Below are positions 1-64,000 of a DNA stretch of 64,000 nucleotides, one piece after another. Numbering within the stretch: the first letter of the stretch is position 1; the number at the start of each line of letters is the position of its first letter. The notes below the pieces were generated by a model. That model saw only the letters and a list, made by a program, of their open reading frames with translations, had not been told where the DNA came from and made no database searches. This DNA comes from Caldibacillus debilis DSM 16016 (GTDB lineage: Bacteria > Bacillota > Bacilli > Bacillales > Caldibacillaceae): contig NZ_KB912913.1 in NCBI RefSeq assembly GCF_000383875.1, forward strand, positions 62,001-126,000. The letters run 5' to 3'. A program made the position numbers and the translations under genes.

Positions 1-1
1 C

Positions 2-1636
<1,635 letters not shown>

Positions 1637-1666
1637 TTTTTCGTAAATTGAAAGGAGATTTAACCA

Positions 1667-2941
1667 GTGGCAGAAATTAAAGTACCTCCGTTGGCGGAAT
1701 CGATCACAGAGGGCACCATATCCAAGTGGCTGAAAAAACCGGGAGATTTCGTTCAAAAAGGCGAGGCCGTCGCGGAGCTGGAGACGGATAAAGTCAACGT
1801 GGATTTGATCTCGGAAGAGACGGGCGTCATACGGGAGCTTCTGTTTCGGGAAGGGGATACGGTGAAGGTCGGCGATCCGATCGCCGTTGTCGCCGAAGGA
1901 AGCGGGGCGCCGGCTGAGCCGGCTGAGAAAGCGGCGGAAGCGGAAAAGGCGCCTGCGCCTGCCAAGGAACCTGAAAAAGCGCAAGTCCCTGCGGCGGAGC
2001 CTGAGAAAGCGCAAGCCGTGGAAAAGAAAGAGGAAGTCCCGCCGGCCCAGCGGCCGATCGCCACGCCGGCGGCCCGGAAATTGGCCAGGGAGAAGGGCAT
2101 CGACTTGACGCAAATCGCTCCCGCCGATCCTCTGGGCCGGGTGAGAAAACATGATTTGCTCGACGTTTCCGCCCGGCAGGAAGCGCCCCGGGAAAAGGCC
2201 GCGGAAAGCGCCGGTCCTGCGCAAATTTCTCCGCAAGGCAAACCGGTGGAAATCATGAAGATGTCCCGGCGCCGGCAGACGATCGCCAAACGCCTCGTGG
2301 AAGTGCAGCACACCGCGGCCATGCTGACCACCTTCAACGAGGTGGATATGTCCCGCGTCATCGAAATCCGCAAGCGCAGGAAAGAAAAGATTTACGAAGA
2401 ATACGAGGTCCGTTTGGGCTTCATGTCCTTCTTCACGAAGGCCGTTGTCGCCGCCTTGAAAAAATATCCGCTCCTGAACGCGGAAATCGTCGGCGATGAA
2501 ATTATCGTGAAAAAATTTTACGACATCGGCATCGCCGTCTCCACCGACCAGGGGCTCGTCGTCCCGGTCGTCCGGGATGCGGACAAGAAAAACTTCGCCG
2601 AAATTGAAAGGGATATTGCCCATCTGGCCGCAAAGGCCCGGGAAAATAAATTGTCCCTCGAAGATTTGCAGGGCGGAACGTTTACGATTACGAACGGGGG
2701 CGTGTTCGGTTCGCTGATGTCCACCCCGATATTAAACGGCCCCCAAGTCGGGATTTTGGGCATGCATAAGATCCAAAAACGGCCGGTCGCCATCGACGAC
2801 GAACGGATCGAAATCCGGCCGATGATGTATATCGCCCTGTCCTACGACCATCGCATCGTCGACGGCAAGGAAGCGGTCGGATTCCTGGTCAAAGTGAAGG
2901 AACTGATCGAAGATCCGGAACAATTGCTGCTGGAAGGCTGA
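1667..2941 (+). CDS. odhB: Dihydrolipoyllysine succinyltransferase, E2 of 2-oxoglutarate dehydrogenase
   Basis: E2 transfers the succinyl group from lipoamide to CoA. The protein has 424 residues. An N-terminal lipoyl domain carries the lipoylated lysine in ETDKVN (about residue 43). An Ala/Pro/Glu/Lys linker follows at about 85-125. The peripheral subunit-binding domain ([15 protein letters not shown]) comes next, then the catalytic acyltransferase domain ending in the [13 protein letters not shown] motif with the active-site His and Asp. The start is GTG with AAAGGAG nine to ten bases upstream. It is translated from the odhA operon and followed by a terminator. Confidence 0.96.
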
Positions 2942-2958
2942 TTGCTTCACATCCGGGT

Positions 2959-2995
2959 GCCGCCTGAAAAGCTTTGCCTTTTCGGGCGGCTTTTT
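2959..2995 (+). terminator. Intrinsic terminator of odhAB
   Basis: GCCGCC and GGCGGC form the base of a hairpin (2959-2990) extended by complementary A/T-rich arms, and five T follow. It lies 18 bases after the odhB stop. Confidence 0.85.
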
Positions 2996-3252
2996 GCGTA
3001 CCCCGACGCAGATGCGTCATCCGGGAAGCGGGGCAGTCCCGAAAGGGACTGTTTCCGGCCGGGGACTCCCGCCTTTTCGATTTATTTGTGCCCAATACAG
3101 CATTCGCGATCCTTGGATGCAGCACGGACAGAAGGTGAACACATGCAAGAAAAGCCATCTTAACTCGAACGAAAATGGGCTGAATATTGAAAGAAATTAG
3201 ATCGGTTGTTTTCTGAAAAATTCATATTATTTAGAATGACGTGCGGAATGAG

Positions 3253-3606
3253 ATGAAAACCTTGGTTGTCCTTATCCTTTCCTTGAGTTTTTTGTCAGCC
3301 TGCAAAGATGATTATGAAAAATCGAAAGCGATCCAAAAAGAAATATGATTCTGCCATCAATCAAGTCATTGAATTGGAAAATGAGCGGCTAAAAAGTGAG
3401 AATAAACCCGAAATAAAAAGAAATGGGGCAGCGCAGTTTATAACAAAGGCGAATTCATTTGGCTTCCATATTACGTGGATTCGAAGGAAGTAAACGCTGC
3501 CTAGCAAAAAGTAAACGACAAGTACGTTTTGCTCCCCGCCGAGGAAGCTTCAGATAAGCTTGATGGAGCGAATGAAGAGTCTATAGAAAACCTTGGAAAA
3601 AAATAA
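3253..3606 (+). pseudogene. Decayed small lipoprotein gene (two frame shifts and an internal stop)
   Basis: From ATG 3253 the first frame reads a lipoprotein signal peptide ending in the lipobox LSAC, then KDDYEKSKAIQKE and a stop. The sense continues in the next frame (YDSAINQVIELENERLKSENKPE, about 3345-3420). Near 3430 it returns to the first frame as VYNKGEFIWLPYYVDSKEV. An in-frame TAG follows, then VNDKYVLLP, and the gene ends at TAA 3604-3606. Joined, this makes about 117 residues of an exported lipoprotein whose family I do not recognise. The stretch is more AT-rich than its neighbours. Confidence 0.75.
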
Positions 3607-3885
3607 TAAAGACGCACTGTTCTTCGGCGGTTCGGTGTTTGATTCAGCGGTCGCCCCTGTCATTTTGCATGATAAATTTTGTCACAGTTGCGGCAAGCGG
3701 CGTCATCCCCCCTTATAAAACGGGAATCGGTTTTCGGTGAATTTTTCAGCGGGAAGCCGGCCTTGACGGATCTGGACAGAAGGAAAAATAAAAGGGCTGT
3801 TCAACCCATCGAAACGATTCGGAATCTGCCCATGGTTTTCCGTTTTTCCGCTTCAAACTTGTCACAAACAAATCTCCGGCTTTCA
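3607..3885. other. Non-coding stretch without a recognised gene
   Basis: No reading frame here looks like protein. The stretch separates the dead lipoprotein gene from the promoter at 3886. Confidence 0.6.
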
Positions 3886-3914
3886 TTGAACGGCGGGCTG
3901 CGGTTTTTTATAAT
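3886..3914 (+). promoter_or_regulatory. Sigma-A-type promoter
   Basis: TTGAAC (3886-3891) and TATAAT (3909-3914) are separated by exactly 17 bases. They lie 25 bases before the ATG of the small DUF6501-like gene, and the nnr gene probably shares the transcript. Confidence 0.8.
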
Positions 3915-3938
3915 GGAATTGGTAAAGGAGGGAAAAGC

Positions 3939-4142
3939 ATGATCCATACGCGCTGGGCGGAACTTCCCCCGGTCAAAAAAGTCAAATGCGTCCATACGAA
4001 CGCAAAAAAATATACCGTCGACCGGGTTTTGACGCCGGGGAAAGTGTATGAAGTGAAAAATGAAACCGAGGAATTTTATTTTATTGTCGACAATCTCGGA
4101 AAGGTCGGGGGCTATTACAAGGATTATTTTACGGAAGCGTAA
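3939..4142 (+). CDS. DUF6501-like small protein
   Basis: This 67-residue protein has no signal or membrane segment. The core (KKVKCVHTNAKKY ... GKVYEVKNETEEFYFIVDN) resembles the small Bacillaceae family DUF6501, recalled from memory rather than searched. It probably folds as a small beta-barrel, but its function is unknown. The start is ATG with AAAGGAGGG seven bases upstream, behind a near-consensus promoter. It lies 31 bases before the NAD(P)H-hydrate repair gene and may be cotranscribed with it. Confidence 0.75.
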   Translation: MIHTRWAELPPVKKVKCVHTNAKKYTVDRVLTPGKVYEVKNETEEFYFIVDNLGKVGGYYKDYFTEA

Positions 4143-4173
4143 TCCGCGAATTTCCAAAAAGGGATGAAGATCC

Positions 4174-5640
4174 ATGCATATTTACCGCGAGGAAGAAATC
4201 CATGCGGCCGATGCCAATGCGGCTAAGAACGGACTTTCGGTCAACGCGTTGATGGAAACAGCCGGAAGAAGCCTGTTTTATGCCATGCGGCAATATGTCC
4301 GGCAGACCGACCGGATCCTGGTCTTATGCGGCAGGGGAAACAACGGCGGGGACGGGATCGTCCTCGCCCGGTATTTCCGCCAATTCGGCTACGATGCCGA
4401 ACTCGTGTTTCCTTTCGGTTTGCCGAAGGCGGAAGCGGCGGCGGAACATTTCCGCTATTACCGGAACCTTCATTTCCCTTACGGGACGACGTGGGAAAAA
4501 GACGGGCGGTACGACGTCATCGTGGACGCGATGCTGGGCGTCGGGACGAAACTCCCGTTGAAGAAGGATGTGGCGGAAGTCCTTTCCTGGTGCAACGCCC
4601 AAAACGCCCTGCGCCTTGCCGTCGATCTGCCCACCGGGGTCACGGCGGATTCCGGAGAAGCGGAGGAGGCCTTTCGGGCGGACATCACCTTCACGTTGCA
4701 CGGCTATAAACCCTCCGCCTTTTTGTATCCTTCCGGCAAATATTACGGAAAAATCAGCGTTCTCGATATCGGGCTGCCCCATTCTTCCAAATGGCGGGTA
4801 TGGGGAAGGGAAGATGTCCGGCGGACATTAAAAAGAAGGGATCCCTTTTCCCATAAGGGCAGCTTCGGCACCGGCCTTTTGGTGGCCGGATCGGACGAAA
4901 TGCCCGGATGCGCCATCCTGGCGGGATCCGCGGCGATGCGGGTCGGGATCGGAAAATTAATGATCGGCACGACGAAATATGCCGCTTCCATCGTTTCTCC
5001 CCGATTGCCGGAAGCCACCTATTGGCAGATCAACCATCAAAGCGGGGAAGCCCTGCGGCTTCCCGAAGGAGTGGACGCGGTGGCGGTCGGACCGGGGATT
5101 GCCGATGCGGACTTCATCGAACGGTTTTTGACGGAAATCTGGCCGAAGGAGATCCCCCTCGTCCTGGATGCCGGCGCGCTGCAGCCGCGGAACTGGACGA
5201 AGCGGAAGGCGCCGACGGTCATCACCCCCCATCCCGGGGAAATGGCCCGGTTGACGGGATTGAAGGTGGAAGAGATCCAACGGAACCGGATCAAGGTGGC
5301 AAGCGATTTCGCCGTCCGAAACGGAATGATCGTCGTATTGAAAGGGAAGGATACGGTGATCGCCTTGCCCGACGGCACGGGATTCGTCAACTTGACGGGA
5401 AACCCCGGGCTGGCCAAGGGAGGTTCCGGAGACGCCTTGACGGGCATGATCCTCGGACTGGTGGCCAGCGAGCCGGATCCGGTGGCCGCCGTAGCCAATG
5501 CGGTTTATCTTCACGGGTTGTGCGCCGACGAATTGCTGAAGGAAGAGAGCGAACGGGCGATCATGGCGGGGGAAATCTCCGCAACGATCGGCCGGGTCCT
5601 CCGTTCGCTGGCGGAAACGGAAGAAAACGGATCATATTGA
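4174..5640 (+). CDS. nnrD: Bifunctional NAD(P)H-hydrate epimerase / ADP-dependent (S)-NAD(P)H-hydrate dehydratase
   Basis: The enzyme repairs hydrated NADH and NADPH: the epimerase half interconverts R and S forms and the dehydratase half removes water from the S form using ADP. The 488 residues contain a YjeF N-terminal epimerase domain (about 1-210, with CGRGNNGGDG and the catalytic-type DAMLGVG segment). A ribokinase-like dehydratase domain follows (about 225-480, with TPHPGEMARL, KGKDTVI and the anion-hole motif NPGLAKGGSGDALTG). B. subtilis YxkO has only the second domain, so this is the fused form. A terminator overlaps the stop. Confidence 0.93.
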   Translation: MHIYREEEIHAADANAAKNGLSVNALMETAGRSLFYAMRQYVRQTDRILVLCGRGNNGGDGIVLARYFRQFGYDAELVFPFGLPKAEAAAEHFRYYRNLHFPYGTTWEKDGRYDVIVDAMLGVGTKLPLKKDVAEVLSWCNAQNALRLAVDLPTGVTADSGEAEEAFRADITFTLHGYKPSAFLYPSGKYYGKISVLDIGLPHSSKWRVWGREDVRRTLKRRDPFSHKGSFGTGLLVAGSDEMPGCAILAGSAAMRVGIGKLMIGTTKYAASIVSPRLPEATYWQINHQSGEALRLPEGVDAVAVGPGIADADFIERFLTEIWPKEIPLVLDAGALQPRNWTKRKAPTVITPHPGEMARLTGLKVEEIQRNRIKVASDFAVRNGMIVVLKGKDTVIALPDGTGFVNLTGNPGLAKGGSGDALTGMILGLVASEPDPVAAVANAVYLHGLCADELLKEESERAIMAGEISATIGRVLRSLAETEENGSY

Positions 5641-5674
5641 GGGCTATCTGGGGCGGCGAGCCCTCTTTTTTTTT
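5639..5674 (+). terminator. Intrinsic terminator after the nnr gene
   Basis: GAGGGCT (5639-5645) pairs with AGCCCTC (5659-5665) and nine T follow. The left arm starts inside the stop codon. Confidence 0.88.
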
Positions 5675-5713
5675 GCGTCCCGATTCCTCTGGGTCCCCTG
5701 CTGAAGGAAAACA

Positions 5714-5751
5714 GCGGCCGCCCGTTTTCTTTTTCATCGAAAGGCGGCCGC
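5714..5751. repeat. Inverted repeat between convergent genes
   Basis: GCGGCCGCC (5714-5722) and its exact complement GGCGGCCGC (5743-5751) flank a 20-base loop. It lies between the convergent nnr and bioY genes, and a short T stretch follows on the minus strand, so it may end bioY transcription. The rest of 5675-5903 holds no recognisable gene. Confidence 0.5.
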
Positions 5752-5903
5752 CGGCCGAACGGACAGGATCCTCCAAAGAACCAAGAACGCCGCCGGCTCC
5801 GCATCCCGCGGACGAGAACCCTTGCCGACGGTTTTCACCAATTCCCGGCCAAAAGTTTTTCGCATACGGACTCCGGCCCGCGGGTCATCCCGATTCCTTT
5901 TCT

Positions 5904-6455
5904 TCAGCCTTGCGCTCCCGTTTCCTCCAAAACCTTCGCCTGGATGAGCCGTTTCCGGACTTCTATCCCCAGCCAGGCGGCGATGGCCGCTTTCAGGATC
6001 CCCGGCAGGAGAAAGGGAACGAAACCGGAAAGCAGGGCTTCATCCCATTCCAAATCCGCCGCCCACTTCAGCCAGACCGTACCGGTCGCTAACGGGATGA
6101 ACATCCCCGCCGTATTGGCCAGCAGCGCCTGCGGCAGCCGGAAGGATGTTTTTTCAAGGATGATCCCCGTTATGTAAGCGGTAGGAATGAAACCGAAGAT
6201 GTATCCGCCCGTCGGCCCGAAAAGAACCGAGGGCCCGGCATGCAGATTGGCAAAGACGGGGGCGCCGGCCAATCCCAACAGGCAATAGAGAACGACCGCC
6301 AGGGTGGACAACTTGGAGCCGAGGATCGTTGCGCAGAGCCCGATGGCCAGCGTCTGCCCGGTGATCGGGACGAGCGGGAGAGGGATGGTGACCTGCGCCA
6401 GCACTCCGATCATGGCGGCAAACAAGGCAGCGAGAATCCAATGTTTCAATTTCAT
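5904..6455 (-). CDS. bioY: BioY biotin transporter substrate-binding (S) component
   Basis: BioY is the membrane S component of an ECF-type biotin transporter. The 183 residues form about six hydrophobic segments. They carry the family motifs PLPLVPITGQTLAIGL near the N-terminus and the glycine-rich GPSVLFGPTGGYIFGF stretch. The energy-coupling subunits are not in the window, as is usual for bioY. A sigma-A-type promoter and a BirA-like operator lie directly upstream, so repression by biotin-loaded BirA is expected. Confidence 0.94.
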   Translation of the reverse strand: MKLKHWILAALFAAMIGVLAQVTIPLPLVPITGQTLAIGLCATILGSKLSTLAVVLYCLLGLAGAPVFANLHAGPSVLFGPTGGYIFGFIPTAYITGIILEKTSFRLPQALLANTAGMFIPLATGTVWLKWAADLEWDEALLSGFVPFLLPGILKAAIAAWLGIEVRKRLIQAKVLEETGAQG

Positions 6456-6477
6456 ACCCAGAAACCCCCATTTCCTA

Positions 6478-6509
6478 ATTGTTAACCTTTAATTAAAAAT
6501 GGTTAACAT
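6478..6509 (-). promoter_or_regulatory. BirA-like biotin operator
   Basis: The dyad ATTGTTAACC (6478-6487) and GGTTAACAT (6501-6509), separated by 13 bases, matches the GTTAAC half-sites of Gram-positive BirA operators. It lies just downstream of the expected bioY start point. Confidence 0.85.
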
Positions 6510-6519
6510 TTCTTGTTCC

Positions 6520-6548
6520 ATTATAACGGCCGGGGAGGATCCGGTCAA
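6520..6548 (-). promoter_or_regulatory. bioY promoter
   Basis: On the minus strand TTGACC (6543-6548) and TATAAT (6520-6525) are 17 bases apart. The start point falls about ten bases before the BirA-like dyad. Confidence 0.82.
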
Positions 6549-6551
6549 TGC

Positions 6552-6602
6552 AAAAAAAAAGAAGGGATGTCCTCCCTTGTTTGAAATGGCCCTTGACAGG
6601 GC
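6552..6602 (-). terminator. Tandem hairpin terminator of the SCO gene
   Basis: Read on the minus strand, a first hairpin (GGCCCT/AGGGCC, 6587-6602) is followed by AAGGGA/TCCCTT (6562-6578) and a run of nine T (6552-6560). It insulates bioY from the upstream SCO gene. Confidence 0.82.
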
Positions 6603-6633
6603 CGTTCTTCGTCTTTTCGGTTTCCATTCCCCT

Positions 6634-7215
6634 TTACGAACTGACCTTTTCGAGATATTCCAAAACTTCCCGGGTGTCAAACCGTTCCCCCATCGGGAAT
6701 TTTTTCAAATAACGGTTGCGCTCGTCCAGCACATAGAAAAAGGTCGAATGGATATAAAAGCCGTTTCCGGGGTCCCGGTACTGGAATTGGAACGTGTCGG
6801 CAATTTTCTGGATTTCTTTGCGGTCCCCGGTTAAGAAAAACCAGTTTTCATCATCCGCCACGCCGAAGGCCTCCGCATATTTTTTCATCACGTCCGGCGT
6901 ATCCCGGTAAGGATCGATGGTGATCGTGATAAACTGGATCCTTTTCCCGTACAAATTCCGTTCTTCCAGCTGCTTTTTCAAATGCACCATTCTTTGCGTC
7001 GTGATCGGACAGACATCCGGGCAGTTCGTATAGATGAATTCCAATAACTTGATCTTCTTTTCGGATTTTCCGAAATCGTAAACCTCTCCATCGCTCGTTT
7101 CCAAGCGGATATCCTTCGGGATCCGGGCGGAATGGTCCCGATAGATGAAATAGCCGATGCCCGCCGCCATGATGAGCAACATGGCCAGCGCGCTGATCCA
7201 GTATATTTTTTTCAT
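6634..7215 (-). CDS. SCO1/SenC/YpmQ-family copper chaperone
   Basis: SCO proteins are membrane-anchored thioredoxin-fold copper chaperones for the CuA site of cytochrome c oxidase. The 193 residues begin with one N-terminal membrane anchor (about 4-24). They carry the copper-binding CPDVC motif in TNCPDVCP and the distal His in YIHSTFF. The start is the ATG at 7213-7215, which has GGGGGAG upstream; a longer frame exists but lacks a ribosome-binding site. A cupredoxin gene and a dead cupredoxin copy lie within 2 kb, which fits a respiratory copper neighbourhood. Confidence 0.92.
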   Translation of the reverse strand: MKKIYWISALAMLLIMAAGIGYFIYRDHSARIPKDIRLETSDGEVYDFGKSEKKIKLLEFIYTNCPDVCPITTQRMVHLKKQLEERNLYGKRIQFITITIDPYRDTPDVMKKYAEAFGVADDENWFFLTGDRKEIQKIADTFQFQYRDPGNGFYIHSTFFYVLDERNRYLKKFPMGERFDTREVLEYLEKVSS

Positions 7216-7385
7216 ATCATCTCCCCCTACATCAAGCATACAAAAAAAGCCGAAAAATTTCTTCCACATTTTTAACAATCAGGTGAATTGCCCGCATTCC
7301 TCCCGATGCCGGCAGGAAACGGCAGGATAGGGAGATGGAACTGAAGGGATAATACAAATAATCTGCGGAAAAGGAGTGGATGGGA

Positions 7386-7538
7386 ATGAAAAAAGAAAAA
7401 CGGAAAGAACCCGGCGCGGGCGAATATGTTGAAGAGATTTCGGAAGGATTGGCGGAGACGCAAAAGCTATTCAACGACCAATTTTCCGAAGGCACCGCCG
7501 ATCGTTTGGCGGAAAAGAAAAAGAAGGGCGGAAAATAG
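7386..7538 (+). CDS. Small acidic/basic hypothetical protein, 50 residues
   Basis: The frame from ATG 7386 encodes a soluble, highly charged peptide (GEYVEEISEGLAETQKLF in the middle, KKKKGGK at the end). I do not recognise it. Support comes from AAAAGGAG ten bases upstream, codon use like the neighbours and a tight terminator directly after the stop. The glutamate-rich middle could be a short amphipathic helix. Confidence 0.65.
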   Translation: MKKEKRKEPGAGEYVEEISEGLAETQKLFNDQFSEGTADRLAEKKKKGGK

Positions 7539-7539
7539 G

Positions 7540-7565
7540 AAAAGGGCGCCACATCCGCCCTTTTT
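7540..7565 (+). terminator. Intrinsic terminator
   Basis: AAAGGGCG (7541-7548) pairs with CGCCCTTT (7556-7563) over a seven-base loop and further T follow. It lies directly after the 50-residue gene. Confidence 0.85.
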
Positions 7566-7624
7566 CCCGATCGGCAGCACCGTCCGGTTCACGGATTCCC
7601 CGTTAATCCGAGAAAGGCGGCCCC

Positions 7625-7790
7625 GATCCCTGCCGTTCATGGCCGCGATGGGTGATGCCGGTGCCTGTTTCGCCGAATGGACGGGAAATCACCGCCTCCT
7701 TTCCGCTTTTGGCCGTATTGGCCCTTTTCTTCCTTCGGTCAAGAAGGAATGTTCATCCCCTGAAACGCCATTCCCCTGTCCGGATTTCGG
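7625..7790 (-). pseudogene. Remnant of a second cupredoxin gene
   Basis: Read on the minus strand, this stretch aligns with the intact cupredoxin gene at 8433-8882. GDEHSF corresponds to its GEEHSF, GKEAVIS to GKETVIT, and GITHRGHERQG to CITHHDHERQG. The copy has internal deletions, a stop in the middle and no start region. The copper-binding Cys and one His have been lost. It is a decayed paralogue, oriented like the intact gene. Confidence 0.75.
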
Positions 7791-7850
7791 CGTTCCGAAA
7801 AGAAACGACCGTTTTATCATCCCCGTCTAATGGAAAAGGGGGAGTGTCTT

Positions 7851-8336
7851 TTGAAAAATAACCCGTTCTTTTATTTTCTTTGTATTTTTTTAATGATTTG
7901 GATTGTCGGCTGTTCGAATGGAGTGGTTACGAAAGGAAGAAAAAATGAACATGAAATATTTACTCCGTCCGTCAAAGCCTTTATTGAAGCAAACGGAACC
8001 AAATATGAAATGAAAAGAGGGAGATATCAATGGGAAAAGCCCGTCAGTCCAAAAATAATAGAAGCTGTATTGGTCGAGTACGCAACGCCGTATGAAATGG
8101 CCGGGAAGATGAGCGCCATCCCATTAAAACCTGGTGAAGAAATTATCATCATCATTGAAAGAAACCCTCAAATCGCGGTCTGCTTATGGAACGAAGGAGG
8201 AATGGAGCGGGAGGTTGAGGTGCGGGATGGAAATCGGCTGACCCTTCCGTCAAAGCCGGGCAAATATATTTATGAAGTTGCTGCCACATGGCCGAACGGC
8301 GAGGCTTCTTATACATTTGTTGCAGAATTGGAATAA
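7851..8336 (+). CDS. Putative lipoprotein of unknown function
   Basis: This is a 161-residue predicted lipoprotein with a hydrophobic signal segment ending in the lipobox IVGC, after which the mature chain would start at Cys. The body is hydrophilic apart from a run of isoleucines (EEIIIIIERNP). The end (LPSKPGKYIYEVAATWPNGEASYTFVAEL) looks like an immunoglobulin-like beta-strand pair. The start is TTG 7851, chosen because GGGGGAG lies six bases upstream. Base composition is more AT-rich than the flanks, hinting at acquisition. The family is not recognised. Confidence 0.75.
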   Translation: MKNNPFFYFLCIFLMIWIVGCSNGVVTKGRKNEHEIFTPSVKAFIEANGTKYEMKRGRYQWEKPVSPKIIEAVLVEYATPYEMAGKMSAIPLKPGEEIIIIIERNPQIAVCLWNEGGMEREVEVRDGNRLTLPSKPGKYIYEVAATWPNGEASYTFVAELE

Positions 8337-8432
8337 TTTTTAAAAGAACAGGGGATTTCTTCCCGCCCGGCAAACGGGAATGGTCAGCCGCCGCGATCAC
8401 AAACCTTCCGCCTGGCTCAGGGATGGTTTCGC

Positions 8433-8882
8433 CTAATCGACGACGATATAGGCGACCATCGGCCCCTGACGTTCATGGTCATGATGGGTGATGCAGATCA
8501 AGGGATAGATCCCCTTTTTGTCGAATCGGGCGGTGATCACCGTCTCCTTTCCCTTTTTTACCGTTCCTTGCACGTCCGTTCCTTCGATCATGAAGGAATG
8601 CTCCTCCCCTTTGATGCCGAAAAAGCGCAGACGGACCTTTTCCCCTTTCCGGACATAGATCGTTCCCGGATCCCAACGGTAAACCTCCAATTTTTTTCCG
8701 TCTTCCGTTTCGGCGGCAATTTCATTGGTAACGATGGTGATTTCCCGGATCTGTTCTTCCTCCGCCTGAAAAACGGGGATGGTTTTTGCCTGAAAGGAAT
8801 ACCAGACCGCCGCCGCGATCACGAACAATCCCGCCAACAAAACTTTTCGGAAAACTTTCCCGTTGATTGAAAAAAATCCCAT
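8433..8882 (-). CDS. Cupredoxin-domain membrane-anchored protein
   Basis: The 149-residue protein has one N-terminal membrane anchor (about 10-30) and an extracellular cupredoxin fold. Likely copper ligands are the His in GEEHSF, the Cys and His in CITHH, and the terminal HERQGPM Met, the pattern of a type 1 or CuA-like site. It may serve in electron transfer or copper delivery to terminal oxidases, which agrees with the nearby SCO gene. The start is ATG 8880-8882 with GGGAGG upstream. A dead copy lies 0.7 kb downstream of its 3' end. Confidence 0.85.
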   Translation of the reverse strand: MGFFSINGKVFRKVLLAGLFVIAAAVWYSFQAKTIPVFQAEEEQIREITIVTNEIAAETEDGKKLEVYRWDPGTIYVRKGEKVRLRFFGIKGEEHSFMIEGTDVQGTVKKGKETVITARFDKKGIYPLICITHHDHERQGPMVAYIVVD

Positions 8883-9027
8883 GCTTTTTCCCTCCCGAAA
8901 AAACCTGTCCATCCTATTCTATGCACGGGCCGGGGCATATTTATCCTTGCGGAAGAATAAAATTTTTCCTATCAAAAATCTGTTAAAATAATGAACCAAG
9001 ATGACGGTTTGAAAACGGGTGGGGAAC

Positions 9028-9741
9028 ATGGAACTGAAAGCCAAACTAAAGCGGCATTGCCTTTTTGTTGACTTGCCTGAGGAAATATTGGCGGATTTGG
9101 AAACAAACGCTCAAATAAAAACCTTTCGGAAGGGCGATCATATTTTTTTCCACGGGGAAGAACAGCTGGCGGTGTACTTCATCATCGGGGGGATCGTGAA
9201 GATCTACCGGACCGATGCGAAAGGCCGGGAACAAATCCTTTCCGTATTGAACGAAGGGGAGCTGTTCCCCCATACCGGGTTTTTCCAAAAAATTTCCTAT
9301 CCCGGAAACGCCGTGGCCGTTCAGGAAGCGGAATTGGCCTATTTCCTGCTGGAAGATTTTGAAACCCTTATCTTGAAACATGGCGAACTTTGCATCAGAC
9401 TGTTCCGGACGTTGGAAAAGAAAATCATGGAACTGCAAAACCGCCTTGAAGATCAATTGTCAAACAATGCCTATGAGCAAGTGGCGAAATTGCTTTTGCG
9501 GCTGACGGAACAATACGGGGAAAACCTCGGCGGAGAGAAAGTGCGGCTAAGGATTCCCCTGTCCCATAAAGAAATGGCCCAAATCATCGGCACGACGAGG
9601 GAGACGGTGAGCCGGACCTTTTCCGGTTTAAAACGGAAGAACATCGTTTTCCACGACGATACCGGCGCCTTTTACATCGTCAACCGGGAAAAGTTGGCGA
9701 AGGAATTGGACCCGGGACGGGAAGGAGAGACTGAATCGTGA
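9028..9741 (+). CDS. Crp/Fnr-family transcriptional regulator
   Basis: The 237-residue protein combines an N-terminal cyclic-nucleotide-binding-type beta-barrel (about 15-125) with a dimerisation helix and a C-terminal winged helix (about 150-225). The recognition motif is HKEMAQIIGTTRETVSRTFS. It has no cysteine cluster typical of Fnr oxygen sensing, so the effector is unknown. A GTG nine bases upstream of the chosen ATG is also possible. TGTTAAAAT at 8981-8989 could be its extended -10 element. The location between cupredoxin and nicotinamidase-like genes does not reveal its targets. Confidence 0.9.
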   Translation: MELKAKLKRHCLFVDLPEEILADLETNAQIKTFRKGDHIFFHGEEQLAVYFIIGGIVKIYRTDAKGREQILSVLNEGELFPHTGFFQKISYPGNAVAVQEAELAYFLLEDFETLILKHGELCIRLFRTLEKKIMELQNRLEDQLSNNAYEQVAKLLLRLTEQYGENLGGEKVRLRIPLSHKEMAQIIGTTRETVSRTFSGLKRKNIVFHDDTGAFYIVNREKLAKELDPGREGETES

Positions 9742-10204
9742 AGGGATCCCGAGCAGGCGGCCGAAAATTTCGTCCTTTTCGGGTCAGGTCTGTCCTTTTG
9801 CCGGGGAGGATCCCGGCGGGGGAACTGCCGCCGATAGCTCCCCCCAGGACAACTCGGTTTTTTGACAAATCGGTTTTTTACAAGATGCGGGTTTTGCGGC
9901 GGCGAAGGCCCTTTCGCTTTTTTCGGAATCGGGCCTTGGCAATGTTCCCTTTTGACGGAGGAATCCTTCCGGTTTTGGCCCGTTCGGCGGTGCGATTATC
10001 GGGCGGAAGGGTGTCGGGGCATCTTGAAGACGATTTCTGGTTGATGTTGATGGTCAAAATGTCTTTGAAGAAGCGCGGCGCCGATCCGGAGATGGCCTCT
10101 TTTTTTTGGTGAAAAGCGGAAAATGCGGGAACGCATGGCTGCAAACAAGCGGGGGATGATGGCGGAAAAACCTTCGTCCGGTCCGGGAAAATCTTCCGAA
10201 AATA
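9742..10204. other. Gene-free stretch
   Basis: About 460 bases show no convincing protein frame and no clear terminator. Open frames exist in several phases but read as arginine- and phenylalanine-rich noise, as expected for shadow frames in this composition. Confidence 0.55.
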
Positions 10205-10213
10205 TGGTAAAAT
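10205..10213 (+). promoter_or_regulatory. Possible extended -10 element
   Basis: TGGTAAAAT (TG plus TAAAAT at 10208-10213) lies about 30 bases before the isochorismatase start. No good -35 hexamer is seen. Confidence 0.4.
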
Positions 10214-10244
10214 CATGACAAACCGTATATTCGGAGGATGGCAT

Positions 10245-11150
10245 ATGAAGATACCCTTTGAACAAATCGTATCCTTGGACCAGATCGGGAAGGGCGGCGG
10301 AAAAAGGACCAATGAGCTGTTTTTCCTGGCGCAAAAAGCCGATGTCAAACCGGCTGTTCAGGACGAAAAAAAGGTCCTCCTTCTTCTCATCGATATGCAA
10401 AACGATTTCATGGAAAACGGTGAACTGGCGGTCCCCAACTCCCACGGGGACGTTGTCAATACGCTGCGGTTTATCTACCGGAATTTCGAAAAAATTACCG
10501 ATATCGCCGTGTCTTTGGACACCCACCACGTCCATCAAATCTTCCATCCGTCCTGGTGGACGGACCGGAATGGCAATCATCCGGAGCCTTTCACCGTTAT
10601 AACGGCGCGGGATGTGGAAGAAGGAAAATGGCTGCCGGCATTCGAAAAAGAAATCAGCGTGGAATATGTGAAAAATCTGGAACGGTCCGGGAAAAAACAG
10701 CTCGTGATCTGGCCTTACCATTGCCTCGAAGGCACTTTCGGCTGCGCCCTCGAAGGGCAGCTGGCCAATATGGTGTATTTCCATTCCCTCTGCCGGGGAT
10801 CGGATGTGAAACGGATCGTCAAGGGGCAAAAACCGACGACGGAGATGTACGGCATCTTCAGAGCGGAATATGATCCGACGGGGGCAAGGAACGACGCCTT
10901 GCTGGAGGAACTGAGAAAATACGATCAAATCGTCGTCGCCGGGGAAGCGAAATCCCACTGCGTCCTGGAATCCCTTTGGCAGCTGGTCGAATACTTCGCC
11001 GAAAAGGAAGAGCCGGCTTCGAAGATTTATTGCCTGGAGGACTGCATGAGCCCGATTCTCGGCTTTGAAGAAGCGACGGAAGAGGCTTATCGGAGGCTTT
11101 CCCGCGATTACGGCGTCCACCTCGTCAATTCGGCGGAATGGTCCCTTTAA
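10245..11150 (+). CDS. Isochorismatase-superfamily hydrolase (nicotinamidase-like)
   Basis: The 301-residue cytoplasmic enzyme carries the elements of a cysteine-hydrolase catalytic triad: Asp in LLIDMQNDF, Lys in VKGQKPTTEM and Cys in GEAKSHCVLES. The metal-site region SLDTHHVHQIFHP corresponds to the DxH motif of nicotinamidases. It is longer than typical nicotinamidases (about 180-220 residues), with an N-terminal extension of about 45 residues, so the substrate may be another amide. The start is ATG 10245 behind GGAGG. Confidence 0.85.
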   Translation: MKIPFEQIVSLDQIGKGGGKRTNELFFLAQKADVKPAVQDEKKVLLLLIDMQNDFMENGELAVPNSHGDVVNTLRFIYRNFEKITDIAVSLDTHHVHQIFHPSWWTDRNGNHPEPFTVITARDVEEGKWLPAFEKEISVEYVKNLERSGKKQLVIWPYHCLEGTFGCALEGQLANMVYFHSLCRGSDVKRIVKGQKPTTEMYGIFRAEYDPTGARNDALLEELRKYDQIVVAGEAKSHCVLESLWQLVEYFAEKEEPASKIYCLEDCMSPILGFEEATEEAYRRLSRDYGVHLVNSAEWSL

Positions 11151-11209
11151 CGATCCGTGAACGCGCACCGAAATGGCCTGGGAGGCAGCCGCCGGGGAAA
11201 TTGGGATCC

Positions 11210-11245
11210 GTGGCCGATTCCTCCGGAAACCGGCCGCTTTTTTTT
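11210..11245 (+). terminator. Intrinsic terminator
   Basis: GTGGCCG (11210-11216) pairs with CGGCCGC (11231-11237), with one G-U pair, and a second inner stem TCC/GGA. Eight T follow. Confidence 0.75.
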
Positions 11246-11426
11246 GGGCGAAAGGGACCGGTAAATCCGCTTGAAGGGCCGGATTTTTCATCGCGCCGGG
11301 CACGTTCATCATTTTAGCGGCACGGAAGCGGCGAAAACCGCCCCGGTTTTCCAAAAAAATGAACGGTAACCGAATAAATCCTTTTTATGCCGTTCACAAT
11401 GGTAGTAAAAACCGGAGGTGGTTCCG

Positions 11427-11894
11427 ATGAAACATTTCGCTGCCCTGTTCGTCAAGTTTCTTTTCTATTCGGTGATCTTGCTCTTTGTCCTCGGGTTTAT
11501 GTACGAAATTTCGGCGGGAGACGTCGTGCTGATCAGCCTGATCCTGTCCGCCGGCCTTTACATCACGGGGGATCTCTATGTGTTGCCCCGCTTCGGCAAT
11601 CGGGCGGCGGCGCTCACCGATTTTCCCCTGGCTTTTTTAGGCATATGGACGCTCGGCAATTACGCCGGGGATTTCCCTCGCGGAATGGGTTCCGCAGGAT
11701 TGATTTCAGCGGTCATTCTCAGCATTTTTGAATTTTATTACCACTATTACCTGTTAAGAAATGTGATTCAGGAAAGGGACCGCAAGGGAGGAAAACCGAA
11801 ATTCCGCCTGCTTAAAAAACCGGTTTACCATGCGGAAATCGCCGAAGAACCGCTGCAGCGGAACAGGGAGGAGCACAACCGGCGGCCGACCTGA
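11427..11894 (+). CDS. YndM-like membrane protein (DUF2512)
   Basis: The 155-residue protein has four hydrophobic segments in the first 105 residues and a charged cytoplasmic tail (RDRKGGKPKFRLLKK and beyond). The order and the GDLYVLPRFGN loop match the Bacillus YndM/DUF2512 family of unknown function. The start is ATG 11427, five bases after GGAGGTGG. A GTG nine bases earlier is less well placed. It shares a bidirectional terminator with the next, convergent gene. Confidence 0.8.
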   Translation: MKHFAALFVKFLFYSVILLFVLGFMYEISAGDVVLISLILSAGLYITGDLYVLPRFGNRAAALTDFPLAFLGIWTLGNYAGDFPRGMGSAGLISAVILSIFEFYYHYYLLRNVIQERDRKGGKPKFRLLKKPVYHAEIAEEPLQRNREEHNRRPT

Positions 11895-11965
11895 ACTGAG
11901 GTGCCGCCGGATCATGCGGTTGCCGGATCAGCGGTGCCGTTCGTAGGGTGTCTTTGGAAAATCAG

Positions 11966-11998
11966 AAAAGGGAAGGGGCTTTGGGCCCCTTCCCTTTT
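11966..11998. terminator. Bidirectional intrinsic terminator
   Basis: AAAAGGGAAGGGG (11966-11978) pairs perfectly with CCCCTTCCCTTTT (11986-11998). The A and T runs at its ends serve both strands, between the convergent yndM-like and 72-residue genes. Confidence 0.88.
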
Positions 11999-12009
11999 CC
12001 TGTCGGCGG

Positions 12010-12228
12010 CTAAGCGGCAGGCATTTTTTTCATTTGCTTCGGAATTTTATTCACCAGATTTTTGAAAAAGGTCATGTTTCCCTTCCTCGTCATGCCGTAT
12101 ATGGCCAGTCCGCCCATGCCGATGCCGAGGATCGACCACCACATTCTTCCTCTTTTTCGTTTCCCCGGCATGTTCCGGTTGACGAGCTTCATCAGCGATT
12201 TTCGGTTCATTTTCCGGTTCATCCGCAA
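12010..12228 (-). CDS. Small basic membrane protein, possibly DUF3918-like
   Basis: The 72-residue protein has a very basic N-terminus, one membrane segment (about 30-46, WWSILGIGMGGLAIYGM) and a Met/Lys-rich C-terminus. It resembles small Bacillaceae proteins such as YrzQ (DUF3918), but I am not certain. The start is TTG 12226-12228, six bases after AAGGAGG; the in-frame ATG two codons later would be twelve bases away. Confidence 0.6.
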   Translation of the reverse strand: MRMNRKMNRKSLMKLVNRNMPGKRKRGRMWWSILGIGMGGLAIYGMTRKGNMTFFKNLVNKIPKQMKKMPAA

Positions 12229-12280
12229 AGGATCCCTCCTTAAGCAAAAGATTTTGCAGCTGCCGCACTTTTATTTTTTG

Positions 12281-12317
12281 TTTCGGATCGGAAAAATATC
12301 AGATGTATCATCCGAAA
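12281..12317. repeat. Short inverted repeat in a gene-free stretch
   Basis: TTTCGGAT (12281-12288) and ATCCGAAA (12310-12317) are exact complements. The rest of 12229-12528 is AT-rich and shows no gene. Confidence 0.4.
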
Positions 12318-12528
12318 AGAACTGCCAATGGTTTGGAAATCGGTGAACGCGAAGGAATTTGTCAAAAAAAGTACGCTTTTTTAGCGAAAATGATCATATT
12401 TTGCGCTTGCCGGGGAAATAAAAGATCGGGAAATTCCTTTTCTTTCCGTCTCCCTCCAATTGTTTACTGTCATAAACGGGAAACGATGCGCCAAAACTAA
12501 AAAAAATTTTGCAAAGGAGCCGTCCCGG

Positions 12529-13260
12529 ATGTTAACCGATGATCAGCTGAAGCAGTTTAAACGGATATTGACGGAAGAAAAGGAAAGGATGGTAAGGCAG
12601 CTGAAGCAGAACCGGCATTTTCAGCTGGAGGAAGGTTTTTACCACGAAGCGAGCGGCGAGCTTTCCAGCTACGACAACCATCCGGCCGATGCGGGGACGG
12701 AGTTGTTTGAAAGGGAAAAGGATATGTCCCTGAACGAACATGCGGAACAGGAATTGAAAAAAATCGGGGAGGCGCTGAAGGCCATCGACCGGGGAGATTA
12801 CGGCCGCTGCAAGGTTTGCCGCCGGCCCATTCCCCTTGAACGGCTGCAGGCGCTGCCGGCCACATTGTTTTGCAAAGAACACAGCCCCGAGCAACGGATT
12901 TCCAATCAACGCCCCCCGGAAGAACCCTATGTCGGGTTGTCCTTGAAAATCTCCAGGGACGGCGGGGAAGCCTTGCGGGAAGTGGCCAAATGGGGGACAT
13001 CGGACACACCTTCGGATTGGGCCGAAGGGCGGGAGGACGGCGGCTTTAAAAACCTTGACGAGGACCAGGAATATGTGGAAGCCTATGAAAACTTTATCGG
13101 GAATGACAGCAAAGGGAAAAAGCGGGCCGTGTACCCGAACCGGCGACACGAACAATACGAAATGGCCTTGGATGAGAACGGGATCATGACGGTTTTCGGG
13201 GATTTGCCCCCCGGGGAAAAGTCGCCCTATGACGAGGATGAAAAGGAAGGAAAAAAATAG
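12529..13260 (+). CDS. yteA: YteA-family sporulation protein with a DksA/TraR zinc finger
   Basis: The 243-residue protein starts with a coiled-coil region (about 1-80) followed by a C4-type zinc finger, CKVCRRPIPLERLQALP ending in FCKEH (about 103-125), as in DksA/TraR proteins. The C-terminal half (GEALREVAKWGTSDTPSD and the GNDS...YPNRRHEQYEM region) is characteristic of YteA-like sporulation proteins. The start is ATG 12529 behind AAAGGAG. Its mode of action is not established in the family. The stop codon lies inside a short direct repeat. Confidence 0.87.
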   Translation: MLTDDQLKQFKRILTEEKERMVRQLKQNRHFQLEEGFYHEASGELSSYDNHPADAGTELFEREKDMSLNEHAEQELKKIGEALKAIDRGDYGRCKVCRRPIPLERLQALPATLFCKEHSPEQRISNQRPPEEPYVGLSLKISRDGGEALREVAKWGTSDTPSDWAEGREDGGFKNLDEDQEYVEAYENFIGNDSKGKKRAVYPNRRHEQYEMALDENGIMTVFGDLPPGEKSPYDEDEKEGKK

Positions 13261-13322
13261 CGTTTCACTCGGGGCGGCGCTGAAGGCAATAGGATAAAAA
13301 GGAAGGAAAAAATAGCGTTCAC
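13236..13322 (+). repeat. Direct repeat spanning the yteA stop codon
   Basis: Two copies of about 31-33 bases (13236-13268 and 13292-13322) differ at three positions. The first contains the yteA stop codon. This looks like a short tandem duplication of the gene end. Confidence 0.7.
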
Positions 13323-13324
13323 GG

Positions 13325-13353
13325 GAACCCTTGCCGGCTGGGGTTCTTTTTTT
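13325..13353 (+). terminator. Intrinsic terminator of yteA
   Basis: GAACCC (13325-13330) pairs with GGGTTC (13341-13346) and seven T follow. Confidence 0.8.
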
Positions 13354-13503
13354 GGCTGTAAAAAGCTTTCCTCCCCTTCCCCAAATCCATTATGATAAGG
13401 ATATGGGAAATCGGCTGCGGCTTTATGTGCGATCGCCGGCCTTTTCTCCGGCAATCCCGTTTGTCCGTTCCGGAGATTTTGTGTCCGAAGGGTGGGGATG
13501 AAC

Positions 13504-14148
13504 ATGAAATGGGAACAAATTCAGGAGAAGATGGCGAACCGGAAGCCGGATATGGCCGGCAAACGGGAATGGCGGGTGTACGGGATTCTGGTTCCTCTTT
13601 TGGAAAGGGACGGGGAGATCCATCTGCTTTTCGAAGTCCGCTCCGGAAAATTGAGAACCCAGCCGGGGGACATCTGTTTTCCCGGCGGCAGGATGGAAAA
13701 AGGGGATCCCGATCCGAAAGGGGCCGCGGTCCGGGAAGCTTGTGAAGAGCTGGGGATTTCCGAAACAGCGATCGGGGACGTGTACCCCCTCGATTACATC
13801 GTGCAGCCGCTGGAAGGAAGGATCATCTACCCTTTTGCCGGAAATCTCCGCGGTACTCCGGCCTTCCGGCCGAATGAGGAAGAGGTGGAAGAAATTTTTA
13901 CCGTTCCCCTTTCCTGTTTGCGGAAGGCGGAACCGGAAGTGCATACGGTTTCCTTTCGGCCTATCCCGGAAGAAGATTTTCCCTTCGACCGCATTCCCGG
14001 CGGAAAAAATTATCCCTTCCGGGAAAGGAAGGTCAAAGAATTTTTTTATTATTACAAGGATTATTGCATATGGGGATTAACCGCCTACATCCTTCATCAG
14101 TTCCTGCAGGCCTTGGGAGAGGATCCGGTGGAAGGAACCGGCGGGTGA
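13504..14148 (+). CDS. Nudix hydrolase, probably CoA pyrophosphatase type
   Basis: The 214-residue Nudix enzyme has the box core VREACEELGIS preceded by the QPGDICFPGGRME segment, which is the extended motif of CoA- and acyl-CoA-cleaving members (NudL/YeaB). The substrate is inferred from that segment only. The chosen ATG has GGGTGGGG six bases upstream; GTG 13492 and ATG 13498 are in frame. The RNase H gene follows after 16 bases, so they are likely cotranscribed. Confidence 0.87.
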   Translation: MKWEQIQEKMANRKPDMAGKREWRVYGILVPLLERDGEIHLLFEVRSGKLRTQPGDICFPGGRMEKGDPDPKGAAVREACEELGISETAIGDVYPLDYIVQPLEGRIIYPFAGNLRGTPAFRPNEEEVEEIFTVPLSCLRKAEPEVHTVSFRPIPEEDFPFDRIPGGKNYPFRERKVKEFFYYYKDYCIWGLTAYILHQFLQALGEDPVEGTGG

Positions 14149-14164
14149 TTAGGGGGGGAACGGT

Positions 14165-14791
14165 TTGGGCGAAAAATATTACGTGGTTTGGCACGGTAAA
14201 AAGAAAGGCGTATTTTCCAATTGGAAGGAATGCGAAGCGCAGGTGAAAGGCGTGCCGGGGGCCAAATACAAGTCCTTCCCGAGCAAAGAAGAGGCGGAAG
14301 CGGCCTTCCGCCGCGGCTGGGAGGCTTATCTCGGGGAAGGCGCCGGAAAAAGGGAAACGGAAGGGAAAAACCTGCCCTCCCATGCGGACAGGATCGAAGA
14401 GAGCATCACCGTCGACGCATCCTGTACGGGAAATCCCGGACCGATGGAATACCGGGGCGTCTATACGAAGACCGGTCAAATCCTGTTCCATTATGGCCCG
14501 GTTTTCGGGACGAACAATATCGGCGAATTTTTGGCCATCGTCCACGCCTTAAGCTACCTGAAGAAAAACAACCTGGCCTATCCGGTCTATTCCGATTCGG
14601 AAAACGCCATTTTATGGGTGAAAAGGAAAAAGGCGAACCCGTCTTTGCCGAAAACGAAGGAAACGGAAAAGATTTGGGATTTGATTCACCGGGCGGAAAA
14701 ATGGCTGAGGGAAAACGACTGGGAAAACGAAATCCTCAAGTGGCGGACGGAGGAATGGGGGGAAAACATCGCCGATTTCGGCAGAAAATGA
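14165..14791 (+). CDS. Ribonuclease H family protein with N-terminal viroplasmin-like domain
   Basis: The 208-residue protein opens with the small RNA:DNA hybrid-binding domain seen in eukaryotic RNase H1 and viroplasmin (KYYVVWHGKKKGVFSNW, about 3-50). An RNase H fold follows. Candidate metal ligands are Asp in TVDASCTGNPG, Glu in NIGEFLAIVHAL, Asp in YSDSENA and the C-terminal Asp in IADFGRK, so the active site looks complete. It should cleave the RNA strand of hybrids. The start is TTG with a G-rich ribosome-binding site. Confidence 0.88.
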   Translation: MGEKYYVVWHGKKKGVFSNWKECEAQVKGVPGAKYKSFPSKEEAEAAFRRGWEAYLGEGAGKRETEGKNLPSHADRIEESITVDASCTGNPGPMEYRGVYTKTGQILFHYGPVFGTNNIGEFLAIVHALSYLKKNNLAYPVYSDSENAILWVKRKKANPSLPKTKETEKIWDLIHRAEKWLRENDWENEILKWRTEEWGENIADFGRK

Positions 14792-15180
14792 ATGCGGAGC
14801 GGCGTTTCCTCTTTCCGGCGGCGCTCGACCGGCAGATGCCGCAGGGCTTGTCATCCTTCGGACCGGAATCCGGCCGCAGGCGGGATCGGGGTCCTTTCGG
14901 GGCGGATCATCCGGCCGGAAGCCCCGGATGGCGCTTGAAAAGCGAAGGGACGGAGAAGCCATGCGGACAAGGGGGCAACGCAGCCGTTTCAGCGGCCTTT
15001 TTTGGCGCTTGCCGGCGTTGCCTTCTCCTGCCCTGAATCCGGCCGCCGCTTTTTCCCCGAAGGGGTTGTTCGGGGAGGAAGGGAGAAAAACTTTTTTTCA
15101 AAGGAGGACGGGGCGCCGAAAGAGGGAAAAAAGAATTTGTGGGACGGCCCCGGTGCCAAACCTGCGGGATGCCCGTTTTT
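14792..15180. other. Gene-free stretch before the mot terminator region
   Basis: About 390 bases without a convincing gene. A short frame near 15139-15180 reads RCQTCGMPVF, reminiscent of a zinc ribbon, but it runs straight into the terminator hairpin and is probably chance. Confidence 0.5.
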
Positions 15181-15181
15181 C

Positions 15182-15209
15182 GGCGGCGGAAGAAAGGGCC
15201 GCCTTTTTT
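15182..15209 (+). terminator. Plus-strand terminator hairpin
   Basis: GGCGGC (15182-15187) pairs with GCCGCC (15198-15203) and six T follow on the plus strand. It can stop read-through from the RNase H side into motB. On the minus strand there is no T run. Confidence 0.7.
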
Positions 15210-15213
15210 GTTT

Positions 15214-15951
15214 TTAATCGGGCGAAATCAGCACTTCCACCCGGCGGTTTTTCTGCCTTCCTTCTTCCGTGGCGTTGGAAGCGATCGGCTGGTATTCCCC
15301 GTAACCTTTGGCGCTGAACATCTTTGGGTCCAATTTTTTGTTTTCCAGGATGATTTTCATGAAGTTTACCGCCCGCATGACGCTCAGTTCCCAATTGGAG
15401 GCGAATTGGGAATTATGGATGGGGACGTTGTCCGTATGGCCGCTGATCACGACCTGCCGGGGAGGGTCGCTGACGAGAAGTTCACTGATTTCCTTGGCGA
15501 TGGGGATATCTTCCTTTCTCACCGTGGCGCTTCCGGAATCAAAAAGGACGCTGTCGTTGATCCGGATCAACAGGCCTTCATCCGACAAGGAAGTTTGCAA
15601 TTGGTTTTCCAGATGCCTCCGCTGGATGAACGCCTCCGTTTTTTCCTGGATCTCCTGCAATTTCTTCAGCTTTTCCGGATCCATCCCCAGTTCTTCCAAA
15701 TTGATCGGCGTCTGCTTATTGCCGACTTGCGTGTTCCTTTCGGGAGCGGAGAAATCCAAAATGCCCGTGCCCCCATGGAAAATGTCTCCGAAAATTTTCG
15801 AAACGGCGTTGAATCTTTGCGCGTCGATCGCGGTCATGGAAAACAAGACGATAAACAGGGCCAACAGAAGAGTCAAAATATCCGAATAAGGGATGAGCCA
15901 TGATTCGTTGATTTTTTCCATATCTTCCTGGTGTTTTTCGCGTTTAGCCAT
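15214..15951 (-). CDS. motB: Flagellar stator protein MotB
   Basis: MotB anchors the stator to peptidoglycan and, with MotA, forms the proton channel of the flagellar motor. The 245 residues contain one N-terminal membrane helix with the channel aspartate in PYSDILTLLLALFIVLFS. A linker follows, then an OmpA-like peptidoglycan-binding domain (about 120-240, GHTDNVPIHN and NRRVEVLI). Its ATG overlaps the end of motA by eight bases, so translation is coupled. Confidence 0.95.
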   Translation of the reverse strand: MAKREKHQEDMEKINESWLIPYSDILTLLLALFIVLFSMTAIDAQRFNAVSKIFGDIFHGGTGILDFSAPERNTQVGNKQTPINLEELGMDPEKLKKLQEIQEKTEAFIQRRHLENQLQTSLSDEGLLIRINDSVLFDSGSATVRKEDIPIAKEISELLVSDPPRQVVISGHTDNVPIHNSQFASNWELSVMRAVNFMKIILENKKLDPKMFSAKGYGEYQPIASNATEEGRQKNRRVEVLISPD

Positions 15952-16738
15952 TTCGCCATTCCCTGCTTTCCCTTAAATATTCTTTCCGTTCATTGGCCGG
16001 AAGGAAAGAGGAAAGTTTTTGCTCGATGACCGACGGAACCTCCCCTTCGATGATGGAAAGGATCCCTTCGATCATAATATACTTGGTTCTGACTTCCAGT
16101 TTTGACTTTTGTTTCAATTTATTGGCAAAGGGGTGCCACAAAACATAACCGGTAAAGATCCCCAACAGGGTGGCGACGAACGCGGCGCTGATCGCATGGC
16201 CCAAAGCGGTCGTATCTTCGATGTTGGACAAGGCCGCAATCAGTCCGACGACGGCTCCCAAAACCCCCAAGGTGGGCGCGTAGGTGCCCGCCTGGGCGAA
16301 GATCTGGGCGCCCGCCTGATGCCGTTCTTGCATCGCTTCGATTTCTTCCATCAACACATCGCGGATATATTCCGGGCTCTTGCCGTCGACGGCCAGCATC
16401 AGCCCGTTCTTGAGAAAGGGATCTTCAATTTCCTCGATCTTCGATTCCAACACCAAAATTCCTTCTTTTCTTGCGATTTGCGACCACTCGGTAAACATGC
16501 GGATCAGGTCGGTGGTTTTCATGAGCTGCTGCTCTTTAAAAATGATCCCGAACAGTTTCGGAATTCGTTTGATTTCACTGGAAGGAAAGGCGACGGTGAC
16601 GGAAGCGATCGTCCCGAAAATGATGATCAGGATGGCGGCGGGATTCAACAAGATTTCCGGTTCGACCCCTTTTAAGAACATGCCGTATCCGACGGCGATG
16701 ATCCCGATGATGATTCCGATGATCGTCGTTCTGTCCAT
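15944..16738 (-). CDS. motA: Flagellar stator protein MotA
   Basis: MotA is the four-helix membrane subunit of the flagellar stator. The 264 residues show two N-terminal helices, a large cytoplasmic loop with conserved charges, and two C-terminal helices including the proline-containing GTYAPTLGVLGAVVGLI stretch. The start is ATG 16738 behind an AGGTG ribosome-binding site; an upstream in-frame GTG at 16747 is less likely. A sigma-D-type promoter lies 63 bases upstream. Confidence 0.95.
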   Translation of the reverse strand: MDRTTIIGIIIGIIAVGYGMFLKGVEPEILLNPAAILIIIFGTIASVTVAFPSSEIKRIPKLFGIIFKEQQLMKTTDLIRMFTEWSQIARKEGILVLESKIEEIEDPFLKNGLMLAVDGKSPEYIRDVLMEEIEAMQERHQAGAQIFAQAGTYAPTLGVLGAVVGLIAALSNIEDTTALGHAISAAFVATLLGIFTGYVLWHPFANKLKQKSKLEVRTKYIMIEGILSIIEGEVPSVIEQKLSSFLPANERKEYLRESREWRNG

Positions 16739-16800
16739 ACTGTTCACCTAGCTTATTCATTTTATTTTTTGATGCAATGGTGTTAAGATATCTAATCCTT

Positions 16801-16827
16801 ATTTCGACAAAATTTTTCATTTCTTTA
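16801..16827 (-). promoter_or_regulatory. Sigma-D-type promoter of motAB
   Basis: On the minus strand TAAA (16824-16827) and GTCGAAAT (16801-16808) are 15 bases apart. The consensus is TAAA-N15-GCCGATAT, so the -10 matches six of eight positions. Confidence 0.75.
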
Positions 16828-16906
16828 GCGGTAAAATTTTTGCATCGGCACGACCCCTTTCGGGAGCGCCCTTTTGCTGTGGAATCGGCCCCCGTCCCTT
16901 CCCGGG

Positions 16907-17767
16907 CTACACGTATTTTTCCAATACCCGTTTGACCGAAGGGACGTAGGAAGAGCCGAACAGGTTGACGTGGACGAGCAAATAAAAAAGCTGGTACAGC
17001 CCTTTCCGGTCTTGGTATCCGTCCGACAGGGGAAGGATTTCCTGATAGGAGGAATAAAAAGATGGGGGAAAGCCGCCGAACAATTCGGTAAAGGCGATTT
17101 CGAATTCGGAATGGCCGTAAAAAACGGCGGGGTCGATCAAATAAGGTTCCCCGTTCTTCCCGCCGATCCAGTTCCCTCCCCAGAGATCCCCGTGCAGCAG
17201 GGAAGGCGTGCATCGGCCGGGAAGGTAGCGGTCGAGGTTCTCCAGCAAAACATCGAGCTTTTTCCGCAAGTCCCCCGGCAGCAATCCCTTTTTTTCGGCC
17301 ATCCGGATTTGCGGAAGCAGCCGGCATTCCCGGTAATATTCGATCCAGGAGGCGAAGCGGCCGTTCTTTTGCGGCAGGATCCCGATGTAATTGTCCTCGG
17401 GAAATCCGAAAAATTCCTGCGGAATGCGATGCAGATTCGCCAACTGGCGGCCGAGCTTTTCCCCGAGGCGATCCGATTTTTTTCCTTCGATCCATTCGAG
17501 GAGAATATAACCGTAATCCTTTCCGTCCTTATAACCGTAAACTTTGGGCACGTGGACGGCGCCGGATTCCCGCAGCGCTTCAAGCCCCGTCCTTTCGCAG
17601 GCGAAAAAACGCCCGGGGCAGTTTTTCCGGAATTTTAAAAAATACTCCCCTTGTTCCGTCCGCAAGTAGAAGGCCTCGTTGATATCCCCGCCGTGAACCC
17701 TTCTCCAATTTTTCAGCTTCGTTTCATCCCCGATGGTTTTCAAGGCGTCGTAAAAAATGGTTTCCAT
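16907..17767 (-). CDS. Fructosamine-3-kinase family protein
   Basis: The 286-residue protein has a protein-kinase-like fold of the fructosamine/ketosamine kinase family. Visible are the nucleotide-binding Lys in GEYFLKFRKN, the catalytic-loop sequence SLLHGDLWGGNW and the metal-binding LIDPAVFYGHSEFEIAF. Such enzymes phosphorylate sugars attached to amines and so help repair glycation, but the substrate here is unproven. The start is ATG 17765-17767 with GGGAGAGGG upstream; an open frame continues further upstream but reads as noise. Confidence 0.88.
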   Translation of the reverse strand: METIFYDALKTIGDETKLKNWRRVHGGDINEAFYLRTEQGEYFLKFRKNCPGRFFACERTGLEALRESGAVHVPKVYGYKDGKDYGYILLEWIEGKKSDRLGEKLGRQLANLHRIPQEFFGFPEDNYIGILPQKNGRFASWIEYYRECRLLPQIRMAEKKGLLPGDLRKKLDVLLENLDRYLPGRCTPSLLHGDLWGGNWIGGKNGEPYLIDPAVFYGHSEFEIAFTELFGGFPPSFYSSYQEILPLSDGYQDRKGLYQLFYLLVHVNLFGSSYVPSVKRVLEKYV

Positions 17768-18155
17768 TTCCCTCTCCCTCTCTTGCAAGCGGATTTTTTC
17801 ATTTTTAACTCTACCAAATTTCTCTTTTTCCAGAAATGAAAAACCTTTAAAAACTGCCGGAGGCGGGAAGGCGCGGCTTGCCGCGGCAGGAATCGAAATT
17901 TGGGAAGGACAATGACGAAGGGGCGGGCGATCGCAAGCCGAAGGGGCGGAGCGTTTTGAAAGGGAGAGAAGAGGGGCGGGGAAAAAAGAAGGAGGTCCGG
18001 GAACACCCGGCCGATGGCCGCGGCGCCCTGCTCCTCCGAAGGGATAGAGAGGGACGGGGGACGTGCGCGGGTTTTTTCGGCCAGAAACTGCCGATTCGCC
18101 GGGCCTTCCGGAAAGCGCGCGAGGGCATGGGAAAACGGCGCCCTTTTCAGAAAAT

Positions 18156-18187
18156 GAAAAAACCTGAGCCGCACTTGCGGACTCAGG
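18156..18187 (-). terminator. Intrinsic terminator of the hsp20 gene
   Basis: On the minus strand CCTGAG and CTCAGG close a hairpin with inner CCGC/GCGG pairs (18163-18187), and seven T follow (18156-18162). The remaining gap 17768-18155 holds no recognisable gene. Confidence 0.8.
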
Positions 18188-18237
18188 CCGGAAGATGGGC
18201 CGCCTTTTTGCCTTGAAAAAGATGCGCAAAACGGGGC

Positions 18238-18327
18238 CGGGTTTTACTGGAATTCGATGTCGATCATATCAAAGTTTTACGGATCCGGAAGCCGATTTTG
18301 CCGGGTTTTACCGGAATTCAATGTCGA
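18238..18327 (-). repeat. Duplicated 3' end of hsp20
   Basis: A 27-base stretch at 18301-18327, covering the hsp20 codons IDIEFR and stop, recurs at 18238-18264 with three differences, where it reads IDIEFQ and stop. The copy lies 63 bases downstream of the original end and has no open frame before it, so it is a remnant. Confidence 0.7.
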
Positions 18328-18745
18328 TCCCTTGATTGCCGGTTCCTTTCAATTTCGGCATGCGGATTTCCAAAATGCCGTTCCGGTAGGTGGCTTTCGC
18401 CCCATCCGCCGATACGGGCGCCGGCAGCAATACCGACCGATGGAAGCTTCCGGATATCCTTTCCCTCCGGTGGTATTTTTCATCGCGCAGTTCCGCGGAC
18501 TGTTCGATTTTTCCGCTGATCACAAGGGTTTGGTCGTGAATTTCGATCTTCACGTCGTCCTTTTTCTTCAACCCGGGAAGATCGCATGTGGCGATCAATT
18601 CCTCCTCCGTCTCCCGGATGTCGACCCGGATCTGTTGAAACGGATGGTCATAGGGGAAGATGGAGGGAAAATCGGCAAAAAAACGGCTTAAATTTTTGGT
18701 CAGGGACGAAAAATCCCGGAACGGATCGTAAGGAATCATGGACAT
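18308..18745 (-). CDS. Hsp20/alpha-crystallin small heat-shock protein
   Basis: This 145-residue chaperone holds unfolding proteins in a refoldable state. The N-terminal arm (MIPYDPFRDFSSL) is followed by the alpha-crystallin domain (about 45-130). The conserved A-x-x-x-n-G-I-L signature appears as ATYRNGILEIRMPK. The IxI-type C-terminal tail is represented by IDIEF. The start is ATG 18745 with AGGAGG upstream at a slightly long spacing. No CIRCE element was seen. The metal-efflux operon diverges from it. Confidence 0.92.
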   Translation of the reverse strand: MSMIPYDPFRDFSSLTKNLSRFFADFPSIFPYDHPFQQIRVDIRETEEELIATCDLPGLKKKDDVKIEIHDQTLVISGKIEQSAELRDEKYHRRERISGSFHRSVLLPAPVSADGAKATYRNGILEIRMPKLKGTGNQGIDIEFR

Positions 18746-18864
18746 GGCAGAATCAACCTCCTGAAAATAGCTTGGAACGTACGGGGAAAAATTATTCTCC
18801 CATATTTTATGGAAATCGCGGGAAAAAGAAAGGGATAAGAACCTACCGGGCGGTCCGAAAAAGA

Positions 18865-18918
18865 TTGACTTTTCCAACGGAGCGGGTCATAATTATATAT
18901 GAACATATACTCATATAT
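18865..18918 (+). promoter_or_regulatory. czrA promoter with overlapping CzrA-type operator
   Basis: TTGACT (18865-18870) and CATAAT (18888-18893) are 17 bases apart. Directly after lies the dyad ATATATGA-N8-TCATATAT (18895-18918), which matches the operator type of CzrA/SmtB repressors. The regulator should repress its own operon. Confidence 0.82.
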
Positions 18919-18934
18919 TTAATCGGAGGATGCC

Positions 18935-19288
18935 ATGAAAAAAGAAGCCGGCCCGCTTTGGCTTTCGGATGAAACCGTCGATCAGGTTGCCCAAATTTTC
19001 AAAGTATTGGCGGATCCGACGAGAATCAAAATCCTGTATTTATTGTCCCGGGAAGAATCCGGAGTCAACCGCCTCGCCGATATGTTGGGTTTGTCCCAGT
19101 CGGCCGTGTCCCATCAGCTGCGGGTGCTGAAAAGCATGCGTCTCGTCAAAAACCGCCGCAGCGGGCAATCGATTTTATATTCCTGCGATGATGAACATGT
19201 CATTTCTTTGCTGTGCCAAGCCATCGACCACGCCGGCCATGAAGGGAGCGATTCTTTTGGCGGACCGTCGGCATCATCATCCGGATGA
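18935..19288 (+). CDS. czrA: ArsR/SmtB-family metal-sensing repressor, CzrA type
   Basis: The 117-residue winged-helix repressor has the recognition helix SQSAVSHQLRVLKSM. The last helix contains D-x-H, ten residues, then H-x-x-H (DEHVISLLCQAIDHAGH), the alpha-5 zinc/cobalt site of CzrA. Metal binding should release it from the dyad at 18895-18918. The downstream efflux gene begins inside its 3' end, so the two are translationally coupled. The Ser-rich tail results from that overlap. Confidence 0.92.
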   Translation: MKKEAGPLWLSDETVDQVAQIFKVLADPTRIKILYLLSREESGVNRLADMLGLSQSAVSHQLRVLKSMRLVKNRRSGQSILYSCDDEHVISLLCQAIDHAGHEGSDSFGGPSASSSG

Positions 19289-20198
19289 CCACCATCACGG
19301 ACATCCGCATCACCATTTTGACCATTACCGGGAAGGAAATAAGAAGGGGTTAATGATTGCCGTCTGCATCACGGCGGGCATCATGCTATTGGAATTTTTC
19401 GGGGGGATTTTGACGAACAGCCTGGCCCTTTTGTCCGATTCCGGGCATATGCTCAGCGATCTCGGTTCGCTCCTTTTGAGTTTTATCGCCATCCTGTTCG
19501 CCAAACGGCCTTCCTCCCCGGAAAAGACATACGGGTATTACCGGTTTGAAATATTGGCGGCATTTGTGAACGGAATCACCCTGTTCTTTTTGTCCGGCTT
19601 TATCGTCTGGGAAGCGGTGGAAAGGTTTTTCGATCCCCCGGCGGTAAACAGCGGGGCCATGATCGCCATCGCCTTCGCCGGACTGACGGCCAATCTTTTG
19701 AGCGCCCTGGTCCTGATGAAAACGGCCGATGTCCAGGGAAACATCAATATCCGGAGCGCCTTCCTCCACGTCGTCGGCGACGCCTTGGGGTCGGTCGGAG
19801 CCATCGTTGCGGGGTTTCTCATGTATTCTTTCGGCTGGTATCTCGCCGACCCGGCGATTTCCGTTTTCGTCGCCCTCCTGATCATGAGAAGCGGCTGGAA
19901 CGTTTTCAACCGCTCCGTCCATATTCTGATGGAGGGCACCCCCGCCAACATCGACCAACGGGAAGTGAAAAGGGCGCTGGAAGAAATCGACGGGGTCATC
20001 CGCGTCTGCGATCTGCACATTTGGACGATCACTTCCGGCATGGATTCGTTAAGCTGCCATCTTTTGGTCGACAAGGATTGCGATTGTCAAAAAATTCTGC
20101 AAAAGGCCATCCATCTGATGGAAGAAAAATTTCACATCCGCCATTCCACAATCCAAGTGGAAAAACCGGACATCGCCCATTTGAAGATGGGAATTTGA
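19257..20198 (+). CDS. czcD: Cation diffusion facilitator, zinc/cadmium/cobalt efflux (CzcD type)
   Basis: The 313-residue transporter exchanges cytoplasmic divalent metal for protons. A His-rich N-terminus (about 5-25) precedes six membrane segments with the metal-binding SDSGHMLSDLG (TM2) and HVVGDALGSVGA (TM5) motifs, then a cytoplasmic C-terminal domain. I favour TTG 19257, which has GGGAG seven bases upstream. ATG 19239 would give six more residues but lacks a ribosome-binding site. The gene overlaps czrA by about 32 bases. Confidence 0.93.
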   Translation: MADRRHHHPDDHHHGHPHHHFDHYREGNKKGLMIAVCITAGIMLLEFFGGILTNSLALLSDSGHMLSDLGSLLLSFIAILFAKRPSSPEKTYGYYRFEILAAFVNGITLFFLSGFIVWEAVERFFDPPAVNSGAMIAIAFAGLTANLLSALVLMKTADVQGNINIRSAFLHVVGDALGSVGAIVAGFLMYSFGWYLADPAISVFVALLIMRSGWNVFNRSVHILMEGTPANIDQREVKRALEEIDGVIRVCDLHIWTITSGMDSLSCHLLVDKDCDCQKILQKAIHLMEEKFHIRHSTIQVEKPDIAHLKMGI

Positions 20199-20203
20199 CC
20201 GCC

Positions 20204-20229
20204 GCGGCCGGCCTCCGGCCGCGTTTTTT
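20204..20229 (+). terminator. Intrinsic terminator of czrA-czcD
   Basis: GCGGCCGG (20204-20211) and CCGGCCGC (20215-20222) form a perfect stem, followed by G and six T. Confidence 0.9.
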
Positions 20230-20315
20230 CTTGCCGGCGGCCGGTACATGTTTTGCCGAAACGTGCGCATATTATAAATGCGGCGGGAGAGTCAAAACAT
20301 GAAGGAGGACAAGGA

Positions 20316-20942
20316 ATGAGTTTCCAGCAGCAAAACCAACCGCAAACCAATTGGCAACCCCAACAAGTTCCCGGGAAATTCAACCACGGCGGCCATGAAG
20401 TGTTCGATGTCCACGAAGTCTTGTCCGCAACGATCGGGGCTTTGAACGTATATACCCTGTTGCGGCAATTCGTCAAGGATCCGGAACTTACGGACATCAT
20501 GAACCGCCAATATCAGTTCATCCAAGATGAGTACAATATCACCTTGGAATGTTTCCAAACCGGAAGGGATCCGTCGAAACCGACGCAAAGTTACATGATG
20601 AAACAGAACAACGATTTTGTTTACGGCATGAAGCAACAGCAGCCGAAAAAGCCGGTGCAATCGGCCAATGAAATCAATGATGCGGTTGTCAGCGGCCTGT
20701 TGCTGGGGCAATTAAAGGCCATTGCCACAGGAAAAACCTTTGCCGCTTTGGAAACAACCAACCCCGTCGTCCGCAGGGTGCTTCAAGACTCGATTCCCAA
20801 CGATATCGAGATGGCTTACGAGCTTTCCCTTTACCAAAATAAACACGGGCATTACCAGGTTCCCCAGCTCACGCAGCAGGACATGACGATGATGGTGAAC
20901 GCTTACGCAAAAGCCCAGGGGCAATCCCCGTATACCCATTAA
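20316..20942 (+). CDS. CotF-family spore coat protein
   Basis: The 208-residue protein has a Gln/Pro/Asn-rich N-terminus (1-25). A helical CotF-like domain follows (EVLSATIGALNVYTLLRQFVKDPELTDIMNRQ and LLLGQLKAIATGKTFAALETTNPVVRRVLQDSI), ending in a YQVPQ segment. This order is typical of YhcQ/CotF-like coat proteins deposited on the spore during sporulation. The start is ATG 20316 behind GAAGGAGGA. A terminator follows. Confidence 0.9.
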   Translation: MSFQQQNQPQTNWQPQQVPGKFNHGGHEVFDVHEVLSATIGALNVYTLLRQFVKDPELTDIMNRQYQFIQDEYNITLECFQTGRDPSKPTQSYMMKQNNDFVYGMKQQQPKKPVQSANEINDAVVSGLLLGQLKAIATGKTFAALETTNPVVRRVLQDSIPNDIEMAYELSLYQNKHGHYQVPQLTQQDMTMMVNAYAKAQGQSPYTH

Positions 20943-20966
20943 CGGCGGGGGTAGGCCCCATGCGGA

Positions 20967-21000
20967 AGGCTGTCCCGAAAACGGGGCAGCCTCTTTTCTT
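20967..21000 (+). terminator. Intrinsic terminator of the coat-protein gene
   Basis: AGGCTG (20967-20972) pairs with CAGCCT (20987-20992), with inner CCCG/CGGG pairs, and a T-rich tract follows. Confidence 0.8.
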
Positions 21001-21592
21001 CCTTCGGTGGGCAGGCGCCCGCCCGGGATTCCCTTCTGCAAGTATGGCCCCGCTTTTGGACCCCTGGAACGGCTTGCCCAGGGATAGACGGACTCCGCCT
21101 TGCCCGAAAGATTCCTTCATTGGGAAAGATTCTTTCACCGGGAGTCCCCCTTGGCCGGATGAACTTGCCTTGGCGTCAAGGGACGCCCGAGCCGGTTCGA
21201 ATCCCTGTCCCGGCCGCATTGGCATCCGTCCGGCGCATGCAGGCTGTTCGGAACAGGGACGGTTGGATTCGGTCCAGCAGGAGGCGGGCAGCGCCTTGCA
21301 AGCGGAAGCGATTCCTCGGCCGGATCGAAATTTCGGGTAGAGAAAATTCGGGCGGATTTTCGGCGCATCTCCCTCCTGCCCCGCCGGCTTTTCGGACACG
21401 GCGGCAGACCGGAAACCGTATCCGGGCCGGACCGGCAGGCGGCCCCATAGCCATTTCCCGCCCGCTTTTCCCGGAAACCGTGACAGCGGGGGCGGGTCAT
21501 TATAGAATAATTATTGGACATTCGGGAACCCGGGGGTTTCCTTTCGGGAGAAGATTTTGGCATTATTATAAGTGAATGGAATTTTTCAATAC
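21001..21592. other. Long gene-free stretch upstream of phoP
   Basis: About 590 bases hold no convincing gene. The first 490 bases are GC-rich with shadow frames only; the last 100 are AT-rich and should contain the phoP promoter, though I cannot assign hexamers. Confidence 0.55.
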
Positions 21593-21619
21593 GGGGATCG
21601 AAGGCTTTCCGAATCCCCC
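21593..21619 (+). promoter_or_regulatory. Leader hairpin before phoP
   Basis: GGGGAT and ATCCCC close a hairpin that ends a few bases before the AGGAAGGAG ribosome-binding site of phoP. It could affect translation or message stability. Confidence 0.4.
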
Positions 21620-21636
21620 AGGAAGGAGACAAGAAG

Positions 21637-22335
21637 ATGACCCGGATTTTGGTCGTTGACGACGAACCTTCCATCGTCACTTTATTAACGTTCAATTTGG
21701 AGCGGGCGGGCTTCGAAGTGCAAAGCGCCGATGACGGTCTCAAAGCGCTAAGGATGGCCGCGGAGGGGAATTATGACTTGATCATTCTCGATTTGATGCT
21801 GCCGGGGATGGACGGGCTGGAAATTTGCAAGACGCTGCGGCAGGAAAAAAATTCGACGCCGATCTTAATCTTGACGGCGAAGGAGGATGAATTTGACAAG
21901 ATCCTCGGGCTGGAATTGGGGGCGGACGATTATTTGACGAAGCCTTTCAGCCCGCGGGAAGTGGTGGCCCGGGTGAAGGCGATCCTGCGGAGGACAAAGG
22001 CGGGACAGCTCCAGGAAAAAGAGGAAGGGGAGGGACCCATCCAAATCGGGGAATTGAAAATATTCCCGAACCGTTATGAAGCTTTTTTCCGCGGGGAAAA
22101 ATTGAATCTCACTCCGAAGGAGTTCGAGCTGCTGCTCTATTTGGCCAACCATAAAGACCGGGTATTGAGCCGGGAACAATTGCTGGATGCGGTTTGGAAC
22201 TACGATTTTACCGGGGACACCCGCATCGTCGATGTACATATCAGCCATTTGCGGGAAAAGATTGAAGAAGATACGAAAAATCCCAAATACATCAAGACCG
22301 TTCGCGGCTTCGGCTACAAAATGGCGGGAGAGTAA
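21637..22335 (+). CDS. phoP: Phosphate-responsive response regulator PhoP
   Basis: The 232-residue OmpR-type regulator has an N-terminal receiver domain with the acidic pair D8/D9, the phospho-acceptor D52 in LIILDLMLPG and the conserved Lys in LTKPF. The C-terminal winged helix (about 135-230) ends in TVRGFGYKM. Phosphorylated by PhoR under phosphate limitation, it should bind the hexamer array upstream of pstS. The ATG follows AGGAAGGAG. phoR starts two bases after the stop. Confidence 0.94.
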   Translation: MTRILVVDDEPSIVTLLTFNLERAGFEVQSADDGLKALRMAAEGNYDLIILDLMLPGMDGLEICKTLRQEKNSTPILILTAKEDEFDKILGLELGADDYLTKPFSPREVVARVKAILRRTKAGQLQEKEEGEGPIQIGELKIFPNRYEAFFRGEKLNLTPKEFELLLYLANHKDRVLSREQLLDAVWNYDFTGDTRIVDVHISHLREKIEEDTKNPKYIKTVRGFGYKMAGE

Positions 22336-22337
22336 AA

Positions 22338-24119
22338 ATGAACAGATTCTGGCTGAGGATATCTTCCTTTTTTTTATTGCTCCTGTTTCTCGTCCTGGCC
22401 GGCCTCGGCTTTTCCGTCGCCAAACTGGTGGAAAACAGCTATAAGGACATGGTGGAGAGGCAATTGCTGCATGATGCGGACATGGTAGTGAAATCCGTCG
22501 GCGGCTCCCTTTTCAGCGATGCCCCCCACTTGCAGGAAAGGATCCGTGAATGGTACGGGGGCTGGGACGTGCGGGTGACGATCATCGACAAAAACGGGAA
22601 GGTACTGGCCGACTCGTCCGAGGATCCGGAGAAGATGGAAAACCACCGTAACCGCCCCGAAATCCGGGCGATCTTCGATGATAAGAAGGAATACGGCATG
22701 GCTCTGCACCGGAGCCAAACCCTCGGATACAAAATGATGTACGTGGCCAGGCCGGTTTACGATGAAAATGGGGAGACGAAAGCCGCCGTGCGGACGGCCA
22801 TTTCCTTGAAGGAGATCGGCAAGGTCGTGGACCAGCTTTGGCTGAATATCGCCATCGCCATGGGGATCGCCTTCCTCTTTTCGGGAATCATCGGAATCGC
22901 CATGGCCAGGGGCATCACCCGTCCCGTGGAGGAAATCACCCGCGTCGCCAAGACGCTGGTGAAGAAGGATTACTCCCAACGGGTGGCGATCCGGACGAAA
23001 GGGGAACTGAAGGAACTTTCCGATGCCATGAACCTGCTGGCGGAAAGTCTGCAAAGCCAAATGGAAGAAATCTACGAAAACCAGCAAAGGCTGAGCGGCA
23101 TCCTGAACAATATGGCCAGCGGGGTCATGCTCACCGATCTGAACCACCGGATCGTTCTCGTCAATCCGGCGATGGAAAACATGATCGGCATCAAGGCGAA
23201 AGACTTGATCGGCAAGTTCCATATCGCCGCCGGAAAGAGTTTCGGCCTCAGCCAATTGATCAACCGGTCGTTGACGGAAGGCAAGAGCATCCACGAGGAA
23301 GTCCACGTGTATTTCCCGAAGGAAAGGATTTTGGATGTCTATATCGCCCCCCATGTCAACATCCACGGTGAAAAAAAAGGCGTGATCACCGTTCTCCACG
23401 ACATCACGAACATCCGGCGGCTGGAAAAGATGCGGAGCGAATTTGTCGCCAACGTTTCCCACGAATTGAAGACGCCGGTCACCTCCTTGATCGGGTTTAC
23501 GGAAACGCTCTTGGACGGGGCCATGTACGATGAAGAGGTGGCGAAAAAATTTTTAAAGATCATCCATGACGAAAGCGTAAGGCTCAACCGCCTGATCAGC
23601 GATATCCTCCTCATCTCCAAAGTGGAACAGGAAGGGCTCCCGTTAAAATTGGAGGAAATTGACATGGTTTCCGTCATCGAAGAATGCGTGGATACCGTCC
23701 AGGAAGAGCTGACGAAAAAGCAGCTGCAGCTTTCCATGCCCGAACGGGGGGAAGTGCGGTTTGAGGCGGACCGGGACCGGCTGAAACAGATCATCTTGAA
23801 CCTTGTGTCCAACGCGATCATGTATACCCCTCCCGGGGGCAAAATCCGGATCGACGCGGCCGATCGGGGAGAAGAGGTTCATTTTGTCATTGAGGATACC
23901 GGGATCGGCATCGCAAAAAAGGATATCCCGCGGATCTTCGAGCGCTTTTACCGGGTGGACAAGGCCCGCTCCCGCAATTCGGGCGGAACCGGTTTAGGGC
24001 TGGCCATCGTCAAACATTTGGTGGAATCCCATCACGGGAAGATCCATGTGGAATCCGAGCCGGGCGTGGGAAGCAAGTTTACGATCGTGTTTCCGAAAAA
24101 GCAAAATCGTATAGGCTGA
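22338..24119 (+). CDS. phoR: Phosphate-sensing histidine kinase PhoR
   Basis: The 593-residue membrane kinase has a first membrane helix (about 8-30), an extracellular domain, a second helix (about 168-190), HAMP, PAS (about 245-350), HisKA with the phosphorylated His in VSHELKTPVT, and an ATPase domain with NLVSNA, DTGIGI and GTGLGLAIV. It phosphorylates PhoP when phosphate is scarce. The gene sits two bases after phoP and is followed by a hairpin terminator and the pst operon. The length is close to B. subtilis PhoR. Confidence 0.94.
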   Translation: MNRFWLRISSFFLLLLFLVLAGLGFSVAKLVENSYKDMVERQLLHDADMVVKSVGGSLFSDAPHLQERIREWYGGWDVRVTIIDKNGKVLADSSEDPEKMENHRNRPEIRAIFDDKKEYGMALHRSQTLGYKMMYVARPVYDENGETKAAVRTAISLKEIGKVVDQLWLNIAIAMGIAFLFSGIIGIAMARGITRPVEEITRVAKTLVKKDYSQRVAIRTKGELKELSDAMNLLAESLQSQMEEIYENQQRLSGILNNMASGVMLTDLNHRIVLVNPAMENMIGIKAKDLIGKFHIAAGKSFGLSQLINRSLTEGKSIHEEVHVYFPKERILDVYIAPHVNIHGEKKGVITVLHDITNIRRLEKMRSEFVANVSHELKTPVTSLIGFTETLLDGAMYDEEVAKKFLKIIHDESVRLNRLISDILLISKVEQEGLPLKLEEIDMVSVIEECVDTVQEELTKKQLQLSMPERGEVRFEADRDRLKQIILNLVSNAIMYTPPGGKIRIDAADRGEEVHFVIEDTGIGIAKKDIPRIFERFYRVDKARSRNSGGTGLGLAIVKHLVESHHGKIHVESEPGVGSKFTIVFPKKQNRIG

Positions 24120-24130
24120 AAACCAAATGC

Positions 24131-24170
24131 AAAAGATATGAACAAATCCCTGTTCATATCTTTTCTTTTT
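24131..24170 (+). terminator. Terminator of phoPR, first copy of a duplicated hairpin
   Basis: AAAAGATATGAACA (24131-24144) pairs perfectly with TGTTCATATCTTTT (24151-24164) over a six-base loop, and a T-rich tract follows. The same hairpin recurs at 24420. Confidence 0.85.
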
Positions 24171-24419
24171 CCCGACTTTTACAGTTGTGCCGGAGAGAAT
24201 TACCTCCAAACCCTTGAGAATACTGATTTTTTTAGGTTACAAAAAATTTTTATCATTATTTTTTGTATATATGCAAATAAATCCTTTTATAACAACAAAA
24301 ATTTGGATATTTTGCCTATTTTAGCATATATACATTAAATTTATAACAAACATCCTTTAAAACCCTTGATATATCAACGTTTTTAAAGAATATTAGGGAT
24401 TTTAACTGCAAAAGTCAGG
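24171..24419. other. AT-rich island between two hairpin copies
   Basis: About 250 bases of strikingly AT-rich sequence, unlike the surroundings, without a credible gene. It contains two TATAACA-type segments near 24285 and 24340 and lies exactly between the two hairpin copies. Confidence 0.6.
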
Positions 24420-24456
24420 AGATATGAACAAATCCCTGTTCATATCTTTTCTTTTT
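24420..24456 (+). terminator. Second copy of the duplicated hairpin
   Basis: AGATATGAACA (24420-24430) and TGTTCATATCT (24437-24447) with the same loop and T tract as the copy at 24131. No gene ends in front of it. Confidence 0.75.
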
Positions 24457-24553
24457 TGTCCGGAAAGGTTTGAGCCTTTGAAGGCGGACAAACGGCCCGT
24501 CTCCAAAAAAACAGGCGGCTTTTCGCCGGGATTTATGGAGAATTTATCCGTCC

Positions 24554-24613
24554 TTTACAAAATCTTAATACTTTGTTCATACCCGCTTAAAAGTGGGCAA
24601 GTATGTTTAAAAT
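24554..24613 (+). promoter_or_regulatory. PhoP-box array and promoter of the pst operon
   Basis: Four hexamers, TTTACA (24554), TTAATA (24565), TTCATA (24576) and TTAAAA (24587), are spaced by exactly five bases, the arrangement of tandem Bacillus Pho boxes. TAAAAT (24608-24613) fits a -10 element at the right distance. A fifth, degenerate unit CAAGTA continues the 11-base register. Confidence 0.85.
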
Positions 24614-24657
24614 GTAAAAGCTAGGACCACGAGATTGAAATTTAAGGGGGACATTTG

Positions 24658-25578
24658 ATGAAGAAAAAGTTTTTCGGACTTCTCACGTTTTTGCTTCTTG
24701 CGGGGATCGTCCTTGCGGCTTGCGGAAACAACGGCAGTAACGGAAACGGCAACAACAACGCCTCCGAAAATGGCGGAGAAGAAAAACAGGAAAAAGTGAC
24801 CGGTTCGATCACCGCCGTCGGTTCGACCGCCATGCAGCCGCTGGTGGAAGAAGCGGCTTCCCAATTCCAGGCGGAAAACCCCGGGGCGACCATTAATGTC
24901 CAAGGCGGGGGAAGCGGGACCGGTCTCAGCCAGGTGAATGAAGGGGTTGTCGACATCGGGAATTCCGACGTGTTTGCGGAAGAAAAGGAAGGGATCGATG
25001 CAAATAAACTCGTCGACCATAAAATCGCCGTCGTCGGCATGGGCCCGATCGTAAACAAGGAAGCGGGCGTAGACAACTTGACCAAGGCCCAGCTGATCGA
25101 TATCTTTACCGGCAAGATTAAAAACTGGAAAGAAGTGGGCGGAAAGGATGTGGACATCGTCGTCATCAACCGGGCGGAAGGTTCCGGCACCCGGGCCACT
25201 TTTGAAAAGTTCGGTTTGGACGGGGCCGAACCGGTCAAGGCCCAGGAGCAGGATTCCTCGGGAACGGTCGTGAAGATCGTCAGCGAAACGCCCGGAGCCA
25301 TCAGCTATGTCGCCTTCTCCTACTTCAATGACAGCGTCGTTCCGCTGAAGATCGACGGCGTGGAACCCACCCAGGAAAACGTGGAAACGAACGATTGGAA
25401 GATTTGGGCGTACCAGCATATGTACACCAACGGCGAACCGAAAGGTTTGACCAAGGCCTTCATCGACTACATGCTGAGCGATGAAATCCAGTCCAATCTC
25501 ATTCCCGAACTCGGCTACATCCCCGTTACCGGGATGAAGGTGGAAAGGGACGCCCAAGGAAACGTCACGAACAAATAA
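24658..25578 (+). CDS. pstS: Phosphate-binding lipoprotein PstS
   Basis: PstS captures phosphate outside the membrane for the PstCAB transporter. The 306-residue precursor has a lipoprotein signal ending in the lipobox LAAC, an Asn/Gly-rich linker (NNGSNGNGNNN), and a type II periplasmic-binding fold. The phosphate-binding segments are GSTAMQPL, GGGSGTGLSQ and RAEGSGTRATF. The start is ATG 24658 behind GGGGG; a TTG one codon earlier is in frame. It lies 45 bases downstream of a PhoP-type promoter. Confidence 0.95.
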   Translation: MKKKFFGLLTFLLLAGIVLAACGNNGSNGNGNNNASENGGEEKQEKVTGSITAVGSTAMQPLVEEAASQFQAENPGATINVQGGGSGTGLSQVNEGVVDIGNSDVFAEEKEGIDANKLVDHKIAVVGMGPIVNKEAGVDNLTKAQLIDIFTGKIKNWKEVGGKDVDIVVINRAEGSGTRATFEKFGLDGAEPVKAQEQDSSGTVVKIVSETPGAISYVAFSYFNDSVVPLKIDGVEPTQENVETNDWKIWAYQHMYTNGEPKGLTKAFIDYMLSDEIQSNLIPELGYIPVTGMKVERDAQGNVTNK

Positions 25579-25597
25579 TCATGGCAAAGATTTCGGA

Positions 25598-25621
25598 CCT
25601 CTCAACGTCCGCGTTGAGAGG
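25598..25621 (+). promoter_or_regulatory. Intercistronic hairpin between pstS and pstC
   Basis: CCTCTCAACG (25598-25607) and CGTTGAGAGG (25612-25621) form a perfect ten-base stem with a four-base loop. Only a weak T tract follows. It probably protects the pstS message or partly terminates, so that the binding protein is made in excess. Confidence 0.75.
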
Positions 25622-25657
25622 TTATCCCCTTTTATGCGGTTGGAGAGGAGTTTAAGC

Positions 25658-26593
25658 ATGATCAATAAAGAAGAAAGAAAAGAAGCGATCGAACAGTGGA
25701 ACAACCAAACAAAGGTATGGACGGAGAAACGGGGGAAAGCGGTCACTTTTCTCGCGGTGAGCGTGATGATTCTCCTGTCCTTTTCCATCCTGATCTTTGT
25801 CGCGTCAAAGGGCATCACCATCTTTACGAAAAACAACGCCAGCCTCGCCGATTTCTTCTTCGGGACGGAATGGAAGCCGAGTGCCGTCAACGAGGAAGGG
25901 AGGCCGCTGGTCGGCGCCCTGCCGATGATTTTCGGCTCCTTTTCCGTCACGATTTTGGCAGCGGTGATCTGTTCCCCGCTTGCCATCGGCGCGGCCGTTT
26001 TTATGACCGAGATCTCGCCGAAATTCGGAATGAAGGTGCTGCAGCCGATCATCGAACTCCTGGTCGGCATTCCTTCCGTCGTCTACGGCTTTTTGGGGGT
26101 TTCCCTCGTCGTTCCTTTTTTGAGGAACACGTTTTCGGGGAGCGGATTCGGCATCGCCGCCGGAACGATCGTCCTGACGATCATGATTCTGCCGACGATC
26201 ACCAGCTTGTCGGTCGATGCGATCCGGTCGGTCCCGGATTCGTTAAGGGAAGCCTCCCTGGCTTTGGGGGCGACCCGCTGGCAGACGATTTACCGGGTCG
26301 TGTTAAAGACCGCCTTGCCGGGCTTGCTGACGGCCGTGATCTTCGGCATGGCCAGGGCCTTCGGGGAAGCGTTGGCGGTGCAGATGGTCATCGGCAACTC
26401 GACCGTCATTCCCGATTCGCTCTTTGAACCGGCTTCAACATTGACGAGCATTTTAACGATGGGAATGGGTTACACGGTCATGGGCCAGGTGGACAACAAC
26501 GCCCTTTGGACGTTGGCCCTGATGCTTCTCCTCATGTCGTATGTCTTCATTTTCATCATTCGGATTATCGGGCGCAGGAGGGAACAGCAATGA
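25658..26593 (+). CDS. pstC: Phosphate ABC transporter permease PstC
   Basis: The 311-residue protein has six membrane segments. An N-terminal cytoplasmic stretch precedes the first helix, an extracellular loop follows (FFFGTEWKPSA), and the permease EAA-type loop (SLREASLALGATRWQTIYRVVLKTALPG) contacts PstB. The start is ATG 25658 behind GAGAGGAG. Its stop overlaps the pstA start by four bases. Confidence 0.95.
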   Translation: MINKEERKEAIEQWNNQTKVWTEKRGKAVTFLAVSVMILLSFSILIFVASKGITIFTKNNASLADFFFGTEWKPSAVNEEGRPLVGALPMIFGSFSVTILAAVICSPLAIGAAVFMTEISPKFGMKVLQPIIELLVGIPSVVYGFLGVSLVVPFLRNTFSGSGFGIAAGTIVLTIMILPTITSLSVDAIRSVPDSLREASLALGATRWQTIYRVVLKTALPGLLTAVIFGMARAFGEALAVQMVIGNSTVIPDSLFEPASTLTSILTMGMGYTVMGQVDNNALWTLALMLLLMSYVFIFIIRIIGRRREQQ

Positions 26594-27474
26594 ACAAGAA
26601 ATTGGCGGACCGCCTGGCGACGGCTGTCTTCTATTTCATCGCCGGGATCATCATCGCCCTGATCGCCTTTCTGATCGGCTATATCCTGTTCAGGGGAATT
26701 ACGGTGATCGACTGGAAATTCCTGACGTCGCCGCCCCGGACATCGCGGCCGGGAGGGGGGATCGGGCCGCAGCTGTTCAACTCCTTCTATTTGCTGCTCA
26801 TCACGCTTGTCATCACCATCCCCCTTTCCTTGGGAGCGGGGATCTACATGGCCGAATACACCAAGAAAAACCGGTTTACCGACTTTCTGCGCACCACGAT
26901 CGAAGTATTGGCGTCTTTGCCTTCGATCGTCGTCGGCCTCTTCGGCTTCCTCTTGTTTGTCAACTATATGGGGTGGGGATTTTCCATCTTTTCCGGGGCC
27001 CTCGCCTTGTCCGTCTTTAATTTGCCCCTGATGGTCCGGGTCGTGGAACAATCGCTGAGCGCCGTTCCCCAGGATCAGAGGGAAGCCGGCTTGGCCCTCG
27101 GGATATCCCGTTGGGAGACGGTGAAAAAAATCATCCTTCCCCGCGCCCTGCCGGGGATCATCACCGGAATCATCCTCGCATCCGGCCGCGTTTTCGGAGA
27201 AGCGGCGGCGCTGATTTATACCGCGGGAATGAGTTCGCCCAACTTGAATTTCAACGACTGGAATCCGCTCAGCCCCGCCTCGCCGTTAAATCCGTTCCGG
27301 CCGGCGGAGACTTTGGCCGTCCATATTTGGAAGATCAATTCGGAAGGGATCATGCCGGATGCCCAGGAAATTTCCGCCGGGTCTTCCGCGATTCTCGTTA
27401 TCGCCATCCTGTTCTTTAACATCAGCGCCCGCTGGATCGGCAGGATCGTCCATAAGCGGCTCACCGCCTCTTAA
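26590..27474 (+). CDS. pstA: Phosphate ABC transporter permease PstA
   Basis: The 294-residue partner of PstC has six membrane segments and its own EAA-type loop (REAGLALGISRWETVKKIILPRALPG). It starts at the ATGA shared with the pstC stop, so the two permeases are translationally coupled. The C-terminus ends in a short basic tail. Confidence 0.95.
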   Translation: MNKKLADRLATAVFYFIAGIIIALIAFLIGYILFRGITVIDWKFLTSPPRTSRPGGGIGPQLFNSFYLLLITLVITIPLSLGAGIYMAEYTKKNRFTDFLRTTIEVLASLPSIVVGLFGFLLFVNYMGWGFSIFSGALALSVFNLPLMVRVVEQSLSAVPQDQREAGLALGISRWETVKKIILPRALPGIITGIILASGRVFGEAAALIYTAGMSSPNLNFNDWNPLSPASPLNPFRPAETLAVHIWKINSEGIMPDAQEISAGSSAILVIAILFFNISARWIGRIVHKRLTAS

Positions 27475-27507
27475 GCGGAATGAGATTTCATTTGAGGAGG
27501 TTTATCC

Positions 27508-28323
27508 ATGATTGAGATGCTCAAGCCGGAAGTAACCGGAACGGAGAGGGAGGGGAAGAAGGAAGAAGGCGCTGTTGCCATCGAGGCGAAAAACCTGTCC
27601 GTCTTTTACGGCGAACACCAGGCGATCAAAAGGGTGTCGATGAAGTTTCCGAAACATCGGGTCACGGCCCTTATCGGGCCTTCCGGCTGCGGAAAATCCA
27701 CCTTTCTCCGTTCGCTGAACCGGATGAACGACGAAATTCCCGGATGCCGTGTGGAAGGGCAAATCTTTTTCCAAGGCATGGATATTAACTCGCCGAAAGT
27801 GAATGTTTTTGAAGTCCGGAAAAAGATCGGAATGGTTTTTCAAAGGCCGAATCCCTTCGCCAAATCCATTTTTGAAAATGTCGCCTTCGGTCCGAAAAAC
27901 CACGGGGAAAAGGATAAGGAAAAGCTGGAATACATCGTGGAGACGAGCTTGAAAAAAGCCGCCCTTTGGGAGGAGGTGAAGGACCGCCTCCACACATCCG
28001 CCCTCGCCTTGTCGGGCGGCCAGCAGCAACGGCTTTGCATCGCCCGGGCATTGGCGATGAATCCGAACGTCTTGCTTCTCGACGAACCGGCTTCCGCTTT
28101 GGATCCGGTTTCCACCGGCAAGATCGAAGAACTGATTACGGAGTTTAAAAAGGATTATACGGTGATCATCGTCACCCACAACATGCAGCAGGCCGCTCGC
28201 ATCTCCGATTACACCGCGTTTTTCTATATGGGGGAACTGGTCGAAGCCGGAGAAACGCGGCAGATTTTTACCAACCCGAAACAGCAGAAAACGGAAGATT
28301 ATATATCGGGCAATTTCGGCTGA
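27508..28323 (+). CDS. pstB: Phosphate ABC transporter ATPase PstB, first copy
   Basis: The 271-residue ATPase has Walker [10 protein letters not shown], the signature LSGGQQQRL and Walker [13 protein letters not shown], with the PstB-typical QRPNPF segment after the Q-loop. It has an N-terminal extension of about 20 residues compared with the second copy. Two PstB copies in tandem also occur in B. subtilis (pstBA and pstBB). Confidence 0.95.
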
Positions 28324-28365
28324 TTTGCCCGGACGAAAATATCCGGAAAAGGAAGGGAAAGGTGC

Positions 28366-29154
28366 GTGCAAACCGTTACCGTCGAAAAGCAGCTGGAAAA
28401 AAGGAATGCCGTTGAAACGAAGGATTTGAACGTGTATTACGGATCCTTCCACGCCTTGAAAAACGTCCGCTTGTCCATCAAGGAAAAAGCCGTTACGGCG
28501 CTGATCGGCCCGTCGGGCTGCGGAAAGTCCACCTTCTTGCGGACGATCAACCGGATGAACGACATGATCCCCAATTTCCGGGTGGAGGGAAAAGTGCTTG
28601 TCAAAAACAAAGATGTCTATGCCCCGGACACGGATGTGGTGGAATTGCGCAAAAACGTGGGGATGGTCTTTCAGCGCCCGAACCCTTTTCCCATGTCCAT
28701 CTACGATAACGTCGCCTACGGTCCGCGCATCCACGGTATAAAAAAGAAACAGGATCTGGATATCATTGTCGAACGAAGCTTAAAATATGCGGCCCTGTGG
28801 GATGAGGTGAAAGACCGTCTTCACAAGTCGGCGCTGGGACTGTCCGGCGGCCAGCAGCAGCGGCTCGTCATCGCCCGCGTGCTGGCGGTGGAACCGGAAG
28901 TGATCCTGATGGATGAGCCGGCCTCCGCCCTCGACCCGATATCCACCGCCAAGATCGAGCAGCTGATTTTGGAATTGAAGGAAAAATACACGATCATCAT
29001 CGTCACCCACAATATGCAACAGGCCGCCCGCGTCTCCGACGACACCGCCTTTTTCCTGAACGGGGAAGTCGTCGAGTTCGCCGGGACAAAGGATATGTTT
29101 ACCAGACCGAAAAATCCGCAGACGGAAAGCTATATTTCCGGGCGGTTCGGATGA
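28366..29154 (+). CDS. pstB: Phosphate ABC transporter ATPase PstB, second copy
   Basis: The 262-residue ATPase has Walker [10 protein letters not shown], signature LSGGQQQRL and Walker [13 protein letters not shown]. It is clearly a paralogue of the preceding gene. The start is GTG 28366 with an AAGGAAGGG ribosome-binding site. It could form a heterodimer with the first copy or replace it. Confidence 0.94.
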
Positions 29155-29190
29155 ACGTTTCAGGATCCAAAAGGAAAGGGGTTAATCATT

Positions 29191-29844
29191 TTGGCCAGAC
29201 CCGTCTTCGAAGAGAGATTGGAGGACTTGAATAAAACGTTATTGAACATGGGATTCCTGGTGCAGGAGGCGATCTATAAAGCGGTAAAATCGCTGACGGA
29301 TAAAAATACGAGGCTTGCCCAGGAAGTGCTTCAAGACGATGAAAAAATCAACGCCTTGGAAGTGGAAATCGAGAAGAAATGTTTTGAATTGATCGCTTTG
29401 CAGCAGCCGGTCGGCAAAGATTTGCGCCGGATTGCCACCATGCTGAAAGTCTCGACGGATCTGGAACGGATGGGGGATCACGCGGTCAGCATTTCGAAAA
29501 CGACCATCCGCCTGGAAAAGGAACAGTACGCCAAACCGCTGATCGACATCCCGAAAATGGCGGACATCGTGAAAGAAATGGTGCAGGAAGTATTGGAAGC
29601 CTTCGTGAATCAGGACCAGGAAAAGGCCGTGCAGGTTTCCAAGAAGGACGATCAAATCGACGAACTGTTCGGGAATATATTTATGGAAGTGTCGGAATTG
29701 ATGCAAAAGAATCCCGAGATGATCCGGCAAGGTCCCTATTTTCTCCTCGTCGCCCAAAATTTGGAACGGATCGGGGATTATGTGACGAACATGTGCGAAT
29801 GGATCGTTTACTTGCAGACGGCCAAACTCGTGGATTTGAACTAG
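29191..29844 (+). CDS. phoU: Phosphate-transport regulator PhoU
   Basis: The 217-residue helical protein consists of two related three-helix bundles with the metal-binding motifs LERMGDHAVSI and LERIGDYVTNM. PhoU connects Pst transporter activity with signalling to the Pho kinase in many bacteria. B. subtilis lacks phoU in its pst operon, so its presence here may change how PhoR is controlled. The start is TTG with AAAGGGG upstream. It is the last gene of the operon. Confidence 0.94.
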   Translation: MARPVFEERLEDLNKTLLNMGFLVQEAIYKAVKSLTDKNTRLAQEVLQDDEKINALEVEIEKKCFELIALQQPVGKDLRRIATMLKVSTDLERMGDHAVSISKTTIRLEKEQYAKPLIDIPKMADIVKEMVQEVLEAFVNQDQEKAVQVSKKDDQIDELFGNIFMEVSELMQKNPEMIRQGPYFLLVAQNLERIGDYVTNMCEWIVYLQTAKLVDLN

Positions 29845-29854
29845 CGGAAAGAAA

Positions 29855-29878
29855 GCAGGGCTGCCCCCTGCTTTTTTT
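29855..29878 (+). terminator. Intrinsic terminator of the pst-phoU operon
   Basis: GCAGGG (29855-29860) pairs with CCCTGC (29866-29871) and seven T follow. Confidence 0.9.
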
Positions 29879-30340
29879 CTGTCCGGAAGAAGGACTAAAA
29901 GAGCCGTCCATCTTCCCGAAGACCGGTATTTCTCGGAAATTCGTGCTCAACGCGGAAGAAATGGTCGGCAAGAAAATGAATGCCGCCATCCCGGAAAAAA
30001 TCGCTCAACCCGTTTGAAAACTGTCGATCCGCACCGAGACGGTTTGAAAAAAATGACGGCCCTTCGGGCTTTTTTTAATAAGGATCTGCCGCCCTCCCAT
30101 AGGCCCGGAGAACGGCTTTCCCTCAAAAAGCGCCCCAGGAATCATCAGGCGGCCATTCCGGCCAACAAAATCCAATGGGCCGGGTGACCGGATCAGGCCG
30201 CCTGTTCAAAGGAATCATATTTCCGTTTCCCAATGATGGAAGCTCCGCAAAAAGAACCTTCGGTTATTAGTCCGGCCCCCCGGCTCCCTTTTTCAAAGGT
30301 ATTCGGGATTTCCGGCGGTGTTTCCCGCTGCCTTTCCGGG
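29879..30340. other. Gene-free stretch with a small second terminator
   Basis: No complete gene is seen. A short open stretch ending at 30017 reads like protein (KFVLNAEEMVGKKMNAAIPEKI) and could be a gene remnant. GCCC/GGGC at 30059-30069 with seven T is a further plus-strand terminator. Confidence 0.5.
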
Positions 30341-31822
30341 TTAGATCAGACCTTCGCGGATCGCCTTCGCCACCGCCTCCGTCCGGTTTTTCACGTTCAT
30401 TTTCTGCATGATGGCGGAAACGTAGTCGCGGACCGTATATTCGCTCAAATTCAATTGGACGGCCGCTTCGAAGGTGGACAACCCCTCGGCCAAAAGCTTC
30501 AGGACCTCAATCTCCCTCGGCGAAAAATGCCTCTTTGCCTTTAACGAAATTTCATCCGAATATTTGGCCAAAATCTCGCCGGCGCTTTGGCCGAATTTGA
30601 TCAGCGCATAGACGGTGTTTTGGTCGACGGTGAAGGGTTTGTTCGGTCCCTGGTCGAGGATGGCCGCTCCCAAAAGCTGGCTTTTGGCACTTAAATAGAT
30701 CGGGGCGAGGACGACCGTTTTCAATTGGAAACGGCGGACGTAGCGGTCGGGAAATACCCCCTTTACGTCGGCGATATAAAGGGGCTGGATATATTTTAAT
30801 TTCTTCCTGTAATTGTTTAAAAGTTTTAAGCGGTTATGGACGAGGGGCAGATTTTGAATATCTTCCGTGATGCCGCGAATCGCTTCCGTATCCAGATGCC
30901 ATCCGTAAAGGCCGGCGCCGATCTGTTCGTCGCTGGAATAGGAAAAGATCGCGCACCGTTCGAAGGGCAATAATTCGACAAATCCTCCCGCGATATTTTC
31001 CAGGGCTTCCGTCAGGGAACGGGATCCGATGATTTTTTCGTTGAAAAGAATGACGGCATCTTTCCATTCCTGGGATTCCTTCGTCAGCTGAACGATTTTT
31101 TTGCTGTCTTTGAACATTTGCAGCGAAAACAGGATGAAAGGGAGGATGCGGGATGCGTCTTCCTTCGGCAGGGAGATCAGCAGGGTGCAGTCGTCATGGG
31201 GCACGGGGATCAGGGTGTATTGATCCTTTTCGTTATGATGGAAACGCCGGAGCAGGGTCTCGGAAATGCCGAAAATTGTATCCGCTTCCAAAAAATTTGT
31301 CGATGCGGCGACGGCAGGGTCTTTCGCGAAGATTTTTTCAACGGCGAACCGCTCCCCTTTTTTCCCGATGACGGCGATCGCTTCGATCGGAAGCAGGGTG
31401 GAGGCGACCATGTAGTCCAGGAAGGACTCCAGCGAATGGTTTTGCTGAAATTGCTGCAGGAAGCCTTCTTCATTGATTTTGGAAAACAAATAATGGATGG
31501 CCATATAGTCGTGGTCCGATTGCCGGGCATGCTCCTGGATGACGTTGTGAACCGTATCTTCGAGGAAGGTGACAAAGAAAGGATTGGCGTTCAATGGCCG
31601 GCTTTTGACGTGAAGCTGGGGTTTTTCTTTCTTCCAATGAAACAAACAGTGGGACAAAAAGGCGACGGTTTCTTCCAGCGCTTCCCATTTTTTTGTTCGT
31701 TTTCCCTTGAATTCGGTCAATATCTTTTGCCATTCGCGGAGGATCTCCGCTTCATATTTTTGGATCGTTTCCAGACCCTTTTGATAAACGGCGTTCATTT
31801 GTTCGTTAAGCGTAAAAGGCAT
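30341..31822 (-). CDS. LuxR-type transcriptional regulator with GAF-like domain
   Basis: The 493-residue cytoplasmic regulator has a long helical N-terminal region (about 1-250). A GAF-like sensor domain follows (about 260-410, FVELLPFERCAIFSYSSD to PIYLSAKSQLLGAAIL), then a C-terminal LuxR/NarL helix-turn-helix (about 425-490, FSPREIEVLKLLAEGLSTFEAAVQLNLSEYTVRDYVS). No receiver domain is present, so it should respond to a ligand or another protein. It diverges from the surface-protein block. ATG 31822 is chosen because GAGGAGGGG lies 11 bases upstream. A dyad at 32047 is a candidate binding site. Confidence 0.88.
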   Translation of the reverse strand: MPFTLNEQMNAVYQKGLETIQKYEAEILREWQKILTEFKGKRTKKWEALEETVAFLSHCLFHWKKEKPQLHVKSRPLNANPFFVTFLEDTVHNVIQEHARQSDHDYMAIHYLFSKINEEGFLQQFQQNHSLESFLDYMVASTLLPIEAIAVIGKKGERFAVEKIFAKDPAVAASTNFLEADTIFGISETLLRRFHHNEKDQYTLIPVPHDDCTLLISLPKEDASRILPFILFSLQMFKDSKKIVQLTKESQEWKDAVILFNEKIIGSRSLTEALENIAGGFVELLPFERCAIFSYSSDEQIGAGLYGWHLDTEAIRGITEDIQNLPLVHNRLKLLNNYRKKLKYIQPLYIADVKGVFPDRYVRRFQLKTVVLAPIYLSAKSQLLGAAILDQGPNKPFTVDQNTVYALIKFGQSAGEILAKYSDEISLKAKRHFSPREIEVLKLLAEGLSTFEAAVQLNLSEYTVRDYVSAIMQKMNVKNRTEAVAKAIREGLI

Positions 31823-32046
31823 GGATCCGCTCACCCCTCCTCATCCTTTTTCGGCCCTCCATTCCGGCGCGAAAAAAGCCGGTTTCCTTTCCCCGGAAAA
31901 GTTCTCCGCATTTCCGGCAACCATAATTATATCAATATTTAATAAAATTTCAATAAATAAAAAGAACAATAATTCATTATAATATTCCAATATTCAGAAA
32001 ACAGAACCCCGTACGTTTGTCGGATGGATTCGTGAATAGGTACACT

Positions 32047-32066
32047 ATTCCTATTTTTATAGGAAT
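32047..32066. promoter_or_regulatory. 20-bp dyad, candidate LuxR-type operator
   Basis: ATTCCTAT (32047-32054) and ATAGGAAT (32059-32066) form a perfect dyad with a four-base centre. Its core is repeated almost exactly at 35931. The size suits a LuxR/NarL-type regulator, and the regulator gene is the divergent neighbour. Confidence 0.55.
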
Positions 32067-32150
32067 TGGTAATATACAGATATCTTTTTAAACTTATAAA
32101 TGAACCGGTAAAAATGGATACGCTTTCAAAAAATTCTGCCCGGAGGTGAC

Positions 32151-32252
32151 ATGGAAAGAGGAGGTCCATCTATTCGCAACTCTGTTTTAAAAAATTTAAA
32201 GGAGGGATTATTATTCGTGAGTTCATTCGCAAAACTGCGATCATTTTGTTAG
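32151..32252 (+). CDS. Possible 33-codon leader ORF overlapping the surface-protein start
   Basis: ATG 32151 follows an excellent GGAGGTGAC ribosome-binding site and opens a 33-codon frame ending in TAG at 32250-32252. That is 39 bases inside the next gene in a different phase. The peptide resembles no family. It could be a coupling leader, or the relic of a start region. Confidence 0.35.
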   Translation: MERGGPSIRNSVLKNLKEGLLFVSSFAKLRSFC

Positions 32253-34351
32253 TAATTCCCCTTTTGTTGTTGTTTATGAACAAAGGTTACGAAGTTCATG
32301 CAGTAAAACAATCGACGTCAGTCCCTTATGTATGTATTTCAAATGTGCCTTTTATAGGGGAAATGAAGTTAAATATGCAGGTCAAAGTTACTGCTACTCT
32401 CCCAGATTTTGTGACTCCAGGAGCAGAATTCGCTTTGGAAGATTCTTTTTCGGAAGTTACATTTGGTAAAGATGAAGTTCCCTTATTAAATCTCGCTGTA
32501 AACCCTATTAAGGGTGAAGTACAAAAATTTCACTTAGAACTCGAAAATGCAACGAGCACAGATGGAAAAAATTTTGTTAATGTTGCGGAAGGTGGATTGA
32601 CCATCCCTGAAACCCCTTTTGCTTCGACCGATCCATCGGTTTCTTTCCGTGTTCCTGCTGATGGGGGAATTGACGTCAATTTGAAAGCAGGTAATGAAAC
32701 CGGTTCAATTATTATTAAAGCAGGAGAAATCGAAACATTATTAAATGGAAATTTGTTTGGAAATATTCACGCAACGTGTAATCCTGGGATTTATAATAAG
32801 GACACTGATGAAATAGAAGAAGTGGATGCAACGTTAAACGTCATCCCGATTCAAGAACCGACACCTGCAGACACCACGCCGCCCGTAATCACGCTGAAAG
32901 GGGATAATCCGCTGTATCTCAACGTGGGCGATGAGTTCGTCGATCCGGGCGCCACGGCCACGGACGATGTGGACGGGGACTTGACGGAACAGATCGTCGT
33001 CACCGGCAGCGTGGATACATCGAAGCCGGGCGAGTACATCTTGACTTACACGGTCTCCGATTCGGCGGGCAACGAGGCCACCGAAACAAGGACGGTCATC
33101 GTCAGGGAAGCCCAGGAACCGGACACCACGCCTCCCGTAATCACGCTGAAAGGGGATAATCCGCTGTATCTCAACGTGGGCGATGAATTCGTCGACCCGG
33201 GCGCCACGGCCACGGACGATGTGGACGGGGACTTGACGGAACAGATCGTCGTCACCGGCAGCGTGGATACATCGAAGCCGGGCGAATACACCCTGACCTA
33301 CACGGTCTCCGATTCGGCGGGCAACGAGGCCACCGCAACAAGGACGGTCATCGTCAGGGAAGCCCAGGAACCGGACACCACGCCGCCCGTAATCACCCTG
33401 AAAGGGGATAATCCGCTGTATCTCAACGTGGGCGATGAGTTCGTCGATCCGGGCGCCACGGCCACGGACGATGTGGACGGGGACTTGACGGAACAGATCG
33501 TCGTCACCGGCAGCGTGGACACGTCGAAGCCGGGCGAGTACATCTTGACTTACACGGTCTCCGATTCGGCGGGCAATACGGCCTCCGTCACCCGGACGGT
33601 GATCGTCCAGGAAAAGGAAGAAGAGCAACCGCCTGCCGGGGGAAGCTGGTATTACGGGGAAGGGGCCCCGGATGAAGACTTGGGCAGCACGGGCGACCTA
33701 TATTTGGACATCGCGAGCGGTGATGTGTATGTGAAGCAGGAAAACGGCTGGGTCCTTGCCTTCAACATGATCGGCGGCGACGGTTCGAAGATCTTCACCG
33801 GCACTGGCGCCCCCGCGGCCGAATTGGGCAAAGCCGGCGATTACTATCTCGATACGTCCGCCTACGATCTTTATCTGAAGGACGAATCGGGATGGAAACT
33901 GATCGGCAATCTCAAAGGGGCAAAGGGCGATGACGGCACCTCATGGCATGTCGGAGAAGGGAAACCCGACAGCTCCCTGGGACGCCCGGGAGATTTCTAT
34001 ATTGATGCGAAAACCGGCGATTTGTATATCAAAGATTCCGAGAACGGCTGGGTCTTCCTTCTCAGCCTGAAAGGATCGGACGAACCGGGCGGCGGCAATC
34101 CGGGCGATGACGAACCGCAAGGCGGAAATGACGATGAGCAAAATAACGGCGGCCCGTCCAATGGCAATGCCGGAAACAACGGCAGCGGCGGGAACGATAA
34201 CGGCGGAGCGGATAACGGTGAAAACCAAGGCGGATCCGGGAATCCGTTGCCCGATACCGCAACGAAGGAACCGTTGCTCCTGTCCTTAGGGTTGCTGCTT
34301 ACCCTGCTGGGCGGAGCCGGATGGCTGCTCCGAAGAAGGGTTTTCCAGTAA
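32213..34351 (+). CDS. LPXTG-type cell-wall protein with DUF5011-like repeats
   Basis: An exported protein of about 712 residues: signal peptide (REFIRKTAIILLVIPLLLLF), an N-terminal domain of about 190 residues resembling actinobacterial DUF6801 (YVCISNVPFIGEMKL to ATCNPGIYN, two Cys), three near-identical 84-residue DUF5011-like Ig repeats, three modules of the pattern GxGxPxxxxGxxGDxYxDxxxxDxYxK with GW, a Gly/Asn-rich wall spacer, and an LPDTA sorting signal with hydrophobic segment and RRR tail. No ATG, GTG or TTG suits the signal peptide; ATT at 32213 lies six bases after AAAGGAGGG. The first 640 bases are far more AT-rich than the rest. Confidence 0.85.
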   Translation: MREFIRKTAIILLVIPLLLLFMNKGYEVHAVKQSTSVPYVCISNVPFIGEMKLNMQVKVTATLPDFVTPGAEFALEDSFSEVTFGKDEVPLLNLAVNPIKGEVQKFHLELENATSTDGKNFVNVAEGGLTIPETPFASTDPSVSFRVPADGGIDVNLKAGNETGSIIIKAGEIETLLNGNLFGNIHATCNPGIYNKDTDEIEEVDATLNVIPIQEPTPADTTPPVITLKGDNPLYLNVGDEFVDPGATATDDVDGDLTEQIVVTGSVDTSKPGEYILTYTVSDSAGNEATETRTVIVREAQEPDTTPPVITLKGDNPLYLNVGDEFVDPGATATDDVDGDLTEQIVVTGSVDTSKPGEYTLTYTVSDSAGNEATATRTVIVREAQEPDTTPPVITLKGDNPLYLNVGDEFVDPGATATDDVDGDLTEQIVVTGSVDTSKPGEYILTYTVSDSAGNTASVTRTVIVQEKEEEQPPAGGSWYYGEGAPDEDLGSTGDLYLDIASGDVYVKQENGWVLAFNMIGGDGSKIFTGTGAPAAELGKAGDYYLDTSAYDLYLKDESGWKLIGNLKGAKGDDGTSWHVGEGKPDSSLGRPGDFYIDAKTGDLYIKDSENGWVFLLSLKGSDEPGGGNPGDDEPQGGNDDEQNNGGPSNGNAGNNGSGGNDNGGADNGENQGGSGNPLPDTATKEPLLLSLGLLLTLLGGAGWLLRRRVFQ
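32870..33625 (+). repeat. Three tandem 252-bp repeats
   Basis: Units begin at 32870, 33122 and 33374 and each encodes one 84-residue Ig-like domain starting DTTPPVITLKGDNPLY. They differ at only a few positions, which points to recent duplication or ongoing homogenisation. Confidence 0.92.
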
Positions 34352-34410
34352 ACGCTTCCGTTCCGCGCAATGCCCGTTAAGACGGGATTTGCGGAAAAAG
34401 GGAATTTCAA

Positions 34411-34456
34411 ATGGGAGGGACTCCTTTCACCGGGAGCCTTCTCCATTTTTCTTTTT
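34411..34456 (+). terminator. Likely terminator between the two anchored proteins
   Basis: ATGGGAGGGACTCC (34411-34424) pairs with the stretch ending in CTCCAT (34445) with several G-U pairs, followed by an interrupted T tract. Confidence 0.6.
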
Positions 34457-34481
34457 AAAAAAAATTACAGGGGGGATCGGT

Positions 34482-35924
34482 ATGGTTCGTTTCCATAAAA
34501 AATTGATCCGTTTCCTCAGCCTTTTCCTCATTTTGTTCCTGCTTTCCCCGCAGCATCATCTTAAGCCGGCGGCGGCCGGCAAAAACCCCGTTTACTATGT
34601 CGCCCTGGGCGATTCTTTGGCGGCGGGTTACCAAAATGACGGAACGAAAACGGGAAAGGGCTATCCCTATTTTATCCAGAAAGGGTTGGCGGAAAAGGGT
34701 TATTCCGTCGAATTGGTCAATGCCGGCGTGGGAGGGTACACCACGGATGATGTCCTTCAGCAACTGATGCAGGATGCCGGCGGAATCCTGGGAAGCATAC
34801 AACAGGCGGATTTCATTACGATCGACGCCGGCGCCAACGACCTGTTAAAGGCGATCGACGTTACGAAGATCAACCCGAATGATCCGGAGCAATTGCAGCA
34901 GGCGATGAATGCCGCCTTGGCGGTCCTTCAGCGGGTGGAAAGCAACATGAAAACCATTTTGGCGAAATTGAAAGAACGGAATCAAACGGCGGACATTTAT
35001 GTCATGGGCTATTACAATGCCCTTCCCTATTTGGAAAATATGCAATCATTGGTCGTCCCGATCATCCAGCTGCTGAATCAAAAAATCGAAAACGCCGCCG
35101 GCGAATATGGCGCGGCCTTCATTCCCACCTTCGACCTGTTCGCGGGACGATATCCGGAATATTTGCCGAATCCGAACGACATCCATCCGAACGAAGCGGG
35201 ATACCAGGCGATCGCCGCCCGTTTCCTGGAAAGGATTTGGCCGAATCTTCCCCCCGCGGAAAAGGTCCCGGTTTGGTTTTCCGGCGAAGGGACCCCCGCT
35301 CCCGGCCTTGGCGAAGAAAACGACCGCTATCTGGACACCGGGGCGCTCGATGTTTATGCAAAGACGGGCGATGGCTGGGTGAAGACCGGCAATTTGAAGG
35401 AGCAGGGGAACGGGGCGTTGCTGAAAGGGAAAGGGGAACCGGCCAAGGAGGAAGGAAAAATCGGCGATTTCTACTTCGATGAGGCTTCCCAAACCCTGTA
35501 TGTAAAAGCCGATGAAGAAGTTTGGCTCAAACTCCCCGATCTCCGCCATATGCCCGGCGGTGTTCCCGGTCCCGGCGATGGGGACGGGGGAGACGGGGAC
35601 GATCAGAATCCGGGCGATACGGATCCGGGAAAGGACGGGAACAACGGACAGGATGACGGGCGGGGTAATGCCGGAAGACCGGACGGCGGACAGGATCAAA
35701 ATCCGGCGGATCCGAACGGGCCCAATCCGCACGGCGGCCAAGGGCATGAAGATGCGGGAGACGCCGGCGGGGGCGCGCAACAGGACGCCCAGCCCTCCGA
35801 CGACACGGGGAAGACCCTTCCCGATACGGGAACGGCCGATCCCGGACGGGCGCTGATCGGCCTTCTGTTCATGGCCGCGGGGCTCGCGTTCTTCTTGGCG
35901 GGAAGAAAAATCCCGTCCCCGTAA
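34482..35924 (+). CDS. Cell-wall-anchored SGNH/GDSL hydrolase
   Basis: The 480-residue protein has a signal peptide (about 1-33) and an SGNH esterase/lipase domain (about 38-258). The catalytic Ser is in ALGDSLAAGY, the oxyanion Gly in GVGGYTTDD, Asn in DAGANDL, and the Asp-His pair in NDIHPNEAGY. Two modules of the GEGTPxxGLGxENDRYLD type follow, shared with the previous protein, then a Gly/Asp/Asn-rich spacer and an LPDTG sorting signal. It probably de-esterifies a surface glycan or lipid. The start is ATG 34482 behind GGGGGG. Confidence 0.92.
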   Translation: MVRFHKKLIRFLSLFLILFLLSPQHHLKPAAAGKNPVYYVALGDSLAAGYQNDGTKTGKGYPYFIQKGLAEKGYSVELVNAGVGGYTTDDVLQQLMQDAGGILGSIQQADFITIDAGANDLLKAIDVTKINPNDPEQLQQAMNAALAVLQRVESNMKTILAKLKERNQTADIYVMGYYNALPYLENMQSLVVPIIQLLNQKIENAAGEYGAAFIPTFDLFAGRYPEYLPNPNDIHPNEAGYQAIAARFLERIWPNLPPAEKVPVWFSGEGTPAPGLGEENDRYLDTGALDVYAKTGDGWVKTGNLKEQGNGALLKGKGEPAKEEGKIGDFYFDEASQTLYVKADEEVWLKLPDLRHMPGGVPGPGDGDGGDGDDQNPGDTDPGKDGNNGQDDGRGNAGRPDGGQDQNPADPNGPNPHGGQGHEDAGDAGGGAQQDAQPSDDTGKTLPDTGTADPGRALIGLLFMAAGLAFFLAGRKIPSP

Positions 35925-35930
35925 AAATCC

Positions 35931-35974
35931 CCTATTTTTGTAGGATAGGTTTTTCGGTGTTTTTTCTTTAGAAT
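35931..35974 (+). promoter_or_regulatory. Second copy of the 15-bp dyad with a possible -10 element
   Basis: CCTATTTTTGTAGGA (35931-35945) differs at one base from 32050-32064. TAGAAT (35969-35974) may be the -10 element, which would place the dyad at activator distance. Confidence 0.5.
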
Positions 35975-36068
35975 AAATAGAGGAATATAAAAATTTTCAA
36001 TCTTTTGGAAATATCGCCGCCGAACAAGAAGCTGCACAGGCCCGTACCTGGGGAAAGGGGGGAAGGGA

Positions 36069-36869
36069 GTGGAGATGGAAAGAAAGGTTGTCGGGCGGAC
36101 AAGCGGAAAAAAATTTCTCGCGGCGCTCTTGACCGGACTGGTCTTTTTCGGGGTAATTATCGGCGCCTTCGGGTTTACGGGCACCTTTTTCGCCATGCCG
36201 CTGGGCGGAATGGGCGATTTTTACGTCACCTTTGACAGGCTGGAGGGGACCGGGTTTGAATTAACTCCCCACATGGGGGAAACGGGGAACGCCGACCAGG
36301 TGCCCCTGGTGAGAAACCGGATCGGTTCGGCTGTCGTTGAAAACTTGCGGATTTATAAAGACATCAAGCTGCCGGCCGGGAAATGGATCCGGATCAACAT
36401 TCAAACGGAACGTCCGGCAAAGATTGAAGGTTTGATCCAGGATGCCCGATTTGTCGATGCGGACATTCAATTCCACGACTTGGCCGTGAAGCAGAAAAAC
36501 ACGACCGGAAGCGGCGAAGAGACGGCCTACGGGCAAAATTGGACGCAGAATGCCGAATCGGTAACCATCACGGGCGGGAAAATCGTAACGGATTATTTGT
36601 TCCAAAACATGGTTTCGCTGCAGAATGCCGACATATGGATCGAAAGCATCGACGGGCCTGATCTTTCCGACGATGAAAGCGGTAACACCGGCGGCGCGGG
36701 AAGCGGCCGGAACGGGGGGCCGCCGGGAGGGGAGATTCCCGGAAGCGGCAAACTTCCGGACACGGCGAAAAATCTGTTTTTCCCGCTGATGGCCGGAACG
36801 GCGGTCATCATGATTGCCCTTTTGCTTTTCTACGGAAGGCGGAAGGGGAAAGTTTTGGAAAAATCATAA
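36069..36869 (+). CDS. DUF6230-like exported protein with LPDTA sorting signal
   Basis: The 266-residue protein has an N-terminal membrane segment (about 15-38) followed by a beta-rich domain (FDRLEGTGFELTPHMGETGNADQVPLVRN to TDYLFQNMVSLQNADIWIES). It resembles the DUF6230 family known mainly from actinomycetes, where it neighbours DUF6114 genes. A short Gly-rich spacer and LPDTA plus hydrophobic segment and basic tail indicate sortase anchoring. GTG 36069 aligns with the paralogue's start; ATG 36075 is an alternative. The function is unknown. Confidence 0.82.
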   Translation: MEMERKVVGRTSGKKFLAALLTGLVFFGVIIGAFGFTGTFFAMPLGGMGDFYVTFDRLEGTGFELTPHMGETGNADQVPLVRNRIGSAVVENLRIYKDIKLPAGKWIRINIQTERPAKIEGLIQDARFVDADIQFHDLAVKQKNTTGSGEETAYGQNWTQNAESVTITGGKIVTDYLFQNMVSLQNADIWIESIDGPDLSDDESGNTGGAGSGRNGGPPGGEIPGSGKLPDTAKNLFFPLMAGTAVIMIALLLFYGRRKGKVLEKS

Positions 36870-36933
36870 CCGGATCCGGCCTGCCGAAGGGCCGGAGCGG
36901 TGTCCATGAAAATTTACAATTGGGGTGAATGGT

Positions 36934-37533
36934 ATGGAAATGGGTCGTGACCAAAAGTTGACGGTTGGCCGCGTTTGGAAAAAGAAATTTTTCATCGCCC
37001 TCTTCACCGGATTTTTCTCCCTGTTCCTGTTGATCGCCGCTTTCGGGTTTACAGGGAGCGCCTTGGCGCTGCCCCTCGGGGGCATCGGCGATTTCATCGT
37101 CGAATTTGACGAATTGCAAGGTTCGGATTTCGAGCTCCTGCCGCACATGGGAGAGACGGGGAATGCCGACCAGTCCCCGATGGTGAGAAACAAGATGGGA
37201 GAAGCGAAGATTAAAGGACTCCACATCTATAAAGATTTAAAAATGCCCACCGGCCAATGGGTAAGATTTCATGTCCGCGCCGAAGGGGAAACCACCATCA
37301 AAGGCCTGATCCAGGATGCGAGATTCATCCATGCCAACTTGAGTTTCGAAGGGCTTTCCATCGTGGAAAAAAATACGGAGAACTTTGCGGAAAACTGGAC
37401 GCAGAGCGCCAAAAAAATCACCATTACCGATGCGAAGCTGATTACCGACTATTTGTTCCAGTCGATGGTTTCCTTGAAAGGGGCAAAGATTTCCACCGAA
37501 CTGATCGATCAGCCGGAAATCATCGAACAATGA
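36934..37533 (+). CDS. DUF6230-like exported protein without sorting signal
   Basis: This 199-residue paralogue of the previous protein shares MEMxR, the GETGNADQxPxVRN block, the GLIQDARF segment, the ENWTQSA block and TDYLFQSMVSL. It stops before the spacer and has no sorting motif, so it stays membrane-attached by its N-terminal helix or is released. The start is ATG 36934, six bases after GGGGTG. It lies 64 bases after its paralogue and 30 before the DUF6114-like gene. Confidence 0.83.
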   Translation: MEMGRDQKLTVGRVWKKKFFIALFTGFFSLFLLIAAFGFTGSALALPLGGIGDFIVEFDELQGSDFELLPHMGETGNADQSPMVRNKMGEAKIKGLHIYKDLKMPTGQWVRFHVRAEGETTIKGLIQDARFIHANLSFEGLSIVEKNTENFAENWTQSAKKITITDAKLITDYLFQSMVSLKGAKISTELIDQPEIIEQ

Positions 37534-37563
37534 TGCCTCCCAAAGACGGGAAGGGGGATCTGA

Positions 37564-38067
37564 ATGAATAGAAGAGAAAAAAGAAGATTGAAAAGGGAAG
37601 AAAAGCTGCGGAAGGCCTATGAAAGATTGGCGGAGGGCGGGAGATTCGCCCGCTGGAAAAACGAAAGGCCTTTTTGGGGCGGCGTTCTTTCCATTTTATC
37701 CGCCCTCGTGATCCTGTACATCCCGCTGCATTTGTACGCCATCGCCTTCATTCCCGGGACCTTCGTATTCATCGGCTTCCTTTTTGGGGGACTGCTGCTG
37801 ATCCTCGGCATCTTTTCCTTGATTTACCCCCAATTTTCAACCGTTTTCGGGGTGATTGTCATTTTTCTTTCCGTCCTCTCCATCATGGGGGCGTTAGGCG
37901 GTTTTCTGATCGGAACGATCCTCGGGATTGTTTCCGGCTCCTTGCTGGTCGGATGGGAAAGGCATGAAGTCGACCTTTCCGGTTTCGGGCCGGGCGCCGG
38001 CGGCAGCCGGAAGGGAGAACCTGCCCCCTCCGTCCCGGACGCCGGCACGGGATCGCTGCAGGCGTGA
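37564..38067 (+). CDS. DUF6114-like membrane protein
   Basis: The 167-residue protein has a very basic N-terminus (RREKRRLKREEKLRK), the sequence RWKNERPFWGG, then four hydrophobic segments ending in GALGGFLIGTILGIVSGSLLVGW. This is the layout of actinobacterial DUF6114 proteins, which are encoded next to DUF6230 genes. The role is unknown; it may hold the DUF6230-like proteins in the membrane. The tail is Gly/Pro-rich. Confidence 0.82.
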   Translation: MNRREKRRLKREEKLRKAYERLAEGGRFARWKNERPFWGGVLSILSALVILYIPLHLYAIAFIPGTFVFIGFLFGGLLLILGIFSLIYPQFSTVFGVIVIFLSVLSIMGALGGFLIGTILGIVSGSLLVGWERHEVDLSGFGPGAGGSRKGEPAPSVPDAGTGSLQA

Positions 38068-38100
38068 AGAACAGAAAATCAGGAAAACAGGTGAATTTCG

Positions 38101-39261
38101 ATGAAGAAACGTTTCCATAAACGTAGGATTCTGCTGTTCCTTTTTGCCGTCTCCTTCCTCTTGTCCATCTCTCTTGATTTCCCGGTCAATGCGGATGACC
38201 GGCCGGAACAGGGGGAATCCGGCGGCGGCTTTACCGTTACGGCCGACAAAGTGGAAGGGGCGATGGATTTACTCGGGGCGCTGACGGGGAAGATCGACAT
38301 CCAAGAAGGGAATATTTACGGATTGACCATTGCAAAAACCTTGCAAAAAAAGGGGGATCGGGAACCCTTTGTCATCCAAATCCGTTCCGCCGGAATCGTC
38401 TCCGTGAAAAATTTGAAGGGGGAAACCCACGGCGGGACCCTGCCTTCCTTTACGGGTTTCTGCCAGCCGAGCAAAGCGGGATGGATCTGCCTGGAAAACG
38501 TGGTCATGACGGTGACCAGCCAATCCGCCGAAGGGATCGTTTTGCCCGACGCCCGCATCACGTCCTGCTACGAATCCGAATGCCACAGACAGGCGGCGAT
38601 GAAGCATGCGGGGGAAAATATGGCCGAACAAATACGGAAAAGCCAGGCGGATCTTGCGGCCCTTTCCCGCGGGCTGGAAGACGATCTGCATCAGGCGCAG
38701 GATCTGGAAAAGGCGTTGGCGGAATCTTCCGCCAGGCTGGATGAGGTGCTGAAAGCAGGGAAGGCGGATGAATTGGCGGTTTTGCTTGCCGAAATCGAAA
38801 AGAGCTTGACATCCGATCCGGGGGAAGAAGATGGCGGGCAGGGAACGGGAGAAAAACCGCCGGAGCCGCCGATCGGTGAAGCGGAAAAACTGCTGCGGGC
38901 ATTGGAAGAAGACCATACATGGCTGAAGGAAAAAACCGAAGAATTGGAAACCGCCCTAACCGGTATCAAGGGGCGGCTGGAAAAGGCGGAAAGCACCTTG
39001 GCCGCATTAAAACAAACCGGAAAACTTTCCCCGGGAGCCCAAGATCCGGCCGGTCCTTCTTCCGGCCAGACGGCGAAGGATGCAGGGAACAGCGGATTGC
39101 TTGGGGCCGAAAACCGATGGAAGGCGTTGAAGGATAAATGGGCTTCCTTGGACATGCAGTTTCGGTCGTTCAAGGAAAAATGGGCGGAATTCGACCGGAC
39201 ATTCACCGGGCTTCGGAAAAGATGGGAGCAAGTGGAACAGGCATTCGAAGCGGAATCTTAA
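38101..39261 (+). CDS. Secreted coiled-coil protein with DUF6230-like N-terminal region
   Basis: The 386-residue protein has a signal peptide (about 1-31) and a beta-rich domain (about 45-160) whose FTVTADKVEG and IYGLTIAKTL segments recall the two preceding proteins. It contains four Cys that may form disulfides (FCQPSKAGWIC and CYESEC). Two coiled-coil regions follow (about 165-230 and 265-310), and a Trp-rich helical end with repeating WxxL/F-K-KW spacing. No anchor is seen. It closes the surface block and is followed by a terminator. Confidence 0.78.
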   Translation: MKKRFHKRRILLFLFAVSFLLSISLDFPVNADDRPEQGESGGGFTVTADKVEGAMDLLGALTGKIDIQEGNIYGLTIAKTLQKKGDREPFVIQIRSAGIVSVKNLKGETHGGTLPSFTGFCQPSKAGWICLENVVMTVTSQSAEGIVLPDARITSCYESECHRQAAMKHAGENMAEQIRKSQADLAALSRGLEDDLHQAQDLEKALAESSARLDEVLKAGKADELAVLLAEIEKSLTSDPGEEDGGQGTGEKPPEPPIGEAEKLLRALEEDHTWLKEKTEELETALTGIKGRLEKAESTLAALKQTGKLSPGAQDPAGPSSGQTAKDAGNSGLLGAENRWKALKDKWASLDMQFRSFKEKWAEFDRTFTGLRKRWEQVEQAFEAES

Positions 39262-39325
39262 GTCCGCGGAACCAAACGGAACAGGCATCGTCAAAGGCTG
39301 CATCTCGGCCGGCGATAGCAAGAAG

Positions 39326-39357
39326 GCCGTTTCTCCTGCGACGGGAAACGGCTTTTT
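39326..39357 (+). terminator. Intrinsic terminator of the surface-protein block
   Basis: GCCGTTTC (39326-39333) pairs with GAAACGGC (39345-39352) and five T follow. Confidence 0.88.
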
Positions 39358-39780
39358 CCTGCCTTTCGGGACCATGATGGGGAAGAAGAAACAAGAACCG
39401 GGCGTTCCGGCGATCGGGTGAAAATCCGATAAGCATCCTTAACCTTTTGCACGATTACGGCTATCGGGCCCGCGGGACTCGCGCCGACACCGGGTCCGCG
39501 CCCCGGAAAAGGTTTTTCCCTCCGCCAGGAACGGTCTTTTCCGCTCGTTTCCCGGCCCCCGGCCGCGCCGGCGAAACGGGGAAGACGGCCATGCGCTTCC
39601 TTCCCGCCTGCTCCCGTCCGGTCCTGTTCCGCAAGGGAGGGTGCTTTCGCCGGAGCGGAAACCAAAAAGACGTACAATTTTCGGAAAAAATGAAATCCCT
39701 CCTTTTTCGACACGACTAAGTACGGAATACCTTTTTCCCGAAAAAATTTTTATGATGTACATACACCGGCAATTGGTGAT
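39358..39780. other. Gene-free stretch upstream of the lipid-degradation region
   Basis: No convincing frame. The last 80 bases are AT-rich (TATGAT at 39751-39756 could be a -10 element) and should contain the promoter of the SCP2/acyl-CoA dehydrogenase genes. No FadR-type dyad was recognised. Confidence 0.5.
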
Positions 39781-39804
39781 TCCATAGGCAAAGGAGGATG
39801 CTTC

Positions 39805-40149
39805 ATGACGGAAATTGGAGAAATCTTTCAAAGGATCGGCGGAAAATTGAAAGCGGATCCATCCCTGACAAAAGGGCTTGCCGCCGTCTATCAATTCCAA
39901 TTCCACGATGACGGCTCGGTTTTCCAGCTGATCCTGAACGGAGAAAACAGCCGGATCGAAAAAAAGGAAGCGGAATCTCCCCAATGCACGCTCGTGATGA
40001 CGAAGGAAGATTTCATCCGAATGACGGAGGGGAATTTAAACGGAACCAAGGCGTTCATGAGCGGCCGCTTGAAAATCAAAGGGGACATGGGCCTCGCCCT
40101 GAAACTGCAGGATTTGTTCGCCTCTTTCCGGAAGGCGGCCAACGGATGA
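39805..40149 (+). CDS. SCP2 sterol-carrier-domain protein, first copy
   Basis: The 114-residue protein is a single SCP2 domain, a small lipid-binding fold with a hydrophobic tunnel. The C-terminal signature AFMSGRLKIKGDMGLALKLQ is typical. It is expected to bind acyl-CoA or another lipid and hand it to enzymes. It precedes the two acyl-CoA dehydrogenase genes by 34 bases. A paralogue occurs at 45890. Confidence 0.9.
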   Translation: MTEIGEIFQRIGGKLKADPSLTKGLAAVYQFQFHDDGSVFQLILNGENSRIEKKEAESPQCTLVMTKEDFIRMTEGNLNGTKAFMSGRLKIKGDMGLALKLQDLFASFRKAANG

Positions 40150-40183
40150 GACCCGGATATGATGCGATGGGGAGGAACTGCCG

Positions 40184-41332
40184 TTGATCTCTTTTCAACC
40201 GACCGAAGAGCAAAGGGCGTTCGCGGAAATGGCGAAACAAGTGGCCGTGGAAAGGATCCGGCCGCAGGCAAAGGCTTTTGAAAAGGCGGGTCAAATCCCC
40301 GGAAGTTTCATTGCCGAACTGGAGGAACTCGGCTTTTTGGCCATGGAGCTGCCGGCGGAATGGCACGGCCTGGAACTTCCTTTGGCGACCCAGTCCCTCA
40401 TCTGGAAAGGCCTCGCCTACGGCGATCTTGCCGTGGCGCAAAGCCTTCCCGGCGCCGGGGACGCCGCCTCGGTCCTCCGTTTCCTGCCGGATCTGGAAAA
40501 ATTAAGGAGGGTCAAAGAACAGTTCGTTGCCGGAAAGGGGAAGACGATCGCCTTCATCGACGCCGGAAGCGGCCCGGAATATCCGGGGAGCCCGCTGCGG
40601 CTGGAAAAAAGGGGGAAGGGGTACCTTCTCGACGGAAGATCGGCACCGGTCAGGCTGGCCGCCTTCAGCGATTTTCTCATGGTTGCGGCGGCGGATGCAT
40701 CCGGTGAAGAGTTGCTGCTGTTCCTGGAGGAAGGGGATTCATGGGAGGCGGAAGGAGGAAACGGCCGTTTGGGGCTGTCAACCGCCGGGATCGCCTCAGT
40801 CGTCTTCCGGGAGGCGGAGATCGGCGAAGGGCAAATTTTGGCGAAGGGAAGGGAAGCCCGCGAGCTCCTCGAAAAAGCAAGGACGCGGATCCGGATCCTC
40901 GAAGCCGCGAAGGAAACCGGGCTGATGGAGGCGGCGCTCGACTACGCCACGGCGTATACCGCGGAAAGGAAGGCGTTCGGGCAGGAAATCGCCAAATTCC
41001 AAGGAGTTTCCTTCCGGATCGCCGATATGGCGATCGAGTTAAGGGCGGCGGAACTCCTCGTCCTGGAAAGCGCCATGAAAGCGGAGGAAGATCCCGCCCG
41101 CGGGCAAAGCCTTGCGAATCGCGCCCTGTCCAGGGCCCACCGGGCGCTCCGATATATCACCGATTCCGCCGTGCAGCTTCTGGGCGGGCACGGATACGTC
41201 CAAGAATATCCGGTGGAAAAATGGATGCGGGATGCCCAGGCCCAGGTGATGCTGTACGGCAGGGAACGGGAGCTTCTGTTGGAGCGGGGCGAACATCTCA
41301 TCGCCGGAGACAAGGGGGTGGCCGTTTCATGA
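40184..41332 (+). CDS. Acyl-CoA dehydrogenase-like subunit lacking the catalytic Glu
   Basis: The 382-residue protein has the acyl-CoA dehydrogenase fold. Its C-terminal domain has the FAD-contacting RKAFGQEIAKFQ motif and QLLGGHGYVQEYP. The middle domain lacks the usual LTEPxAGSD flavin motif, and the position of the catalytic Glu (normally Y/F-E-G-T) reads L-Y-G-R. On its own it should be inactive. The next gene lacks the complementary parts, so the two probably form one heteromeric enzyme. The start is TTG 40184 behind GGGGAGGAA, and the stop overlaps the next ATG. Confidence 0.88.
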   Translation: MISFQPTEEQRAFAEMAKQVAVERIRPQAKAFEKAGQIPGSFIAELEELGFLAMELPAEWHGLELPLATQSLIWKGLAYGDLAVAQSLPGAGDAASVLRFLPDLEKLRRVKEQFVAGKGKTIAFIDAGSGPEYPGSPLRLEKRGKGYLLDGRSAPVRLAAFSDFLMVAAADASGEELLLFLEEGDSWEAEGGNGRLGLSTAGIASVVFREAEIGEGQILAKGREARELLEKARTRIRILEAAKETGLMEAALDYATAYTAERKAFGQEIAKFQGVSFRIADMAIELRAAELLVLESAMKAEEDPARGQSLANRALSRAHRALRYITDSAVQLLGGHGYVQEYPVEKWMRDAQAQVMLYGRERELLLERGEHLIAGDKGVAVS

Positions 41333-42531
41333 TTTCCTTCGAATTGTCGGAACGCCAGAAACAGATGCAGGAATTGGCCCATTGGTTTGCCGAACACGAA
41401 ATCCGGCCCATCGCCATGGAGGCGGAGCGGTTAAAACAAGTCCCCGGCGATTGGCTGGAAAAGGTGAACAAAATGGGGATCCATTTAAACCCGTCTTCTT
41501 TTGCGGGAGGCAGGGGAAAAAGCGGGGGTACGAAAAAAGAGAACGAGGCGAACCGGATGGGGGTGATTGCCATGGAGGAGCTGGCCTGGGGGGATGCGGC
41601 CGTAACGTTGTCCCTCCCCGGGCCGGGGCTGGGCGGACCGCCCATCCAGACGAGCGGAACGGACGAACAAAAGGAGCGGTTTCTCTCCATCTTTACCGCC
41701 GATGAACCCCGCTGGGGCGCCTGCGCCTTGACCGAACCGGAAGCGGGATCGGACGCTTCCGCCATCCGGACGACGGCGCGGAAGACGGAAGGCGGGTATA
41801 TTTTGAACGGACAAAAAATATTTATTACCAACGGCGCCCGGGCCTCCTGGGTGGTCGTGTTCGCCACGGTGGATCCCGGGCTGGGAAGGCTGGGGCAGCG
41901 GGCGTTCGTCGTCGAAAAGGGGACGAAGGGGTTCAGCGCACCGAAGATCGTGGAAAAAATGGGGCTGCGCGCCAACGAAACCGCCGAGCTGCTGTTTGAA
42001 GACTGTTTTGTCCCCGAGGAAAACCTGCTCGGGGGAGAAGCGCTTTACGAAAGGAAGGCGGCGAAAACGGCGGGCTTTCAAGTGGCGATGAAAACTTTCG
42101 ACAGCACCCGGCCGATCGTCGCCGCCATGGCCGTCGGCATCGCCCGGGCCGCCTTTGAATATACCCTCGATTTGGTAAAACGGGAATTTCCGAAGCAAGG
42201 GAAATTTTATCGGCTGGCGGCCGAGCTGCTCGCCGAGGCCGAACAGGATATCGCCGCGGCCCGGCTGCTGACATGGGAAGCGGCCTGGAAGGCGGATCTC
42301 GGGATGGAAAACGCAAAAGAAGCCGCCATGTGCAAGGCCTTTGCAGGGAAAATGGCCCTGGCCGTCTGCGCGAAATGCCTGGAATTGTTGGGGCCGGCGG
42401 GGCTTCAGGATCACCCGGTGGAAAAATGGTACCGGGACGTGAAAGTGTTCGATATTTTTGAAGGGACCAACGAAATCCAGCATCTGGTCATCGCCCGGCG
42501 GCAATACGCCCCTTACCGAATCCGCGTCTGA
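41329..42531 (+). CDS. Acyl-CoA dehydrogenase-like catalytic subunit
   Basis: The 400-residue protein has the flavin motif ALTEPEAGSDASAI, the KIFITNGARA segment and the catalytic Glu in DIFEGTNEIQHL. It lacks the R-x-x-F-G...Q motif (here VKREFPKQGKFYRL) by which a neighbouring subunit normally completes the FAD site. That motif is present in the preceding gene product, whose stop codon overlaps this start (ATGA). Together they resemble the split enzymes of mycobacteria. The substrate is unknown. Confidence 0.9.
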   Translation: MISFELSERQKQMQELAHWFAEHEIRPIAMEAERLKQVPGDWLEKVNKMGIHLNPSSFAGGRGKSGGTKKENEANRMGVIAMEELAWGDAAVTLSLPGPGLGGPPIQTSGTDEQKERFLSIFTADEPRWGACALTEPEAGSDASAIRTTARKTEGGYILNGQKIFITNGARASWVVVFATVDPGLGRLGQRAFVVEKGTKGFSAPKIVEKMGLRANETAELLFEDCFVPEENLLGGEALYERKAAKTAGFQVAMKTFDSTRPIVAAMAVGIARAAFEYTLDLVKREFPKQGKFYRLAAELLAEAEQDIAAARLLTWEAAWKADLGMENAKEAAMCKAFAGKMALAVCAKCLELLGPAGLQDHPVEKWYRDVKVFDIFEGTNEIQHLVIARRQYAPYRIRV

Positions 42532-42839
42532 TCGGTTTTGCGTTCGAAAAACCCGGTTTTGAAAATCAAGGGGGGCGGGCAATGCGGAAAGGGGCAGCGG
42601 ATCCCGCAAAGGAAACGGAATGGGCAGGAAGCATCGTTAGCGCACCTTCGGCCGGATCCGGAACCGCTGTATTAGGGAGGAACCGCGTCCTGCGCAAGGG
42701 AACCTTGTTTCTGTGCATCCGGTGCAAGTAACGCCATTTAAACCGGCGGATAACGGACGCCAAGGCATGCGTGTCGTGCCGAATAGCTTCGGAAATCCGC
42801 CGCATCGACTTGCCCGCCGCCCGTGAAAGGAGGAAAAAC
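42532..42839. other. Gap between acyl-CoA dehydrogenase and enoyl-CoA hydratase genes
   Basis: About 300 bases without a convincing gene and without a clear terminator. Read-through into the hydratase gene remains possible. Confidence 0.5.
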
Positions 42840-43628
42840 GTGTCCTATCAAACGCTCGAGATCCGAAAACGGGAGAAAGGGGTTGCTTGGATGATCATCA
42901 ACAACCCTCCTGTCAACACCATTACCGAAACGTTGATGAACGAACTGGAGGACGCCGCCGGCCGGCTGGCCGACGATGACGCCGTCCGCGTCCTCGTTAT
43001 CGCCTCGGCCCATCCGAAAATCTTCCTTGCCGGGGCCGATTTAAAGGCGATGATCGAAGACGGCGCGGCCCTTGCCGGGCAGGAGAACGGAATCGAAAAG
43101 GGCAGCGCGAGGATGCAGCGCTGTTTCCAAAAAATTGCCGAATTGCCGAAGCCGGTCATCGCCGCCATCAACGGCCATGCCTTGGGCGGAGGCTGCGAGC
43201 TCGCCTTGGCCTGCGATTTCCGCTTCATGGGGAAGGGAAAGATCGGCTTGACGGAAGTTTCCCTCGGGATCATCCCCGGAGCGGGGGGCACCCAGCGGCT
43301 GACCAAATTGCTGGGGAGGGCGAAGGCGACGGAACTGATCTTCACCGCCAAACGCCTGGAGGCGCAGGATGCCGAACGGATCGGCCTCATCCACCGGGCG
43401 GTGGAACCGGACCGGCTGGAAGAGGAAACGGAGGCGTTTGCCGAAGAATTGGCGGAAGGCGCCGTAAAAGCCATGGGTTTGGCGAAACGGGCGATAGGGG
43501 CGGCGGATCTTCCTTTGGAAGAGGGATTGGCGGCGGAGGCGAAGGCCTTTGCCGAAACCTTTCGGACGGAAGAACCGGCCATCGGATTGTCCGCCTTTTT
43601 CAATAAGGAGAAACCGCGGTTTATCTAG
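42840..43628 (+). CDS. Enoyl-CoA hydratase/isomerase family protein
   Basis: The 262-residue crotonase-fold enzyme hydrates trans-2-enoyl-CoA. Oxyanion-hole segments are FLAGADLKAM and HALGGGCELALACDFRF; the catalytic Glu region is LTEVSLGIIPGAGGTQRL. The start is GTG 42840 with AAAGGAGG six bases upstream. It carries out the second step of the beta-oxidation set encoded here. Confidence 0.93.
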   Translation: MSYQTLEIRKREKGVAWMIINNPPVNTITETLMNELEDAAGRLADDDAVRVLVIASAHPKIFLAGADLKAMIEDGAALAGQENGIEKGSARMQRCFQKIAELPKPVIAAINGHALGGGCELALACDFRFMGKGKIGLTEVSLGIIPGAGGTQRLTKLLGRAKATELIFTAKRLEAQDAERIGLIHRAVEPDRLEEETEAFAEELAEGAVKAMGLAKRAIGAADLPLEEGLAAEAKAFAETFRTEEPAIGLSAFFNKEKPRFI

Positions 43629-43663
43629 CCGGACACAAATGATATTCGGAAGAAGGTGGAAAC

Positions 43664-44506
43664 ATGTCTTCATGGAATGAGCTGCTAAAGGGAAGGGTTG
43701 CGGTTGTAACCGGCGCCTCCAGGGGAATCGGCCGGGCGACGGCCCTCGCCCTGGCGGAAGCCGGTGCCGATGTGGTCATAACCGATATCCTGCTGGAGTC
43801 GGACGGGGAAAGGGAAAGAACCGCCGAAAAATACGGGCCGATGGCACAAATCATGCAGAGCGCAAATGTCATCTATACGGAAAAAACAGCGAAGGAAATC
43901 CGGGAGATGGGCCGCAGGTCCATCGCCCTCAAGATGGACGTCACCGACAGGGAACAGGTCAAAGCCGTCTTCGCCAAAGTGAAGGAAGAATTCGGGAAGA
44001 TTGACATTTTGGTCAACAACGCCGGAACGCTGGATCATGTGTCCCAGATCGAGGATCAAAACGATGACCTCTGGCAAAGGGACTTAAACGTCAATTTGAC
44101 CGGCACTTACAATTGCACCAAAGCCGTCTGGCCCTACATGAAGGAGCAAAAATACGGAAAGATCGTCAATCTTTCATCGGTGGCGGGAACCCTCGGCGGC
44201 TTCGGACAGGCGAGCTATTCGGCGTCGAAGGGCGGCATTTTAAGCTTTACAAAAAGCATGGCCCTGGAAGGGGCCCGGCACGGCATCAACGTGAACGCCA
44301 TCGTGCCGGGAATCATCGGGACGGAAGCCTTCCAGATGAACAATCCGGCGATGAACGAACGGATGATCAAACGCACCGCCTTCCGGCGGCCGGGCAGGCC
44401 GGAGGACATCGCCAATGCCGTCACCTTTTTGGCGTCGGACAAAGCCGGCTACATTACCGGTATCGGCCTGAACGTTTCCGGAGGCATCGAACTGTTTACC
44501 TTTTAA
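43664..44506 (+). CDS. Short-chain dehydrogenase/reductase, probably 3-hydroxyacyl-CoA dehydrogenase role
   Basis: The 280-residue SDR has the cofactor motif TGASRGIGRA, NNAG, and the catalytic SYSASKGG Tyr-Lys pair. An insertion at about 45-75 (LESDGERERTAEKYGPMAQ) lengthens the segment after the second strand. Situated between hydratase and thiolase, it probably oxidises the 3-hydroxyacyl-CoA, since no classical HAD-type gene is present. An annotation as 3-oxoacyl-ACP reductase would also fit by sequence alone. Confidence 0.88.
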   Translation: MSSWNELLKGRVAVVTGASRGIGRATALALAEAGADVVITDILLESDGERERTAEKYGPMAQIMQSANVIYTEKTAKEIREMGRRSIALKMDVTDREQVKAVFAKVKEEFGKIDILVNNAGTLDHVSQIEDQNDDLWQRDLNVNLTGTYNCTKAVWPYMKEQKYGKIVNLSSVAGTLGGFGQASYSASKGGILSFTKSMALEGARHGINVNAIVPGIIGTEAFQMNNPAMNERMIKRTAFRRPGRPEDIANAVTFLASDKAGYITGIGLNVSGGIELFTF

Positions 44507-44573
44507 AGCCGCCTGCGCAAGCGGACCGTCTCCGGAACCGAAAAACCAATCTCAGAGAAAGGAAGTTGGCCAC

Positions 44574-45704
44574 ATGAGGGAAGTCGTCATTGTCGACGCG
44601 CTGCGAACGGCCATCGGGAAAAAGCGGGGAGCCCTTTCCGGGGTCCATCCCGTCGATTTGCTCGCTCCCGTCCTGAAAGCCCTGGTGGAGCGCAACGGGA
44701 TCGATCCGATGGAAATCGACGACGTCATCGCCGGCTGTGTCACGATGACCGGCGAACAGGGAGGGAATATCGGGAGGATGGCGGTGCTGGCCAGCGGCCT
44801 CCCGGTGGACGTTCCCGCCTATTCCATCAACCGGATGTGCGGATCCAGCCAGCAGGCGATCCACTGCGCCGCCCAAGCGATTTTGGCCGGGGACAGCGAT
44901 ATCGTCATCGCCTGCGGGGTGGAAAGCATGTCCCGGGTGCCGATGGGAAGCGATCTGGGAGATTTCAGCGAGCAGCTTCTGGAAAAATATCAGGTCGTTC
45001 CCCAGGGGATGTCGGCGGAATGGATCGCCCAACACTGGAATTTGTCGAGGACCGAGCTCGATGAATTTTCCCTGGAGAGCCACCGGAAGGCGGCCGAGGC
45101 CACGGACAAAGGCTGGTTCCAACGGGAAATCCTGCCGCTCGCGGCAAACGGGGTGGAAGTAAAAACCGATGAAGGGATCCGCCGCGATACGAGCATGGAA
45201 AAATTGGCGGGGCTTTCCCCCTCCTTCCTTCCGGACTCGGGGGTGATCACCGCCGGCAATTCAAGCCAGATCAGCGACGGGGCAGCCGGGGTATTGCTCA
45301 TGTCGAAGGAAAAGGCGGAAAAGCTCGGGCTGAAACCGAGGGCGAAGATCATCGCGCGGGCGGCCGTCGGCGTGGATCCGGTCATGATGCTGACCGGCGT
45401 CATCCCCGTGACAAGAAAGGTGTTGCAAAGGGCCGGCCTTCGCCTCGAACAGATCGACGTGATCGAAATAAACGAGGCCTTCGCCTCCGTCGTGAAGGCT
45501 TGGGAGCGGGAAATTCATCCCGACATGAAAAAGGTGAATCCCCGCGGTGGTGCCATCGCCCTCGGCCATCCTTTAGGGGCGAGCGGGGCGAGGATTTTAA
45601 CGACGTTGCTCCATGCGCTGGAGGACATGGACGGCAGATACGGCCTTCAGGTGATGTGCATCGGGTTCGGCATGGCGACGGGAACGGTCATCGAACGATT
45701 ATAA
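44574..45704 (+). CDS. Thiolase family acetyl-CoA acyltransferase
   Basis: The 376-residue thiolase has the nucleophilic Cys in NRMCGSSQQAIH, the His in GGAIALGHPLGASGA and the second Cys in MCIGFGMATG. It cleaves 3-ketoacyl-CoA with CoA, ending the beta-oxidation turn. An AAAGGAAG ribosome-binding site precedes the ATG. A small SCP2 gene follows after a hairpin-containing gap. Confidence 0.93.
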   Translation: MREVVIVDALRTAIGKKRGALSGVHPVDLLAPVLKALVERNGIDPMEIDDVIAGCVTMTGEQGGNIGRMAVLASGLPVDVPAYSINRMCGSSQQAIHCAAQAILAGDSDIVIACGVESMSRVPMGSDLGDFSEQLLEKYQVVPQGMSAEWIAQHWNLSRTELDEFSLESHRKAAEATDKGWFQREILPLAANGVEVKTDEGIRRDTSMEKLAGLSPSFLPDSGVITAGNSSQISDGAAGVLLMSKEKAEKLGLKPRAKIIARAAVGVDPVMMLTGVIPVTRKVLQRAGLRLEQIDVIEINEAFASVVKAWEREIHPDMKKVNPRGGAIALGHPLGASGARILTTLLHALEDMDGRYGLQVMCIGFGMATGTVIERL

Positions 45705-45805
45705 TTCATTGGCATCTTCCCGGGAAAAATCAGCGTCACCATGGTCAAAGGCGCCCGTTAGAATCATCGGCATGTTCCCGGGAAACCCGGCTGCGCAACG
45801 GCACA

Positions 45806-45838
45806 AGATGCGGCTGATTGGCCATGAAGCAGCCGCAC
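45806..45838. repeat. Hairpin between thiolase and second SCP2 gene
   Basis: TGCGGCTG and CAGCCGCA form a perfect eight-base stem. There is no T run, so it is unlikely to be a strong terminator. Two imperfect copies of a 24-base segment (TTCCCGGGAAA core) lie just upstream near 45706 and 45761. Confidence 0.5.
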
Positions 45839-45889
45839 CTTCGCATGAAATCCTTTTCATAACGATCGAAAGGAATGGAGGAGATGGGA

Positions 45890-46237
45890 ATGCGTTTTGC
45901 AAGACCAAGCACCGAGGAAGTGTTCGCCATGATCGATGCCGCCTTGAAACATGATCCGGCCGCGGCGAAGGGAAAAGAAGGGGTCTATCAATTCGACCTG
46001 CAAGGGGAGGATGGCGGCATCTTTCAGATGATCATCGATGAAAACGGCGGCAGGGCGGTGAAAGGGGCCGAGAAAGAACCGAACGTCATCTTGATCCTGG
46101 AAGCGGATCATTTTAAAGACTTGGTGGCTAAGGAATTGAACCCCACCGTCGCCTTCATGAGCGGAAAACTGAAAATTAAAGGGAATATGGGGCTCGCCTT
46201 GAAGCTGCAAACCTTGCTGAATTCGGTCAATTTTTAA
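45890..46237 (+). CDS. SCP2 sterol-carrier-domain protein, second copy
   Basis: This 115-residue SCP2 domain ends AFMSGKLKIKGNMGLALKLQ, almost the same as the first copy, but the first half has diverged. It probably carries another ligand or serves another enzyme. ATG 45890 is preferred because GGAGGAG lies six bases upstream; ATGs at 45875 and 45884 are in frame. It lies downstream of the thiolase gene. Confidence 0.88.
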   Translation: MRFARPSTEEVFAMIDAALKHDPAAAKGKEGVYQFDLQGEDGGIFQMIIDENGGRAVKGAEKEPNVILILEADHFKDLVAKELNPTVAFMSGKLKIKGNMGLALKLQTLLNSVNF

Positions 46238-46533
46238 GCAGTCTTGCATTCGGCGGGCGCAACCGATCTTCCTCTCGCTTATCATCCCGCCGGCTGGCGG
46301 CTTGATAAGGTCCGGGAGCGCGGGAGATTCCGGCGGACCGGCCTGCCCCTTTAAATACTTTCTGCCCGGCAATATCGAAATAGCCATCCGGGATTCCGGC
46401 GGACCGCGAGCCCCTGTGAACGGTTTTCCGACGGGAATTGATCCGAACCGTCCGTTCCGGGCGGCCGACACACCCGAAGGCCGGAAAGCAACCGCCCGCT
46501 TTATGAATCCGTCCGATTCGGGAAGAAAGGGGA
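46238..46533. other. Gap upstream of the R2lox gene
   Basis: About 300 bases without a gene. A short direct repeat, ATTCCGGCGGACCG, occurs near 46328 and 46393. No promoter hexamers are obvious. Confidence 0.45.
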
Positions 46534-46539
46534 ATGGGA

Positions 46540-47469
46540 ATGGCCCATGATCATTTTCAAACGGTGGAGGGCCAGTTAAATTGGAACGCTCCGATGTTCA
46601 AACTCTATGAGAAGGCAAAAAGGAACGGAAAATGGGATCCGGCGGAGATCGATTTCAGCCGCGACAAAACCGATTATGGGAAGATGACCGATGATGAAAA
46701 AATGGTCATCCTTCCCCTCATCGCATCCTTTGCCGGCGGGGAGGAGGCGGTGACCATCGATATTCTTCCCATGGTTCAGGCGCTGGCGAGGCAAGGGCGG
46801 CTGGAAGACACCCTGTATTTAACGACCTTCATGTTTGACGAGGCGAAACATACGGAACTTTTTTCCCGGTGGCAAAGGGAGATCGGCATCGGCGGCATCA
46901 ATCTTTCAGCCTTTCACGGGGACAGCTACAAACGGATTTTTTACGAGGAGCTGCCGGAGCGGATGGAACGGCTGTATACGGATGATTCCCCGGAAGCAAT
47001 CATCCGGGCGGCGACCATCTACAACATGGTGGTGGAAGGGATTCTGGCGGAGACCGGCTATTATTCGTTCCGGCAAATTTTTAAAAAGGCCGGTTTGTTT
47101 CCGGGGATTTTACGGGGGATCGATTATTTGAACAGGGACGAAGGGCGCCACCTTCATTTCGGGATCTACACGATTCAACGGCTGATCGCCGGCAATGAAA
47201 AAAATTTCCGGCTGTTCATCGGGGATATGGATGAATTGTGGCCCCATGCCTACGGAGTCATCGATTATCTGACGACCTTGTACGAACTGCAGATGGCCCA
47301 GGAGTGGGTGCGGTCGTCCCTCGTCTTTGACGCCGGACTCATGAGGGAATACGCGAAGAAACAGTTTGAGATCCGCAAACGCCAAGTCGAACGGGGGAGA
47401 CGGTACGAAAACGCGGCCGAATTGGATGAAGCATGGGCGAGAGCGGTGGAGCGGAAAACGTCGTTTTAA
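46540..47469 (+). CDS. R2-like ligand-binding oxidase (R2lox)
   Basis: The 309-residue ferritin-like protein has the carboxylate/His ligands of an Mn/Fe cofactor: Glu in GGEEAV, Glu and His in DEAKH, Glu in VVEG, Glu and His in DEGRH. The Val in GEEAV and the Tyr in TIYNMVVE correspond to the pair that forms the Tyr-Val ether cross-link in Geobacillus kaustophilus R2loxI. R2lox proteins bind a long-chain fatty acid near the metal site, and their reaction is not established. The lipid-degradation setting agrees with an acyl substrate. ATG 46540 has AAAGGGG seven bases upstream; ATG 46534 is alternative. Confidence 0.93.
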   Translation: MAHDHFQTVEGQLNWNAPMFKLYEKAKRNGKWDPAEIDFSRDKTDYGKMTDDEKMVILPLIASFAGGEEAVTIDILPMVQALARQGRLEDTLYLTTFMFDEAKHTELFSRWQREIGIGGINLSAFHGDSYKRIFYEELPERMERLYTDDSPEAIIRAATIYNMVVEGILAETGYYSFRQIFKKAGLFPGILRGIDYLNRDEGRHLHFGIYTIQRLIAGNEKNFRLFIGDMDELWPHAYGVIDYLTTLYELQMAQEWVRSSLVFDAGLMREYAKKQFEIRKRQVERGRRYENAAELDEAWARAVERKTSF

Positions 47470-47482
47470 GGGGGATGGGAGA

Positions 47483-49333
47483 GTGAAGCCGAAAAATCTT
47501 GTGGAAATGCTTGCCCGCACGGTGGAGCGTTTCCCGGAGAAAACTGCCTTCCTATGGAAAGAAAACGGGGTTTATCAAAAAATGTCGTACGGAACCTTTT
47601 GGGAAAAAATCCGCCGGGCCGCCTCCGGGTTCCGCCGCCTCGGCATCCAAGCGGATGATAAAGTGGCCATTCTTTCCAACAGCAATCCGATGTGGGGGAT
47701 CACCGATTTCGCCCTGGCCAGCATCGGAGCCGTGAGCGTACCCGTTTATCCCACGCTGCCTCCCAATCAGGTCAGGCATATTTTGGAAAATGCGGACGTC
47801 CGGGCCGTGGTGGCGGAAAACGGGGTCCAACGGCAAAAGATCTTGGACAGCCAAGCGAAAGTGGATTTTATCATTACCATGTATCCCGACAGCGATTTTC
47901 ATCCTTCCGTGAACGACCTCACCTTCGAACAGCTCGAAGCGATCGGAAACGAAAATTTGCTCGCCGATTGGGAAAACCTTTGGCGGGAGATCGGCCGGGA
48001 CCGGCTGGCCACCATCATCCACACCTCCGGAACGACGGGAAGGCCCCTCGGCGTCATGCTGACCCATGGAAATTTTTTGTCCAACATCGAAGCGGTCAAC
48101 TTTTGGCTCATCGAAATCACCCCCGATGATCTCGCCCTATCCTATTTGCCCCTGTCCCATGTCTTCGAAAGGATGGCGGGCCACTATACCCTTCTCTCCG
48201 TTGGCGTGACGATCGCCTATGCGGAAGGCATCGACAAGCTTCCGGAAAATTTGAAGGAAGTCCGGCCGACGATCATGACGAGCGTTCCGAGGTTTTTCGA
48301 GAAAGTTTATGCCAAGGTCATGGACGAAATCGAAAGGGGCAGCCCCATCAAGAAAAAAGTGTTCCAATGGGCCGTCAACGTGGGAAAGCAGAGGTACGAG
48401 CTTTATTTGCAGGCGAGGACCGACCAGCTCGTCTTGGGAGACATGATGCCGAAAAGTTTGAAAAGGAAGTGGAAGATCGCCGACAGACTGGTCTATCAAA
48501 AAGTGAAAAGGGAATTGGGCGGAAGGATCCGGGGGATGGTGTCGGGCGGCGGGACCTTGAACCGGAACATCGCCGAGTTTTTCTGGGCCATTGATTTGCC
48601 CATCCTGGAAGGCTACGGGTTGACGGAAACGGCCCCGGTCATTTCCACCAATCCGATGGTGCGCGCCAAGGCGGGGACGGTCGGGAAGGTGCTTCCCAAC
48701 CTGGAAGTGAAGATCGCGCCCGACGGGGAAATCCTCGTCCGCGGCCCGAGCGTCATGAAAGGATACTATAAAAACGAACAGGCGACGGCGGAGGCCTTTG
48801 ATGGGGATTGGCTGAAAACCGGGGACTTGGGCGAATTGGACGAGGACGGTTATTTAAGGATCATCGACCGGAAAAAACGGATTCTTGTCCTTTCGACAGG
48901 GAAAAACGTCGCCCCCCAACCGGTGGAAAACGCCATGAACGAAAGCCGTTACATCGAATATTCCCTTCTCGTCGGCGACAGGCGGAAATATGTGATCGCC
49001 CTGATCAAACCCGACTATGAGGAGCTTTTTTCCTGGGCGAAAAACAATGGCATCGAAGAGGAAACCTATGACGGCCTCCTCCGGCACGAGGCGGTCCAAC
49101 AGCTTTTAAAAGGGGAGGTGGAAAGGCAGACCGCCCCCTTCGCCGATTTTGAAAAGCCGAAGAAACTCATCGTCGCCGCCGGGGAGTGGTCGGTGGAAAG
49201 CGGGGAACTGACGCCGAAACTTTCCATACGTTTGAACGTGGTCGAACAGAAGTATCGGTCCTGGATCGAAAGGGCTTATGCCGAAGAAGATGGAGGCAAG
49301 GAGAAGCAGCTGAAAATCGTAACGGCTTCATGA
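47483..49333 (+). CDS. Long-chain fatty-acid-CoA ligase, AMP-binding enzyme
   Basis: The 616-residue enzyme activates a carboxylic acid with ATP and CoA. The adenylate-forming motifs are IHTSGTTGRPLGVMLTHGN, YGLTETAPVIS and WLKTGDLGELDEDGYL. The length and the LSYLPLSHVFER segment are those of the long-chain (FAA1-like) subfamily. The start is GTG 47483, 14 bases after the R2lox stop, so R2lox and ligase are in one operon. It would supply the acyl-CoA for the dehydrogenase pair. Confidence 0.93.
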   Translation: MKPKNLVEMLARTVERFPEKTAFLWKENGVYQKMSYGTFWEKIRRAASGFRRLGIQADDKVAILSNSNPMWGITDFALASIGAVSVPVYPTLPPNQVRHILENADVRAVVAENGVQRQKILDSQAKVDFIITMYPDSDFHPSVNDLTFEQLEAIGNENLLADWENLWREIGRDRLATIIHTSGTTGRPLGVMLTHGNFLSNIEAVNFWLIEITPDDLALSYLPLSHVFERMAGHYTLLSVGVTIAYAEGIDKLPENLKEVRPTIMTSVPRFFEKVYAKVMDEIERGSPIKKKVFQWAVNVGKQRYELYLQARTDQLVLGDMMPKSLKRKWKIADRLVYQKVKRELGGRIRGMVSGGGTLNRNIAEFFWAIDLPILEGYGLTETAPVISTNPMVRAKAGTVGKVLPNLEVKIAPDGEILVRGPSVMKGYYKNEQATAEAFDGDWLKTGDLGELDEDGYLRIIDRKKRILVLSTGKNVAPQPVENAMNESRYIEYSLLVGDRRKYVIALIKPDYEELFSWAKNNGIEEETYDGLLRHEAVQQLLKGEVERQTAPFADFEKPKKLIVAAGEWSVESGELTPKLSIRLNVVEQKYRSWIERAYAEEDGGKEKQLKIVTAS

Positions 49334-49503
49334 CGTTTTTCTGCGATCTGCCAGATTCTCCCTTTGAAGGGCTTGTCCGTTCCAATGTCTGGGATCTTCC
49401 CCCGACGCCTTGCGAAAAGGAGAAGCTTTTCCCGTGCCGGCTTTCATGTGCCCGCATAGGAAAGAGGGGCGCGGGATATGATATGAAAAAAGAGGTGACA
49501 GCT

Positions 49504-49788
49504 ATGGAAGATCCCAAACATACCCTTGCCTACATCCGCTCCGAACTCCTGCGGATCGAAACGATGGCCGGCACCCTCTCCGCCATCGAAAAGGAACATT
49601 TCCATCAATTGAATCGGTTCGATCAGAGGGAGCTTGCCGATCTGGCCGTCGAAGAGCAAAATGCCGCCCGCCAGCTTAATGCGATCAGGACGATCTGCCT
49701 GTCGCTTTCGCAGAAGATCGGCGAAATGCTGCAAGAAGAAGCGGGATCGGGGACCTCGGAGCGTGGAAATCATGAGGCGGTTCATTGA
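49504..49788 (+). CDS. Helical hypothetical protein, 94 residues
   Basis: The soluble protein is probably all-helical, with charged heptad-like repeats (LRIETMAGTLSAIEKEHFHQLNRFDQRELADLAVEE, taken in parts). I do not recognise it. The start is ATG 49504, six bases after AGAGGTG. Its 3' end overlaps the FMN-binding protein gene by 17 bases, so the two are translationally coupled and may act together. Confidence 0.7.
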   Translation: MEDPKHTLAYIRSELLRIETMAGTLSAIEKEHFHQLNRFDQRELADLAVEEQNAARQLNAIRTICLSLSQKIGEMLQEEAGSGTSERGNHEAVH

Positions 49789-51193
49789 AAACCTGCTGCA
49801 GTCCGCCATTAACGAAACGGTGGATAAGGCCATTACGAGGGCCATCCGGGATCAATACGGGGAAAACTTGTTCGAGATGCTGCCCTCGGGCGCGAAAACC
49901 GGACCGATCAACTTGATGGAGATCGCCATGCGCGCCCATCACGGCGTGCCCGTACCCCGTCCCCTCGGAAGTCCCCTGAATTTTTCCCCTTGGGAAAAAA
50001 TCCTTTTCAGCCCCGTGCACCTGTTCCGCTTTCCCGTGCCCGAACAGGTGGGGATCGATACTTCCGTAACCATCGGCCCCGCCGCAAAAAAACCGTTGAC
50101 CGTTTCCATCCCGATTCTCATCGCCGGGATGTCCTTCGGCGGCGCCTTGAGCAAAAGGGCCAAAATCGCCCTGGCCAGAGCGGCTGCTTTGGCCGGGACG
50201 GCGACCAACACGGGGGAAGCGGGGCTGCTCAGGGAAGAACGGGAAGCGGCCGGCCTGTTGATCGGCCAATACAACCGGGGCGGCTGGCTGAACACCCCGG
50301 AAAAATACCGGCGGCTGGATGCGATCGAAATCCAGCTGGGCCAAGGGGCGCAAGGTTCGGCGCCGCAAAGGACGAGCGCGAAACGAATCGGCGAAGATTT
50401 CCGGAAGGTTTTCGGGTTGCGGGAAGGGGAAGACGCCGTCATCCACTCCCGTCTCCCGGGGGTGGACACGAAGGAGGCGTTCATCGGGCTGGTCAGGCGG
50501 CTGAAGGATGAAACCGGCGTTCCCGTCGGGTTAAAAATCGCCGCGACCCACCATTTGGAAAAGGAATTGCAGATCGCTCTCGAGGCGGAGGTCGATTTTG
50601 TGACGATCGACGGGGCGGAAGGGGGAACCCACGGAGGCGCCCCCATTTTGCAGGATGATGTCGGCCTGCCGACATTGTATGGAATTGCGCGGGCGGCGGA
50701 ATTTTTGGCCAAAAAGGGAGGAACCGGAAAAGTCAGCCTGCTCGCCGCAGGGGGACTGGTCACCCCGGGGAGGATGCTGAAAGCCATCGCCCTCGGGGCG
50801 GATGCGGTCTATATCGGGACGGCCGCGATCATGGCCATGATCGGCGACCAGATCGTCGAAACCCTTCCCTTCGAGCCGCCGACGAGCCTGGTCGTCTACG
50901 ACGGAAAGATGACCGATCAGCTCGATGTCGAAAAAAGCGCGAAAAACCTTTTCCGGTTTTTGAATGCCTGCGTCATGGAAATGGAAGCCGTAGCCGTGAC
51001 CCTCGGGAAGACCTCATTGGCCGATATCGCCAAATCCGACCTGTGCACCTTGGATCCTTTTATCGCCAAGGCGGCGGGAATTCCCTTTGGAATGGTTGCT
51101 CCCGAGCGGCAGGATGATTTTTTCGAAGGGACGGATTACCTTTTTCCGGCTCCCCGGGCGGAGCGGGAAGGCGGGCAACATTTCCTTCAATGA
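49772..51193 (+). CDS. FMN-binding glutamate-synthase-like protein
   Basis: The 473-residue protein consists of the FMN-binding TIM barrel of glutamate synthase without the amidotransferase domain. Family segments are IAGMSFGGALS, ATNTGEAGL, IEIQLGQGAQGS, TIDGAEGGTHGGAP and the phosphate-gripping LLAAGGLVTPGRMLKAIALGADAVYIG in parts. Members of this family act as stand-alone flavoproteins of mostly unknown specificity. GTG 49763 is an alternative start. It closes the lipid-degradation region. Confidence 0.87.
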   Translation: MRRFIENLLQSAINETVDKAITRAIRDQYGENLFEMLPSGAKTGPINLMEIAMRAHHGVPVPRPLGSPLNFSPWEKILFSPVHLFRFPVPEQVGIDTSVTIGPAAKKPLTVSIPILIAGMSFGGALSKRAKIALARAAALAGTATNTGEAGLLREEREAAGLLIGQYNRGGWLNTPEKYRRLDAIEIQLGQGAQGSAPQRTSAKRIGEDFRKVFGLREGEDAVIHSRLPGVDTKEAFIGLVRRLKDETGVPVGLKIAATHHLEKELQIALEAEVDFVTIDGAEGGTHGGAPILQDDVGLPTLYGIARAAEFLAKKGGTGKVSLLAAGGLVTPGRMLKAIALGADAVYIGTAAIMAMIGDQIVETLPFEPPTSLVVYDGKMTDQLDVEKSAKNLFRFLNACVMEMEAVAVTLGKTSLADIAKSDLCTLDPFIAKAAGIPFGMVAPERQDDFFEGTDYLFPAPRAEREGGQHFLQ

Positions 51194-51445
51194 GGAAAAG
51201 GCGGCCGGAACGGCCGGCGGCCCGTATGGCCCGCTCTTGTCGAACCGCCGGATGAAATGAGAAAATGGGATTGAAACGGCTTCGGCCCGGAAATCAAAGG
51301 GCTGGGGCCGTTTGTTTGTTTGCGAAGCGGCCTGGCCGGGGCGCGTTTCCGGGAAGGGAACCGGGGTGCCGGTCCGCCTGCCTTTTCCCTTTACTTTTTC
51401 ACCGGCACCTATGAACATGTGGTTTTGAAAGAAAAGGAGCTTTCC
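51194..51445. other. Gap after the lipid-degradation region
   Basis: GC-rich stretch without a convincing gene. The end carries AAAAGGAG, the ribosome-binding site of the dead GH94-like gene. Confidence 0.5.
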
Positions 51446-53243
51446 GTGAAAAGGCTAACGATCATATTTTGTTTACCGGAAATCACTTGAAAAAATGCGA
51501 GAATATCATGACGACTACCGCCTACATGTACGGGGTTTTCAATTCCCGCATTTCCGCCGGCAACATCAATTTCAACAAAATGATGACGAATACGAGAAAT
51601 CCTTTGAACATCCTGAAAACTTCCGGGCAAAGGATTTGCGTCCGGATCCGCGGGATTTACCGCCTGCTCGCAATGCCTTCCCTGTTTGAAATCGGGTTTT
51701 ACGTCCGCTGGTATTATAAGACGGATGACGATCTCATCATCATCACCAATTATGCGTCATCCGCCGGTCCGGAAATCCGTTTGGAATGCCGGTCGGAAGA
51801 GGGGAAAAGCTATTCCTTTCTCGCAACCGGCCAGATTTCCATGGGGCCCAATGATTATGAGCATCCCTTCACCATCCGCCAGGAAGGGAATGCCTTCACG
51901 ATCCGCCGGGTGAAAAGTCGCCCTGCCGGGAGGTTTATCCGGATTTGTGCTACCGGATGAAGCTCGCCGGGGCCGAATTCCGCTTGGCCGGCGGGCGGAT
52001 CTTTCTGGAGGGGGCCTGGGGGATCCCGCCTCCCTGGCGGTTTTGGCGTTTTTTGCAACGAGCAGCTGGGAAATGGCCATTCAAGGGTGCTTGTACGGGG
52101 AAGACCGGCCCTTTGCGGAACGGGAACTGGATCGGGAGAAGGAAAATTTCCGGACCTTTTTCCGGAAAACGATGAAAAGGTTCCGCCTGTCGAAAAGGGG
52201 AAAGATGACCCGTGATTTGAGCAAATTGAACATCATCGCCTGGTGGTATACCCACAATATGTTCGTCCATTACCGGGTTCCCCGCGGGCTGGAGCAATAC
52301 GGCGGCGCCGCTTGGAACGCGGGATGTCTGCCGGGGCCGGCGGAATATATGCTGGCCACGCAAAAAGCTTGCCTATTACGGAAATGGTCCCGGGTTTCCT
52401 CCGTTTTCAGTCGGCCGGCGAAGTGGAGTACATGCTCCATTCGAAAGAAGAAAAGACGGGGATTTCGTATCCGGCTGATCCCGATGACGGGGGGATCATC
52501 AGCGAAAATTTACCAAGGGGGAGGCGGCAGCCCACGAAAGGGTGATCCGCGAACATCTTTCCTTCCCCGACGGCGTCCGGCTGATGAACCGGCCCGCGAA
52601 ATATAAAGGGCGGAGTCAGCACCTATTTTCAGCGGGCGGAACAGGCGGCCAACTTCGGCCGGGAGATCGGCCTGCAATATGTCCATGCCCGCATCCGTTC
52701 CATCGAAGCCTTGGCCAAGCTGGGAAGGGGCGAACAATTGTGGAAAGCCCTGTTCGTCATTAACCCGGTCGGCATCCGGGAAGCCGTGCCCAACGCCGCC
52801 ATTCGGCAAAGCAACACGTGCTTCAGCAGTTCGGACGGGGATTTTCCACCCGTTACGAAGCGGGAAAGAGATTTGCGGAACTGGGCACCGGAAAGGTTCC
52901 CGTGAAAGGGGCTGGCGCATTTATTCAAGCGGGCCCGGGATCTTTATGAATCGATCGCCGACTGCCTGGGGATCCGCTTTTCGGATGGCGACCTGATCGT
53001 CGATCCGGTATTGCCGAAACATTTGGACGGATTGGAATTTTCCTTCGGAATCATGGAAAAACCGGCAGTTTTTGTTTATCATTTAAATGAGGAAAAAACT
53101 TGGAAAAATCTTCGTCAACGGAAGGCAAGTGGAGGGGAAGAGACTGGCGAATCCTTACCGGGAGGCCGGCCTCCGCGTGCCGTTTGCCCAGCTGGAACCC
53201 CTTTTGCAGGAAGGGGGCATCACGATCGAGATATGGTTTGCTG
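51446..53243 (+). pseudogene. Decayed GH94-like glycoside phosphorylase
   Basis: Pieces of one protein occur in order but in changing frames: NDHILFTGNHL, TAYMYGVFNSRISAGNINF, PLNILKTSGQRI, RWYYKTDDDLIIITNYAS, WWYTHNMFVHYRVPRGLEQY, GREIGLQYVHARIRSIEAL, SNTCFSSSDGDF, GWRIYSSGPGIF, and the end VNGRQVEGKRLANPYREAG. These are hallmarks of large GH94/cellobiose-phosphorylase-like enzymes. Only about 1.8 kb remains, too short for the family, so there are deletions as well as several frame shifts. The first shift comes just after the GTG start at 51446. Confidence 0.8.
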
Positions 53244-53432
53244 AAACCGCCGGTCGTCCTTGCCGCGCCGGGTTTTCTCCGGCGCGCTTCGCTTGCCCTT
53301 TCCTGGCCGAAAGGGTTCTTTTTTCCCGGCCTGCCCGGGGGTTCCGCAAGACGGTTCCCGGGAGGTTTGCCGGATGCGGAAAGGGAGGACAGGTGCAGCC
53401 GGCAGAGAAATTGAGATGAAGGTGAGAAGGTT

Positions 53433-54398
53433 ATGGTCAGCATTAAAGATATCGCGAAAAAAGCGGGCGTTTCCATTTCCACCGTATCTTACGCCTTGAA
53501 CGGCAGCTCGAAGGTCACCGAAGAAACGGCGGAAAAAATTTTGGCCATCGCCAAGGAATTGAACTACGTCCCGAATGCGGCCGCCCGTTCGTTGAAAAAG
53601 CGGGAAACGAACATCATCGGGGCCTTTTTGACCGACTACAGCGGGGCATTTTACGGCCAGCTGCTGGAAGGCATGCTGCAGGCGCTGGGGGACAACGGCT
53701 ACGAATTGATCGTCTGCAGCGGAAAACAATCCCACCGGTTTTTGCCCGAACGGATGATTGACGGAGCGATCATTTTGGATCAAACCTTTCCGAGCGAGGA
53801 ACTGATCCGATATGCGGACCGGGGCCATAAGATCGTCGTCCTTGACCGGGAATTGAATCACCCCAACATCCGCCAGGTTTTGCTGGACAATCAGGCCGGA
53901 GCCACGTTGGCCGTCGATTATCTGATCGATAAGGGCCATAACCGGATTTATGTCGTAACCGGCCCCGAAGGATCCTACGATGCCAACCAGCGTTTGGAGG
54001 CGGCAAGGCAGACGGTGGGCCGCCATCCCCATCTCATCTACAAGGAAATCCGGGGCGATTTCCGAAAATCCTCCGGGGAGCGGGCGGCGGAACAAATTGT
54101 CAAGGAATACCAAGGGCCGGTTGGGGTTTTTTGCCTGAACGACGAAATGGCCATCGGGATGTACAATTATTTGTCGCAAACCGAATACCGGGTCGGGGAG
54201 CATGTGCACATCATCGGTTTCGACAATATCGAACTTGCCCGGTATATCCAGCCGCGGCTTGCGACGATCGATTTTTCCGAAAGAAAATGGGGCGCGGTCG
54301 CCTCGGAAAAACTGCTGCAGCTTTTGCACAACGAACCGGTCGAGAACGAGCGGATTTCTGTGACGTTGATCGAAGGGAATTCCGTGAGGAAAATCTGA
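53433..54398 (+). CDS. LacI-family transcriptional repressor
   Basis: The 321-residue regulator has an N-terminal LacI helix-turn-helix (SIKDIAKKAGVSISTVSYALN) with hinge helix (NAAARSLKKRETN). A periplasmic-binding-like sugar-sensing domain follows, ending near FDNIELARYIQPRLATIDF. It appears intact although the sugar-enzyme gene before it is destroyed. Its remaining targets are unknown; it may now control genes elsewhere or be on the way to loss. Confidence 0.93.
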   Translation: MVSIKDIAKKAGVSISTVSYALNGSSKVTEETAEKILAIAKELNYVPNAAARSLKKRETNIIGAFLTDYSGAFYGQLLEGMLQALGDNGYELIVCSGKQSHRFLPERMIDGAIILDQTFPSEELIRYADRGHKIVVLDRELNHPNIRQVLLDNQAGATLAVDYLIDKGHNRIYVVTGPEGSYDANQRLEAARQTVGRHPHLIYKEIRGDFRKSSGERAAEQIVKEYQGPVGVFCLNDEMAIGMYNYLSQTEYRVGEHVHIIGFDNIELARYIQPRLATIDFSERKWGAVASEKLLQLLHNEPVENERISVTLIEGNSVRKI

Positions 54399-54545
54399 AA
54401 CCCGAAATTTTCCCTCCCCCTAATTTCCCGCGTTTCCGCCGGATCCCGCGGAATTCGCTCTTGAAAAAAGAGGCGTTGCCCTGTAAAATTTTTGCAGGCG
54501 AATCGGAGCATTTGAATGCCCCCCCGGGATCAGGAGGAGAAGCTA

Positions 54546-54968
54546 GTGAAAATTAACGGCTTGAATCATCTGTTGTTTTCCGTTTCCGATCTGGAACGAT
54601 CCATTCGGTTTTATCAGAAGGTTTTCGGTGCGAAACTGCTGGTGAAGGGCCGCAAGAAAGCTTATTTCGACCTGAGCGGGATTTGGCTCGCCCTCAATGA
54701 GGAAAAGGATATTCCCAGGAACGAAATCCGCCATTCCTATACCCATATCGCTTTTTCCGTCGACGAGAAGGATTTCGACGGGATCGTGGAAAAATTAAAG
54801 GAATGGGGCGTGAACATCCTGCCCGGGAGGGAGCGGGACGAACGGGATAAACCCTCGGTCTACTTTACCGACCCGGACGGCCATAAATTCGAATTTCACA
54901 CGGGGACATTGGCGGACCGGTTGGCCTATTACAGGGAAGAAAAGAAACATATGATTTTTTACGATTAA
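54546..54968 (+). CDS. fosB: FosB-type metallothiol transferase
   Basis: The 140-residue vicinal-oxygen-chelate enzyme adds a thiol (bacillithiol in Bacillaceae) to fosfomycin. Metal ligands are His in GLNHLLFS, His in YTHIAF and Glu in KFEFHTG. The phosphate-binding region [17 protein letters not shown] matches FosB closely. The start is GTG with AGGAGGAG upstream. FosB-like genes are common on Bacillus chromosomes, and no mobile element is seen nearby. Confidence 0.93.
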
Positions 54969-55142
54969 GGCGTTCCGCGAAAAAGCAGCTTTTCCCGGAG
55001 GGCGCGAAATGGAAGGAGCTTTCCCGGCCAAAAAGGACGGAAAGTTTTTCCGCCCGTCCGGCGGCTTTTCGCGGAAAACCTTTCCGCGTGCATTTTGCCG
55101 TTTGACGAGCCGGAACATTTTCATGGGGAGGGGGGATCGCCC

Positions 55143-55652
55143 GTGTCCAATCACGCAGGCACCAATACGGGCGCAAATACGGAAGAAAATGTGAAGGAAA
55201 TGTTGGACAAAAAGGATTACGACCAGGCGAGAAGGATCCTTCTCGAACTGCTTGAGCGGAAACCGGATGATCCCGAGCTGAATTTTTTTTGCGGTTCCGT
55301 CCACGATACCCTCGGATTGGAGAGGGACGCCGTCCGTTTTTATGAGAAGGCCCTGAAAAACCGGATCAAAGGGGTGCTCCGGGAAAAGGCCTTTATCCAA
55401 TTGGGGAGCAGCTACCGGTCGATCGGCCTTTATGAAATGGCCAAAAGGACGCTGATGCAAGGGTTGAAGGAATTTCCCGAGAACGGGGCCATGAAAGCCT
55501 TTTTGGCCATGACCCTCTACAACTTGAATGAAAACAGGGCCGCCGTCTCCCTGCTGCTCGACGCCTTGCTCAGCTCGGCCGGGGACAAGTGGATCAACGA
55601 ATACCGCCGGGCGTTAAAGTTTTATTCGGAAAATTTGGACGAAACATGGTAA
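55143..55652 (+). CDS. Tetratricopeptide-repeat protein
   Basis: The 169-residue protein has about three TPR-like helix pairs (residues 15-50, 52-85 and 88-125; DYDQARRILLELLERKPDDPE is cut here for length). It should form a protein-binding scaffold; the partner is unknown. The start is GTG 55143 with a GGGGAGGGGGG ribosome-binding region. Confidence 0.85.
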   Translation: MSNHAGTNTGANTEENVKEMLDKKDYDQARRILLELLERKPDDPELNFFCGSVHDTLGLERDAVRFYEKALKNRIKGVLREKAFIQLGSSYRSIGLYEMAKRTLMQGLKEFPENGAMKAFLAMTLYNLNENRAAVSLLLDALLSSAGDKWINEYRRALKFYSENLDETW

Positions 55653-55731
55653 GGAATGGCCCATCGGTCGGCCGGACGGGCCACTTCCCGGATGAAATTT
55701 GTAAACGATTTCTATAAATTTAAGAGAATAC

Positions 55732-55760
55732 GCCCTTTTCCGCCTTTGGCGGAAAAGGGC
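55732..55760. repeat. Perfect 13-bp hairpin between convergent genes
   Basis: GCCCTTTTCCGCC (55732-55744) and GGCGGAAAAGGGC (55748-55760) are exact complements with a three-base loop. It lies between the convergent TPR and topB genes and probably ends or stabilises both messages, although no T run follows. Confidence 0.75.
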
Positions 55761-55832
55761 GCGCGCCGGGCGGACCGTGTGGCGTCGGGTTTCCGGGCCG
55801 GATCTTGACGCGGGAACGGCCGCCGGATGCCT

Positions 55833-57923
55833 TCACTCGTTTTTCTTCAAGGCCTCCTTCAACAAATCCCCCAATGAAATGCCGAAGGATTCCTCCTTTT
55901 TCGCGTATTTTGCCAATAATCTTCTTTCTTCCCGTTTGTCCAGAACCGGTTTTTGGTCCTCCGCCTTTTCCACGATGTTGCATAGGCGGCATTGGAAGTA
56001 GGGGCCCGCTTTGCCCTGATGGATTTCCATTCTTCGATGGCATTGGGGGCAGCGCCGGTTGGAAAGGACCGGATCCTTCCGTTTCCGGAAGGAACATTCC
56101 CGGTTGGAGCAGACGAGGATTTTCCCTTCTTTCGTGTTCCGCTCTTTCAGGAAAGACCCGCATTCCGGGCATTTGGAACCGGTCAAGTTATAGGCCCGGT
56201 ACGTTTTGCTGCTGGTTTTGATTTCCTCCACCAATTTCCGGGTCTCTTTGCGGATGTTTTGCAGGAAGGTTTCCGGATCCGCCTCTCCCCGGGCGATTTT
56301 CTCCAGTTCCTTTTCCCATTTGGCCGTAAGGGCCGGTGACTTCAATTCCTCGTTCACCAGGCTGATGAGCTGCTTGCCCTTCGCCGTCGGATGGAACCTT
56401 CCGTTTTTCCTCTCCACCGTCTCCGTCTCGAGAAGGCGTTCAATGATTTCCGCCCGCGTCGCCGGCGTTCCGAGCCCGTATTTTTCCATCAGGGCGAGAA
56501 GATCCGCTTCCGTATAACGTTCCGGCGGTTCCGTCAGCTTTTCCGCGAGTTCGCTGTTTTTCACCGGGAACTTTGCCCCTTGGGAAATCCCGGAGAATTT
56601 CTCCCCGTCCGTTTCGGCATCTTTCCCGGTTATTTTTTTAAATCCCGGATCCAATACCACTTTTTCCGCCGCCGAAAACCGTTCGCCGTTCACGTCGAAT
56701 TGGACGCGGACCGTTTCGTATCGGTACGGGGGATAGAAGAGGGCAAGAAACCGGCGGACGACGAGATCGTAAATCTTCCGCTCATCCGCGGACAATTCTT
56801 CGATGCGGACCCGCTCTTCCGTCGGAATGATTCCGTGATGGTCCGTTACCTTTTCGTTGTTGAAGACCCGCTTGGCCAACACCTTTCCGCGATTGGCGAG
56901 GGCGGGTTTCACTTCCTCCCGGTAAGCCGGTTCGACGGCCTGGAGGCGTTCCGCCAACGTCTTTTCCAAATCCGCCGTTAAATACCGGGAATCGGTGCGG
57001 GGATAGGTCACCAGTTTATGGACTTCGTACAGCCTTTGCAACACGTTCAGCGTTTTTTTGGCGGTAAAGCCGAAGATTTTGTTCGCGTCCCGCTGCAGTT
57101 CGTTCAAATCGTAAGGGAGGGGTTGCTGTTCGGTCTTTGCCTTTCTTTCGACGGACACGGCGGTCGCCGTCGCCCCCTTTGTTTTCGCCAAAATCTCCTT
57201 CGCCTTTTCCTCGGAAAAGATCCGACCGTCTCCCTTCCCTTCCCAGTAGGCGGAAAAGGGCCCGATATCCGCGCGGATTTTCCAATAGGGCTCCGGGACG
57301 AACCGCTGGATTTGGCTTTCCCTTTCGATGATCATGGCCAAGGTCGGGGTTTGCACCCTTCCCGCCGACAGCGGGTCGTTGTATTTGGTCGTGAGCGCCC
57401 GCGACACGTTGAGGCCGATGAGCCAATCGGCCTCGGCGCGGCATACGGCCGAGTGGTACAGATTTTCGAATTCCTTTCCCGGACGCAGGCGGGCAAACCC
57501 TTCCCGGATCGCCCGGTCGGTAACGGAGGAGATCCAGAGCCGTTTGACCGTTTTTTTGCAGCGGGCTTTTTCCAAGATCCACCGGGCGACGAGTTCCCCC
57601 TCCCTGCCGGCGTCGGTGGCGATGATGACTTCCTTTATGTCGTTCCGTTTGAGGAGGTTTTCGATGGCCTTGAACTGATGGCTCGTTTCCCGGATCACCT
57701 TCAATTCCATTTTTCTCGGGATGATCGGCAGATCTTCCAGCCGCCACGTTTTATATTTTGGATCGTAATGTTCCGGCATTTTCAATTCCACCAGATGGCC
57801 GAGGGCCCAGGTGACGACGTACCGGTTTCCTTCGATATAGCCTTTCTTTGCGTCCCGAACGTTCAGCACCCGGGCGATCTCCCGGGCCACGCTCGGTTTC
57901 TCGGCAAGAACTAGGGATTTCAT
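55833..57923 (-). CDS. topB: DNA topoisomerase III
   Basis: The 696-residue type IA topoisomerase begins with a TOPRIM domain (MKSLVLAEKPSVAREIA, acidic DAGREGE). The catalytic core carries SAGRVQTPTL and the active-site Tyr in TYPRTDSRYL (about residue 310). The C-terminus has zinc-finger-like Cys clusters (CPECGSFL, CSNRECSF, CPQCHRRM, CRLC). It decatenates DNA through single-strand passage. The start is the minus-strand ATG at 57921-57923 preceded by AAAGGAG. Confidence 0.96.
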   Translation of the reverse strand: MKSLVLAEKPSVAREIARVLNVRDAKKGYIEGNRYVVTWALGHLVELKMPEHYDPKYKTWRLEDLPIIPRKMELKVIRETSHQFKAIENLLKRNDIKEVIIATDAGREGELVARWILEKARCKKTVKRLWISSVTDRAIREGFARLRPGKEFENLYHSAVCRAEADWLIGLNVSRALTTKYNDPLSAGRVQTPTLAMIIERESQIQRFVPEPYWKIRADIGPFSAYWEGKGDGRIFSEEKAKEILAKTKGATATAVSVERKAKTEQQPLPYDLNELQRDANKIFGFTAKKTLNVLQRLYEVHKLVTYPRTDSRYLTADLEKTLAERLQAVEPAYREEVKPALANRGKVLAKRVFNNEKVTDHHGIIPTEERVRIEELSADERKIYDLVVRRFLALFYPPYRYETVRVQFDVNGERFSAAEKVVLDPGFKKITGKDAETDGEKFSGISQGAKFPVKNSELAEKLTEPPERYTEADLLALMEKYGLGTPATRAEIIERLLETETVERKNGRFHPTAKGKQLISLVNEELKSPALTAKWEKELEKIARGEADPETFLQNIRKETRKLVEEIKTSSKTYRAYNLTGSKCPECGSFLKERNTKEGKILVCSNRECSFRKRKDPVLSNRRCPQCHRRMEIHQGKAGPYFQCRLCNIVEKAEDQKPVLDKREERRLLAKYAKKEESFGISLGDLLKEALKKNE

Positions 57924-58314
57924 ACAGACTCCTTTCTTTTTGCGAAAAATTTTCCGGTCCGTAAAGTCCGCTCTTTTATCAGTATAACGGAAACGGGCGG
58001 TTCTGTAACCCGTCGCGCCTCATATTTTCCCGCCCGCAAGAATAGGATAATACGGGGCAAGCCGTTGGAAAGCCCCGATTCGGTTCGGCCGGATTTTCCG
58101 TAAACCGCCGGGCGGATCGGGGAGCCAAGCGGTTTGCTTTTCCCCCGGCGGCGTAGCTGAAGCCTCCATATTGCGGGATAAACGGGGGCGGACCCAGTCC
58201 GAAAAGGGAAGGCCGGCACATCCCGGTTCTTCCGAAATCGCCGGCCGAAATTTTTTATCATCGGACGACCGCTCAAAAAAGGCGGGGCCCGTCCGAAATA
58301 TCCGGGTGATCGCT

Positions 58315-58929
58315 ATGAAGATAAACCGTCCTTTTCCATTCCAGAAGGATTTCGTCCTTTTGCTTATTTTCGTATCCTCATTCCTTGTTGTTTTTTCATT
58401 CCACGGCTTTTTTTCGGGGAAAGAACCGGGACAAGACAGGGATGGGGGACAGGGGGAAGAATCCGTCCGGACGGCGGCCGTCGGGGAGGATGCGGAAGAA
58501 GGTCCGGAAGTGGGGAAGCGGGCCCCGGATTTCCAATTGCCGGCGCTGTCGGGCGGGCGGATCCGGCTTTCGGATTACCGCGGGAAAAGGGTGGTCTTAA
58601 ATTTCTGGGCTTCATGGTGCGGCCCGTGCCGGGAGGAAATGCCGGCAATGGCGGAGTTTTACGGGAAAAGGCGGGGCGGCGGCGTGGAAATTTTGGCCGT
58701 CAACATGACCTTTTCCGAAAGGAACCGCCTAGCGGTGGAAGAATTTGCCCGGGAAGGGGGCTTCACCTTTCCGATCTTGCTCGATGAGAAGGAAGCGGCT
58801 GCCGATTTGTACCGTATCATCACGATCCCGACAACCTATTTTTTGAATGAGGAAGGGATCATCACCGGGATCCGGATCGGCCCGCTGGATAAAAAAATAT
58901 TGGAAGACTTCGGCGAAGGCGGAAAATAA
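58315..58929 (+). CDS. TlpA/ResA-like thiol-disulfide oxidoreductase
   Basis: The 204-residue protein has an N-terminal membrane anchor (about 11-32) and an acidic linker. An extracytoplasmic thioredoxin domain follows with the active site WCGPC in NFWASWCGPCREEMP and the cis-proline TIPTTYF. It should reduce or rearrange disulfides outside the membrane, as ResA does in cytochrome c maturation, but no cytochrome genes adjoin it. The start is ATG 58315. Confidence 0.92.
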   Translation: MKINRPFPFQKDFVLLLIFVSSFLVVFSFHGFFSGKEPGQDRDGGQGEESVRTAAVGEDAEEGPEVGKRAPDFQLPALSGGRIRLSDYRGKRVVLNFWASWCGPCREEMPAMAEFYGKRRGGGVEILAVNMTFSERNRLAVEEFAREGGFTFPILLDEKEAAADLYRIITIPTTYFLNEEGIITGIRIGPLDKKILEDFGEGGK

Positions 58930-59074
58930 GCGGACCGGTTTTCCGGCGGATGGGGGACCCGGGCAAGGGGTCCATCCTTCTCGGGGCTGCGGTCCGCAAG
59001 GGAAGCCGTGGGGCGGGGAATCCCTCGAAGGGAACGGATCCTCTTTCTGTTTATGATTCGAAAGGCGGCGGAAC

Positions 59075-59098
59075 CCGGCATCTCCGGGGCCGGTTTTT
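59075..59098 (+). terminator. Weak terminator downstream of the TlpA-like gene
   Basis: CCGGC (59075-59079) pairs with GCCGG (59089-59093) and five T follow. The 145 bases before it hold no gene. Confidence 0.45.
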
Positions 59099-59103
59099 CG
59101 GCG

Positions 59104-59649
59104 TCATATCCGCCCCTTTTCCTTCTTCGGCCAAACGAAATAGGACAGGGTAATGATCAGGTCGATGGCCAACACGATGGTCCACACCCTCATGATCCCG
59201 ACCAGTTCGGAAGTCCGTTCGAAATCGCCGACGAACAAAACCGTTGCGGCGATGAGGCTTCCCCCGATGCAGTAGGCGAGAAGGTGGCGCAGCCACCCTA
59301 TCAAATTCGCCTTGGCGAATTCCAGTCCGAATAAATCCTTTTCTTTCTCTCCCGTTTTCAATACGCGGATGCGGAATTGGCGGTCCGCCCAGCGGATCAT
59401 ATTCTTTCCGAAACCTACGGAGACGCCGATATAAACCGCCGCCAATCCGTGTCCGATATTGGATTTGGCGCCATGATACAGGTCGATCGCGGATACGGCC
59501 AAAAGTAGCAGATCCACCAACGGGGTCAGCGCGAGCAGCACCAATCCGAGCTTTTTCCTATTCAAAAGATAACGGGCCGCCAGCCCGAGAATGATCAATA
59601 CCCAGAAGCCGATTTCACAGGCGATGATGATCCAGATAATCCAGTTCAT
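59104..59649 (-). CDS. YmcC-like integral membrane protein
   Basis: The 181-residue protein has about five to six hydrophobic segments. The MNWIIWIIIACEIGFWVLI start and the VDLLLLAVSAIDLYHGA and VYIGVSVGFGKNMIRWAD segments recall B. subtilis YmcC, a membrane protein of unknown function. The start is ATG 59647-59649 with GGGGGAGAG upstream. A TetR-type regulator is encoded divergently and a dyad overlaps this gene's promoter, so it is probably that regulator's target. Confidence 0.8.
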   Translation of the reverse strand: MNWIIWIIIACEIGFWVLIILGLAARYLLNRKKLGLVLLALTPLVDLLLLAVSAIDLYHGAKSNIGHGLAAVYIGVSVGFGKNMIRWADRQFRIRVLKTGEKEKDLFGLEFAKANLIGWLRHLLAYCIGGSLIAATVLFVGDFERTSELVGIMRVWTIVLAIDLIITLSYFVWPKKEKGRI

Positions 59650-59684
59650 TTCTCTCCCCCTTTTGGTTTTGAAGTTACAAAAAG

Positions 59685-59738
59685 AATATATCACACGGTT
59701 TTATTTAGTACAACCGTATTAAAAAAATAGGTTATAAT
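59685..59738. promoter_or_regulatory. Divergent promoter region with TetR-type operator
   Basis: The dyad ACGGTT-N11-AACCGT spans 59695-59717. On the minus strand TTGTAC (59708-59713) and TATATT (59685-59690), 17 bases apart, form the promoter of the membrane-protein gene and overlap the dyad. On the plus strand TATAAT (59733-59738) lies only six bases before the regulator ATG. Confidence 0.75.
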
Positions 59739-59744
59739 AAAACT

Positions 59745-60374
59745 ATGCCGAAGATCGTGGATCATGAACAAAGGAAAGAACGGATCGCCGAGGCGTGCTG
59801 GCGGGTGATCTTGAAGAGGGGCATGAAGGGGGCGACGGTCCGAAACATCGCCAAGGAAGCCGGCCTTTCTCCGGGTTCGTTGCGCCATTACTTTTCTTCC
59901 CAGGGCGACTTGTATCTGTATGCGATGAACCTGGTGAAGGAAAGGGTCCGGAAACGGATGGAAAAAATCGCTTTCAGCCCCTTGCCGGCAAAGGAAAAAA
60001 TGGTCCGGCTCCTTTCGGAACTGTTGCCGCTGAATACGGAAACCCACGCGGAAATGGAGGTGTGGCTGCATTTTATCTTTCATTTTTACGGCAGGGAGGG
60101 AGCCGTGGATGGCGGCGTCCGGTCGGCCATTCAAGCGATCATGGACGGCTTGGAAACCTATCGGCTGCTGAAGGAAGGCATTGATAAAGAGTTGGAGACG
60201 GAAAGGCTGTACGCCCTGATCGACGGTTTGGCCCTGCATAAATTGCTGGAGGGCGGGCGCTTATCCGATCAAAAGCTCATTGAAATCTTGAAATCCCACA
60301 TCGATTCGATCGTAAAGGATGAGCGGGACGCGGGTGGAGCCGGCGGTGAAAGGATTCGGGAAGAGGACCGGTAA
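59745..60374 (+). CDS. TetR-family transcriptional regulator
   Basis: The 209-residue repressor has an N-terminal TetR helix-turn-helix (VRNIAKEAGLSPGSLRHYFSS) and a helical ligand-binding domain; overall it resembles the BetI/YerO-like group. There is no good ribosome-binding site, and the -10 hexamer ends six bases before the ATG, so the message may be leaderless. It probably represses itself and the divergent membrane-protein gene through the dyad at 59695. Confidence 0.92.
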   Translation: MPKIVDHEQRKERIAEACWRVILKRGMKGATVRNIAKEAGLSPGSLRHYFSSQGDLYLYAMNLVKERVRKRMEKIAFSPLPAKEKMVRLLSELLPLNTETHAEMEVWLHFIFHFYGREGAVDGGVRSAIQAIMDGLETYRLLKEGIDKELETERLYALIDGLALHKLLEGGRLSDQKLIEILKSHIDSIVKDERDAGGAGGERIREEDR

Positions 60375-60453
60375 AAATCTCCGGTTCCGTCCGTGAACAT
60401 TCCGCATCCGCCGGCAAGGGCGCACCGGGATCCGAGAATTTTTGCTTTCCATA

Positions 60454-60483
60454 TTGACAACGGAAACGGACGGATGGTAAACT
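60454..60483 (+). promoter_or_regulatory. Promoter of the bmr leader and operon
   Basis: TTGACA (60454-60459) and TAAACT (60478-60483), 18 bases apart, with an extended-minus-10 TG at 60475-60476. Confidence 0.78.
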
Positions 60484-60544
60484 CATAAAAGCTATTGGAA
60501 AATTTTAATTAGTGGGAAAAACGTTAAGAAGGGAGGGCTGCACC

Positions 60545-60616
60545 ATGCGAAATCGAATCTTTGCCATTTCAAAAAACGGATTATTTGCAGCTGCAGCCCG
60601 CCCTGTGCGCATTTGA
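60545..60616 (+). CDS. bmr leader peptide, 23 residues
   Basis: The frame MRNRIFAISKNGLFAAAARP plus VRI starts at ATG 60545 behind GGGAGGG and ends in TGA before two terminators. Codons 16-19 contain a segment that can pair either with the ribosome-binding region or with the first terminator. In B. subtilis the leader bmrB controls bmrCD by ribosome-mediated attenuation, and this ORF occupies the same position. The peptide itself need not act once made. Confidence 0.75.
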   Translation: MRNRIFAISKNGLFAAAARPVRI

Positions 60617-60618
60617 AA

Positions 60619-60717
60619 GACGGGAAAGTTTCCCGTCCGAATAGGGGAACCGGTATCCCCCGACAGGATCCGATCCTGGTTCCGGGCGTGGCTGCAGGAT
60701 AGTGCCGCGCCCTTTTT
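60619..60717 (+). terminator. First attenuator terminator region of bmrCD
   Basis: The terminator stem GGGCG-T-GGC (60684-60692) pairs with GCC-G-CGCCC (60704-60712) and five T follow. Its left arm overlaps GGCTGCAG (60690-60697), the complement of CTGCAGCC in the leader (60591-60598), so leader pairing would break the terminator. A small hairpin GACGGGA/TCCCGTC (60619-60637) and a CAGGA/TCCTG hairpin lie between. Confidence 0.75.
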
Positions 60718-60719
60718 AG

Positions 60720-60761
60720 AGGCATAGTATGTCCTCGAAAAGAGGCGTACTATGCCTTTTT
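60720..60761 (+). terminator. Second attenuator terminator of bmrCD
   Basis: AGGCATAGTA (60720-60729) and TACTATGCCT (60748-60757) form a perfect stem with inner CCTC/GAGG pairs, followed by T. It lies 173 bases before the bmrC start. Confidence 0.88.
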
Positions 60762-60933
60762 GCGTTTTCAGGGCGGAGTTTCCCGAAAAGGGGGTTTTTC
60801 GAATGGAACCATAATGCGGCAGCCGATGGAACGGGCACGGCTTTGCCCGAACGGCGCCGGGGGAGGGACCGTCCCTTGTTCCCGCGCCGGGGCGTCCCGC
60901 AAGCATTCGATTCGGTGTAAAGGGGAATCACGT

Positions 60934-62700
60934 ATGTTTCAAGTGTTGAAAAAACTGAAATGGTTTTTTGTGGAAAACCGGAGCCGGTATATCGCCGCCA
61001 TCTCTCTTTTGCTCATCGTCAATCTTTTGGAGATCGTCGCACCAGCGGTGATCGGAGAGGCGGTGGACGGCATCATCGATCATGCGATGACCTTCCGACT
61101 TCTGGCGTTTTATTTGGCATTGTTGATCATTTTAAACATCACGCTCTATATCTTGACCTATTTCTGGCAGTATTTGCTGTTCGGCGGGGCGACGATTTTG
61201 GAGAAAACCTTGAGAAGCCGATTGATGAAACATTTCTTGAAAATGTCCCCGGCCTTTTACGCGAGAAACTCGACCGGCGATTTGATGGCCAGGGCGACGA
61301 ACGATTTGAAGGCCGTTTCGGAAACGGCGGGTTTCGGCATCTTGACGTTGGTCGATTCGACCATGTACATGGGAACGATTCTCCTCGCCATGGGGTTTCT
61401 TATCTCTTGGAAATTGACCCTTGCCGCCGTTCTCCCTCTGCCTTTATTGGCCTATTTCCTGAAACGGCTGGGCGACAAGATCCATGCCCATTATATGGCG
61501 GCCCAGGACGCCTTCGGGGAAATGAATGATTACGTGCTGGAGACGGTGGCCGGGGTAAGGGTCGTCCGCGCCTTTAACCGGGAGAAAAACGAAATCGGAA
61601 AATTCCGGGGAATGACGGAGGCCGTCTTCCGGAAAAACATGCTCGTCGAAAAGATCGACGCCTATTTTTTCCCGATCACGAACATCTTGAACGGCTTAAG
61701 CTTTTGCATCGGCCTTTCCTACGGGATCTACCTGGTCATGCGGCAGGAAATTTCCCTGGGCGACCTCGTTTCCTTCCATGTTTATTTGGGGATGCTGAAT
61801 TGGCCGGTATACGCCGTCGGGGAATTGATCAACGTTATGCAGCGGGGGAACGCCTCCCTCGACCGGGTGCTGGAAACGTTGAATGAAAAAGAGGATGTCC
61901 GGGATCCCGACAACGCCAAAAGGCTGGACGGAATCGATTCTGTCCGATTCGATGATTTCTCCTTCCAATACCCGGGCACGGAGCGGAAGGCCTTGGACAA
62001 TATCAACGTCCTCGTCCGGAAGGGGGCGACGATCGGAATCGTGGGGAAAACGGGCAGCGGAAAAACGACCCTGAACCGGCAGATTTTGCGCGAATATCCC
62101 GCCGGAAGGGGCGGGCTGACGATCGGGGAAGATCCGATCGAGGAAATCATGAAAAAAGAGATCCGGGAAAAAATCGGCTATGTTCCCCAGGATCATTTCC
62201 TCTTTTCCAAAACCGTCAGGGAAAATATCCTGTTCGGAAACGAAGGGGCGGGCGAAGAGGAGCTGGAGAAAGCCATCCGGCTCGCCGCTTTGGACAAGGA
62301 CATCGAATTTTTGCCCAACGGCCTCGACACCCTGGTGGGCGAAAGGGGCGTCGCCTTGTCCGGCGGGCAGAAGCAAAGGATTTCCATCGCCCGGGCCTTG
62401 ATCAAAAATCCGGAACTGCTCATATTGGATGACGCCCTGTCGGCGGTCGACGCGAAAACGGAGGCAAGGATCATCGAAAATTTAAGAAGGGAAAGGCAAG
62501 GGAAAACGACGATCATTTGTTCCCACCGCCTTTCCGCCGTCGAGCACGCCCATTGGATCATCGTTCTGGAGGACGGAAAAATCATCGAAGAAGGCACCCA
62601 TGAAGATTTGCTGAAAAAGAACGGCTGGTATAAGGAACAGTACGAGCGCCAGCAGCTCTTGCGGCGCGACGAGGAGGAGGTGGCCGGAGTTGACCGGTAG
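60934..62700 (+). CDS. bmrC: Multidrug ABC exporter subunit BmrC
   Basis: The 588-residue half-transporter has six membrane segments and an ATPase domain with Walker A GKTGSGKTT, signature LSGGQKQRI and Walker B LLILDDAL. The residue after the Walker B Asp is Asp where the catalytic Glu is expected, so this nucleotide site is degenerate, as in B. subtilis BmrC. It works as a heterodimer with BmrD to expel drugs. The start is ATG 60934 behind AGGGGA, downstream of the attenuator. The bmrD start overlaps its stop. Confidence 0.92.
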   Translation: MFQVLKKLKWFFVENRSRYIAAISLLLIVNLLEIVAPAVIGEAVDGIIDHAMTFRLLAFYLALLIILNITLYILTYFWQYLLFGGATILEKTLRSRLMKHFLKMSPAFYARNSTGDLMARATNDLKAVSETAGFGILTLVDSTMYMGTILLAMGFLISWKLTLAAVLPLPLLAYFLKRLGDKIHAHYMAAQDAFGEMNDYVLETVAGVRVVRAFNREKNEIGKFRGMTEAVFRKNMLVEKIDAYFFPITNILNGLSFCIGLSYGIYLVMRQEISLGDLVSFHVYLGMLNWPVYAVGELINVMQRGNASLDRVLETLNEKEDVRDPDNAKRLDGIDSVRFDDFSFQYPGTERKALDNINVLVRKGATIGIVGKTGSGKTTLNRQILREYPAGRGGLTIGEDPIEEIMKKEIREKIGYVPQDHFLFSKTVRENILFGNEGAGEEELEKAIRLAALDKDIEFLPNGLDTLVGERGVALSGGQKQRISIARALIKNPELLILDDALSAVDAKTEARIIENLRRERQGKTTIICSHRLSAVEHAHWIIVLEDGKIIEEGTHEDLLKKNGWYKEQYERQQLLRRDEEEVAGVDR

Positions 62701-64000
62701 ACGTTTGTTCCGCTATGCGCTCCAATTGAAAAAAACGCTGCTTTCCGCCCTCTTGTTTCTCGCGATTGCCGTCGGCTGCGATGTGGCCGCCCCCTTCGTG
62801 GCCAAAACATTGATTGACCGCCATATCTTGGGGGTGGACGGTTATTGGGTGAAGACGGACGAAAGGAAGGGGGCCGCCTTTTTTGAAGGAGATTATTACC
62901 GGAAGGTCCGGGATCCCGAAGGAAAGGGAATGGAAGAGGGGGCGGCCACCCTTCTGCAGATCGGGAAAAGCTTTTATTTCGTTCCGGATTTGATTCCGCC
63001 GGAGGCAAAAAAACAGGTGAAAGACGGAAGGCTGGTCGTTCAAGCGGAAGGGACGGAAAAAACCTATCCCGCGGAAAAACTTACGGCAAAGGAAATGATG
63101 GGGTTTTACCGGCCGGAATTTCCGGCGATCGCCCTTTTCATCCTGGGCTATTTCGCTTTGTTCGCCCTTTCCGGGCTGTTTCATTTCGGCGAATATTACT
63201 TTTTGCAAAAAACGGCAAACCGGATTATTCAAAGAATGCGCAACGAGGCCTTTGAAAAGATCCAAACCTTGCCCATTTCCTATTTTGACAGCTCCCCCGC
63301 GGGGAAGATCGTGGCCCGGATCACCAACGATACGGAGGCGATCCGCACCCTTTATGTCACCGTTCTTTCCAATTTCGTCAACGGGTTCATTACCCTTTCC
63401 GGGATCTATGCCGCCATGTTTTTCCTGGACAAGAAACTCGCGGCCATGTTTTTGGCCGTGATCCCGGTCGTATTTTTGTGGATGATCCTTTACCGAAAAT
63501 TCGCCTCCCGCTACAACCGGGCCATCCGTTCGAAAAACAGCGAGATCAACGCGATGCTGAACGAATCCATTCAAGGGATGGCGATCATCCAAGCATTCAA
63601 CCGGGAAAAGCGGCAGGAGGAAGAGTTCGAAAAATTAAACGACGCCCATTTCCGCTACCGGAACAAATTGCTGTCGATCAATTCCCTGTCTTCCCACAAC
63701 CTGACCGGGCTGATCCGGGGGATCGTCCTCTTCGCCTTCATTTGGTATTTCGGATTCCAATCCTTGCATCTGGACGCGGCCGTCACCGTCGGAACCCTGT
63801 ATGCCTTCGTCGACTACATCAACCGTCTGTTTTATCCGATCGGCAACATCGTCAACCAGTTTGCCAACCTGGACCAGGCGATGGTGGCCGGGGAGCGCCT
63901 GTTCCGGCTTTTGGACGAGAAGGGCGAGCCCCTGTCCGATGAAAGGATTCCCCGCTATCGGGGGAATGTCCGCTTTGAACATGTCTATTTCGGTTACGAG
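62690..64000 (+). CDS. bmrD: Multidrug ABC exporter subunit BmrD, 5' part (runs off the window)
   Basis: The frame is open from TTG 62690 to the window edge (437 codons). It encodes the membrane half of an ABC exporter with six helices. An insertion of about 100 residues between helices 1 and 2 (about 45-140, ILGVDGYWVKTDERKG onwards) matches the extracellular domain that distinguishes BmrD. The GAGGAGG ribosome-binding site lies within the end of bmrC, and the genes overlap by 11 bases. The ATPase domain is only just reached (RFEHVYFGYE). Confidence 0.9.
   Translation, partial: MTGRRLFRYALQLKKTLLSALLFLAIAVGCDVAAPFVAKTLIDRHILGVDGYWVKTDERKGAAFFEGDYYRKVRDPEGKGMEEGAATLLQIGKSFYFVPDLIPPEAKKQVKDGRLVVQAEGTEKTYPAEKLTAKEMMGFYRPEFPAIALFILGYFALFALSGLFHFGEYYFLQKTANRIIQRMRNEAFEKIQTLPISYFDSSPAGKIVARITNDTEAIRTLYVTVLSNFVNGFITLSGIYAAMFFLDKKLAAMFLAVIPVVFLWMILYRKFASRYNRAIRSKNSEINAMLNESIQGMAIIQAFNREKRQEEEFEKLNDAHFRYRNKLLSINSLSSHNLTGLIRGIVLFAFIWYFGFQSLHLDAAVTVGTLYAFVDYINRLFYPIGNIVNQFANLDQAMVAGERLFRLLDEKGEPLSDERIPRYRGNVRFEHVYFGYE

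Follow-up and report, generated by a model that had tools for sequence, protein, structure and literature searches.

As shown in Table 1, a gene encoding a GAF- and LuxR-type (GerE) regulator was transcribed divergently from six genes, here called A to F, in the window (the whole 64-kb stretch of DNA analysed). This arrangement agreed with the initial annotation, and the genes were found at or near the positions given there. C and D scored 31.8 and 30.2 bits, respectively, against DUF6230 (PF19741; gathering score 27.5), and E scored 96.6 bits against DUF6114 (PF19609; gathering score 27.9), so that the assignment of these genes to the two families, proposed earlier from the letters alone, was confirmed. 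The coiled-coil protein F had been described as having a related N-terminal region, and profile chaining supported its N-terminal domain as a relative of DUF6230.

Table 1. Genes of the surface cassette and of the neighbouring catabolic operon, with positions in the window.
Feature	Position	Strand	Evidence
GAF + LuxR-type (GerE) regulator	30341..31834	-	Pfam GerE 6.9e-18, GAF 2.8e-5
A: exported, DUF6801-type N-terminus, three Ig-like domains, GEG..GDxYLD repeats, LPDTA	32213..34351	+	
B: exported SGNH/GDSL hydrolase, GEG..GDxYLD repeats as in A, LPDTG	34389..35924	+	PF13472 6.8e-29
C: DUF6230 protein (P16/P21 family), C-terminal LPDTA	36069..36869	+	PF19741 2.0e-7; alignment
D: DUF6230 protein (P16 type), signal peptide, without sorting signal	36925..37533	+	PF19741 6.2e-7; P16-N-like motif; neighbourhood
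E: DUF6114 membrane protein	37564..38067	+	PF19609 1.6e-27; tree
F: exported, DUF6230-related N-terminal domain, coiled coil	38101..39261	+	
SCP2 lipid carrier, first	39805..40149	+	PF02036 2.1e-21
Acyl-CoA dehydrogenase 1	40184..41332	+	
Acyl-CoA dehydrogenase 2	41329..42531	+	
Enoyl-CoA hydratase	42771..43628	+	
3-Hydroxyacyl/3-oxoacyl SDR dehydrogenase	43664..44506	+	
Acetyl-CoA C-acyltransferase (thiolase)	44574..45704	+	TIGR01930 450.8 bits, over cut-off
SCP2 lipid carrier, second	45875..46237	+	PF02036 5.4e-22
R2lox type I (R2-like ligand-binding oxidase)	46534..47469	+	NF006200 1.4e-111, over cut-off
FadD11-like acyl-CoA ligase	47366..49333	+	NF038343 1.4e-108, under that model's cut-off

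The start of A is probably the ATT at 32213 and not the TTG at 32246 of the open reading frame list, because the former yields a proper signal peptide. The three Ig-like domains of A matched PF16403. DUF6801 (PF20611, gathering score 26), which had been suggested for A, was not reported by Pfam for the window protein but was present in its orthologues at L014 (53.4 bits, 4.2e-14) and L065 (74.9 bits, 1e-20). B scored 102 bits against PF13472, above the gathering score, contained GDSL, GGY, GAND and DIHP at the GDS, G, GxND and DxxH blocks, and had a Gram_pos_anchor match (8.2e-5); its identification as an SGNH hydrolase with LPDTG was correct, and orthologues were found at L014 and L016. Sortase anchoring had been linked to these families through A and B, and this link stood; the third signal had been missed, and because C also carries LPDTA, there are three predicted sortase substrates and not two.

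No sortase gene was found in the window, as had been noted before. The single sortase of the genome was a class D enzyme, SrtD, on another contig, in keeping with the YhcS-type sortase that had been proposed for LPDTA. The LPDTAT of A scored 22.5 bits against the LPxTATN-type class D signal model (cut-off 32). The A orthologues of Lentibacillus terminate in LPDTATN and adjoin the srtD gene, which lies within the cassette between A and B in two Lentibacillus strains (L014 and L016). SrtD may be the enzyme that sorts A, B and C.

The initial annotation missed that the surface genes are probably one half of a larger locus for hydrocarbon or lipid catabolism, which extends to 49333. The R2lox of the window scored 372.8 bits against NF006200 (cut-off 194) and aligned to 4HR0 (GkR2loxI) with 432 bits, retaining the Mn/Fe ligands E69, E102, H105, E167, E202 and H205 and the cross-link residues Y162 and V72. 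Sterol catabolism was considered because of the SCP2 genes and the proximity of the thiolase to the steroid-thiolase model, and was rejected at 410 bits against that model's cut-off of 515. R2lox has been proposed as an alkane monooxygenase (PMC10867098); the alkane activity of GkR2loxI comes from one paper that used crude lysate, in which a metal-site mutant lost activity only slightly. This counts against explaining the locus by alkanes, as does the absence of ADH and ALDH genes among the scanned neighbours of the operon.

P16 and P21 are alkane-inducible membrane proteins of the oil-field strain Geobacillus thermoleovorans B23 (Kato 2009, PMC2676291). They were located in the membrane fraction and were induced by alkanes, more strongly with longer chains, but not by palmitic acid, tributyrin, trimyristin or paraquat, nor in rich broth (PMC2676291). 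Disruptants of P16 and P21 were not obtained (PMC2676291), which weighs against the alkane explanation. The three published peptides of P21 were found in DUF6230 genes immediately 3' of R2lox (L080 and L089–L091); at L080, L090 and L091, two of the peptides were letter-perfect and the N-terminal peptide had one change. The N-terminus of P16 differed by one change from the DUF6230 gene adjoining DUF6114 at L033 and L034. All of these peptide-bearing types (L080, L089–L091, L033 and L034) were recovered by the D profile as homologues within the family. By these peptide and profile matches, P16 and P21 belong to DUF6230. Alkane induction has been demonstrated in Geobacillus only.

DUF6114 was present in 36 of the 299 genomes of the order, a patchy distribution. 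All 13 genomes with R2lox type I carried DUF6114 (13/13 vs 36/299 overall; Fisher P=1.2e-13), as did all such genera (8/8 vs 18/116, P=6.9e-8), and R2lox type I lay within 10 kb of DUF6114 in 8 of the 13. R2lox type II was weakly associated (10/36). Thirteen of the 36 DUF6114 genomes had no strong R2lox, and none of the seven genomes found by one search had R2lox beyond a weak NrdB-like match (0/7), showing a cassette independent of R2lox, which also counts against an alkane locus.

A gene-order table of 35 loci showed the regulator with D-E-F as a recurring, patchy cassette that is widespread in Bacillales. A regulator homologue was divergent from or flanked the cassette in most loci with sufficient flank, and B was missing from most cassettes. 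Beta-oxidation genes were found near the cassette at L017, L018, L057, L078 and in the window, and ALDH, ADH or ABC1 genes, with or without R2lox, at L075 and L078–L081. Many cassettes were solitary, without catabolic neighbours. The solitary cassettes, together with tolerance as one role of P16 and P21 considered by Kato et al. (PMC2676291), would suit general envelope protection, in which the cassette shields the membrane from stress by solvents or hydrophobic compounds and shares its regulation with hydrocarbon catabolism without being part of it; given that R2lox type I never occurred without DUF6114 and that linkage to beta-oxidation genes was repeated, we consider this quite unlikely.

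The SGNH hydrolase B points to an ester rather than an alkane substrate, and in this respect speaks against the alkane explanation. If the substrates were ester lipids (wax, sterol or glycerol esters), B would hydrolyse them at the wall, DUF6230 would bind or hydrolyse them, the operon would burn the acyl chains, and R2lox would act on fatty acids or alcohols. A fatty acyl-CoA reductase-like gene adjoining the Lentibacillus locus and the cassettes without R2lox are consistent with this, and the N-termini of P16 and P21 resemble those of Streptomyces cholesterol esterases, although the overall similarity is negligible (PMC2676291). Most cassettes lack B, however, and neither palmitic acid nor the two glycerides induced P16 and P21, so that ester lipids are a less probable substrate, if the strongest competitor to alkanes.

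On a haloarchaeal megaplasmid (L122), DUF6230 and DUF6114 were both over their cut-offs, with R2lox-like, ALDH, ACAD, acyl-CoA ligase and SDR genes within 15 kb. Plasmid searches with D and E of the window as queries gave no match, and the haloarchaeon was the sole match of the plasmid searches overall. In the DUF6114 tree, which was built without actinobacterial sequences, E of the window did not cluster with its family mate G005. GC3 was 0.63–0.67 for C to F vs 0.67–0.73 for neighbours outside the locus, giving no compositional sign of recent import. The initial annotation had suggested a surface complex moved between phyla and rebuilt with sortase anchoring; on this reading it would be an actinobacterial complex in a Firmicute, unconnected to catabolism. 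The presence of DUF6230, DUF6114 and DUF6801, the patchy distribution and the position of E in the tree favour such a transfer, but the cassette recurs across Bacillales, where P16 and P21 are known alkane-inducible members, its central pair also occurs in a haloarchaeon, and it is linked to catabolism. As originally formulated, the transfer was unsupported, and we regard this reading, with no link to catabolism, as very improbable.

A conserved regulator site was sought across 21 intergenic regions, and nothing stood out except cre-like sites, which were found 5' of D in 4 of the 21 loci (0.035 expected). The window had no exact cre-like site; the closest to one, TGGATACGCTTTCA, lies 5' of A and has one mismatch. 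The cre-like sites agree with the lack of induction of P16 and P21 in rich broth (PMC2676291). The AlphaFold2 model of DUF6230 (pLDDT 65.7) showed about eight strands and a helix at the N-terminus; Foldseek gave no match at E<0.001, a second comparison reached Z<=3.1 at best, and a sequence search returned no solved relative. Because of the low pLDDT and the lack of structure matches, no fold was assigned to DUF6230, and without such a match a lipid-binding cavity is unsupported, a further point against the alkane explanation. The DUF6114 model was poor (pLDDT 57.6).

We favour, with reasonable confidence, the explanation that genes A to F form the envelope half (uptake or adhesion) of a locus for alkanes or other long-chain hydrophobic compounds, with the operon at 39805–49333 as its enzymatic half. 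Because of the membership in the P16/P21 family and the adjoining R2lox and fat-burning operon, the surface genes are most likely a wall-attached device that catches and delivers oily molecules. Its core would be the conserved LuxR-type regulator and D-E-F, that is, an exported DUF6230 protein, the DUF6114 membrane protein and the coiled-coil protein with the DUF6230-related domain. The GAF-LuxR protein would turn on the locus upon encountering a hydrophobic substrate, A would attach the cell to oily material, and B would free or condition ester lipids, with the class D sortase anchoring both of them in the wall. The DUF6230 domains, wall-bound in C and membrane-side in D and F, might relay hydrophobic molecules through the wall until they reach E in the membrane. 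Inside the cell, R2lox would hydroxylate the chain, which SCP2, the acyl-CoA ligase and the beta-oxidation enzymes would then consume.

How alkanes enter the cytoplasm of Gram-positive bacteria, which have no outer membrane, is largely an open question, and the physiological role of R2lox has long been unknown. From the strict association between R2lox type I and DUF6114, and from the haloarchaeal pair, three named genes that can be deleted emerge, together with a regulator, as uptake candidates, and two Pfam families of unknown function, DUF6230 and DUF6114, gain a probable role. More tentatively, DUF6230, DUF6114 and F could be a dedicated envelope route for n-alkanes and other very hydrophobic molecules in single-membrane prokaryotes. 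Such a route would be common to Bacillota and haloarchaea, would correspond in function to AlkL/FadL, and would be extended here through the wall by sortase-anchored parts.

The Streptomyces cholesterol esterases (Xiang 2007, cited in PMC4098958) are probably also members of DUF6230. Their reported likeness to P16 and P21 is N-terminal (PMC2676291), and any enzymatic role of the Bacillales members would be hypothetical. Lentibacillus salicampi and Lentibacillus sp. CBA3610 (L014 and L016) share the A-B-C-D-E-F order; they differ by the inserted srtD and by having no R2lox or beta-oxidation operon alongside. The alkane cluster GK2769–GK2782 of G. kaustophilus HTA426 (PMC10867098) shares R2lox type I, acyl-CoA dehydrogenase, enoyl-CoA hydratase, thiolase, acyl-CoA ligase and DUF6230 with the window, which has no adjacent ADH, ALDH or ABC1-kinase gene but has two SCP2 genes and wall-anchored proteins; DUF6114 and F are not discussed for that cluster in the accessible text. 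With P16 and P21 of G. thermoleovorans B23 (PMC2676291), the window shares DUF6230, the signal peptide and the N-terminal xPLxGxGxF motif, as well as DUF6230 adjoining DUF6114; the P21 type lies immediately 3' of R2lox in relatives. The window differs in that the P16-type gene is present twice, one of the copies bearing a sortase signal, and in that A, B and F accompany it. P16-type genes and the R2lox cluster adjoin in the window, whereas in G. kaustophilus GK3040, which encodes P16, is distant from that cluster (GK2771).

As shown in the table below, six genes (A to F) follow a divergently oriented regulator. In Pfam, A matched Ig-like domains and B a GDSL hydrolase; C and D matched DUF6230, and the membrane protein E matched DUF6114, in agreement with the families named for A–E in the initial annotation. 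A had also been called DUF6801-like; this family did not score in the window's A in Pfam, but it did in the A orthologues of L014 (Lentibacillus salicampi) and L065, whose N-terminal regions align with it. A and B are sortase substrates as proposed there, but the count of two was too low, since C ends in LPDTA and a membrane anchor and is thus the third. In the ORF list A starts at TTG 32246. The true start is probably ATT 32213, a rare bacterial start codon, because the frame is open up to this codon, a AAAGGAGG site precedes it, and A then begins with IREFIRKTAIILLVIPLLLL, a normal signal peptide.

Features of the window and of related loci (L-numbers)
Locus	Coordinates	Strand	Feature
Window	30341-31834	minus	GAF-LuxR regulator, divergent from A-F
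Window	regulator to 39261		Genes A-F
Window	32246-35924		~40-aa repeat GEGxPxxxLGxxGDxYLDxxTGDxYxKxxxGW, common to A (three copies) and B (two)
Window	39805-49333		Two SCP2 carriers, two acyl-CoA dehydrogenases, enoyl-CoA hydratase, SDR, thiolase, R2lox, FadD11-like ligase
Window	51469-52606		163-aa ORF with an incomplete glycoside phosphorylase domain (SOGP_2nd, 1e-60), overlapped by a following ORF without family; may be an oligoglucan phosphorylase gene that is broken or split
L014	408-1523		Fatty acyl-CoA reductase-like gene (PF07993) upstream of the cassette
L052	G456:C30:18021-18317		Weak DUF6230 match within a 3503-aa open frame, other class of the phylum
L075	11698-13503		ABC1 (UbiB-like) kinase
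L078	3424-5196		ABC1 (UbiB-like) kinase
L078	11652-13904		Cytochrome P450 and ferredoxin/thioredoxin-reductase-like flavoprotein between R2lox and DUF6230
L079	1-1503		ABC1 (UbiB-like) kinase
L080	380-2182		ABC1 (UbiB-like) kinase
L081	3382-5136		ABC1 (UbiB-like) kinase

The N-terminal region of F had been described as related to the DUF6230 proteins. When the profiles of D-type and F-type alignments were compared directly, the match was weak (E 7.8e-4, probability 25). A D profile run over the fetched loci picked up the F-type proteins of L074, L069, L066 and L055 at 8e-11, 2e-9, 1e-7 and 2e-7, respectively, and the F profile matched the same proteins. By these profile matches, F carries a divergent DUF6230 domain with a coiled coil after it, which upholds the description.

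P21 and P16 were isolated from the membrane fraction of Geobacillus thermoleovorans B23 by Kato et al.; alkanes induced them, with an effect rising with chain length, but palmitic acid, triglycerides and paraquat did not, nor did growth in rich broth (PMC2676291). The published peptides were searched across all fetched loci. P21-14 and P21-20 exactly, and P21-N with one change, were encoded in DUF6230 genes of L080, L090 and L091 that stand directly after R2lox. In L033 and L034, the DUF6230 gene adjoining DUF6114 encodes P16-N with one change. By sequence, C and D therefore fall in the P16/P21 family, which allows the "unknown function" of DUF6230 to be tied to alkane growth.

The R2lox encoded downstream of A–F matched Geobacillus kaustophilus R2lox type I (GkR2loxI, 4HR0) with 432 bits; its metal ligands are retained, as is its Tyr/Val cross-link pair. 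GkR2loxI is reported as an alkane monooxygenase and its cluster also contains P21 (PMC10867098). This role is likely but not settled, since activity was measured in crude lysate and the E202A/H205A mutant loses little (PMC10867098). The P450 and flavoprotein of L078 could be a second hydroxylase or an electron donor for R2lox.

Among 299 genomes of the order, 36 had DUF6114 above cut-off. R2lox type I, defined by E<1e-90 against the R2lox of the window, was present in 13, and all 13 carried DUF6114 (Fisher 1.2e-13). Counted by genus, all eight R2lox type I genera fell inside the 18/116 DUF6114 genera (6.9e-8). The two genes were at most 10 kb apart in 8/13 genomes and covary inside genera; in g71, two genomes have both and the other members listed have neither. 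R2lox type II was weakly associated with DUF6114 (10/36). The phylum sample contained four genomes of another class (g130) with DUF6230 and R2lox at 42-44% identity; in one of them (L075), R2lox, ADH, ALDH, DUF6230, DUF6114 and ABC1 kinase are neighbours.

A plasmid search found a megaplasmid of the haloarchaeon Natronococcus sp. AD-5 with DUF6230 (1.5e-9) followed by DUF6114 (9.7e-26). An R2lox-like protein (NF006200, 7.1e-30, under the model's cut-off), ALDH, acyl-CoA dehydrogenase, acyl-CoA ligase and SDR lie within 15 kb. A third protein occupies the F position, and the F profile did not match it. The DUF6114 of this plasmid had a very long branch in the DUF6114 tree.

Gene order was compared in 35 loci, in which regulator, D, E and F form the recurring unit. 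The window, L017, L018, L057 and L078 have beta-oxidation genes beside it. In L075 and L078-L081, the P21-type unit is accompanied by ALDH/ADH/ABC1, in most cases together with R2lox. ABC1 kinase is not known to have a role in alkane use. A, B and C adjoin the unit in L014 and L016 (both Lentibacillus), and A and C in L065. The window unites both additions, beta-oxidation genes and A/B/C. The window lacks a sortase gene, as had been noted; the only one of its genome, of class D, is on another contig. A class D sortase gene lies between A and B in L014 and L016, and these two observations are the strongest indication at hand that this class sorts A, B and C. The reductase-like gene of L014 hints at wax or fatty alcohol metabolism in Lentibacillus salicampi.

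The locus had been read as an actinobacterial-type complex that may have moved between phyla. In the DUF6114 tree, the P21-type clade (L073, L075, L078-L081) stood apart from the P16-type clade including the window, whose E lay close to those of Lentibacillus and Virgibacillus (support modest, 86/71 for the wider group) and did not group with its family mate G005. This placement, together with patchy presence inside genera (e.g., g6, g28, g71), is consistent with gain and loss, or with transfer, among Bacillales. The composition of the locus showed nothing foreign.

Upstream of D, exact cre-like sites occurred in 4/21 loci against 0.035 expected, two of the four being close relatives. This suggests catabolite repression of the cassette in some loci and agrees with the non-induction in rich broth reported by Kato et al. 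Structure prediction gave no usable fold match. E may receive hydrophobic molecules from the DUF6230 domains, which C would place at the wall, D at the membrane surface and F on its coiled coil; A would serve in adhesion, B could act on ester lipids or surface material, and the GAF domain of the regulator may sense a hydrophobic signal.

Gene identities, linkage, co-occurrence and family membership with the alkane-inducible proteins were established here, and the locus is real, conserved and functionally interpretable. Its interest lies in the alkane link rather than in how the families are mixed, and it represents a wall-anchored form of a type of system that is known but little studied.
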